A DNA stretch of 64,000 bases from Eublepharis macularius (lineage: Eukaryota; Chordata; Lepidosauria; Squamata; Eublepharidae): the NCBI RefSeq assembly GCF_028583425.1, contig NC_072795.1, positions 8,083,001 through 8,147,000 of the forward strand, in the 5' to 3' direction. Below, piece by piece: positions 1 to 64,000 of the stretch. The stretch's first letter is position 1. The number at the start of each line of letters is the position of its first letter. A program made the translations under genes and the position numbers. The notes under the pieces are model-generated. The model made no database searches, had not been told where the DNA came from, and worked only from the letters and a program-made list of their open reading frames with translations.

Positions 1-366
1 CTTTAATTAGTAACTCCGTCATTATTTTAGACATTTCTTGCAAACAAACAAGTACCTCTTCTTGCCAAGAAGCCATTTCAGCAAGTGGTAAAAAGCTTTG
101 TTTTGGTTAGTTATATTCAAAGATTTATAGCATTCCAGCAATTGCTGTGTCATTCCTCCCCCACCCCCATCTCTGCCCCTCCCAGCTTGCTCGGCTCATA
201 GTTAAGCTGAATTGCCCCGTAAAACCATAAATCTGTCCACTTACTTGATGGAAGGCTGTGGGGTCAGTTAAGCTCTCTTAGAATTGTTTTTTTTTTAATC
301 TGTCTTGTTAAGAATCTACTTGATTTGCTGTAGTTTTTTCGACCTGATGGACTCTCGGGTTCACAG

Positions 367-975
367 TTAAGTAGCCATGTTGGCTCCTCCTTTTCTCCTC
401 GCTTCAGAACCAGTATCTGGGCTTCTGGAGGTTCGCCAGGAGGACGTGGCTTCTTTTATTGAGTCAAGACATCTCGTTTGAGGTCTTCCTCTTTTCCTAC
501 TGCCTTCCACTTTTCCTAGCATTATTGACTTTTCCAGAGAATCTTGACTTCTCACAATGTGACCAAAGTACGATAGCCTCAGTTTTGTCGTTTTAGCTTC
601 TGGGGAGAATTCAGGCTTGACTTGATTTGATACCCACTTATTTGTCTTTTTGGCTGTCCATGGGATCCACAAAACTCTCCTCCAGCACAGCATTTCAAAT
701 GAATAAATGTTCTTCCTGTCAGCTTTCTTCACTGTCCAGCTTTCACATCCATACATAGTAATGGGGAATACCATAGTGTGGATTATCTTGATCTTGGTCC
801 CCACAGAGAAATCCTTATCTTTAAGAGTCTTTTCTAGTTCCCTCACAGCTCCTCTTCCAAGTCTCAATCTTCTTCTGGTTTCTTCACTGCAGTCTCCTTT
901 TTGGTTGATGACCGAGCCAAGGAATTCAAAATCTTGAACAATTTCAATTTCTTCATTGTACGTACACACTGGCAA
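367..975 (-). repeat. RTE-BovB LINE, 3' part of reverse-transcriptase ORF
   Basis: On the minus strand a 202-codon open stretch reads GSVINQKGDCSEETRRRLRL, then MYGCESWTVKKADRKN, then CWRRVLWIPWTAKKTNKW and LRLSYFGHIVRSQDSLEKS. These are hallmark C-terminal motifs of BovB ORF2 (YGCESWT, WCWRR-like, PWTA, YFGH). It is 5' truncated and only the C-terminal third is present. A second copy at 58033-58661 and a third at 60090-60580 share these motifs. Confidence 0.85.
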
Positions 976-1029
976 TTACAAAAACTCAAACAGGAACATG
1001 GACAGGTAAGATTTTACTATTCTTCATGG

Positions 1030-1372
1030 TATAATAACAACATTTGATTTATATACCGCCCTTCAGGACACTCAGAGAGGTTTACAAAGTATGTCATCGT
1101 TATCCCCACAACAACAAACACCTTGTGAGGTGGGTGGGGCTGAGAGAGCTCCTAGAAGCTGTGACTGACCCAAGGTCACCCAGCTGGCTTCAAGCGGAGG
1201 AGTGGGGAATCAAACCTGCCTCTCCAGATTAGAGTCCTGCCACTCTTAAGTGACTGACCCAAGGTCACCCAGCTGGCTTCAAGTGGAGGAATGGGGAATC
1301 AAACCCATTTCCCCAGATTAGAGTCCCGTCGCTCTTAACCACTACATTTAACCACTATACCAAACTGGTATA
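1030..1372 (-). repeat. tRNA-derived SINE (type 1) with internal 89-bp duplication
   Basis: Read on the minus strand it has the layout of other copies in the window: tRNA-like head, a middle with CCCAGCTGGCTTCAAG-type sequence, and a tail giving TATAAATCAAATGTTGTTAT. Positions 1161-1249 and 1250-1338 are near-identical tandem copies of the head-middle segment. Compare single-unit copies at 42965-43230 and 36866-37100. Confidence 0.8.
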
Positions 1373-1845
1373 AGAACCATATCCTAGGCTTTGCAGGATC
1401 TTTCAAGTACAGTCATCTGCAGGAAGATATTGATGATATAACGGGAGTAGATAGTGACAACAGCTGCATAATGTGCAGCTGCTCCAAGCTGAGGCTTTGC
1501 TCGATAGAAATGTTTTCAACGCATTTTTGTAATGAGTGTTAAATGCCTCTCACTGTCACTACACAGAAAATGGATTTTCCTTCATCTCTGAATTTATCAC
1601 TGAATTTATCTGAAGAAGAAATCTATTTGGAAACAGGATAGATACTGAATTCCTGTAGTAATTAAACATGCTATGGAGATTCCTCATTTATGTTGCTACT
1701 ATATGTTGGTAACGGTGTTTGACTTTTTTTGTCGTTGTTATACATCAAATTGTTCAATCTTGTCACAGTGTGCGCAGTGATGCTCTCTGTATTTCTGTCT
1801 GTTTCACAGAGTTATCGGAAGCACATCCTAACGGAGAAGCTTTTA

Positions 1846-2060
1846 TGTATTGTTGAAGGCTTTCACGGCCGGAGAACGATGGTTGTTGTGGGTTTTCCGG
1901 GCTGTATTGCCGTGGTCTTGGCATTGGTGACACTGAGAGATCTCTGTCTTTTGGTGCTACACCTCTGAAGATGCCAGCCACAGCTGCTGGCGAAACGTCA
2001 GGAACTACAATGCCAAGACCACGGCTATACAGCCCGGAAAACCCACAACAACCACCGGAA
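1846..2060. mobile_element. Foldback retroelement piece with hammerhead-like core (family B), 9-bp TSD
   Basis: Arms at about 1881-1926 and 2008-2054 are near-perfect inverted copies. The insertion is bounded by AAGCTTTTA at 1837-1845 and 2061-2069. Between the arms, plus strand, lie CTGAAGA (1965-1971), a perfect 6-bp hairpin GCCAGC/GCTGGC (1973-1978 with 1986-1991), GAAA (1992-1995) and CGTC (1996-1999). This is the order of conserved boxes in a type I hammerhead ribozyme. It sits in ABCC5 intron 6, about 155 bases from the exon 6 donor. Family assignment to Penelope-like elements is inference. Confidence 0.6.
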
Positions 2061-2214
2061 AAGCTTTTAGACTGACAATTCTCCTGGGCCTTGCCGGTGT
2101 TCACTGCGTGTACTGCAGGAAGCATTTGCTTGACATGAGGAGCTGCACACTCAGGGAAGCTCTGCTCCAAGCTACTTTTGAACGGCAATCGACAATGAAC
2201 TCAGGGAAACTTAC

Positions 2215-2448
2215 CTCCCCCAGAGACTTTTCCTTGATATTTTTCAGCCTGAGTATTTTCTTAAAAGCCATAGTCAGGATAGCGCCGCGCAGTCTGACCC
2301 CAGTGCGGTAGTTTAAAGCCCAGGTTAAGGCCAGGGACCAGGAACGCACTATTTCCGTCATAAGGAGGCCAACCACCAACATCAGGCTGTACTGAAGGTT
2401 GGACGCCTCCTGCTGGGTGTACTCAAGGAGATGTTTCACAACGAATGC
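2215..2448 (-). CDS. ABCC5: ABCC5 exon 6
   Basis: 234 bases, exactly 78 codons, from AFVVKHLLEYTQ to LKNIKEKSLGE. It contains two hydrophobic segments (LQYSLMLVVGLLM and the region after RSWSLA) and the very conserved RTGVRLRGAILTMAFKKIL block that leads to the first intracellular coupling region. The acceptor is TTCTTCCTGTAG, the donor GTAAGT at 2214. The next exon, which in mammals starts LINICSND, is not in the window. Confidence 0.95.
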
Positions 2449-5400
2449 CTACAGGAAGAAATGCAAACTGGCATGAACACCCCAACATGTCAGAGGAACC
2501 ATCTGATTCTTTTATGTTAAGTTAGAAATAAATGAGCGACTTCCATTTCCAAATGAAAATTTGTATTTTTAAAAAATAAGCCTTTAGCAATGCACTGCAG
2601 AAGCTACACAACCGCCTGATGACACCAAGAGGCAAATTGAGTAAGTGGGGAGAGTAATTTGGAACTTCTCCAATCCTGCTCCTTTGTGCTTTCTAACTTA
2701 ACATAAATCTCTCAGTTAGCTGAAAGCAATTCATCACCATCATGTTTAAAATAATCTGTACTTAGGCAAAAAACGGAGCATATTAAAAAGATATATTCCT
2801 TTACAAGACATTAAAACCTCTTTATTTCTTTGTTTCAAACGTGCTTATTTGATAAAAAGGAACAATGTACCTACAGTTGAACTGGGGAAGAGTGTGAGAA
2901 GGACATTTTGCAAAACATTCCTGAAAATAAACATCAGCAGTTTAATAGTAAAGCAAAAGACAGGCAGCAAAAAAGAAAAAAAAGCACATTAAGGTAAAAA
3001 TCACAGATTTAAAAAGCCAAAAACGCCCTTTCGCCCTCCCCTCCCTGTCCTCCCCCTCCAAAGACAAAAACAATTTTACCTCAGGAATCACATTTCAAAC
3101 ACCACCTGCAGGAAGAGAAAAACAGCCCCCAAGCCATAAATCCCCTGTGGCGTGAGCTGTCCAAAGGTACAGTGCAGAGAATCACAAGTCAGGCTTGTCA
3201 GCAATAGTAAGTACTAATAAATGGGAAACAGTAAATGTTTATTTTTAATAGAACCATACTAAAAAGGGTAACTCTCAAAAAGTACAAAAAGCAAAGTACG
3301 GTGGAAACATACATCATCTGCATGCACGGGGAAAAAATTATACAGGACCTGAATCCAAAATAGTCTAGCTGCCAACACAAAATGAAGTTGAACGACACCT
3401 ACACACGCACACCCCACAAGAGCGGATACAGGATCCATGTTTTGTTTGCAATGTCCGATGTATGGATAGGAAGGAAAACTTCTGACACCTAGTGGATGCA
3501 CACATCTGGTTTAATATAGCTTGGCTTTCCAGTGATGCTTTTCCAATGCTTACTGAGGCTGGTATTTTAGGTTCCTTAAACAGGTCTGAGAAGTGCCTTG
3601 GCACACCGCAACAAGACTTGAAAAATCTGAAGCCTCGGAACAGACCAGGAAGGGCTTTCTGAGTCCATATGAAGTCCTCTTGACTAACAGGACTGACAAG
3701 AGTTCTAGGCAACACAAGGTTGGAGGAGAGAAAAAGAAAGGTGCCCAGCGAGCTTCAAGCAAAGGGTCCTAGCGGTCAGAAGCCAGTGACAAGTGACAGA
3801 TTTTTTAAAAAAAATGAAGATAGAACATACAAGTCCCGAAGTGGTCAACTTTCAAAGCCGCAATCGAAGATTCTGCTGGATAGCATTTCTCCCGTGAGTT
3901 TTCTACAGGCGCACATAAAGAGCCAGGTGTCCCTCAAGTTCCTAAAATGACCACCAGTTTCAAAAACAAAAACTTTCACAACCCTGATCAAAGAGCAACA
4001 GCTCACACTGTACGGAAGCTTTATCCTCCACTGGATTTGCTTTACGTTCTCTACATTAAGGCACGACGGACTATGCGGCTGGTTTGCTGTTACTTGAGCA
4101 AGAAGATCTTCCAATGTTAAATCCAACAACAACCAAGTCACTGGAAGAGCCAAGAACCCTTCCTTGCTGTCGGTTCGCAAGCCCCGGGCAAGAGTGGTCG
4201 ACTTTTTCTCATACATCTCGGTATGGAACACAAAAGTCTCCAGAGAAATGCGGGAAACAGCATGCATTCCTGTTCTCCCCTAGTAACTGAAGGTGTAACT
4301 TTTTGGCACACACAGGGTTACTGAATCCGATGAAGAATAAGAAACATTGCTTATGCCTTTTTTAAATTAAAAAGCTGAAGTAATTTTTTTTAAAGAAAAC
4401 ATTAAAGGCGGGGAACATAGCATTTGCAATATTAAAATACGGTTTTAGGTTAAAGACAGCCAACAACCCCAACATATAAAACTAAACATACATAGCTATC
4501 AAAACTAGCAGAGGGAAGGGAAATTACTCCCTGTCATGGTAGGATCGGTCTTTATCGGCCTGGCTGGTCTTAAGCATTCCCAGTGAATAAACATCACCTT
4601 ACCTTTCATCTTGCCGTTGGATTCTGCCCAGCTTGACTGTCTCATTCTGATCGCAGAATACAGCCATCCTAGAAATTCTAAAGAACAGCTTCTGTCATTG
4701 GTTTCACTACAGAGAAAGATTCCCCCAAACCACATCCAGTATTTGACAGCACAAAGCAAGCTGCGTGACTGGAGTGGACCTGGAAGAGTAGAGGCTTACC
4801 TCAAATGACTCCCCCATCCAGCCGCCCTTACCGTGCCCCCCTCCCACTCATCACTTCAAATCCCCAATGAAAACCTCAAATTGCACTTTATAGCAACAGG
4901 AAATTCACCTGTTCCCTGCACCGGGGGGGGGGGGGGGCTACGTCTGAGCTGCTATGCTGGATAATTAGGATCACTTGTTCCTAGATTTCAGGATCTCTGC
5001 TGGACCAAGCAAGAATTCATCTTTGCCCCAGACCTCAACAGGACAGGTTTATCATTCATTCGAGTTCAACACAACTGTCGTTTTATCTTCTTTAAAAGAT
5101 GCATTTCATTCTGCCCTGCTGATTTCTGAAGACTATTCGGGAAAAAAAAGTTAAGTGGCCTCAACTGGATGAAAGGCAAATATGAGTGTTTGGAAACAGT
5201 GCCAGACATGAAATTTCACAAAATGTGTATTTTGTGAAAGAGGCTTGGATCTACAAGGAATTTAAAAATAGCAACACCCTCATTTTAGGCATAAGTACCA
5301 AAATGCATTTTAACCAATCCATCATTCTGCTTCCCAGTAGCATTCCATGTCCCCAGTCAGTTTGCAAAGATGTTTCAACTTCATTTAATTTGCCCGTTTG

Positions 5401-8400
5401 TGTCTATAAATATTCTCCCCCGATCCCCCAAGGTTTCATTTTCACCTGAAAGTGCATGCTTCAGTTTTTTTTTAAAAAAAAAACACTTCTAGATTTGCAG
5501 GGATAAAAATCCAGTTTTAAAATAGTGAGGAATATGGAGTACAGGTTCATCTCTCACTCCAAATGATGGAACTGTTAAGAAAAAAATGTCTTGGCCTAAC
5601 GTACGTTGACTGAACAGTGACACGTGTGCAGGGGAGGTTGCAAGCAACCAAATTTGGCACGGGCTGCATTCTCTTAGCTCCTACCCACTTTGTCGATTCA
5701 CACCTGGTGGTTTGGAATCCAGCAGCAGGCAGACACTGACTTCCAACTCTCTGCTAGAGGTTAAGAGTATCTACAGGTCCCTGTAGTGAAACAATGACAG
5801 AAGCTCTTCTTGGGGGAAGCCTGGTTCTGTTAAAACCTAATTCGTTCTGGCAATTAATAGCACAGCCAATAAAACCCGTGGTTTAATTCCCATCATCAGT
5901 GATTACAACAATACCAAGCAAAAACAAAACAAAAAAAGAACTATTGACCCCCTCTTCATAAGGAACATAACAAGGCAGTTTCGAGATTTAAGCAAACAGG
6001 TGGGGTTTAGGAATTAAGAAGAGGGGGGAAAAAAGATGACAAAGACCGTTTTTAACATTAACAGTGCACCTCAGCGGTACTTACCCAAGCATTGAACCAT
6101 CCCCGCTTAACAGCACACTGAAATGTGTACTACAAGCAATAACACTGCGCCTACTCCTCAAGGGAAATTTGTAGAGAATAGATTTAGTCAAGACGTCAAA
6201 AAGCAAATCTTTGCACAGTGTGTGCAACAAACAGGTGACAAGAAAATGGTGTGAAGACCAAGTCCTACATGCTGCATCTTCATTACCAACTAAGATGTCG
6301 CCACCTAGCAATGCCGCCAGAAAGGTAACCTGCCCGACTAGTCTTTTCATACAAGTCAGAGAGACAGAGCTAGTTCTGCAGAATCCCCTGGGCCTGATTT
6401 CTTAAGGAACTTTAAAAAGCAACCTTAACACCGGCACTCCATTGCAGTCTTGCAGAGAGCACAGAAGAGTAAGCAGCTTACAAAGGACTATTTTTCCTTC
6501 AGAAAAATCTCAGCACCCGCCCTTATCCACTGGTACGAGCAATTAAAAAAATGCACGCACACGCACACGCACACACAAGCACGCGCACAAAACTTCAGAG
6601 CATGGAAGCATTCAGACTCCTGAAGCATTCTGGAAAGGCCTGTTTCCTCTCCGCAAAAGCATGTTTATCTCTAATCAAAGCGGTTAGAAGTTACTCTGAA
6701 AGGCAACCGGAACGCATCAGCACCGGCCATGGAGTGGAGCCCGCTGTGGAGGTTAGACAAAGGATGGATAGTACTTACTGGTCCACAGAAGCCGGCGAGT
6801 TGGGTGACCATCAGGCACACTATGGAAATGATGAGCCTGGTGCGGCAGAAGACCCACACGACCCTCCGGAGAGAGGCGTCTTCCGGTCCACACTCCTGCA
6901 GCTCTCCTTGCCACAGCCTTTCCAACCTGAAGCAGCATATAGATATGCAAATCTAAGGGGTCTTTCTTCCAAAACAAATAAAACAGGGTTAACATACCTG
7001 TAACTTATGTTCATCGAGTTCTTCTGTGCTGACACACATGGCTGCCTCTGCCCTATCGGGGAGACGAGTCGGTCATCCGGTAAGGGGAGCTGGTACTGGG
7101 CGCCACGTTGTCGTCTGGGGACGGTTCCGACCACGACTCCGATCGGTAGCCCCCGGCGCTCTCAGCCTCCTCCTCATCGGAACCGATGACCGACTCGTCT
7201 CCCCGATAGGGCGGAGGCAGCCATGTGTGGAGGCACAGAAGAACGAAGATGAATAACGGCATTCCCTTCTACACCACAGAATACAAATGATACAAGACAA
7301 GCCCTTTAAAATCGGGAAAGATTCCTAGAAGAGGAACCAACAGTGGTGCCTTAAAAAGACAAAAGAGATGGAAGCGGGGGGGGGGGGGGGAGAGATCTCC
7401 GGTTCCTTTCTGAGGGAAAGGAGGAAAAAGCAGAAACAAAATGGAATGAAATAGACTAATTTTTCTGATCAAGGAAGGGTTGGGCTAATTTCCACCAACT
7501 CCCTCTTTCTGCAGCAGAGCCCCAATTTGTCTTTCGTGTGGTTTCTGAAGGTCACTCTGGGGAGATCAATAGGCTGCTGTGGGAAAGGGGAGGCAGGGGC
7601 ATTACGCTCCACTGACAGAAGTGCCTTGAGTGAGCAAAAGACGTAGCCCGAATCCAACAAATGATGCAAGAAACTTTTGCATGGAGTGTGTGTGTGTGTG
7701 TGTGCGGGGTCTTCGTATCAGAATGACTTCCAATCACCCACCAGAATTAAGGACATAAAAACAACTGGGCAGCATTTAGGAAGAAGGCCCTCCGTGAAGA
7801 GCACAGAGACACTGTGTACACGGGCAACAAACAAGCCAACTCATATACCTTCGGCAGGTGACATCGGAAGACTCGTGCGTTGACAAAGGCCACACGTCAT
7901 CAGTCAGCAGCTCCCCCTTCTTGTAGGCTACACGTGCCATAGGCGTGAGCCATGAGAAAGTCATATAGGAGAAAAGCCCAGCATTGTCTATTGGGTGTGG
8001 ATGTCTATAAGCAGAGGAAGGAAGACAGAATAACCAAAGAACATCGAAGGAAAGGGTACATTTAGATACTACTGAGTGTCAGTTTCCCTCGGCGAGCAGA
8101 ACTGCTCAAGCGCAAAACAATTTCCAAGGTTAACATCTAACTTTTTCTAATAACCAGGCATCTCTCCCTGTTTTCTAGCCAGCTATTCCTGTAAGTTCAT
8201 TAACAGCAAAGACTTACTTGGAAGTAGTCCGGATGGGTTTCAGCAAGTTCAAGCCAAAGTGGTATTTCCCTTTGTGACGGCCCTCGTCCAGCATTCCCAA
8301 GTGAGAATCCATTGAGAAGTCTAACGGAAGGCCTTCTGCTCGAGCAGCTGCTTCCAATGCATTCTGGCATTCCATCTGCTTTAGAGACAAAGTGGAAAGG

Positions 8401-11400
8401 GAAAAAAACATTGACTTTGTCACACTGTCAAGCTTTAAAACTGTTATTTCTGTCTCAGACCATGCCATCCCTTACAGGTCCCTGGAAACTGCTCTTTATG
8501 AAGTTAAAAAAGACTAATTCCCTCCCCCACCTCCCCCAGAAAACTGCAAGCTCACTCTTCAATGAAGGGAACAGTAGCAGAAGACCTCTAATCCACCTCC
8601 CACCCCCCCCACCACAAGATATCTTATAACCTGCAGACAATTCCCTGAAGCAGGATTTCCTCTCGGACAAGCGCTCTAAAAGCCAGCAAAAGCTGACAAT
8701 TGGTTTCCATTCATTCTACTTTGCCAGCTTAGTTTCACTGAAATTCTTCCAGGGGCTCAGGCCATTGTGTGTGAACATCATCACTACTACATAGCTGGGT
8801 GATTGGGCATCTGCAACGCTATGATGCACACCTCCTGACCCGGGGGCACGTGCAGAAGACCAGGCTTTCTAAAGCCAATCAATCAAACTCAAGCCGCCTT
8901 CTGAGAATTCAGCAAGCCCGAACACAAAGCAACGGAGTGGATGAAATATTTTCTTGAGGCTTCTGTACACCGCACCACTGCTGCTTTGTCTCCAATTCTT
9001 CCCCCGCCCTGCTCACTTTATCCAGCCACATATTAGGCACCCTAGCCCACATCCTCATTTTCCGTCGACGCGCGCTCCGACGTTTTGCACACGTGCTAAT
9101 TTACGGCACAATCAGCCTTTCCTGAAAGCTATTCAAAAATCACAAGTCTGATTCCGCTACAAAACCTAAAGTAACATGGGACTACCAAGAAAAACACATG
9201 ACAGGAGAAAGGAGCTTTGGGGGCAGAAACACAAGCAGCTAGATCTCAGAGCTTGCATCTGAAGAAGAGAGCTGTGATTCTCGAAAGCTTATGCTACAGT
9301 GAAGTTGGTTAGTCTTAAAGGTGCTACTGGATTATTTTCTGTTTTGCTACTACAGACTAACATGGCTAACTCCTCTGGATCTAGATCTCAGAGACACTCA
9401 TATCTTTCCTAACCATCATTTATACCTCCTTAACTGTATCCCTTTCCAAAATACCTTCACATTAGCAATCATGCTGCTGTACAACATTTGGGATTAGCGG
9501 GTTCAACTCAGCTATCGTGGCCAATGGTTAGACAGTCCACCATGAAGCGAGATGGGACTCTACCACCACCATACCTTGGAGTACTGCAGTCATAAGATGT
9601 TCAAAAGTATTCTGACTACAAAAAGGGACGTTTCTGTAAGAGCCCCCAAAGACATTAAGATGTGTTAGTATGTGGTATTTAAAGCATGTCCCCATGGCTG
9701 AAAAAGGCATGAATCCAATGAAATGTCAGTAGACTTCCTTTTTAACTAAGCAACGTTCTATTCATGCCACCATAACTGTGCAAGCAACAGCACTAGATAT
9801 TGTACAATTCTTACACATACCCCATCATACTTTACACTTTCCTGTTGCCCAGGTTATTGCTAAGCATTATGCCTTGCGCGAACAAATTGCTGGTGTGTTT
9901 CCTTGCAAAAGCTTACCGCAGCTTTCAAAAAAATACTTCTGCTAAGACAACGGCTTTCAGGTTTAGCAGAACTAGACTGCAGAATACATACCAACTGTAC
10001 TGAATACCTTGGTACAACAGATTTATTTGTCTCTGCCACTGCAGAGGCTAATTACTCTCCGCTAATCAAAAAACCTCTTGACTTATATATACCATAGCTG
10101 CCAACTGTCCAGGAATAGTTATCCTAACAAGAGCCTCGACTAAAGCCCATCATAAGAACATAAAAAAGCCCCACTGGATCAGAGCAGCAGTCCATCTAGT
10201 CCAGCAGCGTGTCTTACGTAGTGGCCAACTAATTATTCTGGATGGCCCAACAGGGCATGGAGAGTGGGGCCTTCCATCAATGTTGCTCCCTAGCCCTGGT
10301 ATTCAGCGGTCTCAGAACACAGAAGTTCCCTTTACTCACCATGGCTGGCAGCTACTGATGGATCTATCCTCCCTGGATGTATCTAAAACTCCCTTAAAGC
10401 AATCTATGCCTGCGGCCATCACTACATCCTCTGGCAGAGAATCTCACAGGTTCATCACTCAATGAGTAAAGCAGCACTTGCTTTTGCCCATCCTGAGTCC
10501 ACTGCCCATCAACTTAACCGAGTGCCCTAGTATTTTGGAAGAGGAAGAAAAGGTTCTCCATCTACTCTCGATGTTCCGTGCATGGTTTTAGAAACCTCTT
10601 ATCACGTCCCCCTCAGTCATGCTTTTCCTAAACTGAAGTCAGCCGGGGTCATCAAAAGCTCTCATGCCTTCCCAAAATTGCGTATGTGTCAGGGAAGACG
10701 CCGATATTTATAGACAGAACACGGGTTAACAATTCCTGAGGGGAGTCAGTTTGCCAACTAAGGCTGGGCTTGAGAGAGGCATTTTGGACAACGGTAACAG
10801 GACAGCCACGTCCCACTGGTAATATGCTTGTGGATCAGTACAGTACAGGCAGCACAAGGGGAAGCCAGATTGTAACCCACTTTGAATGCAGTTTCCTACC
10901 AGAAATGGAAACCAGCATATTGCCCTTGGCAGTCAAATGCTGTTAACCACCAAAGCCGAATCTAAGATTAACAACTTGGACGAGACAGATGGGACATCAA
11001 TTAGTTAGATAAACTTTCAAATTAATGCTTTCTGCACCCCCAAGGTGCCTTTTGAAATTAGTTTCTAGCCTGCATACCATTTGGGTGCTTAGGCTAATTC
11101 ACAGAAGATATTGTTGGACATGCAAGCTACTCTGTTAATTGGTGCGATGCAATCCCCTCCCATGAAGAGAGAAACACAGAAGCAGTTATCTTTTGCTTCC
11201 TTCCCCAAATACATGCAACACAAACTCTTCCGTCTGAGGCAGCTGTCAGAAGATTTCTGTCTTAACAATGTGACTTTATGGAGGGATGTTTGCTGAAAAA
11301 TGAACAACCAAAGTTTCCGTTATTTGCTCCAATTGTTCTGAAAAGCATTAATAGATATGACCGACTCGGTTATCTATCCCTTTCTGCCTTCCATGAAGGG

Positions 11401-14400
11401 GGGGGGGGTGTTGCTCAAAACAGAGGTAAAGCAAAAAGGAAGGCAAGTTGCTCACTTGTACAAACATTTGGGGGGGCTTATGCCCCAGGAAAAAACTGTA
11501 GTCAAACTGTGGGTGTGCATATTTAAGAACAAACCACACACTTTGGATAATAAGAACAACAAATATCTGTGTTGTGGGCCTGCTGGCTCTGGTAGAGGCC
11601 AGACGGACCTCCCTGGGGCCAGGGACCATCAGCAACTGCTTATTAGCTGATCAAAGTGACCTCCGGGGAACATATGCATATTCAGAGATCATTTTAGATG
11701 AGTAGCCATGTTGGTCCGCAGTAGAACAGCATAATTTGATTCCAGTAGACCCTTACAGAACAACAAAATTTTCAGGGTTTAAGCTTTCAAGAGTCAAAGT
11801 TTATCCTGAGTAAAAGGCAAAAGATTTATGCGATCTGAAGAGAAACCAGAGTCAGAGCTCCCTTCTTCAGATAAAAAAAACCCTGAAGATAACTGACTCA
11901 CGAAAGCTTACACCCTGAAAATCTTGATGGTCTCTAATGTACAACTGGGCTCAAATCATGCTGTTCAGAGATAAATTACTGATGTCCTTGCCTGTACCTT
12001 AGTGTCATTCCCCAATTAGCTACACACGACAGAACCTTTTTTACCTAGTACTTGGAACATGTACTGCAGGGTTTTTTTTATTTCAATCATGCTGGCCATT
12101 TAATCACAATGCAGTTGACTTATTGCCATTATAGGGCTTGGGGAATTCAATACACAATACAGCCCTTAAAACCCACTGGTAGTTTTTAGCCCAAGCCATA
12201 GCTGTAAGAGTCTACATGATAAAAGGCACCACTTTTGCTGGAGTTGTCAGAACATGCAGCTCCTTCCATCTCAGGAGTCATTGTTACTTCTTCACTCAGT
12301 AAAATAAAAGGCATTTAAAACTTCCGCGTCCTCATCCTCATAGTATGACAGATCTCTGCTTCAGAAGGAAGATGCTTCCCTGCATTATTTTCTTCTGTCC
12401 CAATGTATACATCAGTGTGACTTTCCGCATCAGAACCTCAAGTGAATGACCCAAGGCCTGATTAACTTTTCAAAAGCACGCTCCAGTTTACCTCAAACTT
12501 CCTTTAAGGCACAGTAATTGAAAATCTTATCCTCTGTAATCCCACACACACTGCTGTTGCATGTGATTTGGAAATCACAAGGCAGCAGTTCATTTTCAGC
12601 TTTAGACGAGGTGACAGAGAGACACACACAGACACCTCAGCATTTGAACAAAGCAGAAGTGCAGAAGGTGAACCCTGACTCTCATCAGTACTTCTTCAGA
12701 ATAAAAAAAGGATTCTCTAAAGACTACAAAAACACCTCAAGGGAGAGAAAGAAGCCTGCCACGTGTCTCAATGGTTTCCAGTAGAAAATTTAGGATGTTT
12801 CTTATGAAGCTTCAAAAAAAAAAAAAAGGTACAAAGGAGTTACATGCATACAAAGAAAAAATGCCTGAATCTGGAAAGAAAAACATGCAAGATCCGCACT
12901 GAGGTCAGGAAGGAATTTCCTCCCAGGCCAGTTTTACCAGGGATCCTGGAGGTTATTTGCCTTCCTCTGGGCACAGAGCAGGGGTCACTAACGGAGGAGA
13001 GAGGGGGAGATAGCTGTGAACTTCCTGTACTGTGCAGGGGGCTGGACTAGATGACCTTTGGAGTTACTTCCAGCTCTCTGTTTCTATCCAGCCAGCCTCT
13101 CTATGAGCACAGCACTAAAGCTGGTCATTGTCAAGCACTCATCAACATTTGACAAGTATTTTTATGGTATTTATTTTCCTGGAAAAACAAGAAAAAGATA
13201 CTGTAAACAACAGGATTGATGCTTCTAAAGTTGAAAAACAAACTAGCATTGTGAAATAGTATAACTAGCTTTTATTAAAAACGTAAGGAATTGTAAGTGT
13301 TTTAGGGTGAAATTTCCATAAACGTGAATATGCCTCTCCTTGCTCAGTTGCAAACTTCACATCTAATAAGCAAACTCCTTAATTTAGTGTCTGATTCCTT
13401 CTCCACCTCTATCTAGGACAGCTTAACTTGGATATTTAGGGTCTATTAGCCAAAGTTTGGAATCTGGTCTGATTTTTCTCTTATTTGCTATGAGGAGGTT
13501 TCAACAGACAGGATTTGGTGGCAAGTTGCCTGCAGTCCTTATTGACCATGGCTGCACTTAAAAGGAATGCAACTAACAACAGCAAGTGAGCCAGAAACAC
13601 TGGAGAATTGAAGAATCATAAGCATTGTACAGGGCATCTCTTGATGGACCAGAGGTGGGGCTTTGTAGGAGGCAAAATGCCAGGGCACCAAGAAGATCCA
13701 TCCGATTGCTTTTTAATTATTTAAAAAATGGGAAAGCAATGGATGCTTTAAAGAGGCAGCTGTATCCCAAAGCAAAGTATCATTATATCAACCTGCTTAA
13801 AACTTTTGCTGGAGTAATAACTGAAGCTCATAGGATTATGGAGGAATGCACAGTTCAAATAGCCCAACAAGTATTATTACCACAATATCAAGCATTCCAA
13901 ATTGACAGGCAACTTCTAGCTTATGTCTTTCTCTGTGTTTCTGTCCTCACTCTGTACTCATTAATAGTGTACCCCTTTGTAGCTGTGTGAAAGAACACGA
14001 CTTCTACTTTTATATAGAGAGTTAAACACCTTTGCATATATTTCTTTTTGCAGAAGCTTTCTTCACACTGCGGAATTTAGGTGCCTAGGTATTTAGGTTT
14101 TCTCCATAGGCAAGGTGCTCCATTAATTTGTTCAATTCCTCTTTAAGACATGCAAAGCAGTGACCGCCACCTTGCCTTCTGAAAGCAAATTTTGGTAAGT
14201 TAATTGTACATAAGTAGTAGTACGTAAGTTTTTTGCATCTTGAATCTACCGGCAACTGACTGCACCATGTGACCTCAAACGCCAATATTATGAGACAGGA
14301 GGAAGTAATTTCCCTAGCCACTTTATCTATACCCTTTATTGTCCACCTTAGTTGAATTTCTGAACTAAAAAGCCCTAAACGTTTTTGACTTTCTTCATAG

Positions 14401-17400
14401 GAAACCAACTCCAGCCCACTGGTAAGTCCCCCCCACCCCAGCACCTTTTCCAACAATCTATCTTTTTGGGAAAACCAAACTTTAGATAATTTCCAAATAC
14501 AGCTACTCCACTGAATCATACAAATGCATTTTTAAAAAATGGCCAGTGCCATAATCTCTTCCCTGGTAATCCCCAGACATGGAATTTGCTTTCTTCACTG
14601 CAATTGTACATTGTACTGATGTTTCCACTGAGCTATTCATCATGACCCCAACTCATCCCAAACCGTTTTTCTGTCACTTGAGGCACATAAATGTTGACAC
14701 TGAATCACTCAGAGAGCAAGAAAATATCAAGAATAGGAGAATCAACTGGTATGGCTCAGCATCAGTTTGTAACATGACAGTCATTCTTGTGCCCCTCTGA
14801 ATATAGGCTCGAAGTAGTTCAGAATACAAGAAATGATTAGACTGTTAAGTCAGCAAATAAATGGCTTCCCTCAGGACTCCTTATCTCCACCCCCATTAAC
14901 TGCTCCCTTTACGGTCACAAGAATCAAGCTGCCATTTCACGTTCATATAAAAGCCTACATGATTTCTCATAGAAATGCGAGAGCCTGGGGGAGGGGAATG
15001 GAAATTTTTGGAAAAACTATGCCTGCCCCAAGGTCTTTTCTTCCACCAGTTTTCCCAATGGAAAATTAGAACATTTGGGGGAACACTGAAAAGAAGTTTG
15101 TATGAGACTGATTCGGGTCCAATAGCACCAAAAAACCCCAAACCAACTAGATTTCCAGGGTAGCAGCTTTTCAGATTACAGTCAGATATGAGGAGTGGGA
15201 AAATGGTCCTTATAATCCAGGCAGAGTGTGGGAGGGGTATTGCAAATTACACCATCAGGAAGCTAATTATAACACATAGGTAGCATAAGGAACTCTGAGA
15301 GCTTGCTATCTACCCAGCCCTTGCGGTGCAAATTAAAAAACAAAACAGAACGTGATGGATTCTGTAGCGCAATCCATTGATCTAATGACAGCAGTTACCT
15401 CTGACAGAAGGCTCCTTGAGCCTAGCATGACTGGAGCGGATCCGCGGGATCCAACCCGCTTAAAAATATAGCTGCACTGCTCTCCGCTTGGGTCAGAAAA
15501 TCTTTCTGGCTCCTGGTGCTTTTGCCAGCTTGGTCCTGTGTCCCTTCCAGCTTTCCCTTCCCACCCATCTCTTCGTTCCACCCTTAAAGATTCCTTACTG
15601 TGCAAGCCCCTCCCATCCACACATTTTCCAGCCAGAATGAAGGTTTCAGATATATTCAGAATTCTTAACTGACCTAGTTTCTTCCAGATGGAGAACACCG
15701 AGGTTTTTTGTTTTGTTAAGTACAGAAACCTTGAAGGCCCTGCCTAAGACCTTCTGCTTCCTAGCAGGACAGCTGGATTCCTGTGTTGCAATAATATAGA
15801 TTAAAGCGCATGATACTAATCAATACTAAGCTAATACATAGTAATGGCTGGCATTGTGGGTGAACTTTTAAAATTGTCATGAACTGTCTATACATTTTTT
15901 TAGAGTGTTGGGTAACTAAAACAGGTGCGTTTTAATCTTTTGACTCCTAATTAAAAATAGTGGACTCCATCTAGATTAATGTTTTTTTTTTATCAGCGAC
16001 TGGATCAATAGCGATCTAGTATCTTAACTCTTCCTGTCATTTCTTAGATTTATGGCTTTGTTTTGCAAGTACGATATAACGTCATTTTTTGGCTAATTAG
16101 AAGGTTATACAATAGAAATTATGAATATTCAATGAAGCATTAAACCAATCATAGTTTGCTTATGCTATAACGTGAAAAGATCTTAGGTATTTGCATATGA
16201 TAACCTATAAAACATGCTAATCTAGATAATGAGTTAGAGTTCTGACTGGAAGAGATCTCATGAAGATTAGGTGAGATTCTTATCTTGGCAATGTAGGCTA
16301 TGAAATCCTTAATGCATTTTATAAAAACTCTTGATTATTTTTAAACTTAAGAGTTAGTTAGGAAATGTTAGCAAATTTAATTCTGATTGCCTTTCTGTGT
16401 GCTATTTTTGTAGGACTTATATTAATAATCATATTTTTAACTACTTGCTTCATTAAAAAAACAGAGTGTATTTTCAATAAAAGAAATAAACTCTAACAGG
16501 TGTCTACTCTGATTAGAAGCGGCAAAGCAATAAAGAACCTTTTACAAATAAATGTAAACGGTTCGAAGAACAATTTTGCTTGATAGGTCTTGAACTAATT
16601 GCTGAACACTATCCAAAAGAAAAGATAAATCTTTCATTTGGAGTAGTGGAAGCTTAGTTAAGACACAGGCAAGAAAGCAGCGAGGAACGGCCCCTTCCCT
16701 TTGTGCATCAGGCCTGTGGCCTCCTGCTCTGATTACCCCCTGTGACTTTGCTGAATCCCGTGTTCTTCTGGGGCCAGACAGCGAGGAGCTATTTTGGGAC
16801 GCTGACACTGGTGGGGGTCAGGTCGGGACGGTAAAGTTACATCAGAGTCTGACCAGACAGCTCAAGGTGCTTGAGATTAACAGGACCATTACTCATTGTG
16901 TGTGGAGGGAATCCTGGCTGCTGGTGGAGAGTGCGCAGATTCTTCAGGAGGGGGTTTCAGCTAGTTGCTCTTTGGAAAATGAATTCTTCCCTCCCGCCCC
17001 CAGCTCCACAACTTCATCTCTGTTGCCATTAAGGGCCTTTTCCCAGAGACTTGGAGGGATACTGTTAATTAAGAGTGTCAGGAAGCTTGCTAGACTACAT
17101 GTTGCCAATGCCATTAGCTTGACAGAACATGGGTGCAACGTGCAGAAAATTAGCATCTGTAATACAAGAAAAATCCTATGTCCTGATACAACCCTGGGGG
17201 ATCCATTGTTCCAAATAAACTCAATTTTAGCCATTTCATGTTGTAATTTTCCTTTGAAGTGTCTCTGCTTGAGAACTGCTACGCTTAGGTCAGTGATGAA
17301 ATGGCCCGGCAGATTAAAAAGTTCTCCCACTGTTTTTTGAATGTTGCGAATTTTGATATCAGATTTATGTCCATTTATTCTTTTGCAAAGCAGCTGACCT

Positions 17401-20400
17401 TTTTGTCTAATACAGAGAGTTGAAGGGCATTGCTTGATAGCATTTGATGGAATATATAACACTGGGTGACGAACAAGTGATTGAAACTAAGATGGTACCC
17501 CCGGTGCTGTTAGGTCCAGTGATTGTGTTGTTGGAATGAATACAGGGATGGAGTTGGCATTTTGGTTTATTGCAGGCCCTGGTTCCAGAGTCTGTATCCA
17601 TATTGGGAAGTGCATTGTTGTGAGTAAGGAGTTGCTTGCGGTGAGGGGACAGGGAGTTGTCTGTGGGCAGGAAAAGGCAATGCCTGTGAGACAACAGTAT
17701 CATTATTGCAGGTCATTAATGATGCACTGAACTGGTTTGAGCTGGGAACTGTATGTGACTACCAGTGGTTTTCTGTGGTACTGTACCCCTCCCACCCTCT
17801 GCCTGGATTATAAGGAGTCCTTCCTTTTTCTACTTCTTGTATCTGATGGAAGGTACTGAGCTTCAGAAGCTCATACTTTGGAAATCTAGTTGGTCTTTAA
17901 AAGTGCGACTGGACCCAAATTTTTCTCTTCTACTACAGACCAACACAACTACTCACCTGAAACTATCCTATAATACTGTTTTAGAATGAGTCGAACGCTT
18001 CTTAAGATTTTTCACACAAGATGTATAATATGAAAAAGTTTAAGAGCTTTTTCCATTTTTCTAATAGAAAAATAGGGAAAATTGAGGAGTACTAAAAATC
18101 ACTTATGAAATATTTTCTCTTGTCGAGTAAGAAAAACTTCACCTAACAAAGCATTTCACTCGTTCCAAATGTGAAACACGGATAAGTTTGAGGACTTTTT
18201 CCATTTTTCCAATAGAAAAATTGGGAAATGAGAGAAGCATTGAAAAAAACTCTCATATTGTAGACATACAATATTTAAGATTTTTGTTTAAAAATAATTT
18301 TGTCAACAATTAATAAGCTGTAACATGTTTAATAATAATACACTGTCCATAATACACTGTTAAACAGTTCAGTGTTTTCATAAAGTTAATACCCAAACAT
18401 GCCAGCAGTCCTACCTATTGTGTGCCTACATTTAAATTTCCCCCCAAATTTCCTTTCCCTTCCACCCAAAAAACCCTCAGTTTTTCCTCCAGTTTCAAAA
18501 CTTCTGGAAATTTTGCACCTCTAATCTATCATTTTAAAAACAGGGCATCTCACAGTTTTTTTCTGAAAATGACCTATTTTCCCACCTTGTACTATTTCCC
18601 CCCTTTCATAACTGATTCCATGGACACAGGGAGACAGTCACCGTCCAGTATCTGCTCAATGTCAGTACATGAAAAAGCCATTATATCTTTCCACACTTAT
18701 GAAAGACTATAAAAAATGTTTGAAGGATCATTGCAGAATAAGCTCCTACAACCAACAAGAACACCTGTCTAGTTAATTGTGGTGTACGTTTATCCACCTT
18801 AAACACAATAGAAATTATGATCTTTTGAATTCAAGTTCCTAAAAATATCTGACATTTGTTTTCAAGACAGCTCAAGCGTTGCCCTTAGAAACACTGAATT
18901 GGAAGCACAAAGAAGAACTGAGCCTTAGTTTTACATATAATTCCCAGGTGACACAAAGCAAGATACCAGTATTGTTGCTGAGGGCTAAGAAGTCAGGTTT
19001 ACCTGTCTTGTTGAGAGAAAAACACAAGCATACTAAGCAATACTCTTCACACTTTAAGATTCTGAAGTGTGGGAGTCAATTTCTTTTCACCACTGAAGCA
19101 TGCATACAAAAAACACATGGCCGATGAAAAATCCATGTGGATTTTGCAGGAAACATCTGCCAACAAGCTGCCAGAACCCTGCTAGTTCTTGCTCATTTAT
19201 GCTTCCTGTAAAACCCACATAGAGGAATTTTAATTCTAACGCAATCATTCCCAGGCTTATTAATTCCACAGAGGAAAACAACATCCAAGCCAGCCCTTCA
19301 CACTTACTGTGTGTACATTTATCCAGATAACTGGGGTTTAGTTGTACTGCAAGGAGCTTGCTCTCATGATTATTGAAAGGCACGGCTTTCCCTGCCAACA
19401 TTTCCACATTAGCCATGACACCTTCTGTCATGCCAGGCAGAATATAAAGATGGCACAATGCTTAGTCTTGCAGGACTTCTGCCATTCAGTTCTTCTTACA
19501 GGGATGCCATGCACGAACTGGCCACACCAACAGTGAAAGTGGGCGACAGCAAAAATACAGAGCGAGTGAACAGATGAACTGTGAGGATTTCTCAACCATT
19601 TTTTCCCCATAAGCTCCTCAAGTCACAAGTTTGGGCTAACATTCTAGCTCAGTCCACTACTGCCCATTTTAATCCAGGTTTCAGAATACGACGTCACAGA
19701 AACTGAGACAACAAAGACATGCCTAACTTATCACAGGTAACGACGATCCGACTGCCCCCATCCATCAACTCCCAAGCCCTAACTACAGTTCCAATTATAC
19801 AGAGATGGAAGAGAACTGCCTTGCACGAAGTTGTTTAAGGAATCCACAGCTGAGCTGGGATCACATTCTTGCCGCTACATCAAACTGTCCATCTTTAAAT
19901 AGCTCTATGTATATATGGCAGAAGGCGTACAATCTTTTCCTGAACTGACTCCAGTTGATGGGGGGGAAATGCACTTTTAAGACCCACAGGTGGGACTGAA
20001 AGGAACCATGTTCTCGTTTTGCACACCAATGTAAATTATCAGGGCTTTTTTTCTGGAAAAAGAGGTGGTGGAACTCAGTGGGTTGCCCTCAGAGAAAATG
20101 GTCACATGGCTGGTGGCCCCGCCCCCTGATCTCCAGACAGAGGGGAGTTTAGATAACCCTCCCCTCAGTGGCGCGGAGGGCAATCTCAACTCCCCTCTGT
20201 CTGGCGATCAGGGGGCGGGGCCACCAGCCATGTGATCATTTTCAAGAGGTTCCGGAACTCCGTTCCCCCGCGTTCCCCCTGAAAAAAAGCCCCGGTAAAT
20301 ATTGTAATGACTTCAGGTAGAAGAGAGAACCAGTGGAATAACGGAGCATTTCAAACACGTACATTATTACAGAAATCAACAAGGAGATCTGGTTTCAAGA

Positions 20401-23400
20401 GCTGCAAAAATCGGTTAGAAATTTGTACTAAGAAGTAATCCCCAGGCCTATACTTCAAAGAGCTATTCTTCACATTTCATAATACTGAAAAACAAAGGAC
20501 ACTGTAATTTTGGGAGAAAAGCGCACTCATAGGTGATAAGTAACAAGCATTTCTGCCCACCCAGACACTCCTCCACACACCTTTAAGGCAACTGCATTTA
20601 TCGAGGAGCAATCATTGTTAACTGCTGGAAAAACCACTCGGTCCACACGGGTTGTTGGATGTTTTGTGTTTCGCATCAGCCTTGGCCTTTGGGTTAGAGC
20701 AGTGGCTAAGCAAGAGAGCACCTGCTTTGTATTTCCTCTGCACCAGCAGAAGGTTCCAGCTTCAATCATTAACACCTCCAATTAAGTAAGTGAGTGAAAG
20801 CCCTCTTACCAGAGACCCTGTGGCGCCACTATCACAGTAAACGACTGGTCAAACTTGGTATGAGGCAATTTCATGTGTAAAGTTGTGAAGTCACCACGAC
20901 ACTATCTATTATTTATTATCACTATACAGAAGAAAGTACAACTTTCCAACCTATTTTCCAAAAGCATGCTTTAAAGTTACCTTTTTTTTTTAATAACGGA
21001 AATGAAAATGTCGCCTGCCACTCACGACATGCCTCAATGTCCAGATAAGATTACCGTGCTGTGCAGCATGTGAGGCTGACTTACTAAGTAGTCTTCAGAA
21101 AGTGCTCCAGAATACAGCGGGCAAGATGCCAACCACAACACGATATAGTAGGTACTCTTCTCCAGTGCTTCAGAATCTGTATCGTTTTCCAATTTGCCGC
21201 TCCCAGGCACAATGAAATGTCTGGCGTTGACCATTAAGATCCTTAACGGTCTGGGACCACAATTCCAGAAGGACCGCCTTCTTTCACGTGAGCCTGCTGA
21301 GGAGTGGAATGTCCCAACAGACCCATCTCCAGGTTCCCTTTAGAAGGAAAGGCGGCGTCGACTGCAGAAAGGCCTCTTCATTAGATTCACCCTACAACTG
21401 AATAGCTAGATGCTTTCTGCGATGTGGCAGGCCAAAGTCTGTCCTGGTTGTTAATGTCTGGGGGCTGAATTTCTCTCTTTGGGTCTCTTAGCTCTGCTAT
21501 AGCTTCGCTGGTTTCTTTTTATGTTATGTTTACCCTTATCCACGTCCAGGTGAGCCTGATCTCATAAGATCTCAGAAGCTAAGCAGGATTGGCCTTGGTT
21601 AGTAATTGGATGGGAGACCTCCAACGAAGACCAGAGTTGCAGAGGCAGGCAATGGCAAACCACCTCTCTCAGTCTCTTGCCATGACAACCCCCACCAGGG
21701 GTCACCCTAAGTCAACTATAACTTGAGGGCAGGATTTCATTGTTCACCCTCATCCATTTTACTTTAAAGTGCTGTGATACTTTTTAACCATTAATTGAGC
21801 CTCCTCAACTGTCCATGGGCGCAGCATTTCCCAACCTGTGGGTTGGGAGGCCTGTGATCAGAAATCCCAGGCTTTTGAACTTTTAGTGATTTTTGCATGG
21901 TCTGGCTTTTTTTTTTTAAGTGGGTCACCTTATTAAATAGCTTTGGATTTCTGGGTCGCCGTAGCACAAGGCTGGGGACAACTGTTAAGAGAAAAAAGCA
22001 AGCAAGAACGCTCTTAAAAGAAATGTACGCCTATTCTGTTATTTTCCACCATCCAGCCTCAGTCCTACTACCTCCAAAACTTTTAATACTCCTCTTTTGT
22101 ACTTACAACTGCACCCCCCCATGGCCCACTGATATCCAACAGGAACCAGGGGCTGGGCGTGTAACACAGCCCTCAGAACAGCAGATGACATTCAGCACAC
22201 TTGCACTGATAACAAACAATCTCTTCCAGCAGCTTCAGCCAGTTTTACTGAGCAAGTTAACACATCATTGTGTAAACACAAACTAGGGCATAAGGCAATC
22301 AGAAACGACGGCAGACCAGGGCTACAGTGGCGGCTCAAATCCTTGGAACTTGCAAAAATAGAGCTGCCTGCCAGCAACACGGCTGCTGTTTCCAGTAATG
22401 TGACAATGGAGTGCTGCTATTGGGTCATGGATTTTGCCCTGTGGGCCAATGGCAGCAGCCTTCTCTAAAAGCTACCAAGCAGCTCAGTATCACTACCTGC
22501 GTGTGAATGCAGAAGGCAGGCATCTCGACTTCCCGGAACAATGACAGTCACATTCTGCTGAGTCACTGACTGCTGCAGGAAACGCAAGACAAACAGCGGC
22601 AAGCACTGCAAGCAGACCAGGCACTTGGAAGGACGCCCTGCTGTGCAGGCTTCTCTTTTGTAGGCCACTTGCTGTAATGGGACACCAGCTAAAAACCAAC
22701 TGGGGGGAAAAAACCCCAAGAAACTTCCTGTTGATTCGTTTTAACTTGCTGCTTTGTTCAGGAAAAAAACACACAAGCCCAAGTCTTGCAGCACCTTTAT
22801 CCCCAACTCCACCTTCTATCAAAACCTTCAAAGCAGCACATTCTTTTTTGAAAGCGGGAGAATTCCTAAGAGATCTGCCATCTAGGCACACACCAGATCC
22901 AAGCCAGCTTATCTTCAGCAAGGCTGCTCCACCATGTACAGTTGAGGAGGAAGAGGAGGAGGCCTCAGGTTCAATCCCTGGTATCTCCATTAAAAGGATC
23001 AGGTGGTAGGTGATGTGAAAGGCCGCTACCTGAGATGAGGGGTGTGCACCAAAGAAAGACATTCCTGGAAATCTGGGTTTCAGGGAAAGAAAAGCAAATC
23101 TGGGATTCCTGAAATCTGGAAAAGATTCTCTGATCTGCTTAAGACAGATCAGAGAATCTCAGATTTATTCAGCCATTATTCCCTATGAGGAAAACTATCC
23201 AGGGGCTATTCAGGGGAGGTCATTTTTCAAGCAAACTCCACCACATTTTCAGGGAACCTATTCTTGAATGTCTCCCCCTCCACCCCAGTTTCAGGAAAAT
23301 TGGGCCCCAAGATCCAATTCTCTGAAAAGGTGCCTCCAGCCATACTCCATTGTTTCCTCTGGGGCTAACATTTCCAAACAGGTTCTCGGGCAGAAACACA

Positions 23401-24790
23401 AAGGGACCAGGCTGCCAGGGGCCAAGGGCATTCCCAAATGCAAGAGGAAACCCAGTAGAACTGAAGTGAAGCAAGGGGACCAACATCAAACCAGAGAAAT
23501 ATGTCAAAACAGAGAATTCCACCCAAAACAAAGTGAGACAAGAAGAACCAAAGTGAATCAAGGGGACCAACATCAAACCACAGAACCATGTCAAAACAGA
23601 GAATTCCACCTAAACCAAACTGAAGCAAGGGACACTGTCGCACCTTGGCCCAACAGAACCAGTGTTACTCACAGAAGCCAGGCGGACAAGAAGAGCTCAC
23701 TCCCCTCTCCCTACCTCACTCCCTCCCCAATCTCACCCCCTCACCTCACCTTTGCCTCACTCCCCTCCCTCCTTTTTTTGGGGAACAAAGCAGGAGAAAC
23801 CCAGGAAGGAGCCAGCCAGAGGCTGAAACCACATTTCCCAGATTTACCCAGATTTATCCAGCGGTCTGGAGCTGGGTTCCCAAATCAAATCCCAGATTCT
23901 CTGATTTGATTCAGGAAAGCCAGCTTTAGTCAGTTCAGCAAAAATTTGGCCTTTTTTCTGGAATCCCTGATTCATATTCAACACCCATACATGAGACCAT
24001 GGAGAGCCACTACCGGTCTGAGTAGACAATACTGACTTTGATCGCCCAAAGGTCTTCATGTGTGTGTTCCTGTCCTATCATATTACACTTTAAGAGATTA
24101 ATAAATGTATTGTAGCATAAGCTTTTGAGGGCCAGAGTTCCATCAGGTTAACTCATACCAGAAACGCATGCAAGGGTCAAGCGTAGTTTTGGTCAGACCC
24201 ACCAATCACGCAGTGACACAGCCCATGCATCAACAGCCCCCCGTGCAATACACAGTATCTTCACTAAAGGCTCTCAAACACAGGGGTACAGGGGTACCAG
24301 GGTAGGAGCTGTCATTCCTGAGCAAAAATGGACCACTGTATAAGACAGTTTGTTAAGTCCTTCCCCAGAAGCTACGCACTAAATCCCCACAACACGGAGT
24401 ACAGAAATATACGGCGTGGCCATTAATTTACTTCTGGCAGGCAGCACGGAAAAACTACAACGTTTATGGGAACATGCCCTCGCCCAGAAAGCTCTCCTTC
24501 ACCCAAGCCACTTGCAAGCATTAAGCAGATTACACAGCATTATTACAGCAAAGCTTGATCATGAAGTTGATGCAGCAAAATGAAAGCGACTATATTATGT
24601 AATTTAATAAGCTGTCACAGCGGCCTGAAGCGAGACCGGGTCGGGGAGCGCAACGCTCTACCTTGTGTTTAACTTGCCAGCACTTCAGCCCATCTTGTTC
24701 TTGGGGTTGTTCCAGGCTGCTTCTGTCCCTCACGTTTCTATACCCAGGACTGGGTATGACATACTCTTTTCCTAGATCGATATCTTTCAT
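2215..24790 (-). CDS. ABCC5: ABCC5 (MRP5), ATP-binding cassette exporter, 5' half of coding region, spliced
   Basis: Five coding exons on the minus strand (24662-24790, 8218-8375, 7849-8004, 6779-6926, 2215-2448) join in one phase to give residues 1-275 of a protein that in human has about 1437. All junctions have GT donors and AG acceptors with pyrimidine-rich tracts. The peptide follows mammalian ABCC5 from memory, for example MKDIDLGKEYVIPSPGYR at the N-terminus, LKPIRTTSK, HESSDVTCRR, and LTWALNYRTGVRLRGAILTM in the first transmembrane domain. ABCC5 is a plasma-membrane ABCC transporter exporting cyclic nucleotides and other organic anions (family knowledge). The window covers the cytosolic N-terminus and the first membrane helices. 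The nucleotide-binding domains lie off the left edge. The frame is intact throughout. It is head to head with EIF2B5 about 31 kb away. Identity is secure; exon limits are read from splice signals and not from transcripts. Confidence 0.96.
2449..6778 (-). other. ABCC5 intron 5, no gene seen
   Basis: No conserved peptide and no repeat family that I can name with confidence. It holds a run of 15 G at 4923-4937 and an AC/GC-rich simple repeat near 6551-6590. Open frames here are short and do not resemble known proteins. Confidence 0.6.
6779..6926 (-). CDS. ABCC5: ABCC5 exon 5
   Basis: 148 bases: one base completes an arginine codon, then 49 codons from LERLWQGELQ to TQLAGFCGP. The stretch LIISIVCLMVTQLAG is a hydrophobic transmembrane helix of the first membrane domain. 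The acceptor is TGCTGCTTCAG and the donor GTAAGTAC at 6778. An upstream foldback repeat lies in the preceding intron, about 90-335 bases from the acceptor. Confidence 0.95.
6985..7262. repeat. Foldback element in ABCC5 intron 4
   Basis: Arms at about 7018-7076 and 7185-7245 are inverted near-copies; the inner 40 bases (ACATGGCTGCCTCTGCCC with CTATCGGGGAGACGAGTCGG) differ at only one or two positions. The loop is CG-rich. The minus-strand reading of loop and arm gives an acidic peptide (SDEEEAESAGGYRSE), which may be chance. Confidence 0.65.
7849..8004 (-). CDS. ABCC5: ABCC5 exon 4
   Basis: 156 bases complete codon 96 (K), then encode HPHPIDNAGLFSYMTFSWLT and continue to HESSDVTCR plus two bases of an arginine codon. 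The MTFSWL motif is the conserved entry to the first transmembrane domain in ABCC proteins. The acceptor is CTGCTTATAG and the donor GTATATG at 7848. Confidence 0.95.
8218..8375 (-). CDS. ABCC5: ABCC5 exon 3
   Basis: 158 bases encode residues 44-95 plus two bases of codon 96. The peptide begins MECQNALEAAARAEGLPLDF and ends LKPIRTTS, then AA joined to the next exon. The acceptor is TCTCTAAAGCAG and the donor GTAAGT at 8217. It belongs to the cytosolic N-terminal segment before the first transmembrane domain. It lies 16 kb from exon 2 but only 213 bases from exon 4. Confidence 0.95.
9252..9380 (+). mobile_element. Short Penelope-like element with hammerhead-like head (family A), 13-bp TSD
   Basis: Bounded by CTAGATCTCAGAG at 9239-9251 and 9381-9393. 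The element starts just upstream of the core CTGAAGA (9259-9265), then a 5-6 bp hairpin (GAGAGC at 9267-9272 with the 3' strand at 9277-9282), GAAA (9283-9286), a 3-bp stem III with a TTAT loop, and TA at 9295-9296. The rest is the shared tail with TTGGTTAGTCTTAAAGGTGC and the end GGCTAACTCCTCTGGAT. No coding sequence. Confidence 0.65.
10143..10640 (-). repeat. CR1-type LINE 3' region
   Basis: On the minus strand this ends CTTTTTTATGTTCTTATG after GGACTAGATGGACTGCTGCT, the 3' signature of CR1-like elements in reptiles. Upstream, the disrupted translation keeps pieces of the CR1 ORF2 C-terminus. 5' truncated; limits approximate. Confidence 0.6.
11560..11690 (-). repeat. L2/CR1-like LINE fragment
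   Basis: It matches part of the 43.6-44.0 kb copy (CCTCCTTGGGGCCAG against CCTCCCTGGGGCCAG, then GGGGAACATATG). Short and diverged. Confidence 0.45.
11697..11960. mobile_element. Foldback Penelope-like element, diverged
   Basis: Left: GAGTAGCCATGTTGGTCCGC with a minus-oriented tail. Right: CTGACTCACGAAAGCTTACA at about 11899-11918 and a plus-oriented tail CTTGATGGTCTCTAATGTAC. It matches the foldback layout of the dated copies but is more diverged; the ends are approximate. Confidence 0.5.
12885..13087 (+). repeat. CR1 LINE 3' end
   Basis: It carries the sequence GTGCAGGGGGCTGGACTAGA followed by TGACCTTTGGAG and CCAGCTCTCTGTTTCTATC, the typical 3' end of amniote CR1 elements. Only the untranslated end remains. 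Confidence 0.65.
13625..13990 (+). other. Unidentified 121-codon open frame in ABCC5 intron 2
   Basis: ATG at 13625 opens 121 codons to a TGA. The predicted peptide has a basic N-terminal half (RRQNARAPRRSIR), a stretch IMEECTVQIAQQVLLPQYQA that looks helical, and a hydrophobic C-terminal segment LLAYVFLCVSVLTLYSLIVY. I do not recognise it. It is on the strand opposite to ABCC5, with no splice or poly(A) evidence. It may be chance or an old element. Confidence 0.2.
14090..14520 (-). repeat. L1/Tx1-like LINE, ORF2 C-terminal fragment (tentative)
   Basis: The minus-strand peptide contains GLELVSYEESQKRLGLFSSE and LPKFAFRRQGGGHCFACLKE. The second resembles the cysteine-bearing segment of the ORF2 C-terminus in L1-clade elements. 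No reverse-transcriptase core is present. Confidence 0.35.
16950..17705 (-). mobile_element. Penelope-like retroelement, GIY-YIG endonuclease region (broken fossil)
   Basis: On the minus strand one open stretch has VIYSIKCYQ, and a neighbouring one has LCKRINGHKSDIKIRN, GELFNLPGHFITDLSVAVLK and HEMAKIEFIWN. These are typical of the C-terminal GIY-YIG nuclease domain of Penelope-like elements (RxxGHK..I, P-G-H-F/S-D). The region is broken in more than one place and has no flanking reverse-transcriptase motifs that I can name. A plus-oriented tail piece of family A type lies about 140 bases to the right. Confidence 0.7.
17845..17968 (+). mobile_element. Penelope-like element tail piece
   Basis: It reads CTGATGGAAGG, then TTCAGAAGCTCATACTTTGG, then AGTTGGTCTTTAAAAGTGCG and TACTACAGACCAACACAACT. 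The order and motifs match the tails of families A and C; the hammerhead-like boxes are degenerate. Confidence 0.5.
20033..20295. mobile_element. hAT-type non-autonomous element (family A)
   Basis: It starts CAGGGCTTTTTTTCTGG at 20040 and ends GAAAAAAAGCCCCG. The arms carry GGTGGCCCCGCCCCCTGATC in opposite orientation, so much of it is foldback. Flanks GTAAATTAT and GTAAATATT suggest a worn 8-bp target duplication. A cleaner copy lies at 46084-46278. Confidence 0.65.
21546..21745 (+). repeat. 5S-rRNA-derived SINE
   Basis: The head CTCAGAAGCTAAGCAGGATT and TTGGATGGGAGACC are the 5S rRNA internal promoter blocks (A box and C box). The body then reads GGCAATGGCAAACCACCTCT to the end GAGGGCAGGATTTCATTG. 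This matches the 5S-Sauria type known from squamates. Too short and diverged to be a 5S gene. Confidence 0.8.
22940..24055 (+). repeat. tRNA-derived SINE (type 4) split by a DNA element
   Basis: The left piece 22940-23036 (CAGGTTCAATCCCTGGTATC to GCTACCTGAGAT) and the right piece 23991-24055 (GAGACCATGGAGAGCCACTA, TGAGTAGACAATACTGAC) are consecutive parts of one SINE. Other copies are at 53400-53645, 60755-60870 and 61785-61965. Confidence 0.7.
23037..23990. mobile_element. Non-autonomous DNA element of about 950 bp (family unresolved)
   Basis: It interrupts a SINE. The outer ends GGGGTGTGCACC and AACACCCATAC look like short imperfect inverted ends, and both flanking parts are rich in GGAATCC/CTGGAAATCTGG-like motifs in opposite orientation. 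Inside, 23466-23525 and 23553-23611 are near-copies with an 87-base period. The 213-codon open frame in it is repetitive, has no known motif and is not called as a gene. Confidence 0.5.
24105..24165 (-). mobile_element. Penelope-like element piece
   Basis: The minus strand has CTGATGGAACTCTGGCCCTC followed by AAAAGCTTATGCTAC, a degenerate head of family A. The tail is short. Confidence 0.4.
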
Positions 24791-24844
24791 CTTCTCCTTC
24801 TGTAAACGCCAGGGTTGATGAATGTATTTGCCACTTGGAAAACT
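24662..24844 (-). CDS. ABCC5: ABCC5 exon 2 with start codon
   Basis: The acceptor is a strong pyrimidine tract ending in CTTTTCCAG. It is followed by 54 bases of 5' UTR and then ATG at 24790-24788, with a purine at position -3. The coding part is 129 bases (43 codons) and ends before a GTAGAG donor at 24661. The first 18 residues are nearly the mammalian sequence. The second half, SSLEQPQEQDGLKCWQVKHK, differs from human but has the same total length, so the exon boundary after residue 43 falls at the same place. Confidence 0.95.
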
Positions 24845-25297
24845 CTGGAAAAGAGAGACAAGGCAAGATTTTATGAGGCCAACAATCCTATGGGTCTTCT
24901 TAGAGGAAAGCCTTCAACAGGCTTGGGCTACTGTTTCAAAATCCAATTGCGTCATACGGCTGGCTGGTTTACTGTATTCTTACTACAAAAAAAGATGCTA
25001 TTTCATAGGAGCTCCCATGGAGGTGGCCCCAAATGATTCTGATATAGATAAAGCGACCAAAACAGGACTCAAGCGCTCAGAACAGTATTCTGACTTCTCA
25101 TTTTCACCACAGTAAAAAAAAGAAAGAAAGATGAATACAGAAACACCTGTAATAAAGTCTTGCATACATTCTTCAAGCAGTGTCTGGAATCCATGTACTT
25201 GGTTTTCATCATACCAACATCCCCAAACAATTTCGAAATCCATCATAGGCAGCAAGAACACTGCAAATCTTAGGAATTTGTCCATCAAAATCTATAT

Positions 25298-25445
25298 TGA
25301 GTCGATTTCGTTTAGACCCCCTATTTCACCCCAGTGGGAATCTAAAACAGCTTACAACATTCCCCTCTCTTCCATTTTACCTTAACAGCCCAATGAGGTA
25401 GGTTAGGCTGAGAGTATGTGACGGCTCAAGGTCACCCATCAACGA
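25298..25445 (-). repeat. tRNA-derived SINE (type 2), truncated
   Basis: The minus strand has the type 2 tail: CTACCTCATTGGGCTG and a 3' segment ending CCACTGGGGTGAAATAGGGG-like. The head is lost. Confidence 0.5.
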
Positions 25446-25924
25446 ATTTATTCAAAACTCTTCATTAAGCAAGAGGCACAAGCTAACTGTTCTCAGCAAT
25501 CACAGTGAACAAAGATGGGTCACCAATGCCTCTGTTTTCAGTCCCTTCAGAATCCTTCAGCCTCATATTAGAGACATAACGATCTGGAAAAATTAAGGGT
25601 GCTTCAGGGTGCACTGGGCTCCCTCCACATAGAGCCGCTACATTAGGAAGTACCTTTTTTGAGTACTTGCTGATCTATCTCTACTGTTGCTCTTGTCCAA
25701 CATGCCCCAACCACAGTACGACAATGACCTACCAACTTCTTACCCTTTCCTAGAAGATGAACCTACTTCCCAGGCAGACCTCTCAAAGGAGCTTTACCGC
25801 ATCTTCCTTTTTATTATCTTCATTTATTACCTTCATTTGTAGCCTGCCTTTCTTATCTAAACTTGAGATGGAATATGAAAAACAGTTCAACCATAGTATT
25901 TTAAAAAGTGGACTACAATCCACA

Positions 25925-26030
25925 CAAACTTATGCTAGAATAAAGCTTTCCCTGTCTTTCAGGTGCCACAAGCCATGTTTATTTTTGCTGCAACATACTA
26001 ACACGGCTGTCCCTGTGAAGTTACTACTTT
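25925..26030 (+). mobile_element. Penelope-like element tail piece
   Basis: It has AACTTATGCTAGAATAAAGC, then TTTCAGGTGCCAC and GCTGCAACATACTAACACGG. This is the tail order of family A without the head. Confidence 0.45.
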
Positions 26031-26079
26031 ACAATGTTGTAGAAAGAACTAAATGGAAATGGACAAGCCACAGAACGTC

Positions 26080-26315
26080 AGCGTGGTATAGTGGTTAGCG
26101 TGTCAGACTAGGATCTAGGAAACCTGAGTTCAAATCCCCACTCTGCCATGAAAACTTGCTGGGTGACCTTAGGCCTGTCACACACTCACAGTCTAACCTA
26201 CCACACAGGGTTGTTGTGAAGATAAAAATGTAGGAAACGAGAATGATGTAAGCTGCTTTGGTTCCCCACAGGGCAGAAGGGAAGGACATAAATGAAGTAA
26301 ATCAACTAATAATGG
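26080..26315 (+). repeat. tRNA-derived SINE (type 2)
   Basis: Box A GGTATAGTGGTTAGCGTG and box B GAGTTCAAATCCCC are clear, followed by TGGGTGACCTTAGGCCTGTC and the tail ATAAATGAAGTAAATC. Near full length. Confidence 0.8.
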
Positions 26316-27117
26316 TTTCAGTCACAAGGACCAACAAATCAAGGCACATACAGGAAAAATGAGCAGCACACATTGATTTTGTCTGTGACCACTTTGCCCT
26401 AACAGTTCACCTGAGATTTTAACTTGCACTGTTCACTAGTAACAGCAGGTTCACTGCATTAAACACACCTCATGCCGTGTCAAGAACATGGTGTAACTAA
26501 TACAGTGACTCTGCTAAGACGCATACACACCTGCCGTAACCACTCTTTTGTATTACCATGTTCTCAAGCTCTTTTGGTTGTTTGTATTCTCCCTCTCTTT
26601 TCAAAAGGTCACAATGTCACCTTGGCCCAAAGTCATTACATTTAACACCTCTAAGGCAACTGAACAGTTTTTAGGGCATGGTGACATTATTACACCACGA
26701 GATAACGATCGAATGGAATTATCTCAGCCTGCACAAGCCAGCAACCTGCGTCCACTGCAAAGAGCCACAAACCTTGGGCAAAACACAACCCTTCAAATTA
26801 ACTGTTGAAAAAGGGAGTCGGCAGACCCATTTTCTTAAAATGCCAACTCCTCGCTTATCGGCTCTTTTCACTGCAACTCACCCAGGGTATTTTCTGCCCT
26901 ATTCACACCAACACCTCTTCCCTTACCGGACCCGGGAACGTTTTGTGTTGGCCAAAGGAGGGTTCTGCATCCTCCCTCTACTGCCAGATCATGTTGCAAT
27001 CCTAGCTATTCCTTCTTTTGCAGCACCCTCTGCAGGGCCAATTTGTAAACAGCACAGAAATGTTTTAACAGTGAGAAGCTTCCTTTTAAGCCACCATTTC
27101 AGTCAGAGAGGAACAAG

Positions 27118-27285
27118 ATTTTTAGGGCAGACGCTTTCGAGAGCCAGATCCCTTCTTCTCCCTTTATCGGAAGAAGGGACTTTTGACTCCTGAAAGCTTA
27201 AAACCCTTGAAAAAAATCTCTGAGGTGCCACTGAACTCAAATCTGTTCTGCTGCAGACCAACACGGCTACCTACCGAAAACTAAT
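27118..27285. mobile_element. Foldback Penelope-like element, diverged
   Basis: Minus-oriented AGACGCTTTCGAGAGCCAGA faces plus-oriented CTCCTGAAAGCTTAAAACCC. The tail has GAGGTGCCACTGAACTC and CTGCAGACCAACACGGCTAC. Ends are approximate. Confidence 0.45.
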
Positions 27286-27504
27286 AACAAATGACTCAAA
27301 ATGTGTATTGATGTTGATGCTTTAAATGAAATCAATACAAAAATAAAACAAATAGTTTGAAAGAAAGCCATTTACTGTCCAGGAAAGCCTATCCAAGATC
27401 CTACCTATTTCCCCTCCCTAATTTTTTTTCTGGGGAGGGGGCTTAATTATCTATAGTCCCCCTTTCTCACTAAGACTCAAGGTGGATTACACAGAAAGTA
27501 ATTT

Positions 27505-27625
27505 CAGGTCGATAGCCGTGTTGATCTGCAGCAGAACAGCAAGATTTGAGGCCAGTATCTGCAGAAGGGAGCTTTAAGCTCATGCCCTGAAAATCCAGCT
27601 GGTCTCTAAGGTGACCGTGTAGGTA
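27505..27625. mobile_element. Penelope-like element piece, short foldback
   Basis: It begins GTCGATAGCCGTGTTGATCT in minus orientation and turns at about 27570 into TTAAGCTCATGCCCTGAAAA in plus orientation. It lies between two LINE 3' tails (27447-27500 minus and 27681-27730 plus). Confidence 0.45.
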
Positions 27626-28141
27626 TAAAATACAGTCAACCGCAAGTAAGTAAAATGCAGGCAACCATTCACTTGTGCTGCATAATCCACCTTGAGTCTC
27701 CACGACTATAAACAAACAATAAATACATGAATAAATACACAATAAACATTAAATGGATAAAGAATAAAAGATCAACAATGAATATACAAGATATTCACCC
27801 CCCATATTAACAGCTCTGACCCCCCCGCACACACAGACTGTCCTTCTCCCCAGACTACCTTATTATTGTTGTTGTTAATAATATTAATCTATTATTATTA
27901 ACATCATTATGTTAATGTTAAGAATACATTAACATTATTATTAACATTAGTATCATTAGTATCAGTCCTCCTGACCCCTCAGTACCAAACCCCCCAAAGA
28001 GGTCCCCCCCCATGGCCCCTCCATTCGGGGGGGCATAAGAAGCCCCCCAGCCCCCCCCCCCGGACTGTCATTGTCACCCAAAGGGAGGTGGGCTTGCCCT
28101 CCTGGCCCTCCACAGGCCCCCAAGGCGCCCCCCGCGCCTAC

Positions 28142-28400
28142 CTGGCGCAGCGACGCCCCTCCAGCCCTCAGCGGCCCCGGAGCCAAAGAAAAACGAAAAG
28201 CGCCCGAGGACCTTAAGTCGGCTCCTCAGTCGCCCCAACGCCAACGCGCCTGCGCGGCTTCCCTCAGCACCGCCCCTCGCGGGGTGCGACGGGAAACGTA
28301 GTCCTCTCGCCCTCTCAGGTGCGGCGGCCCTACTTAGGGGCCGGACTACGCATCCCACAAGGCACCGCGAGCCAGCCGGCTCCGTTCCGCACGCCCCTCC
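28142..28400 (-). other. ABCC5: Predicted non-coding first exon of ABCC5 (right edge approximate)
   Basis: In mammals ABCC5 has an untranslated first exon in a CpG island. On the minus strand here the GC-rich block contains a good donor, CGCCAG followed by GTAGGC, with the GT at 28141-28140. It could splice to the acceptor at 24845-24846 in front of the start-codon exon. The transcription start is not visible; 28400 is only a rough right limit. Another donor in the island is possible. Confidence 0.5.
28278..28369. promoter_or_regulatory. Two opposed SBS/ZNF143-type motifs in the ABCC5 CpG promoter
   Basis: The plus strand at 28345-28369 reads ACTACGCATCCCA followed by CAAGGCACCGCG. The minus strand of 28278-28302 reads ACTACGTTTCCCG followed by TCGCACCCCGCG. 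Both fit the 25-base SBS element (ACTAC, three variable bases, TCCC, a GC core, then GCG) bound by ZNF143 at many vertebrate CpG promoters. They face away from each other, 42 bases apart. Binding is inferred from the match only. Confidence 0.6.
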
Positions 28401-28594
28401 CTCCCTTCTCTGTGCCGCAGCGCCCGCCGGGTCTGGAACGTTCTTGAGGGGCGCTGCACGGGGAGGCGCACGTGGGAAGGGCGTACACGTGAATCCCCAT
28501 TCCTGGGCACGTGCTTTCGCCGAAGCGCCACAAAGCCCCCCAAAAAGTCTGTGGCAGGAGAAAGCAAGCGAGCTCGGGGTATCAAAGCCCTTTG

Positions 28595-28880
28595 GAAGGG
28601 GCATAAAGTATTATTTATCCTCAGGTAAATTGGTTTATTTAATAAATCATGTATTGATTAATAAATTATTCATTCATTAATAAATGATTTATTAACTAAA
28701 TAGTTATTAATAAATCATTTATTGATAACAATTTAACAAATGTTTATTTTGTATTATAATATAAATATAATTTATAACACATATAATCTATAATATAATA
28801 TAAAATAATTCGTAAAACATTATTTACTAATAAGCACCCTCATTTAATAAATTGTTTATTAAACAATAAATTTATTTATA
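28595..28880. repeat. AT-rich TAAT/ATTTA-type simple sequence
   Basis: Nearly 290 bases of A/T dominated by TTAATAAAT and TTTATTAA variants directly next to the CpG island. Low complexity; another A/T-rich simple stretch lies at 27835-27960. Confidence 0.7.
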
Positions 28881-28899
28881 CACTTCATTTTCCTAATTT

Positions 28900-30260
28900 C
28901 TAACCGCTCTGCTGCTTTCCAGAAAGCAGGCCAGAAGTAGAAAACTGGGACATAAATATGTTTTATAAATAGAAAACTTGAAACAAATATATTTTATTTA
29001 TCTATTTGAATTTTTGCAGCAGCTTTTCCAGAGTTCAAAACAGTTCAGCTGAGGACTGACTAATTAATATTGACACAACAGAAACATGTTTTTTTTTAAA
29101 AAAAAATCATTTGGAAAACAGATTATCTTCTTCCATCCAGCGACCTGGAGGCTCAGAAAGTTTTTTTTTTTTTAAAGATACGGTACAGTCATAAAAATGG
29201 CAACAATCAAATCACTATCAAAACAAGCCATAAAAATATCATAAAACATACACCGAACAGCCTCAAGTAATACTGAAGAACACAATCCTAAGGCGAGAAA
29301 AATAAACGTTTGGGCCTGGTGCCTAAAGGATGTTAGAGTCCTCAGGGAGCTAACAGCCCTCTCTCAGGCAAAGAGGGGGAGAGAGTGATGGACCAAGGTT
29401 ACTCGGAAAGCATCACTGCAAAGTGAGGATATGTAGCTGGGTTCCTCGGATCCCAGTGCATGTCTTTTTGTAGGGGACAGTCTTCCAAAAGTGGAGATGT
29501 ATGATTTGGAGTGGTCCTAAGATTGTTTTGGGGTGCAGCTCCCCCCAAGTTCCTGCATGTGCTTTTTTCCTAGGGGGAGGGGGGGACTGCACTTTGGAGT
29601 TGGCTAGCACAAGAACTAGCATCAGTCCCCTTGGAGGGCACAGCTTATTTCAATAAGACATATGTATTGTATATATTTATGACCACTATGGAGGGTATTT
29701 GTCTAGTTATGTTAAATTATCTGCAATAGATGGTATATTTTGATGATTTTCTTGAGCTGTGACTCATTTTTGGAATGTGTTTGATGAAGGGGAAATTGTG
29801 ATTGCATAGTTGTGGCAAAGTGTATTTCCACATAGTTTTGGTGGTGATGTACATTCCCTGATTGTCCTTCATGTGTAGAGCTCTACTTTGTTTATTTCAA
29901 TTGTGAGTGAAGGGGCCTCTTACAGATCCCTTGGAGGGTATGGCATGTGGTGGTCAAAATGTTATTTTCCAGTGTAGGGAGCGCACAGCCATTCAAATCT
30001 CCTTCCAAATGAAAGGTTCTTGGAGCCAACCCAAATAAAAGCTCTTTGCGCTGGAGCTAGTGGTTGGACAAGCAGGGGACAGCCTCCAGGGTGCTGGGAG
30101 GCACATGAGGGCATATATCACGTTGGAGGATGAGCAGCTGTAAGAGCCAGAGATTGTGTAGCTGACAAAATTGTGCACTCCACCTCTTTCATGACTTTTG
30201 CAACTGATTTACTCCCCCCTCACCACCTATACATCTCTGGCCACTTTCTTCATACCCTCC
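28900..30260. other. Intergenic, nothing named
   Basis: No conserved peptide and no element recognised with confidence. Contains short poly(A)/poly(T) runs near 29091-29106 and 29159-29175. Confidence 0.5.
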
Positions 30261-30261
30261 A

Positions 30262-30392
30262 TGCATCTGACAAAGAGTGCTGCGGTTCTCGAAAGCTTAT
30301 GCTACAATAAAGTTGGTTAGTCTTAAAGGTGCTACTGGACTCTTTACTATTTTGCGACTACAGACTAACATAGCTAACTCCTCTGGATCTAT
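30262..30392 (+). mobile_element. Short Penelope-like element (family A)
   Basis: Same tail as the 9.3-kb copy, ending ACTCCTCTGGATCT. The core reads CTGACAA at 30267-30273, so one normally invariant position is changed, then a hairpin, GAAA and GCTTATGC. It is directly followed by a CR1 3' end at 30393. No clear target duplication was found. Confidence 0.6.
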
Positions 30393-30578
30393 AGAATGCC
30401 GATCGCCACCTTGGGTGTTAGGTAGCAATCCTGGAGGTGTTTTGCCATCTTCTGGGCATGGAGCGGGGGTCACAGGGGCAGTCAGGGCGGGGGAGTTGTG
30501 AATTTTCTGCATTGTGCAGGGGGTTGGACTAGATGACCCTAGAGGTCCCTTCCAACCCTATGATTCTATGATTCTAAA
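30393..30578 (+). repeat. CR1 LINE 3' end with terminal octamer repeat
   Basis: It ends GGTTGGACTAGATGACCCTA, GAGGTCCCTTCCAACC, then CTATGATTCTATGATTCT. This is nearly the end of chicken CR1, including its ATTCTATG octamer repeat. It directly abuts a Penelope-like piece. Confidence 0.8.
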
Positions 30579-32197
30579 TCACAGGAGTATTACCATGTGA
30601 CATGTTAATACATTAAGTATTGTGGGTACACTGGAAACAATTAAGAAAAATCCCCCAAGAAAGCTATCGAGGACGTCCCTAAGAGGAAGTAGATTTGCTT
30701 GTTTCCATTACATCTGCCAGGAATGGGCACAATCACGTCTCAGGAGGCAGTTTTCTAGAACAGTCTCTACTCAAACGAGCAGTGCCAGGACATTTCTGCC
30801 ATTAGCTCTGCTCCATGTATGTCCTGTGGTTGCTCACAGGGCACGTATATTTTCCTAAGGAACAGCCTTGCCATTGTGGAAACTGTTATTCTCCCATCAG
30901 GGAAAAACAAGCAGAGCCTTCGATTTTATCGTGGGCAGCCGATTATCTTTCAGCTCCGCTTTCCAAACCTTCTACAACATTGGATGCAAGCCCAAGGGTG
31001 CCTGTCCTAGGATAACCACGTCCACATCAGTGCATACAATCCAGAGGTCTTCTGGTGAGGCATTCCAATACAAATGTATGCAAATCCATCCCTCGCCTTA
31101 TCTCCGTGTTATATATTGCTTCGGGTGCACCACAGACAGCCCAAGGAGGAGCTACTGCAAGACTCATTTTAAGATGTGTGTGGCCTGCTGAAGCCAAGCA
31201 TAAACAAAAAGGAGTCCCAAAGTGCCTTCATAACTAGCATGTATTAAGAGTACCAGCTTTCCCAGACCAGAGCCCACTTCATCAGTTGCACGAAATATAT
31301 CCTCGGTCGACAGGCACGTATAACAAACAGACGTAGCAGGAGACGAAACATAACTGGTTCACCCCTTTTCTTTTTTAATTGCTGTGCTTGAGGAATTGGA
31401 TACTAAGCTTGTTTTTAAGAGTCCCATTGATTTCGGCTGCGCTGCCTCCCAAATAACTGATTTATCAGGTACCATTCCCACGCTTCAATTCCAGATTCCC
31501 ACGCCTTAGAGATGCTTTACCTAATCCTCTGCAAGGGTCTAAAAACAGGTTAGGAGAAAGGGTTGCAAAACATAGCCTTGGATCAAAACCACAAAGAATC
31601 CGTCCTCGAACAAGATGCCAGTGAGAGCTTTAAGCAGAGGCCTGCCTTGTGGTTTGAGCGTGCGGTTTGACCATATTTCTGGTCCTCATGGGACAGAGAT
31701 GTTTCTGAAAATGCTCATACCCCTATTCAAGAAACAGAGATGCTTTTACTACCTTTCTTCACAATCTCTAGCAACTTTTTTTCCCCTGTTCCTCTATGCT
31801 TCTCTTCCTGTCACTGTGCTGATCTTTGCAAAAACAAGATGCCGAAGCAACAACACAAGCAAAATATTGTGCAGAATCTGGACTTATTCAGTCTGGGGTT
31901 TCTTGATACAAAGCAGGAGCTATCCTTGCCAGGGCCAGTCCGCGGTAATTTGTTGCGTGAAGCATGGAACACCCTTCACCTTCTTGTTCTGTGTGGCTGG
32001 ATCTAAGTCAAGCCTCTGCGTCACTGGGCCGTGCCAAAAGTGGACGTTAGTGCCTTCCTGCGTGGCTGAGGGTTGGAAGGGAGCAGTGCCCCTGAACGCC
32101 ATCAGCACCCTTCTGATTGTGCCTTGACAAGCAGTTGTTAGGTAGCTTGGCCTAGGTACTGAACCTGACCCTTGTCCACAACCTACTGCTCTTGATA
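30579..32197. other. Intergenic, nothing named except one Penelope-like piece
   Basis: Apart from 31215-31300, no repeat family or gene is recognised. A 170-codon open frame at 31615-32127 lacks known motifs and is probably chance. Confidence 0.45.
31215..31300 (-). mobile_element. Penelope-like element piece with hammerhead-like boxes
   Basis: On the minus strand CTGATGA is at 31285-31279, then AGTGGGCTCTGGTCTGG and GAAA at 31261-31258, then GCTGGTAC. The stem II strands are only partly complementary. The box order agrees with the other copies. Confidence 0.4.
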
Positions 32198-32359
32198 GGG
32201 TTGCCAACTCCAGGCTGGCAAATTCCTGGAGATTTGGCGGTAGAACCTGGGGAGGGCAGGGTTTGGGGAGGGAAGGGACCTCAACAAGGTATATTGCCAC
32301 AGAGCCCACCCTCCAAAGCTTGCCATTTTCTCCAGAAGAACAGATAGCTGTTGTCTGGA

Positions 32360-32552
32360 AAATAGTAAAGACTCTCGTAGCACCTTTAGGACTAACCAAC
32401 TTTATTGTGGCATAAGCTATCGAGATGCATCTGATGAAGAGAGCTGTGGTTCTCGAAAGCTTATGCTACAATAAAGTTGGTTAGTCTTAAAGGTGCTACT
32501 GGACTCTTTCCTATTTTGCAACCACAGACGAACGTGGCTAACTCCTCCGGAT
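32360..32552. mobile_element. Foldback Penelope-like element (family A) with best hammerhead-like core, 12-bp TSD
   Basis: A minus-oriented partial tail is joined to a plus-oriented head and tail. Flanks CTGTTGTCTGGA (32348-32359) and CTGTTGTCCGGA (32553-32564) form a target duplication with one difference. The core has CTGATGA (32431-32437), one extra A, a 6-bp stem II (32439-32444 with 32449-32454, TGTG loop), GAAA (32455-32458), a 3-bp stem III closed by TTAT, and TA at 32467-32468. The element lies inside a hAT-like repeat. Confidence 0.7.
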
Positions 32553-32571
32553 CTGTTGTCCGGAGATGAGG

Positions 32572-32985
32572 TTAGGGCTGCCAGTCCCCAGGTGGGGGCA
32601 GAGGATCCCCTGCTCCCAGCCTCTGCCCCCCACTACCGCTTACCTGGCCTGCATGGGGGAAAGGCGCAGGAAATGGGCCAGGGAGACTAGGAACCTATCA
32701 GGCAAGTGCACAGCGGGCACGCTGCTCAGCAGGTGCGACGATGCCACTTCTTCAAGTGATGTTATCGCACCCAGAGGCGGGCATGCTCTTGCACTTCACA
32801 GGGGGCAATTTTTGAATTGGCCTCACGCAAAGTGCAGGAGCAAAGTCACTGCCAGTGCGATGATGTCATTTGAGGAAGTGATGTCATCACTTCGGCACTG
32901 GGAGCGTGTGCACGGATTTTGACCTAAGGTAAGTGCCAGCTCCCCCTGCGCGCCCACCGGGAGGGTACAGAGACCCGGCAACGCT
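32572..32985. mobile_element. GC-rich hAT-like element (family D), 8-bp TSD
   Basis: Flanked by AGATGAGG at 32564-32571 and 32986-32993. It starts TTAGGGCTGCCAGTCCCCAG and ends ACCCGGCAACGCT. Inside are TGATGTCATC-like palindromes. It is inserted 3' of the Penelope-like element in the same older repeat. Confidence 0.7.
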
Positions 32986-33679
32986 AGATGAGGTATAATT
33001 CCTGAAGATTTCCAGGTCTCATCTAGTGGTTGGCAACCCTATGCTTGAATCACAGGCAAGGGCCCTGGGATTTTTTCCTTGCAAAAATTAAGAATAAGTA
33101 TGCCAAACACTAAATTGTTGGGGGAAACAATGCTATCTCCTATGACTCACTCTACAGTCAGGCAATGGTTATTGGACATTCCACTCAGAGTTTTGAATGT
33201 ATAAATATAAACCAGTTTGGCAGGGATTTTATTGTGGTTTAGAATGATTTTATTCTGAACCAAATGTTCTTTGTCTTTTTGTAAGCAAGGGAGGAAACCT
33301 GGAAAGAACTCAAGAGGGCAAAGGTGGGCAACTCAAGAAACCAAGGCTTTTCCATTTGCAAATGCGACAGAAGAAATGAAATATTCAGCCATTTTTAACT
33401 AAGTGCACACAGTCACGGATGCAGCAATAAAAATGCTTTCCCCCCATCCCCAGTACGCCAAACAGTATGCTCAGACAGGCAGCTATATTCCTATCTCCCT
33501 AACCCAGCGTGCCCAGCCCTAGGCCTAGATAGACACACGTTCGTCGTACACTCATTAGGCCCTGATCCGTACCCTCACCCGTTCTTTCACTTACAGTATT
33601 CTTTTCACTTAAAAAAAAATTAGGCAGCTGCAAAAAAAATGCTTTCCACAACCTTTCTCTAGCCTGGAAAATGGCTTCT

Positions 33680-34420
33680 TACCTCAACATGGCCAACCTG
33701 GCCACCTGGATCCATGCTATGGTAACATCAAGGCTTGACTACTGTGAGATACATGGGTCTCCCACCTAAGTTAACTAGGAAGCTCCAATTGGTGCAAAAT
33801 ACTGCGGCTCGTCTGTTATCAGGAGCATGAACATCACTCCCATCCTGCAGTCACTCCATTGTCTACCTATTAGTTATGCTCAATTAAAGGCATTGGTTAT
33901 CACTTACAAAGCTCTCTATGGCCTTGATCCGGTATACCTACAGGACCGCCTCTCTCCCTATGTCCCTCCACGGCAGCTTCGCTCATCTAAACAGGGTCTC
34001 TTCCAGGTGCCAGACTGCACATGGGAAAAATCAACAGCAGCCCGTACATGGGCTTTCTCTGTGGTGGCCCCTACCCTGTGGAACGGCCTGCCTGAGGAGG
34101 TCAGGAGAGCCCCCACCCTCCTAGCTTTCTGCAAATGATGCAAAACAGAATTATTCAAAAAGGCTTTTTACTCAGATAGGAGGGCTTTATTGTAAGGAGG
34201 GGGTCTCAGATGCTCTGCTGATGAGTTAAGAACCGTAGACTTCACCACTATGTTGTACTGGATTCCTGCTAATGCTATGTCTTTGTGAACTTGTATCTAT
34301 TTACCCTATGGCATTGTTTATGGAAATGTTTTTAATATTGACTGTACTAGCCTCACAGTGTGTAATCTGCCTTGAGTCTCAGTGAGAAAGGCGGACTATA
34401 AACAACACACATACATACAT
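33680..34420 (+). repeat. L2/CR1-lineage LINE, ORF C-terminus and 3' end
   Basis: Translation keeps VTSRLDYC, then ITPILQSLHCLPISYAQLKA, LVITYKALYGLDPVYLQDRL, SPYVPPRQLRSS and the WAFSVVAPTLWNGLPEEVRR block, all typical of the reverse-transcriptase C-terminal region. Early stop and frame damage lies before 33827. The 3' end reads TGCCTTGAGTCTCAGTGAGA, AAGGCGGACTATAA, then CATACATACATAAA. Confidence 0.8.
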
Positions 34421-34534
34421 AAAATGCTGCAATTCTAGTGAAAGCGTAGAAAGCGTAGCTGGCAGGACCCATCCCAGTTCCTTATAGTCTATTTTTGCCA
34501 ACCTCCAAATGGGGCCTGGAGACCTCCCAGAATT

Positions 34535-34728
34535 GCAACTAGGGTTGCCAGCTCCTGGTTGGGAAATTCCTGGAGATTTGGGGTGTGTGTGCCTGGAGAG
34601 GGTGGTGTTTGGGGAGGGGTGGGACGTCAGCTGGCCGTAATGCCATAGAGTCCACCTTCCAAGGCAGCCATTTTCTCCAGGGGAACTGATCTCTCACCTG
34701 GAGATCAGTTATCATGGCAAGAAACTAA
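34535..34728. mobile_element. hAT-like element (family C), left portion
   Basis: It starts TAGGGTTGCCAGCTCCTGGT and runs to CTGGAGATCAGTTATCATGG, where similarity to other copies stops. Confidence 0.6.
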
Positions 34729-34841
34729 CAGAGGTGGTGTCCATGTATGCCATGATCGTATTTTGCATTTTATAATAGTCAATGCTGTTTTGTGCTGTTT
34801 GCCAGAATTATATGCTATTACTCTGGGCGATCGTCTGAGAG

Positions 34842-35200
34842 TGTCTTAACTTCTGGTATTAATTGCAGGAGAGCCGGTGGGCCCCTCCATTATCTGCTGA
34901 AAATATGTACTTTCACTTTTCTAGCAAGCGTCCTTGGAGAGAGCTGCTAGCAGCAAACATTGTCACTTTCCCAGAGACAGACTTCCTTTGTACTTCATGT
35001 AGTCTAAACTGCTTTGATCCCAGGCAACCTCTTTGGCGTTTCGCGCCAGAATGTCAACGGACCTGGGAGGGCGGGGAGTTTTCCTATAATAGCCAGACCT
35101 TTGTTTGAATTGTCACTTCTGCCAATTTCTGCACCTTCGGGTGAACACCTGTAGTGTATGGATCTCAATAAAGCTACTTCAGCTGGAACACCTGCATGTT
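34842..35200 (+). mobile_element. Possible LTR-like fossil (tentative)
   Basis: A TATA-like CCTATAATAGCC and a poly(A) signal in ATCTCAATAAAGC lie about 90 bases apart, as in retroviral-type LTRs, within a stretch that could run from TG to CA. No internal region and no target duplication were found. Confidence 0.25.
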
Positions 35201-35223
35201 GACTGTGGAGGGCTTGAGGGACC

Positions 35224-35805
35224 TAACTGCCAGGGACTGCCAGGCGGTTTGCCATTGCCGGCCTCTGCAACCCTGGTCTTCGTTGGAGGTCTCCCATCCA
35301 ATTACTAAGCAAGGCCGACCCTGCTTAGCTTCTGAGATCTGACAAAATCAGGCTCACCTGGGCTATCCAGGTCAGGGCAAAATGAAATCCTGCCTTCAAG
35401 TCATAGCTGATTTATAGTGACACTCCCCCCCATGGGGTTTTCATGGCAAGAGACTAACAGAGGTGGTTTGCCCTTGCTTGCCTTTGCCACACTAGTCTTC
35501 GTTGGAGGTCTCCCATCCAATTACTAACCCAGGCCGACCCTGCTTAGCTTCTGAGATCTGACAAAATCAGGCTCACCTGGGCTATCCAGGTCAGGGCAAA
35601 ATGAAATCCTGCCTTCAAGTCATAGCTGATTTATAGTGACACTCCCCCCCCCCCATGGGGTTTTCATGGCAAGAGACTAACAGAGGTGGTTTGCCCTTGC
35701 TTGCCTTTGCCACACTGGTCTTTGTTGGAGGCCTCCCATCCAATTACTAACCCAGGCCGACCCTGCTTCTGAGATCTAATGAGATCAGGCTCACCTGGGC
35801 TATAC
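35224..35805 (-). repeat. Tandem array of 5S-derived SINEs (one partial, two longer units)
   Basis: On the minus strand, units at 35224-35378 (partial), 35379-35597 (219 bases) and 35598-35805 follow head to tail. Each has the 5S-like block (TAGTAATTGGATGGGAG) and the same body. Units 2 and 3 share the changed body GGCAAGCAAGGGCAAACC, showing they duplicated from one another after insertion. Confidence 0.75.
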
Positions 35806-36540
35806 TAGCCTTTACTCCACTCACACCTCACCCAGCAACAGTATTCTGCTAGGTGCCCATAACAAGTTCATCATCCGAGTTTGCATTCCTCTCTCTTTAC
35901 TACTGTTAATCCTTCTCTTTTTTTAGAATTTACACAATGCTCATTTCACTGAGCACTTTACAGTCTTGACCTAATGTTGCCCTCGCAACCTCTGCCACAG
36001 TTATTTCTCCTGTAAAGCAATGAAAGGAAGCAGCGAGAGGTTTGCCGAAGGCAACACAATTTATTAACGTATTTGTAGCCTGCCCTTCCCAGGCGACTCT
36101 TCAAGGGTACTTGTGATATTAGCTAAGCTAGCAACAAAATCAACACCAGAACCTAAAGACCAAAAAACAGAACACGCAAAGATATCCGTTCCAATAACCA
36201 TGCTTCATAAGCAAAATATACCCCCACCCCCAATTTCAGTGTACAGGAGCATTTAAGCAAGACAGCCCTACACTGCTGGCAGACTTGGAGGCGGGGGGGG
36301 GGGGCTTCTCAAGGGTGTGTGTGTGGGGGGGCTCCTCATTATCTCTGGCAGAAGTTCCAGAAAGCCAGACTCATTCTGGATGGTGGTAAAAATAACAGGA
36401 CTCTCAAAGACGGTTCTACCAGGAGGACAACGAGATCCTAAGAACAGTTACTCCACAGTAGGCTTAGATTGGAGTATCTCTTTTTAGGATTGCACTGAGA
36501 GACTCTGAGAGGATCTAAGGGGGCAGGCAATCCTATGGAC

Positions 36541-36862
36541 AGAGATAATCCCCTGTGGCGCAGAGTGGTAAGCTGCAGTACTGCAGCCCAAGCTCTGCTC
36601 CCGACCTGAGTTCGATCCTGGCGGAGGCTGGGTTCAGGTAGCCGGCTCAAGGTTGACTCAGCCTTCCATCCTTCCGAGGTCGGTAAAATGAGTACCCAAT
36701 TTCCTGGGGGTAAAGTGTAGATGACTGGGGAAGGCAATGGGAAACCACCCCCATAAAAAGTCTGCCACGAAAACGTTGTGTTGCGACGTCCCCCCATAGA
36801 CCCCCCCATGCGACATCCCCCCATTGACTCGGTGCTTGCACAGGTTACCTTTACCTTTTTAA
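36541..36862 (+). repeat. tRNA-derived SINE (type 3)
   Basis: It has GTGGCGCAGAGTGGTAAGC (box A), GAGTTCGATCCTGGCGG (box B), then CTCAAGGTTGACTCAGCCTT and CCGAGGTCGGTAAAATGAG, ending GCACAGGTTACCTTTACC. This is a widespread squamate SINE layout. Open frames across it are not coding. Confidence 0.85.
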
Positions 36863-36865
36863 TCA

Positions 36866-37100
36866 TCATCATCATCATCTATTTATATACTGCCCTTCAG
36901 GACAACTTAATGCCCATTCAGAGTGGTTTACAAAGTGTGTTATTATTCTCCTCATGACAATAACCCTGTGAAGTGGGTGCAGCTGAGAGAGCTGTGACTT
37001 ACCCAAGGTCACCCAGCTGGCTTCAAGTGGAGGAGTGGGGAATCAAACCCGGCTCTCCAGATTAGAGTCCTGTGCTCTTAACCACTACAACGTTAAACCA
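36866..37100 (-). repeat. tRNA-derived SINE (type 1)
   Basis: On the minus strand it runs from a worn head through GAGTCCTG-complement and CTCCACTTGAAGCCAGCTGG to the tail TATATAAATAGATG with an ATG/GAT simple repeat at 36866-36880. Confidence 0.8.
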
Positions 37101-37289
37101 AACCACTACTACCAAGTTCCCAAGTTGTATGAATGAGTGGCTGAGGTGGGTCTAGCTGGGAATCTGGTATAACTGACTGAATGTGACTGGCTCTCATTCC
37201 TAGATTTCAGAACAAATGTATGCCAGCAAGCAATATTTACCTCGTTGCGTGGCTCAAAGTTTATGAAACGACAGATCTTCTTCAATTTG

Positions 37290-37681
37290 TAGGGTTGCCA
37301 AGTCCCTATATCCTCCCAGTGGGAGGGGAGGGGACCTGGCACTTACCTCTTTTCTGTCGCATGCTTCTCTGACAAAGAGAACTGTGATTCTCGAAAGCTT
37401 ATGCTACAGTAAAGTTGGTTAGTCTTAAAGGTGCTACTGGACTCTTTGATTATGCTTCTCTTTGTGAGTGCTTCATGTGCGCACACGGTGCGTGCATGAC
37501 GATGTCCCTTCTGGACTTGACATCATCACACCAGTGATTCAGCCTGCAACAACGTCATCTTTAAAAGTGATGTCAGTGGTGTCCGCTAGGAGTGTGCCTG
37601 CGGCGCACGTTTCTGGGATGTCTGCCAGTGGTAGGTGATCTCCAAGGGGCTTGCCACCTCCTGTCAACGGGGCAAACCCAT
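37290..37681. mobile_element. GC-rich hAT-like element (family D), 8-bp TSD, with nested insertion
   Basis: Flanked by TCAATTTG at 37282-37289 and 37682-37689. It starts TAGGGTTGCCAAGTCCC and ends GGGGCAAACCCAT. An 81-bp Penelope-like piece is nested at 37371-37451. Confidence 0.65.
37371..37451 (+). mobile_element. 81-bp Penelope-like element (family A), 10-bp TSD
   Basis: Bounded by ATGCTTCTCT at 37361-37370 and 37452-37461. It begins at the GA of the CTGA box, so the 5' end coincides with the hammerhead-like core. The CT before it belongs to the flank. The hairpin, GAAA and GCTTATGC are kept, followed by the shared tail. It interrupts a GC-rich repeat (37290-37681). Confidence 0.65.
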
Positions 37682-37699
37682 TCAATTTGTAGTTTCTCA

Positions 37700-38275
37700 C
37701 TTTGCCTCACATACTTTGTAAACCACTCTGAGTTGGCGTTAAGTTGTCCTGAAGGGTGGTATATAAATCAAATATTATTTTATAGAGCCAGTGTTTTGTA
37801 GTGGTTAGAGTGTCTGACTACGATCTGAGAGACCCAGGTTCAAATCCTCGCTCTGCCACACATGCTCATCCTAACCTACCTCACAGAGTTGATGTAAGGA
37901 TAAAATAGGGACACACGCTAAAGAATGCCCTGTAGCTGGCCCTCATCCCCAGGCTTTGGAAAGCAAATTCAGATAACATCAAAATGGACGTAATCTGTTC
38001 TCCCCCCTGCATATGGCATTGCTGGTCACTCGTTTTGACACAGTGTAGTATAGTCATCAGGGTAAGATGTGGGAGTCTTGGGTTCAAATCCCCATTCTGC
38101 CATGGTAACTGGCTGGATGACCTTGGGCCAGTCATACCCACTCACCCTAACCTTCCTCACAGGGCTGTTGTGAATATAAAATGGAGGCGAGAAGAATAAT
38201 GGGAGCCACTTTAGGTCCCTACTGGGGAGAAAGGCAGGGTATAAGTGAAAGCAGTAAATAAAAGATAATAATCTT
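37700..38275 (+). repeat. SINE cluster: type 1 tail and two type 2 copies
   Basis: 37700-37780 is a type 1 tail (GTAAACCACTCTGAG, TTGTCCTGAAGGGTGG). 37783-37960 starts AGAGCCAGTGTTTTGTAGTG with box B GGTTCAAATCCTC, and lacks part of the middle. 38033-38275 has GGTTCAAATCCCCATTCTGC and a full tail. Confidence 0.65.
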
Positions 38276-38283
38276 AACAATGC

Positions 38284-39016
38284 TGTCATGGGCTGGGCCT
38301 GCCCAAGCTGGTAGCCCAGGTACTAACACGAAGCCAAGGAGTGTTCAAGAGTCACAAGCCGAGTCCAGTCTGTAGTCAGAGCCCAAGGTAAACACCAGGG
38401 GTGTGTCCAAGATCCAAAAAGCCAAGTCCAGTCCATAGGTCAGAGCACGAGGGTATCAAGGCAAGAGCGGGATGCAAGGTACCAGGAAGTGGTTGCAGGT
38501 AATTGACACGTTGCTTCCATGCCTGGCCGTCGCTCCTGACTGGCTTTTATAGCCAGGCATGGTTTTCAGCCAGCTGCTGGGGCTCCATCCTGATGCTACT
38601 CATCGTCGCTCTCCAGCAGCTGGCGTCGGCTCAGGAGACGAGCACCGCGCCATCTCTCCTGCAGTTCCAGTCTCTGGCGCTGTCTGCGGCGCTCTCTAGG
38701 CGTGGGTGAACCTGGGGGGGGGGTGGAAGCCCCTGGCTGGGCTTCCCCTGTGGTGCTGGCAGTCCCAGACTGAGCTTCCCCTGTGGAAGTTCCTGGCTGA
38801 GCTTCCCCTGTGGTATTGGGGCTAGAGGGTGCTGGTGTCTCAGCTGCTGGCTGTGGGCTTTGATCAGCCAGCAGCTGCTGCTCCTGATTGCCGGCTTCTG
38901 CTGAGTCAGGGCTAGGGCTGGCTACACAGAACTCCTCTTCTCCTGAGGAGTCCTGGCTGGCTACACAAGGCTTCTCTCCTCCAGAGGAGACCTCACTCTC
39001 AGACTGGGCCATGACA
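38284..39016 (-). mobile_element. Solo LTR (733 bp), looks whole, 5-bp TSD
   Basis: The ends TGTCATGG and CCATGACA are inverted and give the TG...CA form of an LTR. It is flanked by AATGC at 38279-38283 and 39017-39021. On the minus strand CTATAAAAGCC near 38545-38555 is a TATA box, which sets the orientation. A 5-bp duplication fits Ty3/gypsy-like or related families. No internal region is attached. An open frame of about 139 codons lies in the part upstream of the TATA box (see findings). It looks young. Confidence 0.75.
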
Positions 39017-39021
39017 AATGC

Positions 39022-39157
39022 CATAGCGCTGGCGTGGAGGGCAATCTACACTCCCCTCTGTCTGGAGATCAGGGGGCGGGGCCACCAGCCATGTGACCAT
39101 TTTCAAGAGGTTCCAGAACTCCGTTCCACCGTGTTCCAGCTGAAAAAAAAGCCCTGT
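39022..39157. mobile_element. hAT-type family A, right half only
   Basis: It matches the right half of the 20-kb copy (GGCGTGGAGGGCAATCTACA, then the GC-rich arm) and ends GAAAAAAAAGCCCTG. Its left side adjoins a solo LTR at 39016; no left half is found on the far side of that LTR. Confidence 0.6.
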
Positions 39158-39589
39158 GTGCCTTAATTATTGTAGATATCCCCTTAATGGATTTTTGAGT
39201 TCCTGGAAACAGTTTCATTCAAAGGCCCATCAGGGCTTAGAATGATTGTAGGTATACTCTTAATGGGGCTTGAGTGCTGGGAAATGGTTTTATTCAACGG
39301 CCCATCAGGACTTAGAAGAGGTGAGCTACTTCCTACCTAGTTGGGAGGGGGGGAGCAGGTGTGTGCGCCTGTATTAAAAGAAAGCCTGCTTTGGATGCCG
39401 GAAGAGACCAAGGGCCGCTGGTGCGAGTAGCTGCAGCATCCTGGTGTGCACAATCTCTGGGATCTGACGCGGGGTAGCAGATCTACTGTCCTGAAGGGCT
39501 ATTCCTTTCCCTTCGTCTACCTCTACATTTATAAACAAAGCAGCTGTGATTTATTTATGTTATTTATAGTCCATCTTTCTCACTGTGAG

Positions 39590-39953
39590 CCAAGCTACAA
39601 GAGACGAATTACACGAGGAGGAGCGCGTGGAGGGAGTCGCAATGTTAGCCGGGAAGCTGAGTTTTAAAAGAGATCAGAAGGCTTTGTCAGTTTCCCCTCT
39701 CTACAGAGCCAGGGAGATGCTGCTCAGAGGGTTTGTTAATTTCCTCTTTGCCTCCCAAAGGCTTTGTCAGTTTCACCTCTCCTAGGAGGGAAAGAGGACA
39801 TTAACAAACCCTCTGCAGAGCGATCTTCCCTGGCTCTGTAGAGAGGGGAACTTGACAAAGCCTTCTGATCTCTTTTAAAACTCAGCTTCTCTGGCTAACA
39901 TTGCAACTCCCTTCTCGTGTTCCTCCTCCTGTAATTCGTCTCTTGCAGCTTAG
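39590..39953. mobile_element. Foldback element (family E) with arms of about 150 bp
   Basis: The outer ends CCAAGCTACAAGAGACGAAT and its inverted counterpart near 39930-39953 continue into near-identical arms with GCAATGTTAGCCGGGAAGCT and AAAAGAGATCAGAAGGC. It sits inside a minus-strand LINE 3' tail (39545-39589 and 39955-40015). No coding capacity. Confidence 0.7.
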
Positions 39954-40936
39954 GTCTGAGACTCTAGGAGGATTACACAATATCAATCGATACGTTCAGC
40001 TGCTGGACATTTCAACAAACAATACAATGGGGTATGGGTTGCAGACATTAGAAGACAAGCATAAAACTGAATACAGGCACAAAACACTGCAGAAACAAAG
40101 CATTTGACATGAACATATTGAAAGATACGGAAACTCTCAGTAGGAGGAAATCTACTCTAATTGACAGAACCCAGTAAGCAGAGTCTTCAGGCCCTGTCCC
40201 TTTATCAAGACATCTGTCCAATCCATTTCTTACAGCACAGATCTGTTTCAAGAGTTACTACAAAATTCTCCATTGCTTCATCTTGAAAAGGGGAACGGCT
40301 GGCGAAATGCTAGTCCCTGGAACTTCCTGCCACTTGCTTCCCCAACTGTCTCTGTTCAGCCTTCTTAGGCAGCAAAACTCTGGAGGCAGCTTGTTCTTCA
40401 CTGCATCAGGCGCTAGTCTATCTTTATTGACACTAACTCTGTGAATTCTACAGGAGGACAAGGATCAGTATGCCTTCGGCAAGCCGGGCTACGTTTCCCA
40501 AGCAACGAAAGAAAAGGTCACCTTCTCTGCTTTCTTAGGAGTTCACAAGCAGTGGGTTATCAGTCACTGAAATAGCAGCTTTTCATCATGGTAAAAAGGC
40601 AAACAAACTGACAACGTGTAAAAAACTTAACTGCTTTTCATCTGCAGGTTTTACAATTAGAACGTCACCTGTCATTCCAGAAATCCCGGCAAGCATGAAC
40701 AAGGAAGGACGTTCACTTCAGAGAACAGGCACCATTTTTAATTTCATGTTCCTTCTGGAATGCATCATTCCATGCAGGAGGGCCTTCTAGAATATTTTTT
40801 TTGCAGGGGGGGTCATAATCCTGTGGGAAGTTATGTGCAAACCTACCTGAAATGGGCAGGAGCAGCGCAAGAATAAAACCAAGCTCTTGGCACAACAGCC
40901 ATACTCTGGTATAATCAATAAAGTGAACTTTCAACA

Positions 40937-41095
40937 CATTATGGTGTAGTGGTTAGAGTGGGGGACGACGATCTGGGAGACCCACATTCAAATCTCCATA
41001 CTCTCATGAATATCACTGGGTGACTTTGGGCCAGTCACGTTCTCTCAGCCCACCTCACAGGACTGTTGTGAGAAAGTTTGGGCCTGGGTAGGGCT
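40937..41095 (+). repeat. tRNA-derived SINE (type 2), 3' truncated
   Basis: TATGGTGTAGTGGTTAGAGT (box A) and ACATTCAAATCTCC (box B), then GGGTGACTTTGGGCCAGTCA. It ends before the usual tail. Confidence 0.7.
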
Positions 41096-41137
41096 GCCAG
41101 CTTTATATCTGGTCTCTCTAGCTGTCCTCTTAATTTC

Positions 41138-41335
41138 AGTTTGATTCTGCCCTAGTAACCAGATCTCAGAAGCTAAGCAGGGTCAGCCTTGGTTAGTAAT
41201 TGGGTGGGGGACCTCCAGCAAAGACCAGGGTTGCAGAGGCAAGCAATGGCAAACTCCCTCTGTTAGTCTCTTGCCACGAAAACCCCAACGGGTCGCCATA
41301 CATCAGCTATGACTTGAGGGCAGGGTTTTTAATTT
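41138..41335 (+). repeat. 5S-rRNA-derived SINE
   Basis: Same family: AGATCTCAGAAGCTAAGCAG, GTTAGTAATTGGGTGGGGGA, then GAGGCAAGCAATGGCAAACT and the end GACTTGAGGGCAGGG. Confidence 0.8.
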
Positions 41336-41799
41336 TAAAGGGACAAAATACTCCCCCCCCCCCCGGCCACTTGGCATCTGTAGAACTATGGAATGGGAGG
41401 ACTTAATGGATGTAGCTTGCTGGAATGACATCTCGAACTGACTCTGTTTGGAAGCTTGAGGCTGAAGAAGTAGCTTTAGGCAGCCCTCTCCGTCCCTTCA
41501 CACCTGACCCAACTCAATAGGGGCTCCTTGGAACACCAAGGTGAGTAGAAATGCTGAAGGACTTGGCACAGGTTCGAAACCAGCTGCCCGTAGTGACCTT
41601 GTTGAAGGACTTGCTGAGTCATGCTCAGGCAACGCCCCGCAAGCTTTTGAGAACTCCTAGAAAACTCTTGTCCCTGACAACAACTCCTTCGTAATCCCGC
41701 TGCTATACAGACTTCCTGTCTGGATGCTTCCCCACTGCCACTGCTTAACAATCTGCCTCAAACAGCATCCAGCATCCTCTCCCTCTCCCTTGGCTCCTT

Positions 41800-41970
41800 T
41801 CGCACAGGCTGGGTGATGTGCTTTCAAAGTCAATGCACTTTAGCAACGGCTTGCAACAGGAAAATGCAACAGGAAAATGCAACAGGAAAATGCAACAGGA
41901 AAATGCAACAGGAAAATCCTGTTGCAAACGATTGCTAAAGTGCACTGTCCAGTGTGTATGGAAGCAGCCT
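41800..41970. repeat. Hairpin element with five 13-bp tandem units
   Basis: Arms at 41834-41860 and 41918-41944 are inverted copies (TGCACTTTAGCAACG with CGATTGCTAAAGTGCA). The loop is five exact units of GCAACAGGAAAAT at 41853-41917. It resembles small inverted-repeat elements; the outer limits are uncertain. Confidence 0.65.
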
Positions 41971-41974
41971 CCTC

Positions 41975-42350
41975 TCTCTACATTATGGGGGTTGGCACTG
42001 CCGGGGTTTCTGGCACCTGCGGCAACCCTCCTGCACGTGCGCGCTGTGCGCACGCGCATGCCACAGACTGCATGATGACGTCATCGTGCAGCGCAAGCTT
42101 GGGGCCTTCGCCAGTGGATGGCTGGGGTGGCAGGCGGAGGCAGGCTCCGCACACCGCCCCGGCAGCAGCTCGTGGCTGCTGCACCCGGCTGGGTGCATAT
42201 GGTGGCGGTGGCATGGGGCTGGCTGGCTGCAGCAGCTGCGTGCCAGCCACGCCAGCTCCGCAGCGCGCGCCTCCGCCCCCGACACCCACTCCGGTGCCTC
42301 TCCGGTGCCCTCGCGCCTGAGGCCACCGCCTACTTGGCCTCTATGGGCGC
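41975..42350. repeat. GC-rich repeat, probably family D
   Basis: It has GGTTGGCACTGCCGGGG and TGATGACGTCATCGTGCAGC. The palindromic TGACGTCA and the GC bias match family D elements at 32.6, 37.3 and 49.1 kb. Several overlapping open frames are GC-composition artefacts. Confidence 0.45.
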
Positions 42351-42388
42351 GCCGGCCTTGGGGATTGGAGTCAATATTAAAACCCAGA

Positions 42389-42560
42389 TCAAGATGGGTA
42401 GCCGTGTTAGTCGGTCTGTAGCAGTAGAAAAGAGCAAGAGTCCAGTAGCACCTATAAGACTAACAGAATTTGTGGTAGGGGAGGAGCTCATGAAAGCTCA
42501 TTCCCTACCACAAATTTTGCTAGTCTTATAGATGCTGCTGGACTCTTGCTCTTTTCTACT
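42389..42560. mobile_element. Foldback Penelope-like element, 13-bp TSD
   Basis: Bounded by ATTAAAACCCAGA at 42376-42388 and 42561-42573. The left half reads GGTAGCCGTGTTAGTC and onward in minus orientation; the right half is its inverted copy in plus orientation. The centre carries CATGAAAGCTCATTCCCTAC, a degenerate form of the GAAAGCTTATGC segment. No protein is encoded. Confidence 0.65.
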
Positions 42561-42964
42561 ATTAAAACCCAGAGAGGAAAAGGCCACATCCGGTTGGACA
42601 ATAATACGATCCTTTTGGTAACTGGAAAATAACGGATGTGTCCCTCCTCCACCATGTCCAGCACTTTGCTTCTGAATGACAGGATCTGTTAATGTACATT
42701 GCCCAGGTACCCAGATATGTTATGCAAGCTTTAAAATAACTGTGTCCTTGTATGGGAGTCTTTCTGGAGCAACTTCAGCGAAAAAATAATGAAGAAATAA
42801 AGGGCTTCGGAAACTGTAGCTGTAAACCAAACAGCATTAAATCAGTGTATTGTAAGTGCCTCAAAAATAGCATGGAAAAAGATGCATCAGTAAAAAGACA
42901 GGGGCTGTAGACTTTACTACTATGTGCTGTCTGTTGCTGCAAGTATGATCCTACTGGGTAGTCT

Positions 42965-43230
42965 CTATGTTAATAATAACAACAACAACAACATTTGATT
43001 TATATACCACCCTTCAGGACAACTTAATGCCCACTCAGAGCGGTTTACAAAGTATGTCATTATTATCCCCACAACAAAACACCCTGTGAGGTGGGTGGGG
43101 CTGAGAGAGCTCTGAGAGAGCTGTGACTGACCCAAGGTCACTCAGCTGGCTACAAGTGGAGGAGCAGGGAACCAAACCCGGCTCTCCAGATTAGAGTCCT
43201 GCTGCTCTTAACCACTACACTGAACTGTTG
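42965..43230 (-). repeat. tRNA-derived SINE (type 1)
   Basis: Near full length on the minus strand, with an AAC simple-repeat tail at 42973-42992, TTGTCCTGAAGGGTGGTATA and the box B region. A short internal repeat of GAGAGCTCTGAGAGAGCT marks local duplication. Confidence 0.8.
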
Positions 43231-43599
43231 TTTAATATGTCAGTCTTAGAATTGCTTAAACTCTGTTCCAGCATTTCTCCGACCCTGTATTGGATTTCTG
43301 CTGGTGTTAAATCTTAACAAATTTATCCTATTACATTGTTATATATTTGTTTATTTTATTGAATGTATAACCTGCTCTCATCGCAAGCGGGCTCAAAGCG
43401 GGTAACAACAATTTTTTTAAAAATCACATTTAAAATCCATTAAATATTTTAATTACATTAAAACATTAACCACAAAAATCAGTGCAAGAGGCAGCAACTT
43501 TTAACAGCAACCCATATACCGAACCCAATCTAATACAACCCTTGGTACGGCTGATGGTATGCCTGTTAGGTGGGTTGGCAGACAGGAGGGGGCTATACT

Positions 43600-44030
43600 A
43601 TTTTATTTATTTACTTTGCATTTCTATTCCGCCCTCCCCACGAAGGGCTCAGGGCAGATATTCTCCACTCAACAGGAGACTGGCAAAGAAAAGGAGCCCA
43701 CCCAGCCTCCAACCTCAACCATATGCCTGATGGAACATCTCTGTCTTACAGGCCCGGTGGAAAGATAGTAAATCCTGCCAGGCCCTGGTTTCCACCGACA
43801 GAGAGTTCCACCAGCTGGATACCAGGACTGAAAAGGGACTGGCCCTGGTTGACACCAGGCGGGCCTCCTTGGGGCCAGGAACCACCAACAGCTGTTTTTC
43901 AGTTGACCTATGAATCCTCTGGGGAACATATGGTGATAGGCGGTCCCACGATTGCGCCTTTGAAATTGACCGTCCTGGCTCACACTGTGTCACCCACCTT
44001 GAGTCTCAGTGAGAAAGGCGGACTATAAAT
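43600..44030 (-). repeat. L2/CR1-like LINE, two adjoining 3' pieces
   Basis: 43600-43655 carries a 3' tail (minus strand GGGGAGGGCGGAATAGAAAT). 43740-43985 matches the C-terminal region, with minus-strand residues such as STGPVRQRCSIR in a disrupted frame. 43990-44030 is a plus-oriented tail (CACCTTGAGTCTCAGTGAGA). Confidence 0.55.
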
Positions 44031-44367
44031 GACAAAAATTACATTGGTGATGCCTAAATCTAAATCTACCCACCTAAATCTACCCACCATTTTCACACCG
44101 CAGATTATGATGAAATGAAGGAAATAAGCACAATAGCGAATCATCGTCATGCGTCATTAGAGACCGTCACATTCAGAAACAAATGCACAGAGCGGCCTTA
44201 CTCTAACCGTCCTACCAGGCTGAAGTTGGCTCCCAGTTCCTTCTTCTCATTTCCTGTTTGCAAACCCAACCACAAATATTGGGGATAATTGAAAAGCTCT
44301 GTAACCCAAAGTAAATTTTGGACCACCACATTCCGTATACCCTGGGAACTGGGAACCATCTTCATCA

Positions 44368-44610
44368 TGAGAGCCAGTGTGGTGCAGGGGCTGCAGCATC
44401 AGTCTAGGATCTGGGAGTCCCGAGTTCAAATCCCCACTCTGCCACGGAAGGGTAACCTTGGGCCAGTCGCTCGCTCTCATCCTAGCCTAAGCGAGGCTTT
44501 TGTTGTGAGGATAAAATGGAGGGTATGGGGGAGAGCAACGTAGTTGTTCTGGGCAACCACTGAGGAGCCAAACGAGATAAAAATATCTAAATAAACAAAC
44601 AAACACTGTC
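44368..44610 (+). repeat. tRNA-derived SINE (type 2)
   Basis: Head AGAGCCAGTGTGGTGCAGGG, box B GAGTTCAAATCCCCACTCTG, then CCTTGGGCCAGTCGC and a tail with ATCTAAATAAACAAAC. Confidence 0.8.
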
Positions 44611-44861
44611 TCGCGCAGCTAACAGCAATGCGTTAGTACTTGGATACCTTTAGTGCCAGCCAGCGACTGGAAAACCTTTAAACAGAAATGCCTAAACTCC
44701 GGGCTCTTCTGAGCACAAACCATATGCTCCACCACTGAGCTATTGCCCACAGGAGGCTGAGTCAGCCATGGAAATTTCCCTTGGGAAGTTCAGTGGAAAT
44801 TTTGATGCCCTGTCCCAGTATGCCTTGCCATTATCTGGGGAGAAGAAAGAACTGTGTTCAA

Positions 44862-45309
44862 CAGGGGTCATTTCGTAGAAAAAGAGCTGGAGGAACGCTT
44901 TAGCACAACTCATTAGCATAACTCATTAGCATATGCCACACCCCCTGCCATCACTGGAAGTGTGTCATTAGCATAACTGATTTGCGTATGCCACACCCCC
45001 TGACATCACCTGTCCTGGCTGTTTTGGACCCAATCCTGGCCATTCAGGGCCGAAATTGGGCCCAAAATGGCAAAAAGGGGCTGAAAATGGTGGAAAAGGG
45101 GCCCAAAATGGTCAGGATCAGGCCACTGCTGAGCAGGAGAGTGATCCACCACCCGTCAGAAGCCCGATCTGGGCCGTTTCAGCCCCAATCCAGGCTGAAA
45201 CGGGCCCAAAATGGCTGAGAGTTAGGTGGGTGGGGCCACTTGTCATGTGACCTATTTGGGGAACTGCCGGAACTGCATTCCAGCGCGTTCCCCCTCAAAA
45301 TGAACCCTG
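44862..45309. mobile_element. hAT-type non-autonomous element (family B), perfect 8-bp TSD
   Basis: It starts CAGGGGTCATTTCGTAG and ends CTCAAAATGAACCCTG. Flanks GTGTTCAA at 44854-44861 and 45310-45317 are identical. The interior has repeated GGGCCCAAAATGG and TCATTAGCATA motifs. No transposase. Confidence 0.88.
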
Positions 45310-45317
45310 GTGTTCAA

Positions 45318-46075
45318 GGCCAGAATATAAACCACGTTGGAGGAGCAATTTTCTTGTTTGCTTGCCTTCCTCCTCCGGTGGCTTTGAGCCATTCCCTTCT
45401 CTAAAAGTATTCCTTGCCTGCAGGCTCCTTTGGCATCCTACCGACTCCAGTTCTATTTGTAGCAGGCTGTTATCTGGTGATCTGTAGGGAAATACAAGTA
45501 GATACTGCCTCAGGCAGGGTCTTTCCATAGACAACCTTCAGGTGCCTTCTCTTGCCCCTACAGGTGGAAAATCCAAGTGAGTATAAGAGAATTTATGTAG
45601 GACTTTTCCCCCTGTGGGGACAAAAATATTGTAAGAAGACCAAATGCAGTAGCTTTGCAAGACATGCCACGAACATTTATTGGCTGAATGCAGAACCAGC
45701 CATATATATTCAGTACACATTGCAAAGAGGTAGTTGTGTCTCAGAGGGAAACTACACAAGACGTCCGACATGTGAAGAACACGTATCGGATATCTCATGT
45801 AGTTTGGGTCTCAGCCTGTTTTATAATGTATGAGAAATTGTTTGGGGTCTTTTTCTTTCAAATTCAGACAAAGCAAGTTCCAAGCCCCCGAAATTAGGGC
45901 TCAATTGTGGCTGTGTGTTTGGCTCAGCTTCCCTCTACTTCTGTAACATCTTCTAAAACTTGGGCTGTGCATTAAGGCCAAGTTTCCCCAATCTTCACCA
46001 CATGGAATAAGGGCATGGAAATATAAAATGTCATGACACCAGGATTCAGACAAATTGCGTTCCGCTTCCAGGTGA
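45318..46075. other. Intergenic, nothing named
   Basis: Between two hAT-type insertions. Open frames are short with no known motif. Confidence 0.45.
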
Positions 46076-46083
46076 GGTATAGG

Positions 46084-46278
46084 CAGGGCTTTTTTTCAGC
46101 GGGGACGCAGTGGAACGGAGTTCCGGCACCTCTCGTGCCCGGTGGCCCCGCCCCCTGATCTCCAGACAGAGATCAGTTCCCCTGGAGGAAACGGCCATTT
46201 TGTAAGGGGGCCTGTGTGTTTCTCAATCATTTCCCTCTTGAGAGTTCCACCACCTCTTTTCCCAGAAAAAAAGCCCTG
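46084..46278. mobile_element. hAT-type non-autonomous element (family A), perfect 8-bp TSD
   Basis: It begins CAGGGCTTTTTTTC and ends CAGAAAAAAAGCCCTG, flanked by GGTATAGG at 46076-46083 and 46279-46286. An 8-bp duplication with CAGGG termini is the hAT pattern. No coding capacity. Confidence 0.8.
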
Positions 46279-46932
46279 GGTATAGGAATGCCAACACACA
46301 GGTGACTTTTTCATTGACAGGCATGTGTTTTGATATAAGAGTCTGGCTTGGCACCTGAGCACAAAACTTCCAAGCCCTTGTCACACAATGGCAGTTACTT
46401 TCTCACATGTCGACCGAGCCAAAAGGAGGAGCCAATGGAAACATGTTTCCCAACTGTAGCCATTTGTGCATAAACAACAGAGGCGGCAGCGTTTATGCAA
46501 TTCCCCAAGCTCGACCTTGCAGAGTAAACACCTATTATCCAGAGATTATAATGATAAAATTACAAAAGTTGGTAACATTTCCCATAGAGCGGTGGAACGG
46601 TAAACATTTATTAGGAAGGGAATTGATGTGCTACGGGCGGGAGATAAAGGGATAAACTACGTCAAGGGTAAGCTGGCTTAAATCTTGCACGGTCCACCTT
46701 TTCTTTTTTACTTCTCCTGGTTACAAAGCTGGAGAGCATGTGCAGAGGGCTGGATCCAAAGGTGCCACTGCAGAGCCTCCATTTCTTAAGCGTTCCCAAG
46801 GAGAAGAATTCCAGGGGAGTCCAGGGGCTGCAGCAGGAAAAAAGGGGGAAAGTCCCTTCAGCTTCACTCTACTTGCGGTGCTTTGGATCCAACCCACTAC
46901 TTTCTAACATGTACCTGGATCAGTGTTAATAA

Positions 46933-47366
46933 CAAGGGTCATTTCGTAGAAAAAGAGCTGGAGGAACTCATTAGCATAACTCATTAGCATATGCCTTGCC
47001 CCTTGCCATAAACAGAAGTATGTCATTAGCATAACTGATTGGCATATGCCACACCCCCTGACATCACCTATCCTGGCTGTTGGACCCAATCTTGGCCATT
47101 CAGGGCCGAAATTGGGCCCAAAATGGCCGCAAAGGGGCTGAAAATGGCCGCAAAGGGGCCCAAAATGGTCAGTATCGGGCTGCTGCTGAGTGGGAGAGTG
47201 ATCCACCACCCGTCAGAGGCCCGATCCGGCCCATTTCGTCCCCAATCCAGGCCGAAACGGGCCCAAAATGGCCGAGAGTCAGGTGGGTGGGGCCACCTGA
47301 CATGTGACCTCTTCGGGGAACTGCTGGAACTACGTTCCTGTGTGTTTCCCCTCAAAATGAGCCCTG
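46933..47366. mobile_element. hAT-type non-autonomous element (family B), perfect 8-bp TSD
   Basis: Same termini and interior as the 44.9-kb copy; flanked by GTTAATAA at 46925-46932 and 47367-47374. Confidence 0.88.
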
Positions 47367-47599
47367 GTTAATAATATGGCAGTTGGGAAAGAATTTGCAA
47401 CACGCTGTCCATTTCCAAGCTTTCCCATTCAGCCAGTGCTGCCCCAAGCTCAGCAAATACCAGAAACAGGCACTCTTGACCACGGCACACCACGCCTTGT
47501 TATAGGGAAATTGTTACAAGGAAAAGAACAGTGACATCACAGTGCACACAGAGAAAGGTATTGTGTAGAAGACTTTTGAAAAAACAGGTGACTTGCAAG

Positions 47600-48590
47600 A
47601 ACCCAAAGATCCTCTCTCAGTCCCTGCTCCCGGTGCCCCCTCCTGCAGAGGTAAGGCAGGTGGCAACCAGAGATAAGGCCTTTTCAGTAATGGCACCTTA
47701 CCTTTGGAATTCTCAACCTGGTGGGGCTTTCCTGACACCACCATCCTTTCTTTTAGGTGCCAGGCTAAAACATTTATCTTTATCCAAGCTTTTAGTTAAG
47801 GGGTTTCATCTTTTTTAATTGTTTTATGGTCTGCTCCTAACCTAAGGACCATTATCAACCAACATATCTTAAGGACTACTCACTCATTTACAAACCTGCC
47901 CAGCCACTGTGGTCATCTTCAAGTGTTCTTTGGGTGCCCTCACCATCTGAACCTGAGCGGCAGACAACTGTTGTGAGCCTGTGGGGGTAGGGACATGGGG
48001 AGCACAGTCAGCATGATGGCATTACATCACTCCCATGGAACATTGAGAAGTGACTTCACACCGCTCTGGGAATCACTGGAAACTCTATGGTAAACCATAG
48101 AGTTCCAAGCAATTCCTAGAGCAGTGTGAGAACTTCCTGGTTTTCTTAGGAAATGATGCAATGATGGTGATTTTTCAATTAATTTTTCTCCCATTGGCTG
48201 CTGGAGTGGTAGCGAGCAGCGGGGGTTGCTGGCAGAAGACCTAACAACCACCATAGTGGGGGACCTGGCTACACAGCCAAGAGAATGGCTTTTTGGTTGT
48301 GGCACCAAAATGATGGAAATCCCTCTTTAGGGAGATCCATCTGTCCCTCTACCCTTTTCTTCTGTCAGTGGGTGAAGGTGAACACTTCTTTTTCATCTGG
48401 TGTTCACTCATTGCGTATGTGTTTTTAACTGTGAATATGTTTTAATTGTTGTTTTTTAATTTTTATACTATGTATTTCCAACACTTGTTTTACTGTTTTT
48501 GATAGTTTATTGCCTTGGGGACCCTAAGCTTGGTGGAAAGGCAGCATAGAAATATTTTAAATAAAATAAATCAATTATCAAATGTCAATA
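47600..48590 (+). repeat. LINE fragments, L2/CR1-like, with 3' tails
   Basis: 47620-47830 encodes QVATRDKAFSVMAPYLWNSQ, the same block as in the 33.7-kb LINE. 48195-48590 is another C-terminal piece and a 3' end (ATTGCCTTGGGGACCCTAAG, then AAATAAAATAAATC). A third short tail lies at 48770-48845. Confidence 0.6.
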
Positions 48591-48994
48591 TCATTTTAGA
48601 CTGCCCTGTTTTATGTGGCTTTAGGCCCTGGCTGGCTTTTATTGATGTTTTTTTTTTCAGGACTGTCTTTTTTTACTTTACTTTACTTACTTACTAAAAA
48701 GTGGATTGTTTTATTAGTGTATTAGTAGTAGGCCTTCTTTATTGCTGTTCACTTGTTTTTTTTTTGTTTCAGTATATTAATTGTGAGCTGCCTACAGCAG
48801 GTCTGAAAAAGGCGTCATTCTGATTTTTTTCTAAATAAATAATTAGTTGCGTAATGCGCCCTTGTGTTCTTCTGTTTTTCTATTCACTTCATTTAAAATG
48901 TTCTACTTCTAGCAGCCAAATTTCCAGTGGCTTCCAATCTGCATGTCAAACGTTTTCAGTTCATTTCAGTTCACTGCTTGAATGTCCAACAGCA

Positions 48995-49672
48995 CTTCCA
49001 GCTCCGTGTTGGGAAATTCCTGGAGATCTGAGGGTAGAACCCAGGGACGGCAGGATTTGGGGAGGGGAGGGACCTCAGCAGAGTATAATACCATAAAGTC
49101 CACCCTACAAATCAGGCATCTTCTCCAGGGGAACCAATTATGGTTGCCAGCCCCCCCCCCGGAGGCGGGGATCCCCTGGTCCAACTCTTCACTCCCCACC
49201 CCCACTCACCTGGCTGGTGGGGGGAAAGGTGGGGGTGTGCTCCCAGGTGGTGCAGTGCACTTCCACGCACCACAGTGGGTTAATTTCAGCCCCAAACATG
49301 CCCGATTTGGCCTGAAACAGGCTGAAATCAGTCCTCTGTGGAGCTCAGTAGCACTCCAGGGCCCGTTGCGCTGTCCCTGCAGCACTCCTGTGCTCTGCAG
49401 AGGACCGTTTTTGGCCCGAAACAGGTCCAAATCAGCCCACTGCGGAGTTTGAGAGTACTCCCAGGGGCAGCATGTGTCCTGCACAATGAAGTGATGTCAT
49501 CGTGTAGTCCTGGGAGTGCGCGCGCACACGAGGACATCTCTAAGGTGGGTGCCAGGTCTTCCACCTCCCGCCCAGAGGATAAGGGGACCTGGCAACCCTA
49601 GAACCGATATTTGTAGTCTGGAGATCAATTGTAATCCTAGGAGATCTCCAGGCCCCATTTGGAAGTAGGCAG
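48995..49672. mobile_element. hAT-like element (family C) interrupted by family D
   Basis: Outer left part TTGGGAAATTCCTGGAGATC to GGGGAACCAAT; outer right part ATTTGTAGTCTGGAGATCAA to CCCATTTGGAAGTAGGCAGC. The gap is an inserted family D element at 49139-49600. Confidence 0.65.
49139..49600. mobile_element. GC-rich hAT-like element (family D), 8-bp TSD
   Basis: Flanked by GAACCAAT (49131-49138) and GAACCGAT (49601-49608), one mismatch. Ends TATGGTTGCCAG and CTGGCAACCCTA are inverted. It holds GAAGTGATGTCATCGTG like its relatives. Confidence 0.7.
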
Positions 49673-51102
49673 CCCTTGGGTCCAACCTGTATCCATAGTC
49701 GACAGCTACAATTTGGGTATCCATCTGGACACAGAATCGCATTTTTAAAAAAGTGTTCATTTTTTTTAAAAAAAATGTCTTGATAAACAATTCTAAACCT
49801 GCACTCTTGATTTAGACCAACATTTTTTGCAAGAATCAGAACTGCTTTCAGGAATGAAGTGGTCTACTGGAAAACAGCCAGGGCCTCTGGTTTACCTTCT
49901 GCTAATCATTGGACAATACGACCTTTTAATATCCATCTGCTTTCAACAGTTTAATAACATAAGAGTGCATTTCACGCCCACATTCCTATATTTTGTCAGG
50001 CAAGATACCTGCGGACCCATTTGATTATGACAGTAAAGGAAGAAAAATCCTTGTTTAGGGGTAACTGGCCCTAGATACTGCTGCTACCTGTAGCTCGGCA
50101 TCTGGTTGAACAATAACCAGGGTTTGAGAAATTAAGTGGTGTTTATATGTTTTCTTTGAACATCTGAGTCTCACAACGGAGGAATACGGATGCTGAAGGA
50201 ATACACATGCGGTTTTATTCGGTGCATTAGGCAAGCAAGCAGTGTGCCTGCCGGGACACGTACGATCAAGTTTAACGGGCTTTGGGTCAGGGCCAGGATT
50301 AAATCCAGCCTGGGGCGACAGGAGTCCTCGGTTGCCCTTGGCCGGGCCTGCAACTGCTTTTCAAGTACATTTGCAGAGCACTGGCAAGAGAGGGACAGGC
50401 GAGATGCAGCAACGTTTGGATCAAAGAAGACGCCGGACTTACCTAATAATCTGGGGGGAGGATTGCCACATTTCTTCTGAAATGACACCTGATATGTCAT
50501 TGGCAGGATTTCAACAGGGGAAGCTTCTCTCGGCACAGGGAGGAAATGAGGGGAACATTTCCTCTGTTGAGTTCCTTCCCACTGTTGAAAGCACAGGAGC
50601 CTAGTTAGCAATAAGATGGTGGCAAACTGTACAAGAGGATATTAATATTAACATCAAGATCAATGTTAATATTAATCAGGGCTCATTTCGAGGGGGAACG
50701 CCCAGGAACGCAGTTCCGGCAGTTCCCCAAAGAGGTCACATATCAGGTGGCCCCGCCCACCTGACTCTTGGCCATTTGGGCCCGTTTCAGCCTGGATTGG
50801 GGCTGAAAGAACCTAGATTGGGCCTCTGACGGGTGGTGGATCACTCTCCCGCTCAGCAGTGGCCCAATCCTGACCATTTTGGGCCCCTTTTCGGCCATTT
50901 TCAGCCCCCTTTTGCCATTTTGGGCCCAATTTCAGCCCTGAAGGGCCAGGATTGGGTCCAAAGCAGCCAGGCTAGGTGATGTCATGGGGTGTGGCATATG
51001 CTAATGAGTTATGCTAATGAGTTCTGCTCTTTTTCTACGAAATGACCCGATATTAATAATTAATATTAATATCCTCTTGCAGTTTGCCACCATCTTATTG
51101 CT
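49673..51102. other. Intergenic with an AT-rich palindrome interrupted by a hAT-type element
   Basis: 49673-50606 shows nothing that I can name. Arms 50607-50655 and about 51058-51102 are inverted copies (GCAATAAGATGGTGGCAAAC with GTTTGCCACCATCTTATTGC). Confidence 0.6.
50677..51049. mobile_element. hAT-type non-autonomous element (family B), reverse orientation, perfect 8-bp TSD
   Basis: It starts CAGGGCTCATTTCGAGG and ends TTCTACGAAATGACCCG; flanked by ATATTAAT at 50669-50676 and 51050-51057. It is inserted in the AT-rich loop of a palindrome. Confidence 0.88.
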
Positions 51103-51169
51103 AATATTAACATCAACATCAATAATATCAATATTACTATTATTAATATTAATAGTAATAATATTGTTA

Positions 51170-51735
51170 ATATTAATACTAACTGTGCTTATATATTACT
51201 CTTCTGGACAGATTAGTGCCTGCTCAGAGCAGTGAACCAAGGCAGTGTCAGTATTATCCCCACAATGCATCTGGGGAGCTGGGTTGAGAGGAGGGGCTTT
51301 CCCAAGGCAACATGGCAGTCGTGTGAGTCAAACTAGCAGAGTATTGATTCACAGCCCAACCACTTAGCCACTATGCTACAGCAGCTCACATACAATCTAC
51401 TTTCGTGGCAAAAGTAAGAAAACCATTTTTGGCATTTAAGCTTGCCCAAGAGCCATTAGGCTACACCTAAGGGGAAACCAATGGCACGAAACAATAATAC
51501 CAGTGTGCTCATATACCGCCCTTCTGGACAGATTAGTGTCCACTCAGAGAGGTGAACAAAGTCAGTGTTGTTATTATCCCCACAATACAGCTGGAGAGCT
51601 GGGCTGAGGGAAGTGGCTGACCCAAAGCCACCTACTGAGCTCATGGCAGGAGTGGTATTCGAACCAGCAGAGGGCTGTTGCGCATCCCAGCCACTTAAAC
51701 AGTATTGCTGTGTCACAACAATCAGCAATTCCACT
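51170..51735 (-). repeat. Two copies of a SINE variant related to type 1
   Basis: 51170-51380 and 51485-51725 share (minus strand) a tail of the form ACTCTGAG...CTAATCTGTCC with AGAAGGGCGGTATAT-like end and a head with box B GAATACCAC-like sequence. They are more alike to each other than to type 1, suggesting a subfamily. Confidence 0.55.
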
Positions 51736-51867
51736 AATGAAGGGGGGCGGGGATTGCAGGGAAGCTATCGCTCTGGGAAGCAGGTGAGATGTGATTTTCA
51801 TACCTCCAGTCTCCATATTCCTGTATCTCAAAAATTAGCTTCGGGTGAGAGCAGCATGTGTGTTAGA

Positions 51868-52015
51868 ATCAAAAAGAGTCCAGTAGCACCTTTAAGACTG
51901 ACCAACTTTACTGTAGCATAAGCTACAGTCTTAAAGGTGCTACTGGACTTAAAGGTGCTACTGGACTCTCTTCGTTTTGCTACTACTGATTAACACGGCT
52001 AACTCCTCTGGATCT
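51868..52015. mobile_element. Foldback Penelope-like element, 12-bp TSD
   Basis: Bounded by ATGTGTGTTAGA at 51856-51867 and 52016-52027. The left half is the minus-oriented tail up to TAGCATAAGCT; the right half is plus-oriented with part of the tail present twice, ending ACTCCTCTGGATCT. The hammerhead-like centre is missing at the junction. Confidence 0.65.
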
Positions 52016-52139
52016 ATGTGTGTTAGACTATCTTTTGTATTCTTTTTTGCTTCTGGTGCAACAAAGCCTAGTGCATTATACACCTCATCTGTTTCCTTCC
52101 CTTTGTCCAAAGAGTTCAAGGTGCCGTACATACAGTTAT

Positions 52140-52347
52140 CATAGTTATTTATTTATTTTGTTCATTAGCCTTTCTCCCCAATGGGGACTCCAAGTGGCTT
52201 ACATCATCCACCTCTCCTCCATTTTATCCTTATAACAACCCTGTAAGGTAGGTTAGGCTGAGAGTGTGTGACTGACCCAAGGTTATCCAGCAACCTTCCA
52301 TAGCAAAGTGGAGATTTGAACCTGGGACTCCCAGATCTTAGTCTAAC
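52140..52347 (-). repeat. tRNA-derived SINE (type 2)
   Basis: Minus strand: box B GGTTCAAATCTCC, then the CCTACCTTACAGGGTTG region and the tail CCCCATTGGGGAGAAAGGC. Confidence 0.75.
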
Positions 52348-52360
52348 CACTTGAGGCTAG

Positions 52361-52881
52361 CTTCAAAAGGGGAGGCGTGTGGGTCTGTAGTAGAAGAGCA
52401 AGATTTGGATCCAATAGCACCTTAAGGACCATCTAGATTTCCAGGGTATGAACTTTCAAGAGTCAGAGCTCCCTTCATCAGATACAAGGGACAAAGGGAG
52501 CTCTGACTCTCAAAAGCTCATACCCTGGAAATCTAGATGGGAGCCAGTTTGGTGTAGTGGTTAAGAGCAGCAGGACTCTAATCTGGAGAACTAGATTCAA
52601 GTCTCCACTCCTCTGCTTGAAGCCAGCTAGGTGACCCTGAGTCAGTCACAGCCCTTTTAGAGCTCTCTCAGCCCCACCCACCTCACAGGGTGATTGTCGT
52701 GAGGAGAATAATAACTCACTTTGTAAATCGCTCTGAGTGTGGCATTACATTGTGGTATATAAATAGAATGATATTATTATAAATAAATAAAAATAGGCCC
52801 TTGGCAGCTATACAAATCAATGTTGTTGTTGTTGTTGTTGTTGTTACATGGTCTTTAAGATGCTACTGGACCCAAATCTTG
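52361..52881. mobile_element. Foldback Penelope-like element (family C) split by a SINE, 13-bp TSD
   Basis: Bounded by CACTTGAGGCTAG at 52348-52360 and 52882-52894. The left half is minus-oriented, the middle palindromic (TCAAGAGTCAGAGCTCCC facing GGGAGCTCTGACTCTCAAAAGC), and the tail ends GGTCTTTAAGATGCTACTGG at about 52851-52870. A type 1 SINE (52541-52848) interrupts the second half. Confidence 0.6.
52541..52848 (+). repeat. tRNA-derived SINE (type 1) inside a Penelope-like element
   Basis: The head AGCCAGTTTGGTGTAGTGGT carries a box A-like motif. The middle has CTCCTCTGCTTGAAGCCAGC, then the conserved tail with TATAAATAGAATG and a GTT simple repeat at 52822-52848. It lies between two parts of the same Penelope-like unit. 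Confidence 0.8.
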
Positions 52882-52894
52882 CACTTGAGGCTAG

Positions 52895-53005
52895 TATCAG
52901 GTGGGTAGTCTGGCAGAACAAAATTCAAGTCCAATAGCATCTTAAAGAACAACGAACTTTTCCGGGGTATAAGCTTTCATGAGTCAAAGCTCACATTGTC
53001 AGGTA
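52895..53005 (-). mobile_element. Penelope-like element piece (family C)
   Basis: On the minus strand it reads CTGACAA (53002-52996), a short hairpin, then GAAAGCTTATAC (GAAA at 52978-52975), then the tail ending in CTATTGGACTTGAATTTTG. This is the same order of boxes as the other copies, with changes in the core. Confidence 0.5.
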
Positions 53006-53399
53006 AGACTTCAGCATTACTTCCAAAATGCCCTGCCAGGTTGGTTAGGCTGACTGCTAAGCACCATCTAGGAAGCTTCCTGGATTTGGATTTTCCATCT
53101 CGAAGCCGAACACACCTGTCCCTTCAACACAAGTGACTGTCTCAAGGGGAGCAGGGTCATTGCAATCTTCAGAGCAGACCCCCCCCCCGGCCCCAGTATT
53201 CTATAAATGACTAGAACTGGTTACATAAAAGACACAATCTTTCTTCTAAAAGGGATGACCCTGTTAGATCAATGGTCTCACTCAATATAAGGCAATTTCA
53301 TGTGTTCACGCACCTTTTCTGGCATCGGTATATTAAACACGACTGCTTTGGTCCAGCAAACGGATGCTCATTCAAGTTCTGCTCAGTGGAGGACCCGAC

Positions 53400-53645
53400 A
53401 TAAGAAGATAAGAGGTGCCCTGCTGGTTCGTCTAGCCACATGTGAAGCTGCTTTATACTGAATCAGGCCGTCAGTCCATCAAGGTCAGTCTTGTCTACTC
53501 AGACTGGCAGCAGCTCTCCAGGGTCTCAGGTGGACCTCTTTCTCATCACCTGTTACCTGAACCTTTTAACTAGAGAAGGCAGGGATTGAACATGGGACCT
53601 TCTGAATGCCAAGCAGAGGCCCTACCACTGAGCCATGGCCACTCC
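53400..53645 (-). repeat. tRNA-derived SINE (type 4)
   Basis: Minus strand: TGGCTCAGTGGTAGGGCCTC (box A), GGTCCCATGTTCAATCCCTG (box B), then AGAGCTGCTGCCAGTCTGAG and CAGTATAAAGCAGCTTCACA at the 3' side. Confidence 0.8.
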
Positions 53646-54214
53646 CCATATAGCTGATACCACTGACAGACTCAGCAAGTCAAAAACAGACAACGTTGGG
53701 CAAGGTAGATCTGTGGGCCTACTCTGAGCAAAGTGAAGGGTCAGTGTGGTATAGTGGTTAGAGCTTCAGATCCTTTTAACTGGAGATGTCGGGGACTGAA
53801 ACTGGGACCTTCTGCATGCAAAGTAGAGACAAAGTAGTTCTGTACTATACCACTACAGCCTTTCTGGCATTTTGTCTCATGCAGCGGCCAAGCAATTGAC
53901 CTGGAGGGTCAGCAGATAGGGCATAGAGGCCTCCTCCTGATGCTGCCTAGCTCTTGCAAGGTCCTTTGAAAATATGGAACGACATGTGAAAACATAGCTT
54001 GAATTCCTTTCCTTCTCCCTATTCACAATATTTGATCTCCCTGTTGCTCTTCTGCAGATATTTTCACACGGGCATCTCTGGAATAGGTGGTGCTGGGTGG
54101 TGCACACTGTAGCCCATAGAGCAGAAACAGGAGTTCTTTAAAGTCCTGGGAGCTTTGAAGGAACAAATCTCATAGAGATGAGCATCTGAGTAAATGCCCT
54201 TGTCTAGAGTCTCC

Positions 54215-55460
54215 ACATGAGATGCTTCAGTGCATGTTTGTCAAGTGGAGGGGGGGGGGCACGCGCGCAATGTTAGCCGGGAAGCGTAGTTTAAAAAGAC
54301 AGAGCCGACAGAGATCGCTCCTCAGAAGGTTTGTTTCATCTCCGCCTCCCTGAAGGCTCTGTCAGTTTCACCTCTCCAGTCTAAAACTGTGTGGAATCGC
54401 AACCAGGGGGCAGCAAGGAATGGAATGGGCTGGAGCTGCCTTCCAGAGCTGAGCTTGGACCCGGAGAGGTTATAATGGGCTGAAGTTTCCCTTCTGGAGT
54501 TTCACAGCCTCTTTACACAGCTCGAGTGTATAGCAAAGCCTTTGCCCTGCTGCCAGCTCTGTCTTTTAAAACTACCCTTCCCGGCTAACATTGCATCTCC
54601 CGACATGTACTCTTCAAGTGTCAAACGTCTTATGTAGAGAGGAAGGTCGTGCTAACCTTACTCCTATTGAATCACCTGGGGGTGTCTTTTGATTTGAATT
54701 GGGCTGGACAAACACACCTGGGAGGGTAAGAGTTAAAAGGTTTAGCACACTCTGGGGAAGGTGCGCAAGCCAAGAACCAGGGAGAAACGAAATAAGGTCT
54801 GCGTGGACCAGCCTCCATTTCCAAGTTCCAGCTTTGCCGGTGTCCTCAGAAAGGAATCTCAAATGATAATATAAAGATAAATACTGATAATATAAAGATT
54901 AGTAATACATGCTAGCAATGTGTTATTTAGAATATAGGATTTAGTAAAGGAGGGGTTAAAGGTAACTCTGTGTTATAAAAAAATAACAAGCTTAGAAGAG
55001 AGTCTAAATGTATGTTTAATAGATTATATGAGGTAATAAGTAAGTAAGTAATAAGATAGACAAAGGGTTGGAAAACTGTTGGAAGTCAAACAAAAGGGGG
55101 GAGGAAAGGGAGGGGGTTAGAAGTAGATATTTACAAAGGGGGAATGTTTGTATTGAATGATTATATATTCTAATCCAATAAAAATTTTATAAAAAAAAAA
55201 AAAGAAAGGAATCTCAAAGTAAAACTTGTGACTTGCACAACCTAAAGGGAAGGTGAAATTGACAAAGGGGGTGAAATTGACAGAGCCTTCAGGGAGGCAA
55301 AGACGAAATTAACAAACCCTCTGAGAAACAATCTCTACTGGCTCTGTCTTTTAAAGCTACCCTCGTGAAGAGAGGTGAAATTAAACTACGCTTCCCAGCT
55401 AACACTGCGTCTCTCTATACTTGAGTATCCCTGTGCAAGATGCCTTATGCAGAGAGACTC
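54215..55460. mobile_element. Foldback elements (family E), two pieces around a unique segment
   Basis: 54215-54645 has GCAATGTTAGCCGGGAAGCG on the left and its inverted form (CCCGGCTAACATTGCATCTC) on the right. 55235-55460 is a further arm (CTTCCCAGCTAACACTGCGT). 54646-54848 between them is not recognised. An L1 tail is inserted at 54864-55203. Confidence 0.55.
54864..55203 (+). mobile_element. L1 LINE, 5'-truncated 3' end, poly(A), 15-bp TSD
   Basis: Flanked by GAAAGGAATCTCAAA at 54849-54863 and 55204-55218. The insert is 340 bases, AT-rich, ends AATAAAAATTTTAT and a run of A. This is the standard outcome of target-primed insertion with strong 5' truncation. L1 family is inferred from the tail and duplication length. 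Confidence 0.8.
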
Positions 55461-55989
55461 CTAGTTAGCCTTATGTCTGGATTCTTTTTATTCGTTTCTG
55501 TTAACAGGTCTGCTAATGTTCTCATACCATTTTCCTGCTCATCTGCGCTCCTAGAAAATAGAGATGTATGTTAGTGAATAAAGATCTTTTTCCTTTCTAA
55601 AGATCTCAGGCTGTGACCTGAGCGCCTGGCTGTTTATCCAGTCATAGAGCAAAACTCCTGACCAGGCTAAAGTTAGCAAGTAGGGGGGAGGGGAGTGTGT
55701 AGCAGCCAGAGGACCCATGCAGGTTACCTCTGTCAGTGCCTCAAACCTCTTACAGCAAGGGAAAGCTAGGTAGGTTTGAGTGGTGACAGAAGTCTACCTT
55801 GTACACTCAGAAAATGTGTTTCAAGATACACATTTTGCGGGCAAAGTAGCTGTTCCCTGTTCTAAAGATCACTAGGACAGAGAAAGAACAAGAGTGCCTA
55901 CCGGTGGCCAGGAAAGGAACTTTAAATGACAACGGCTCTTAACCTTTAATCCTTTACAGCTCCCAAACAGGCAAACATTACCATTGAAT

Positions 55990-57050
55990 GCCACCCTGTT
56001 TATTATTATTATTAATATCATTTATTGTCTGCCTTTCTCACTGAGACTCAAGGTGGATTACACAGTGTGAGATTAGTACAGTCAATTTCAAGGACATTTC
56101 CATAAACAATGCCATATGGTAAATAAACCTAATTTTACAAAGACAGCATTAGTAAGAATCCAGTACAGAGTTGAAGAAATGCTGAAACAGAACATAAGCG
56201 ATTCTAGGGTTGACATTTGACTACATGAAGCACATTTAGCTCCTAGGAGCATGTATTTAAGACAACAGGTAGTATAGAAGGCAACTCATAGGAGATTGAG
56301 AGAGGACATGATTGCTCTCTTTAAATATTTGAAAAGCTGTCATTTGGAGGAGGGCAAGGAGCTGTTCCAGTTGGCAGCAGAGGATAGGACCTGAAGCATC
56401 ATGCTTAAATTACATGCAGAAAGGTACCGGCTGGATATTAGGAAGAACTTTTTCACAGTCAGAGTAGTTCAAAGGTAGAATCAGCTGCCTAGGGAGGTGG
56501 TGAGCTCCCCCTCACTGGCAGTTTTCAAGAAGAGGCTGGATGAATATTTGTCAGAGATGCTTTAGGCTCATCCTGCATTGGGCAAGGGGTTGGACTAGAA
56601 GGTCTGTATGGCCCCTTCCAACTCTGTGATAGTGGTGAAGTCTATGATCCTTAACTCATTAGTGAAGCACCTGGGAAGCCCCTCCCTACATTACAAAAGC
56701 CTTTTTGAATAATTTTGCACCGTTTGCAGAAAGCTAGGAGAATGAGGGCTCTCCTGACCTCCTCAGGCAGGCCGTTCCACAGGGTAGGGGCCACCACAAA
56801 GAAAGCCCATGTACAGGCTGCTGTTGAATTCAGCTATGTGCAGGATGGCACCTGCAGGAGACCCTGTTCAGATGAGCAAACCTGCTGTGGAGGAACCTAG
56901 GGAGGGAGGCAGTCCCATAGGTATGATGGGCTAAGGCCATGAAGAGCTTTGTATGTGATAACCAATACCTTCAACTGAGCAGGGTAGCTGATGGATAGCC
57001 AATAGAGTGACTGCAGAATGGGGGTGATGTTCATGCTCCTGATAGCACTC
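55990..57050 (-). repeat. L2/CR1-like LINE interrupted by a CR1 piece
   Basis: 55990-56165 is the minus-strand 3' end (AAGGTGGATTACACAGTGTG) and 56636-57050 the adjoining C-terminal region, equal in order to 33.8-34.4 kb. Between them 56275-56635 is a plus-strand CR1 3' part with GATGAATATTTGTCAGAGAT and GGGGTTGGACTAGAAGGTC; its disrupted translation keeps RYRLDIRKNFFTVRVVQR. Confidence 0.75.
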
Positions 57051-57061
57051 ACACTGCAGCG

Positions 57062-57480
57062 TATTAAGAGTTATATACCACTTTTCCCTCCAAACACTGT
57101 GACTCAAGCTAGTTTACAAAAAAAAGAAGAAAATCCCAGACCTTCCGGCATCAAGACACTAAAAGAATAAAAGGGAAAAATAACACGGCTCCATAACCAT
57201 CCTTCAAAATAATATCCTCCTTATGAATTAACTGGAGGAAAAGGCTCACCTAAAAAGAACGGCCTAATGTTTCTTATGAAAGGCGGACGACACTGCATCC
57301 CTACCCCAACTTCCTTGGCGAGGGCATCCCATAATGCTGGAGCCATCACTGAAAGGAAAGAGGAAGGATTGCAAAAAAACCAGAGTGTTGCCTTGGAAAT
57401 ATGAAAGCCAGCAGCAATTGGGAACGAGGGCAACTGATTGACTACCAGTGTACGGAACAGGATGAATGTCTTCTCCAACA
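57062..57480 (-). repeat. LINE C-terminal fragment
   Basis: The minus-strand peptide has SFLSVMAPALWDALAKEVGV, the block seen in the other L2/CR1-like copies. The tail at 57062-57120 is diverged. Confidence 0.55.
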
Positions 57481-57517
57481 GGATTCATCTTGTGTTCTGA
57501 TGCTGCTGTAGCTTCAC

Positions 57518-57705
57518 ACTCCAACATGGGAAATTACCAGAGATTTGGGGGTGGAGCCTACAGAGGCAGGAATTAGGGGAAGGATATCGCCTTGAATCAC
57601 TCATATACCTTAGAGTCCACCCTCTGAAGCTACTGTTTTCTCCAGAGTTTCTGATTCCCGCAGCGTAGAAATCAATTGTAAATCTGGAAGATCTCCAGGT
57701 AACCA
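57518..57705. mobile_element. hAT-like element (family C)
   Basis: It has TGGGAAATTACCAGAGATTT, ACCTTAGAGTCCACCCTCTG and TCTGGAAGATCTCCAGG; the ends are worn. Confidence 0.55.
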
Positions 57706-57811
57706 TGCTTTTCCCAATTAAGCCTTTCCCAGCATTTCTTCAACTCTGTATTAGATTTTCGCTGGTTTTAAATCTTGGCAAGTTTGCATTTATATATCCT
57801 ATGACATTGTT

Positions 57812-58032
57812 TAGAGCCAGTTTGATGTAGGGATTAGGAGCAGTGGGACTCTAATCTGGAGAGCTGGGCTTGATTCCCCACTCCTCTGCTTGAAGCCAGC
57901 TGGGTGACCTTGGGTCAGTCACGGCTCTCTCAGCCCCACTCACCTCACAGGGCGATTGTTGTGAGGATAATAACACCCTTTGTAAATCACTCTGAGTGGG
58001 CGTTAAGTTGTCCTGAAGGGTGGTACATAAAT
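57812..58032 (+). repeat. tRNA-derived SINE (type 1), split by a BovB insertion
   Basis: Full head and body (AGAGCCAGTTTGATGTAGGG, CCCCACTCCTCTGCTTGAAG, GTTGTCCTGAAGGGTGG). The tail continues after the BovB element at 58662 with AGAATGTTGTTGTTG. Confidence 0.8.
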
Positions 58033-58661
58033 GTGTGTGTGTGTTATGTGCTGTCAAGTCGTCTCCGACCTATGGTGAACCTATGAATGAAAGACCTCCA
58101 AAATGTCCTGTTGTTAACAGACTTGCTCAGATCCTGGAGGACGTGGCTTCTTTTTTTGAGTCAAGCCATCTCATTTTAAGTCTTCCTCTTTTCATGCTGC
58201 CTTCCACTTTTCCTAGCATTATTGACTTGTCCAGAGAGTCTTGTCTTCTCATGATGTGACCAAAGTACGATAGCCTCAGTTTTGTCATTTTAGCGTCTAG
58301 GGAGAATTCAGGCTTGATTTGATCTAGTACCCACTTACTTGTCTTTTTGGCCATCCATGGTACCCGCAAAACTCTCCTCCAGCACCACATTTCAAATGAA
58401 TCAATTTTCTTCCTGTCAATTTTCTTCACTGTCCAACTTTCACATCCATACATGGCAATGGGGAATATCATAGTTTGGATTATCTTGATTTTGGTTCCCA
58501 GAGAGACGTCTTTATCTTTAAGGGTCTTCTCTAGCTCCCTCACAGCTGCTCTTCCAAGTCTCAATCTTCTTCTAATTTCTTCATTGCAGTCTCCCTTTTG
58601 GTTGATGATTGAGCCAAGGAATAGAAAATCTTGAACACCTTCAATTTCCTCATTGTCAACT
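58033..58661 (-). mobile_element. RTE-BovB LINE, 5'-truncated, 9-bp TSD, inserted in a SINE tail
   Basis: Bounded by TACATAAAT at 58024-58032 and 58662-58670. The minus-strand frame has LRLGRAAVRELEKTLKDKDV, MYGCESWTVKKIDRKK, CWRRVLRVPWMAKKTSKW and LRLSYFGHIMRRQDSLDKSI. The 3' end near 58040-58130 is the CTGTCAAGTCGTCTCCGACC type. Confidence 0.85.
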
Positions 58662-58789
58662 TACATAAATAGAATGTTGTTGTTGTTATTAACTGAATTG
58701 TTTTTAAAATGAATGTACTCACTCACACTGTAATCGGTCTTAGGGAGAGAAAAGCGCATTATAAACGACGTAAATAAAATAAAATATTT

Positions 58790-58890
58790 ATTTGATTTTT
58801 ATACCGCTTCTTTTTAGTTAAGAGCTCGAAGCGGTTTATATCAATAGTCAATAAAATAATCAATTAAAATAAAATAATAAAAATAAAAAG
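58790..58890 (-). repeat. LINE 3' tail
   Basis: Minus strand ends in AAACCGCTTCGAGCTCTTAA and AAGCGGTATAAAAATC with an AT-rich terminus. No coding part. Confidence 0.5.
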
Positions 58891-58969
58891 TTTTCCACCG
58901 TGTTTTTTTAAAAAAAATTAGATTGAATTGAAATCTTTAAAAAGATCGCATTAACCAACAAGCGTTCAA

Positions 58970-59162
58970 AAGCGGAGGAGGGAAACCCCAGCGCGCACGC
59001 GCGGTACGACCTACCGGTTCTCCCCTGCAGCTTCCTTTCTCCCAATCGCTGTTCCGCGTTTTGTTTTGACCCCTCCGAGCTGCCGTGGTTCTCTCCGTCT
59101 TTCACCGGAAGCGGAAGAAGCGAGTGCTGGGTCAGCGCGTGAGAGTGAGGCGGGGAGGCAAG
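58970..59162 (+). promoter_or_regulatory. EIF2B5: EIF2B5 promoter and 5' UTR region
   Basis: GC- and CpG-rich sequence directly in front of the EIF2B5 start. Visible motifs are a CCAAT box at 59042-59046, an ETS-type site ACCGGAAGC at 59104-59112 followed by a second GCGGAAG, and CAAGATGGCG at 59159-59168, a YY1-type site that overlaps the start codon. No TATA box is visible. This is the usual layout of a housekeeping-gene promoter. Confidence 0.7.
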
Positions 59163-59330
59163 ATGGCGTCCCGCGGCGCCTCGGCTAAGCGTGGCTCCAC
59201 TGCCGGCGCCGGGTCCGGGGGCTCTCGAGGCTCCGAGCCTCAGGAGGAGCCGCCGCCCCCGCTCCAGGCCGTGCTGGTGGCCGACAGTTTCAACCGCCGC
59301 TTCTTCCCCATTTCCAAGGACCGCCCGCGG
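59163..59330 (+). CDS. EIF2B5: EIF2B5 exon 1, eIF2B epsilon subunit (start of gene; runs off right edge)
   Basis: ATG at 59163 in a strong context (A at -3, G at +4) opens 56 codons ending before the donor GTAAGC at 59331. The peptide contains [20 protein letters not shown] and FPISKDRPR, which match mammalian eIF2B epsilon, with a Ser/Gly-rich variable N-terminus before it. The protein is the catalytic subunit of eIF2B, which exchanges GDP for GTP on eIF2 in the cytosol (family knowledge). The exon covers the variable tail and the first beta strand of the pyrophosphorylase-like domain. The same frame stays open upstream but has no ATG there. Exon 2, expected to start VLLPLANVALIDYTLEFL, is not seen before 64000, so intron 1 exceeds 4.6 kb. 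Confidence 0.95.
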
Positions 59331-59509
59331 GTAAGCGGAGGAGGCCGAGCGGGAGGGCGTTTCGCCCCGCTCCTCTGGCAGCCGCTCCGTCTTGGAAAGC
59401 GCCTATTGGAATGGGCGGCCTGAGTCTCGGGGGTAGCCCTGGATTGGGTTCCCTTACTGGAAATGCAGCCTCGCTGCTCTCCCCAGCTCGATTCAGGCTC
59501 CTGCTTTCT

Positions 59510-59728
59510 AGAGTTGCCAACCTCCAGGTGGGACCTGGAGATCTAAAATTACAACTAATTTTCTTGACAATATCAATCAGTTATCAATCAATTCCCCCCC
59601 TGGAGAAAATGGCATCTTTAGAGGGGGGACTTTATGGCATTATACCCCAGTGATGTCCTTCCCCAACCTCCCAGGCTCCACCCTCAAATCCCCAGGAATT
59701 TCCCAATCCAGAGGTGGCAACCCTACAG
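59510..59728. mobile_element. hAT-like element (family C), reverse orientation
   Basis: It starts AGAGTTGCCAACCTCCAGG and ends AGAGGTGGCAACCCT. It begins about 180 bases inside EIF2B5 intron 1. Confidence 0.65.
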
Positions 59729-60089
59729 TGCCTTCTAATAATCGCATCTGCATTGCGCTTTAGAGCCCAAGGTCGCTTGTTAACTTTGTACGTGTGTTGA
59801 TTCTACCTTGTCTTAGAGGCTCCTCTGTCTAAATGTTGGGAGTACTGCTCCAAAATATATTTTGCGGTTTTTTAATCTAAGGAATGGGTAACAAACAATT
59901 TAAAGTGTGTTGTAAATGCTGTAGCAAGATCTTTCATCAGTGTTTATTTAAGGGTATAAATCTGTAGCTGGAGAAGAGAAATGGTTTTTCCCTAGCTTGG
60001 GAAGAAGTGGAAGGGATGCTTTGTGTGTAGGTTTTGGCAAGACACCAGGATTTTGTGCCTCTACTGCAATTCAAACCAAGGGATACCAA

Positions 60090-60580
60090 TTCACTGTTTG
60101 AGTCACTTCTGTCTTATGGTAACCTTATGAATTAGCATCTTCTAAGTCATCCTGTCATTAACTACCTTGCTCAGGTCTTGCAAACTGAAGGCCATGGCTT
60201 CCTTTACTGAGTCAAGCGGTCTCATTTTCGGTCTGCTTTTCCTACTGCCTTCCACCTTTCATAGCAGTAATGTCTTTTCCAGTCTCATGATGTGTTCAAA
60301 GTATGATAGTCTCAGTTTTGTCACTTTAGCTTCTAGGAAGAATTCGGGCTTGATTTGATCTTGATCTCACTTATTTATCTTTTTGGCCATCCATGCTATG
60401 TGTAAAACTTTCCTCCAGCACCATGTTTCAAATAATCAACTCTCTTCCAGTCAACTTTCTTTTTTGTCCAACTTCCACATCCATACGTAATAATGGGGAA
60501 CACCACAGTATGGATTATTTTGGTCCCCAGCAAAATATCTTTAACCTTCAGGATCTTTTTTAGTTCCTACATGGCTTCCT
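60090..60580 (-). repeat. RTE-BovB LINE fragment, diverged
   Basis: It aligns along its length with the 58.0-58.7 kb copy (CATGATGTG, AAAGTATGATAGTCTCAGTT, TTTTGGCCATCCATG, ACTTCCACATCCATA). The frame is broken by many changes. Confidence 0.7.
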
Positions 60581-60754
60581 TAACTAAGATAGCTGTATAA
60601 GGAAGGTTGCAGTTGAGGGAGGGTAGCTGAGGATGATTGAGAATCCTCCTCTGCTGTCTGGTCATCTTGTTGCAGAAGCAAGTTTCCTGATTCCTAGCTA
60701 CTTTCCTTAGATGCTATGTTGCACCAGCATAGCAATAGTCCCTGCCATTTCCAG

Positions 60755-60870
60755 TTTAGAAGGATCAGGTTATAGGTGATGTGAAAGATCTCTACTGGAG
60801 ATCTGGCGCCTGTCAAAGTAGACTTTGGGAGACTGGTGGTCTGACTCAGTATATGGCAGAGTTCTGTGAC
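60755..60870 (+). repeat. tRNA-derived SINE (type 4), truncated
   Basis: AGGATCAGGTTATAGGTGAT, GTGAAAGATCTCTACTGG, and CTGACTCAGTATATGGCAG. Confidence 0.6.
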
Positions 60871-61784
60871 CATCTCTCTCAGAAACTAAACCGCTACAGT
60901 TCTGTCACCTTTATTCCCTGAGAGGTTGGTATGTTTATGAACGTTCCATGCTGTCACCCCAGTTCTGTCAATAGATGTTAGGTTTCATTTCTATTACTGT
61001 GTATATTATAGGGGTTTTTTGTGCTTTGCATTATTTATGTGTAAATGCTGAGAGTGCTAAAGTAATGAGGGAAAGCTTTGCTGGTTTGATTTCTACATCT
61101 TTAAGATTAAAGGTGTTAAAGTCAGGCATGGTAGCTGAGGTAGGAATGAGCCCCCCCTCCGGGGGGGGGCGATCTGGGATCTAGGTTGGAGTTGACACTT
61201 CTAGTTGGATCAATGGTATGTGTATGGCAACAAAGTTCAAGAGACAGGTGCAGTTAAAAGCAAAATCTCTCTTTTTTTTTAAGGGACATAGAAGCTAGAC
61301 TGCATGTTCATTATCTGCATTCTGTCAACTGTGGTTTGTGCCAGACTTATCATTACCGGATAAAAATTTCCCAAATTGGGGACACTGTGAGTCTAGCATT
61401 CTTGATCTGTGCCGTGCTAGGCAGCTGCAGGTCATCTGAAATAAATATGCTGATCTTTGTCTTTCAGACTGATGCTTGAGATAAAGAGCCTAGAATAAGA
61501 TATGTTGTTAATTCCTACACACCATTCCACAAAACAAGCCACCTTTATACCTTTCCCATTTTTCTTCCTTGATTTATCACTTGAGATGCTGAAAATTTGT
61601 ATATATACATGTGTGTGTGTTGTGCTATCAAATGATCATACTTTGGGAGAAGGTTCAACATACATCTTTAGGACCAATTCAGAATTCCTCCCTTCCCTAA
61701 TCTGCTAATTCTGCTAATTCATATTTTCTGCTAATTTTCTGCTAATTCATATTTTCTCACAGCAGAAGTTCATTTGGATTTCCC

Positions 61785-61965
61785 AGTGCATGAAACTGCC
61801 TTATACTAAATCGGACCACTTGTCCATCTAGTTCAATATTGTATGTTCTTAATGGTAGCGGTTTGCCAGGGTATTGGGTACAAAAGGTCTTTCTCAGCAG
61901 TTGGAGGTATCAGGGTTTAAGCCTGGAACCTTCTTCATACAAAACATGTTGGTGTAAAAAGCCAC
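61785..61965 (-). repeat. tRNA-derived SINE (type 4), diverged
   Basis: Plus-strand start GCATGAAACTGCCTTATACT is the reverse of the family 3' end; the box B region remains as GGTATCAGGGTTTAAGCC on the plus strand. Confidence 0.55.
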
Positions 61966-62274
61966 TTTGGATCCTTGATCAGGGAGAAAAGTGGTTTATA
62001 AATAAAAAATAAAGTGGTTTAGAAAAGAAGTGCAAAAATAATGAAAATAAAATATAAATTCAAAACAATAATAAATAATTTCAAAATCATAATGAAAGTG
62101 CCTTAAATGGCATTAAAAACACAAGCAAATATGATTTACTTCTCCATCCAACACCACAAATGTTTGTGTTTGGGTACATGCACATATATATGCATAATAA
62201 TGACAGTGAAAGAAAAATAGAGTGGTGGATTTGGGGAATATTTTCTTTGGGATGGAGGGACTGTTGTCTTCCAT

Positions 62275-63060
62275 GAATTTATTTACTTTTTGTTTATAGT
62301 CTGCCTTCCTTACTGAGCCTTGAGGCAGATCTCAAAACTTAAAATAATACAGTAGGGACCGTATACAGAGCAATAAAGGTTGGATTCCGATCCGATCCAA
62401 GCCACACAGTCGCGTCCGACCCTCGACTACTCCGTAGATCGTCCCCCTCCAGGCCTTTCTGTCCTATAGCGCGTCGAGGGAGATCCGCAGAGTCTCGCAG
62501 TGAAGGTTTTACAGGGTAGTTCAATAAAGTTGGATTACAGAGTTAGAAAACAGTGCAATGAAAACAGTATAAGATATGACATATGCAAAACCTAGATTAC
62601 AGAAATTAGCAAACCATGTAGTAAAACCACAATAATGCATACAATAAACAGTGTCATATACTACAACCTTTGTCCCTTTTCGAAACCATTCTCCTGAATA
62701 ATTCCATTTTATTGGAGGCCTATCTTTTATATGAAAATACCCTCCTGAATAATTCTATGAATTCTGCAGAGTGATAAGAGTATGGGAGCCTTTATGACAT
62801 TCTCAAGCAAACTGTGCCACAAACGGGGAGCCATCACAGAGAAGGCTCTGGAATTGCTGTTCAAAATGAGGAAAATAATGCTCAGTAAGGTGGAAGCATC
62901 TGTGGTTAAGTGTACAGTCTGTTTGCTATTGGAGAGATATTTGTATGATCCATGAACAGTAAGTCTTCCAATGGAATTACTGGTTGGTATGGAATATGTC
63001 ACTCTTTGATTGTCTATTCCAGAGGGGAAAATATATTCAAGAGTTCTCTTATTCTGCATC
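62275..63060 (-). repeat. L2/CR1-like LINE with nested RTE-type insertion
   Basis: The minus-strand peptide has NSNSRAFSVMAPRLWHSLLE near 62800-62860, and the 3' tail lies at 62275-62345 (minus GTAAGGAAGGCAGACTATAA). 62387-62521 is a later insertion. Confidence 0.65.
62387..62521 (-). mobile_element. Short GC-rich RTE-like 3' fragment, ~15-bp TSD
   Basis: Flanked by CAATAAAGGTTGGATT (62371-62386) and CAATAAAGTTGGATT (62522-62536). The plus strand reads AGTCGCGTCCGACCCTCGAC and CTCCAGGCCTTTCTGTCC, resembling the antisense 3' end of BovB/RTE elements. Family is inferred. Confidence 0.5.
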
Positions 63061-63525
63061 ATTACTAGTAGCCAAACAGGCTTTGCTAGATTATTGTAGC
63101 AGTTAGCTTACCCACGCAGGTAATGGCTGGTAAAGTTTTTCCATTTATTGCAGGCACAACTTCTTATTAAAAAGAGGCATCCATGATTATATTGTGAAAA
63201 ATAGTAGGTGGGGCCAGGCAGAGATCTGAGGCCGTTTTTATGGGACAAAATGAAACCAGCCAACTCTTGAGACTTGTGAATTAACTGCTGTTGATTAGAG
63301 ATCTGCAAAGAGCTGTGGCCCACTGAGAATTTCCTGCAGGAGGACTCATTGTCCATTTGTTCTTGGATAAATATGCTGCATTTTGAACAAATGAACAATT
63401 TCTGGTTCAAGAATACTGCAGGTTTCTGTTCATAAAGACATTTTCAAAGGCATATTCTGTGACTGAATGCAAGGAATTGGGGTGGGGGGTGAGGATGTTG
63501 ACCTAAAATTTTTCAGGGATTCGTG

Positions 63526-63824
63526 CCGGGGTCTCCACTGTGGTGCCTACCAGCACCTTTCCTGGCACCTGCCAAGTATTTTTAGAAAGTGGGGCATTTG
63601 CCTAGCAAGGCTTCTGATTGGCCTTGGAGGTTAGATGGGCTGTGTGGGTTTTTTAAAAGGTTGCTTTGCCAGCAGCTACCACTACAGTGTAAGGTTCTTC
63701 AGTGTGTGACTGAAGATAAGCTGCAGTAGCCATTTTGCGAGCGGCAGCCATTTTGTGGCTGCTCCCACCATCCTGTGTCATAATTCCAGAGGTACCCAAA
63801 GACTCAAAAAAGTTGGGAACCTGT
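63526..63824. mobile_element. hAT-like short element (tentative)
   Basis: Left GGGGTCTCCACTGTGGTGCC and right CTCAAAAAAGTTGGGAACCT form worn inverted ends. The interior has CAGCCATTTTGTGGCTGC. Flanks GATTCGTG and GATTGGTG differ at one position. Confidence 0.45.
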
Positions 63825-64000
63825 GGATTGGTGAATATGCGGCAGTGTTGGATGAAAAGTGCAGAAGGCTTAGTGATCGCTCTTAGACGAGGAGTTATGC
63901 AACGAGGTTGCCGTTGCTGAGTCAGCAATGAACTCACACACCACGTACTCATCTCCTGGGCCTCAGAAGGATGAGGTAGAAGGACCATCCCTGTGTGATC

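Follow-up and report, generated by a model that had tools for sequence, protein, structure and literature searches.

Non-coding units of Eublepharis macularius that look like solo Penelope-like leaders, with 5' ends most likely set by a transcription start beside a hammerhead-like fold

The closest described systems are Penelope-like elements (PLEs) and small hammerhead-bearing retroelements of animals, and what is said of them here follows the excerpts of the cited papers that we drew on. Poseidon_Ac (PAc) is a PLE of the green anole whose purified protein cuts and extends both strands (PMC11167929). Reverse transcription (RT) by PAc begins at two adjacent internal sites, which explains the genomic tail of 30-40 bp, and hammerhead mutants leave in vitro insertion unaffected (PMC11167929). 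In a PLE of the rotifer Adineta vaga the inverted leader (pLTR) is 37 bp shorter than the direct one and overlaps it by 15 bp, and palindromes at rotifer PLE junctions were interpreted as self-priming (PMC3846280). Minimal type I hammerheads of PLEs were described by Cervera and de la Pena in 2014 and by Lunse and others in 2017, and a stem III of one pair is the minimal form described for PLEs (both via PMC7761336, PMC6155905, and PMC6466107). Metazoan retrozymes are described as having type I hammerheads and circular RNA intermediates (PMC7761336). Among the titles listed in literature searches on Penelope, hammerheads, and reptile non-autonomous elements, with few subscription papers covered, none deals with the unit family described below, and the titles listed for the motif letters are unrelated.

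The window analysed is a stretch of 64,000 nucleotides of E. macularius, and the genome searched comprised 2.24 Gb in 72 contigs. An earlier note on this window had named three short retroelement copies (A, C, and D in Table 1) with target duplications of 10-13 bp and a common box order, and all of this held when coordinates and sequence were re-read. The units are non-coding in the copies read, as that note had said. It had missed that copy C is composite, with an inverted partial unit in front of the direct one, and it had missed the longer copy B altogether. As a reference for unit positions we used a 264-bp unit from one tandem locus with two units (L060); a position p in this unit corresponds to window position p + 32289 in copy C, and BLAST aligned unit 136-257 with 32425-32546. 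In this unit the upstream part is promoter-like and contains TATATTT at 107; ATGCATCTGA begins at 136, the hammerhead-like fold takes up 138-177, an 8-bp helix pairs 191-198 with 237-244, and the 3' end lies near 260-264.

Table 1. Positions of units and their parts in the window (position 1 is its first letter; TSD, target-site duplication).
Feature	Position	Strand	Details
Copy A	9252-9380	+	direct unit from unit 137, preceded by two extra bases; exact 13-bp TSD CTAGATCTCAGAG at 9239-9251 and 9381-9393
Copy I	11697-11957	-	older-family foldback, internal insertion
Older direct copy	17841-17959	+	nhmmer
Partial copy, weak	24095-24145	-	nhmmer, 25.3 bits
Old direct copy	25901-26012	+	nhmmer; stem II different yet paired
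Older-family foldback	27106-27272	+	nhmmer; 27106-27158 minus, 27166-27272 plus
Partial copy, weak	27557-27613	+	nhmmer, 22.5 bits
Copy B	30216-30388	+	longer; includes promoter-like upstream region
Old direct copy	31181-31288	-	nhmmer
5' TSD, copy C	32348-32359	.	CTGTTGTCTGGA
Copy C	32360-32552		inverted arm, then direct arm (head-to-head foldback); 12-bp TSD with one mismatch, CTGTTGTC[T/C]GGA
Inverted arm, copy C	32360-32424	-	65 bases, tail-less; reverse complement of the unit between the 3' strand of stem II and the upstream RT start (site 2)
Direct arm, copy C	32425-32552	+	unit-136 A (inferred transcription start) to downstream RT start (site 1)
Revised minimal hammerhead-like fold, copy C	32427-32466	+	coordinates re-read, covariation
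Stem I, copy C	32427-32430/32463-32466	+	
CTGATGA box, copy C	32431-32437	+	extra A at 32438
Stem II, copy C	32439-32444/32449-32454	+	
GAA, copy C	32455-32457	+	
Stem III, copy C	32458-32461	+	single pair; predicted cut between 32462 and 32463
8-bp helix, copy C	32480-32487/32526-32533	+	GTTAGTCT/AGACTAAC, span 32480-32533; one mismatch
3' TSD, copy C	32553-32564	.	CTGTTGTCCGGA
Copy D	37371-37451	+	tail-less, end near RT site 2; 10-bp TSD ATGCTTCTCT at 37361-37370 and 37452-37461
Copy F	42389-42559	-	foldback, older family; 14-bp TSD at 42375-42388/42560-42573
Copy E	51868-52015	+	foldback: left inverted arm, then truncated direct arm with tail; 12-bp TSD ATGTGTGTTAGA at 51856-51867 and 52016-52027
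Copy G2	52370-52538	-	older-family foldback
Older direct copy	52904-53004	-	nhmmer

In the window, nhmmer found 21 unit stretches, which we grouped into 15 loci, six of them head-to-head foldbacks. This density is higher than that of 20 sampled 10-kb stretches elsewhere in the genome (16 unit stretches in 200 kb). The pattern CTGANNA-stem-GAAAGCTTATGC occurs four times in the window against 0.00 times in 100 dinucleotide shuffles; the bare boxes CTGANGA..GAAA occur 11 times with 6.29 expected (sd 2.80), which is not significant, 9 of 100 shuffles reaching 11. Outside the unit family, window positions 21534-21646 match 5S rRNA at 39.2 bits (gathering score 38), perhaps a 5S-derived repeat.

Genome-wide the family yields tens of thousands of matches. 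The pattern ATGCATCTGANNAAGAGARCTGTG has 24,233 matches in the genome and none in the control; these counts include arms and segmental duplicates and are not numbers of independent insertions. Among the matches listed, groups with repeated spacing at G000:C1 ~4.7-6.7 Mb suggest segmental duplications that inflate the raw counts. At G000:C1:11786747-11786914 four foldback-junction matches on the same strand follow each other at an exact spacing of 47 bp, apparently a small satellite built from the hammerhead region. The 21-base pattern had eight matches in bacterial contigs (L001-L008), where about two would be expected by chance in 257 Gb by our estimate, and none was found in viral contigs.

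The earlier note had proposed that the copies start at a hammerhead-ribozyme-like core, and that the copy at 32431-32468 has all boxes together with a 6-bp stem II. Both the boxes and the stem were seen on re-reading, as was the single extra base (A) that separates CTGANGA from stem II. Where that note saw no clear stem I, and a 3-bp stem III (AGC/GCT) with a TTAT loop, a redrawn fold gives a different assignment. GCAU in front of CUGA pairs with AUGC to form stem I (GUAU/AUAC in many older copies), and this AUGC had been assigned to the loop and the 3' arm of the former stem III. What is left for stem III is one A-U pair. The architecture of a hammerhead-like core and its covarying stems thus stand, but the placement of stem III does not.

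Covariation was scored on 21 unselected sequences of several families, taken from 23 clean rows after L022 (deletion) and L033 (near-duplicate) were omitted. At the stem I pair 139-176 the bases are U-A in eight sequences, C-G in seven, U-G in two, and unpaired in four, and double changes occur in four of the six pairs of stem II. The A-U pair of stem III is kept in 21/21, so that no covariation can come from it. For the whole revised fold, none of 500 shuffles reached the observed paired cells, doubly changed cells, or covariation score, while 15/500 reached the number of doubly changed pairs and 61/500 the number of pair types. With stem I alone, 8/500 shuffles reached the paired cells and 9/500 the covariation score. 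When the 3' partner of stem I was slid by +3, doubly changed cells were equal (9) and doubly changed pairs were 4 vs. 3 in the true register, with paired cells at 42.9% vs. 77.4%. RNAalifold predicted stem II alone from the same alignment, and the support for stem I is therefore that of a test of a named structure. The stem III of the earlier note was rejected: its covariation lies at shuffle level (185 and 186/500), and in 14 unselected older-family sequences its outer pair is present in 3, its inner pair in 2, and its middle pair in 12. An earlier good score for stem II together with that stem III was due to stem II (85.6% vs. 62.1% of cells paired). The proposed check for paired changes accordingly came out in favour of stems I and II and against the former stem III. 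In old copies pairs are lost, as decay would give.

The extra A (alignment column 15, between A9 and stem II) is present in at least 90% of the 21 sequences. The spacing is thus non-canonical, which is why we call the fold hammerhead-like, and catalysis may be weak or absent. The Rfam check that had been proposed was negative: scans of three stretches gave no hammerhead match at E <= 10, and in the whole window no such match reached the gathering score. As in the minimal PLE hammerheads, there is a conserved core with stems I and II and without a real helix III, found in pLTRs and in thousands of dispersed copies; unlike them, as far as the descriptions in PMC7761336, PMC6155905, and PMC6466107 that we drew on go, the gecko fold has the extra A between A9 and stem II and a stem I of 4 bp. 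Among the first 100 matches listed, the CUGANGA...GAA core reads CTGACGA in 24 and CAA or TGA in 71; CTGACGA may be the source form, CAA and TGA being what CpG decay would give. Copies that extend upstream read CTGACGA in 21/30 rows vs. 24/100 of the start-reaching ones listed (the sets overlap), and by CpG decay these longer copies look younger.

That the 5' ends of copies cluster near the core, as claimed before, was borne out by local alignments. Alignments begin at unit 136-137 in 9/25 unselected and in 21/59 selected stretches, the latter from loci chosen by likeness to copy C, hence query-biased, and with inverted arms included; the count omits L059-L065 and also L009, which duplicates the window copy. 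The A at unit 136 lies 29 nt below the first T of TATATTT. In window copy B a TATA-like TATACAT at 30228-30234 is followed by CCCTCC and then by the start A at 30261, a spacing of 33 nt from box to A.

The earlier note went further and held that the ribozyme had set the 5' end of the RNA, that is, that the hammerhead cleaves a transcript whose cleaved 5' end is then reverse transcribed, so that copies begin at the ribozyme. The core and its paired stems are real, and the 5' ends do lie near the core. The cluster is nevertheless upstream of the core and not at a cut. The predicted cut lies between unit 173 and 174 in the revised fold, or between 179 and 180 in the fold of the earlier note, and unit 136 is 38 nt above the first and 44 nt above the second. 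None of 84 alignments has its start at 172-176, no more than two bases from the revised cut, or at 179-181, the site of the other cut; 177 and 178 are each the start of a single alignment. Genome counts agree. All 24,233 matches reach ATGCATCTGA, and 6,281 of them (26%) go on with CC, the unit's own next bases, a drop in count of 74% over two bases at unit 136. At the cut between 179 and 180 the count goes from 11,888 to 10,209 on adding TA, a raw drop of 14% over two bases, and at the revised cut it goes to 7,893 with seven more bases, a raw drop of 23%. By our reading, both raw drops would reflect base changes and subfamily variants. A template cut at either site would also be without the core, which the described copies have. 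Cleavage as the main route is already contradicted and we regard it as highly improbable, though it may account for a minority of several per cent. The earlier note had staked its reading on paired changes in the stems and on 5' ends gathered at the cleavage site: the stems do show paired changes and the ends do gather, but elsewhere.

What most likely sets the 5' end, judging from these positions and counts, is the start of transcription and not cleavage. A fixed RNA end in all copies was rejected because 26% run on upstream, window copy B among them.

The one tandem of 264-bp units carries two hammerheads, and according to the passages cited from PMC7761336 animal retrozymes probably rely on PLE machinery. 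The gecko units resemble the metazoan non-LTR retrozymes of that paper in being small non-coding hammerhead units probably moved by PLE enzymes. Tandem units might likewise self-cleave to monomers, circularise, and be reverse transcribed. Among the matches listed, though, only one direct tandem of 264-bp spacing occurs. A circular template is expected to give permuted ends, whereas the starts gather at the A below the TATA box and the 3' ends gather at the tail; in contrast to the circular intermediates of retrozymes, the gecko units have linear, clustered ends. We consider a retrozyme route very unlikely.

With a transcription start as the preferred 5' end, we turn to the 3' side. Target duplications were present in 24 of 42 hits with a full 3' end, with a median of 12 bp; 23 of the 24 measure 9-14 bp, the last being an 18-bp self-match in L025, and a swapped-flank control gave 16/420. 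At the flanks of copy B (30216-30388) a target duplication was looked for and none was found. Arm lengths and the end of copy D point to two internal RT starts that leave an optional tail. Of the 21 foldbacks in which it could be measured, 20 have an inverted arm that ends 33-46 nt before the 3' end of the direct arm, and in one the difference is 57 nt (median 40). As 18 of the 21 came from loci selected for likeness to copy C and three were unselected, they give the stop position but not the fraction of foldbacks. RT site 2 is bracketed by the 8-bp helix, in which unit pair 194-241 is swapped from A-U to G-C in older families (8 and 6 of 19 unselected); the helix is probably a protein-binding or priming hairpin.

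According to the part of PMC11167929 used here, PAc has 85-92 nt from the hammerhead cut to the RT start, and in copy C the distance to 32552 is 90 nt from the revised cut or 84 nt from the cut of the earlier note. The gecko units and PAc share a hammerhead just above the internal RT start, two RT starts, and a tandem leader. They differ in that the PAc open reading frame begins at stem II, whereas the gecko units are without coding capacity in the copies read, and in that the probable RNA start of the gecko units is the 5' edge of the hammerhead.

In 8,506 of the 24,233 start matches CAG stands in front of the start (by our expectation ~1/64 by chance), and in 39% of start-reaching matches neither CC nor CAG does. 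CAG before the start is the signature of a foldback whose inverted arm reaches the start or ends in the stem II loop. Among the first 100 matches listed there are 11 minus/plus head-to-head pairs, which overlap by exactly the six bases ATGCAT; four of these pairs are apparently a single segmental duplication, which leaves eight distinct ones. A variable position, R, has the same base in both arms of all 11 listed pairs, pointing to a single template RNA. By our reading, with T-run length and single changes ignored, the two arms share their variant class at RT site 2 in 15/17 scorable foldbacks. Arm identity is hardly higher within copies (median 94.2%) than between copies (93.7%), so that the case for a common template rests on subfamily variants only.

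The junctions of copies C, E, and F are not the exact palindrome overlap. That of copy C, CGAG/ATGCAT, is rare, and we rejected a stop of RT at the base of stem II because it has only 42 matches genome-wide vs. 24,233 start-reaching ones; its recurrence in 30 loci is a selection effect, since copy C was the query. In a foldback at L057:6353-6465, three bases separate an inverted arm that extends to unit 139 from a direct arm that extends to 136, whereas the arms of the perfect foldbacks listed overlap by exactly 6 bases. Over the foldback at 32376-32500, microRNA models of Rfam (mir-559, mir-6536, and others) match below threshold. A microRNA identity was rejected, the matches being below gathering score and explained by the hairpin shape; inverted copies of this sort could give hairpin RNA if transcribed.

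Similar junctions led the authors of PMC3846280 to argue, in the sections drawn on, for self-priming from the palindromes, and foldbacks in the gecko could arise if one cDNA snapped back and primed itself, or if the template were antisense. The shared R base in the listed perfect foldbacks and the agreement at RT site 2 fit such a course. Snap-back would be expected to leave a hairpin loop, whereas the 11 listed pairs consist of the exact 6-base palindrome without a spacer, and it leaves unexplained that the inverted arm ends ~40 nt early at the upstream RT site in 20/21. We hold it to be unlikely. As the overlap is the exact terminal palindrome and spacer-free, annealing of two separate cDNAs, one made on each target strand, is preferred.

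The comparison with the rotifer PLEs, within the excerpts of PMC3846280 at hand, otherwise shows much in common. The inverted pLTR is on the 5' side in both, with an overlap of 15 bp there and 6 bp in perfect foldbacks here, and it is shorter by the tail, 37 bp there and ~40 here. Junction palindromes and a TATA box with initiator in the pLTR are shared, and rotifer target duplications measure 8-10 bp. Unlike in the gecko units, the rotifer inverted pLTR flanks long elements, and copy numbers are low. The word hammerhead is absent from the text of PMC3846280.

The link to Penelope drawn in the earlier note was supported by the PLE-type tail, the inverted tail-less arms, and the target duplications, which are short and variable as in PLEs. 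Tandem leaders (L060) and inverted 5' leaders (the six window loci and genome-wide) add further PLE traits. Taken together, the tail, the tandem and inverted leaders, the duplications, the TATA-initiator layout, and the minimal hammerhead fold match PLE leaders. From their sequence the copies have the appearance of solo leaders (pLTRs) of a PLE, and there is good support for the view that the unit functions as a PLE leader does.

Short, non-coding, abundant units with target duplications could also be an ordinary SINE mobilised by a LINE. A poly-A or simple-repeat 3' end is absent from the copies inspected, no tRNA, 7SL, or 5S match at Rfam gathering score overlaps a unit in the window, and the tail geometry with tail-less inverted arms is a PLE trait. 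We see scarcely any chance for a SINE origin.

A PLE is expected to encode its reverse transcriptase and a GIY-YIG endonuclease in a single open reading frame. An autonomous parent of the putative solo PLE leaders with an open reading frame was not found. The genome holds GIY-YIG matches in open frames of up to 722 aa (L059 and L062-L065 were read), with C-termini such as PNGLNSEINFAVFL (L063). At five GIY-YIG loci of the 78 listed, the 350-1000 bp read downstream held unrelated sequence and no unit. Loci with such C-termini probably belong to another PLE clade, whose copies are fairly intact in this genome. A candidate full-length parent at C1:17985409-17988301, of which 801 bases were read (L061), was rejected: it is another inverted and direct unit with other sequence, and no PLE frame was recognised.

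The anatomy, covariation, 5'- and 3'-end positions, target duplications, and genome counts reported above are observations, and from them we infer a transcription start, a protein, a priming order, and a lack of cleavage. RNA polymerase II would start at the A of ATGCATCTGA, 29 nt below the TATA box, so that the 5' edge of the minimal hammerhead, with its GCAU/AUGC stem I, its stem II, and a stem III of one pair, would form the start of the RNA, and the 8-bp hairpin would come next. A PLE protein would nick both target strands ~12 bp apart and prime cDNA internally on the RNA, at two sites ~40 nt apart that flank the tail, and each cDNA would extend to the RNA 5' end or end early. A single cDNA would give a simple direct copy with the tail (A) or without it (D). 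When both strands are primed, the two cDNAs would become linked head to head, in many cases because the 5'-terminal palindrome ATGCAT lets them anneal, and the product would be a foldback with a tail-less inverted arm (C, E, and F). Most successful templates would not have been cleaved by the hammerhead. As a whole, this explanation, with solo PLE leaders, 5' ends set by transcription start, two-site RT, dual-strand priming, and palindrome-joined foldbacks, appears to us quite probable from the sequence evidence. For the further proposition that both-strand priming on one RNA is a regular in vivo route of PLEs, in which ATGCAT joins the cDNA 3' ends, we put the chances at about even. If it is true, the foldback would be a standard PLE product, and a hammerhead at the RNA 5' end need not cut.

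The integration footprints of the gecko units are unusually clear. With its tens of thousands of insertion ends, this single genome provides an in vivo record of template RNA ends. It speaks for templates that began at a transcription start and were not cleaved, in agreement with the in vitro PLE study PMC11167929 as far as its cited portion goes. Since the record also holds two internal RT starts and cDNA joining, PLE integration could be tested by simple sequence counts in any genome that has copies of this sort.
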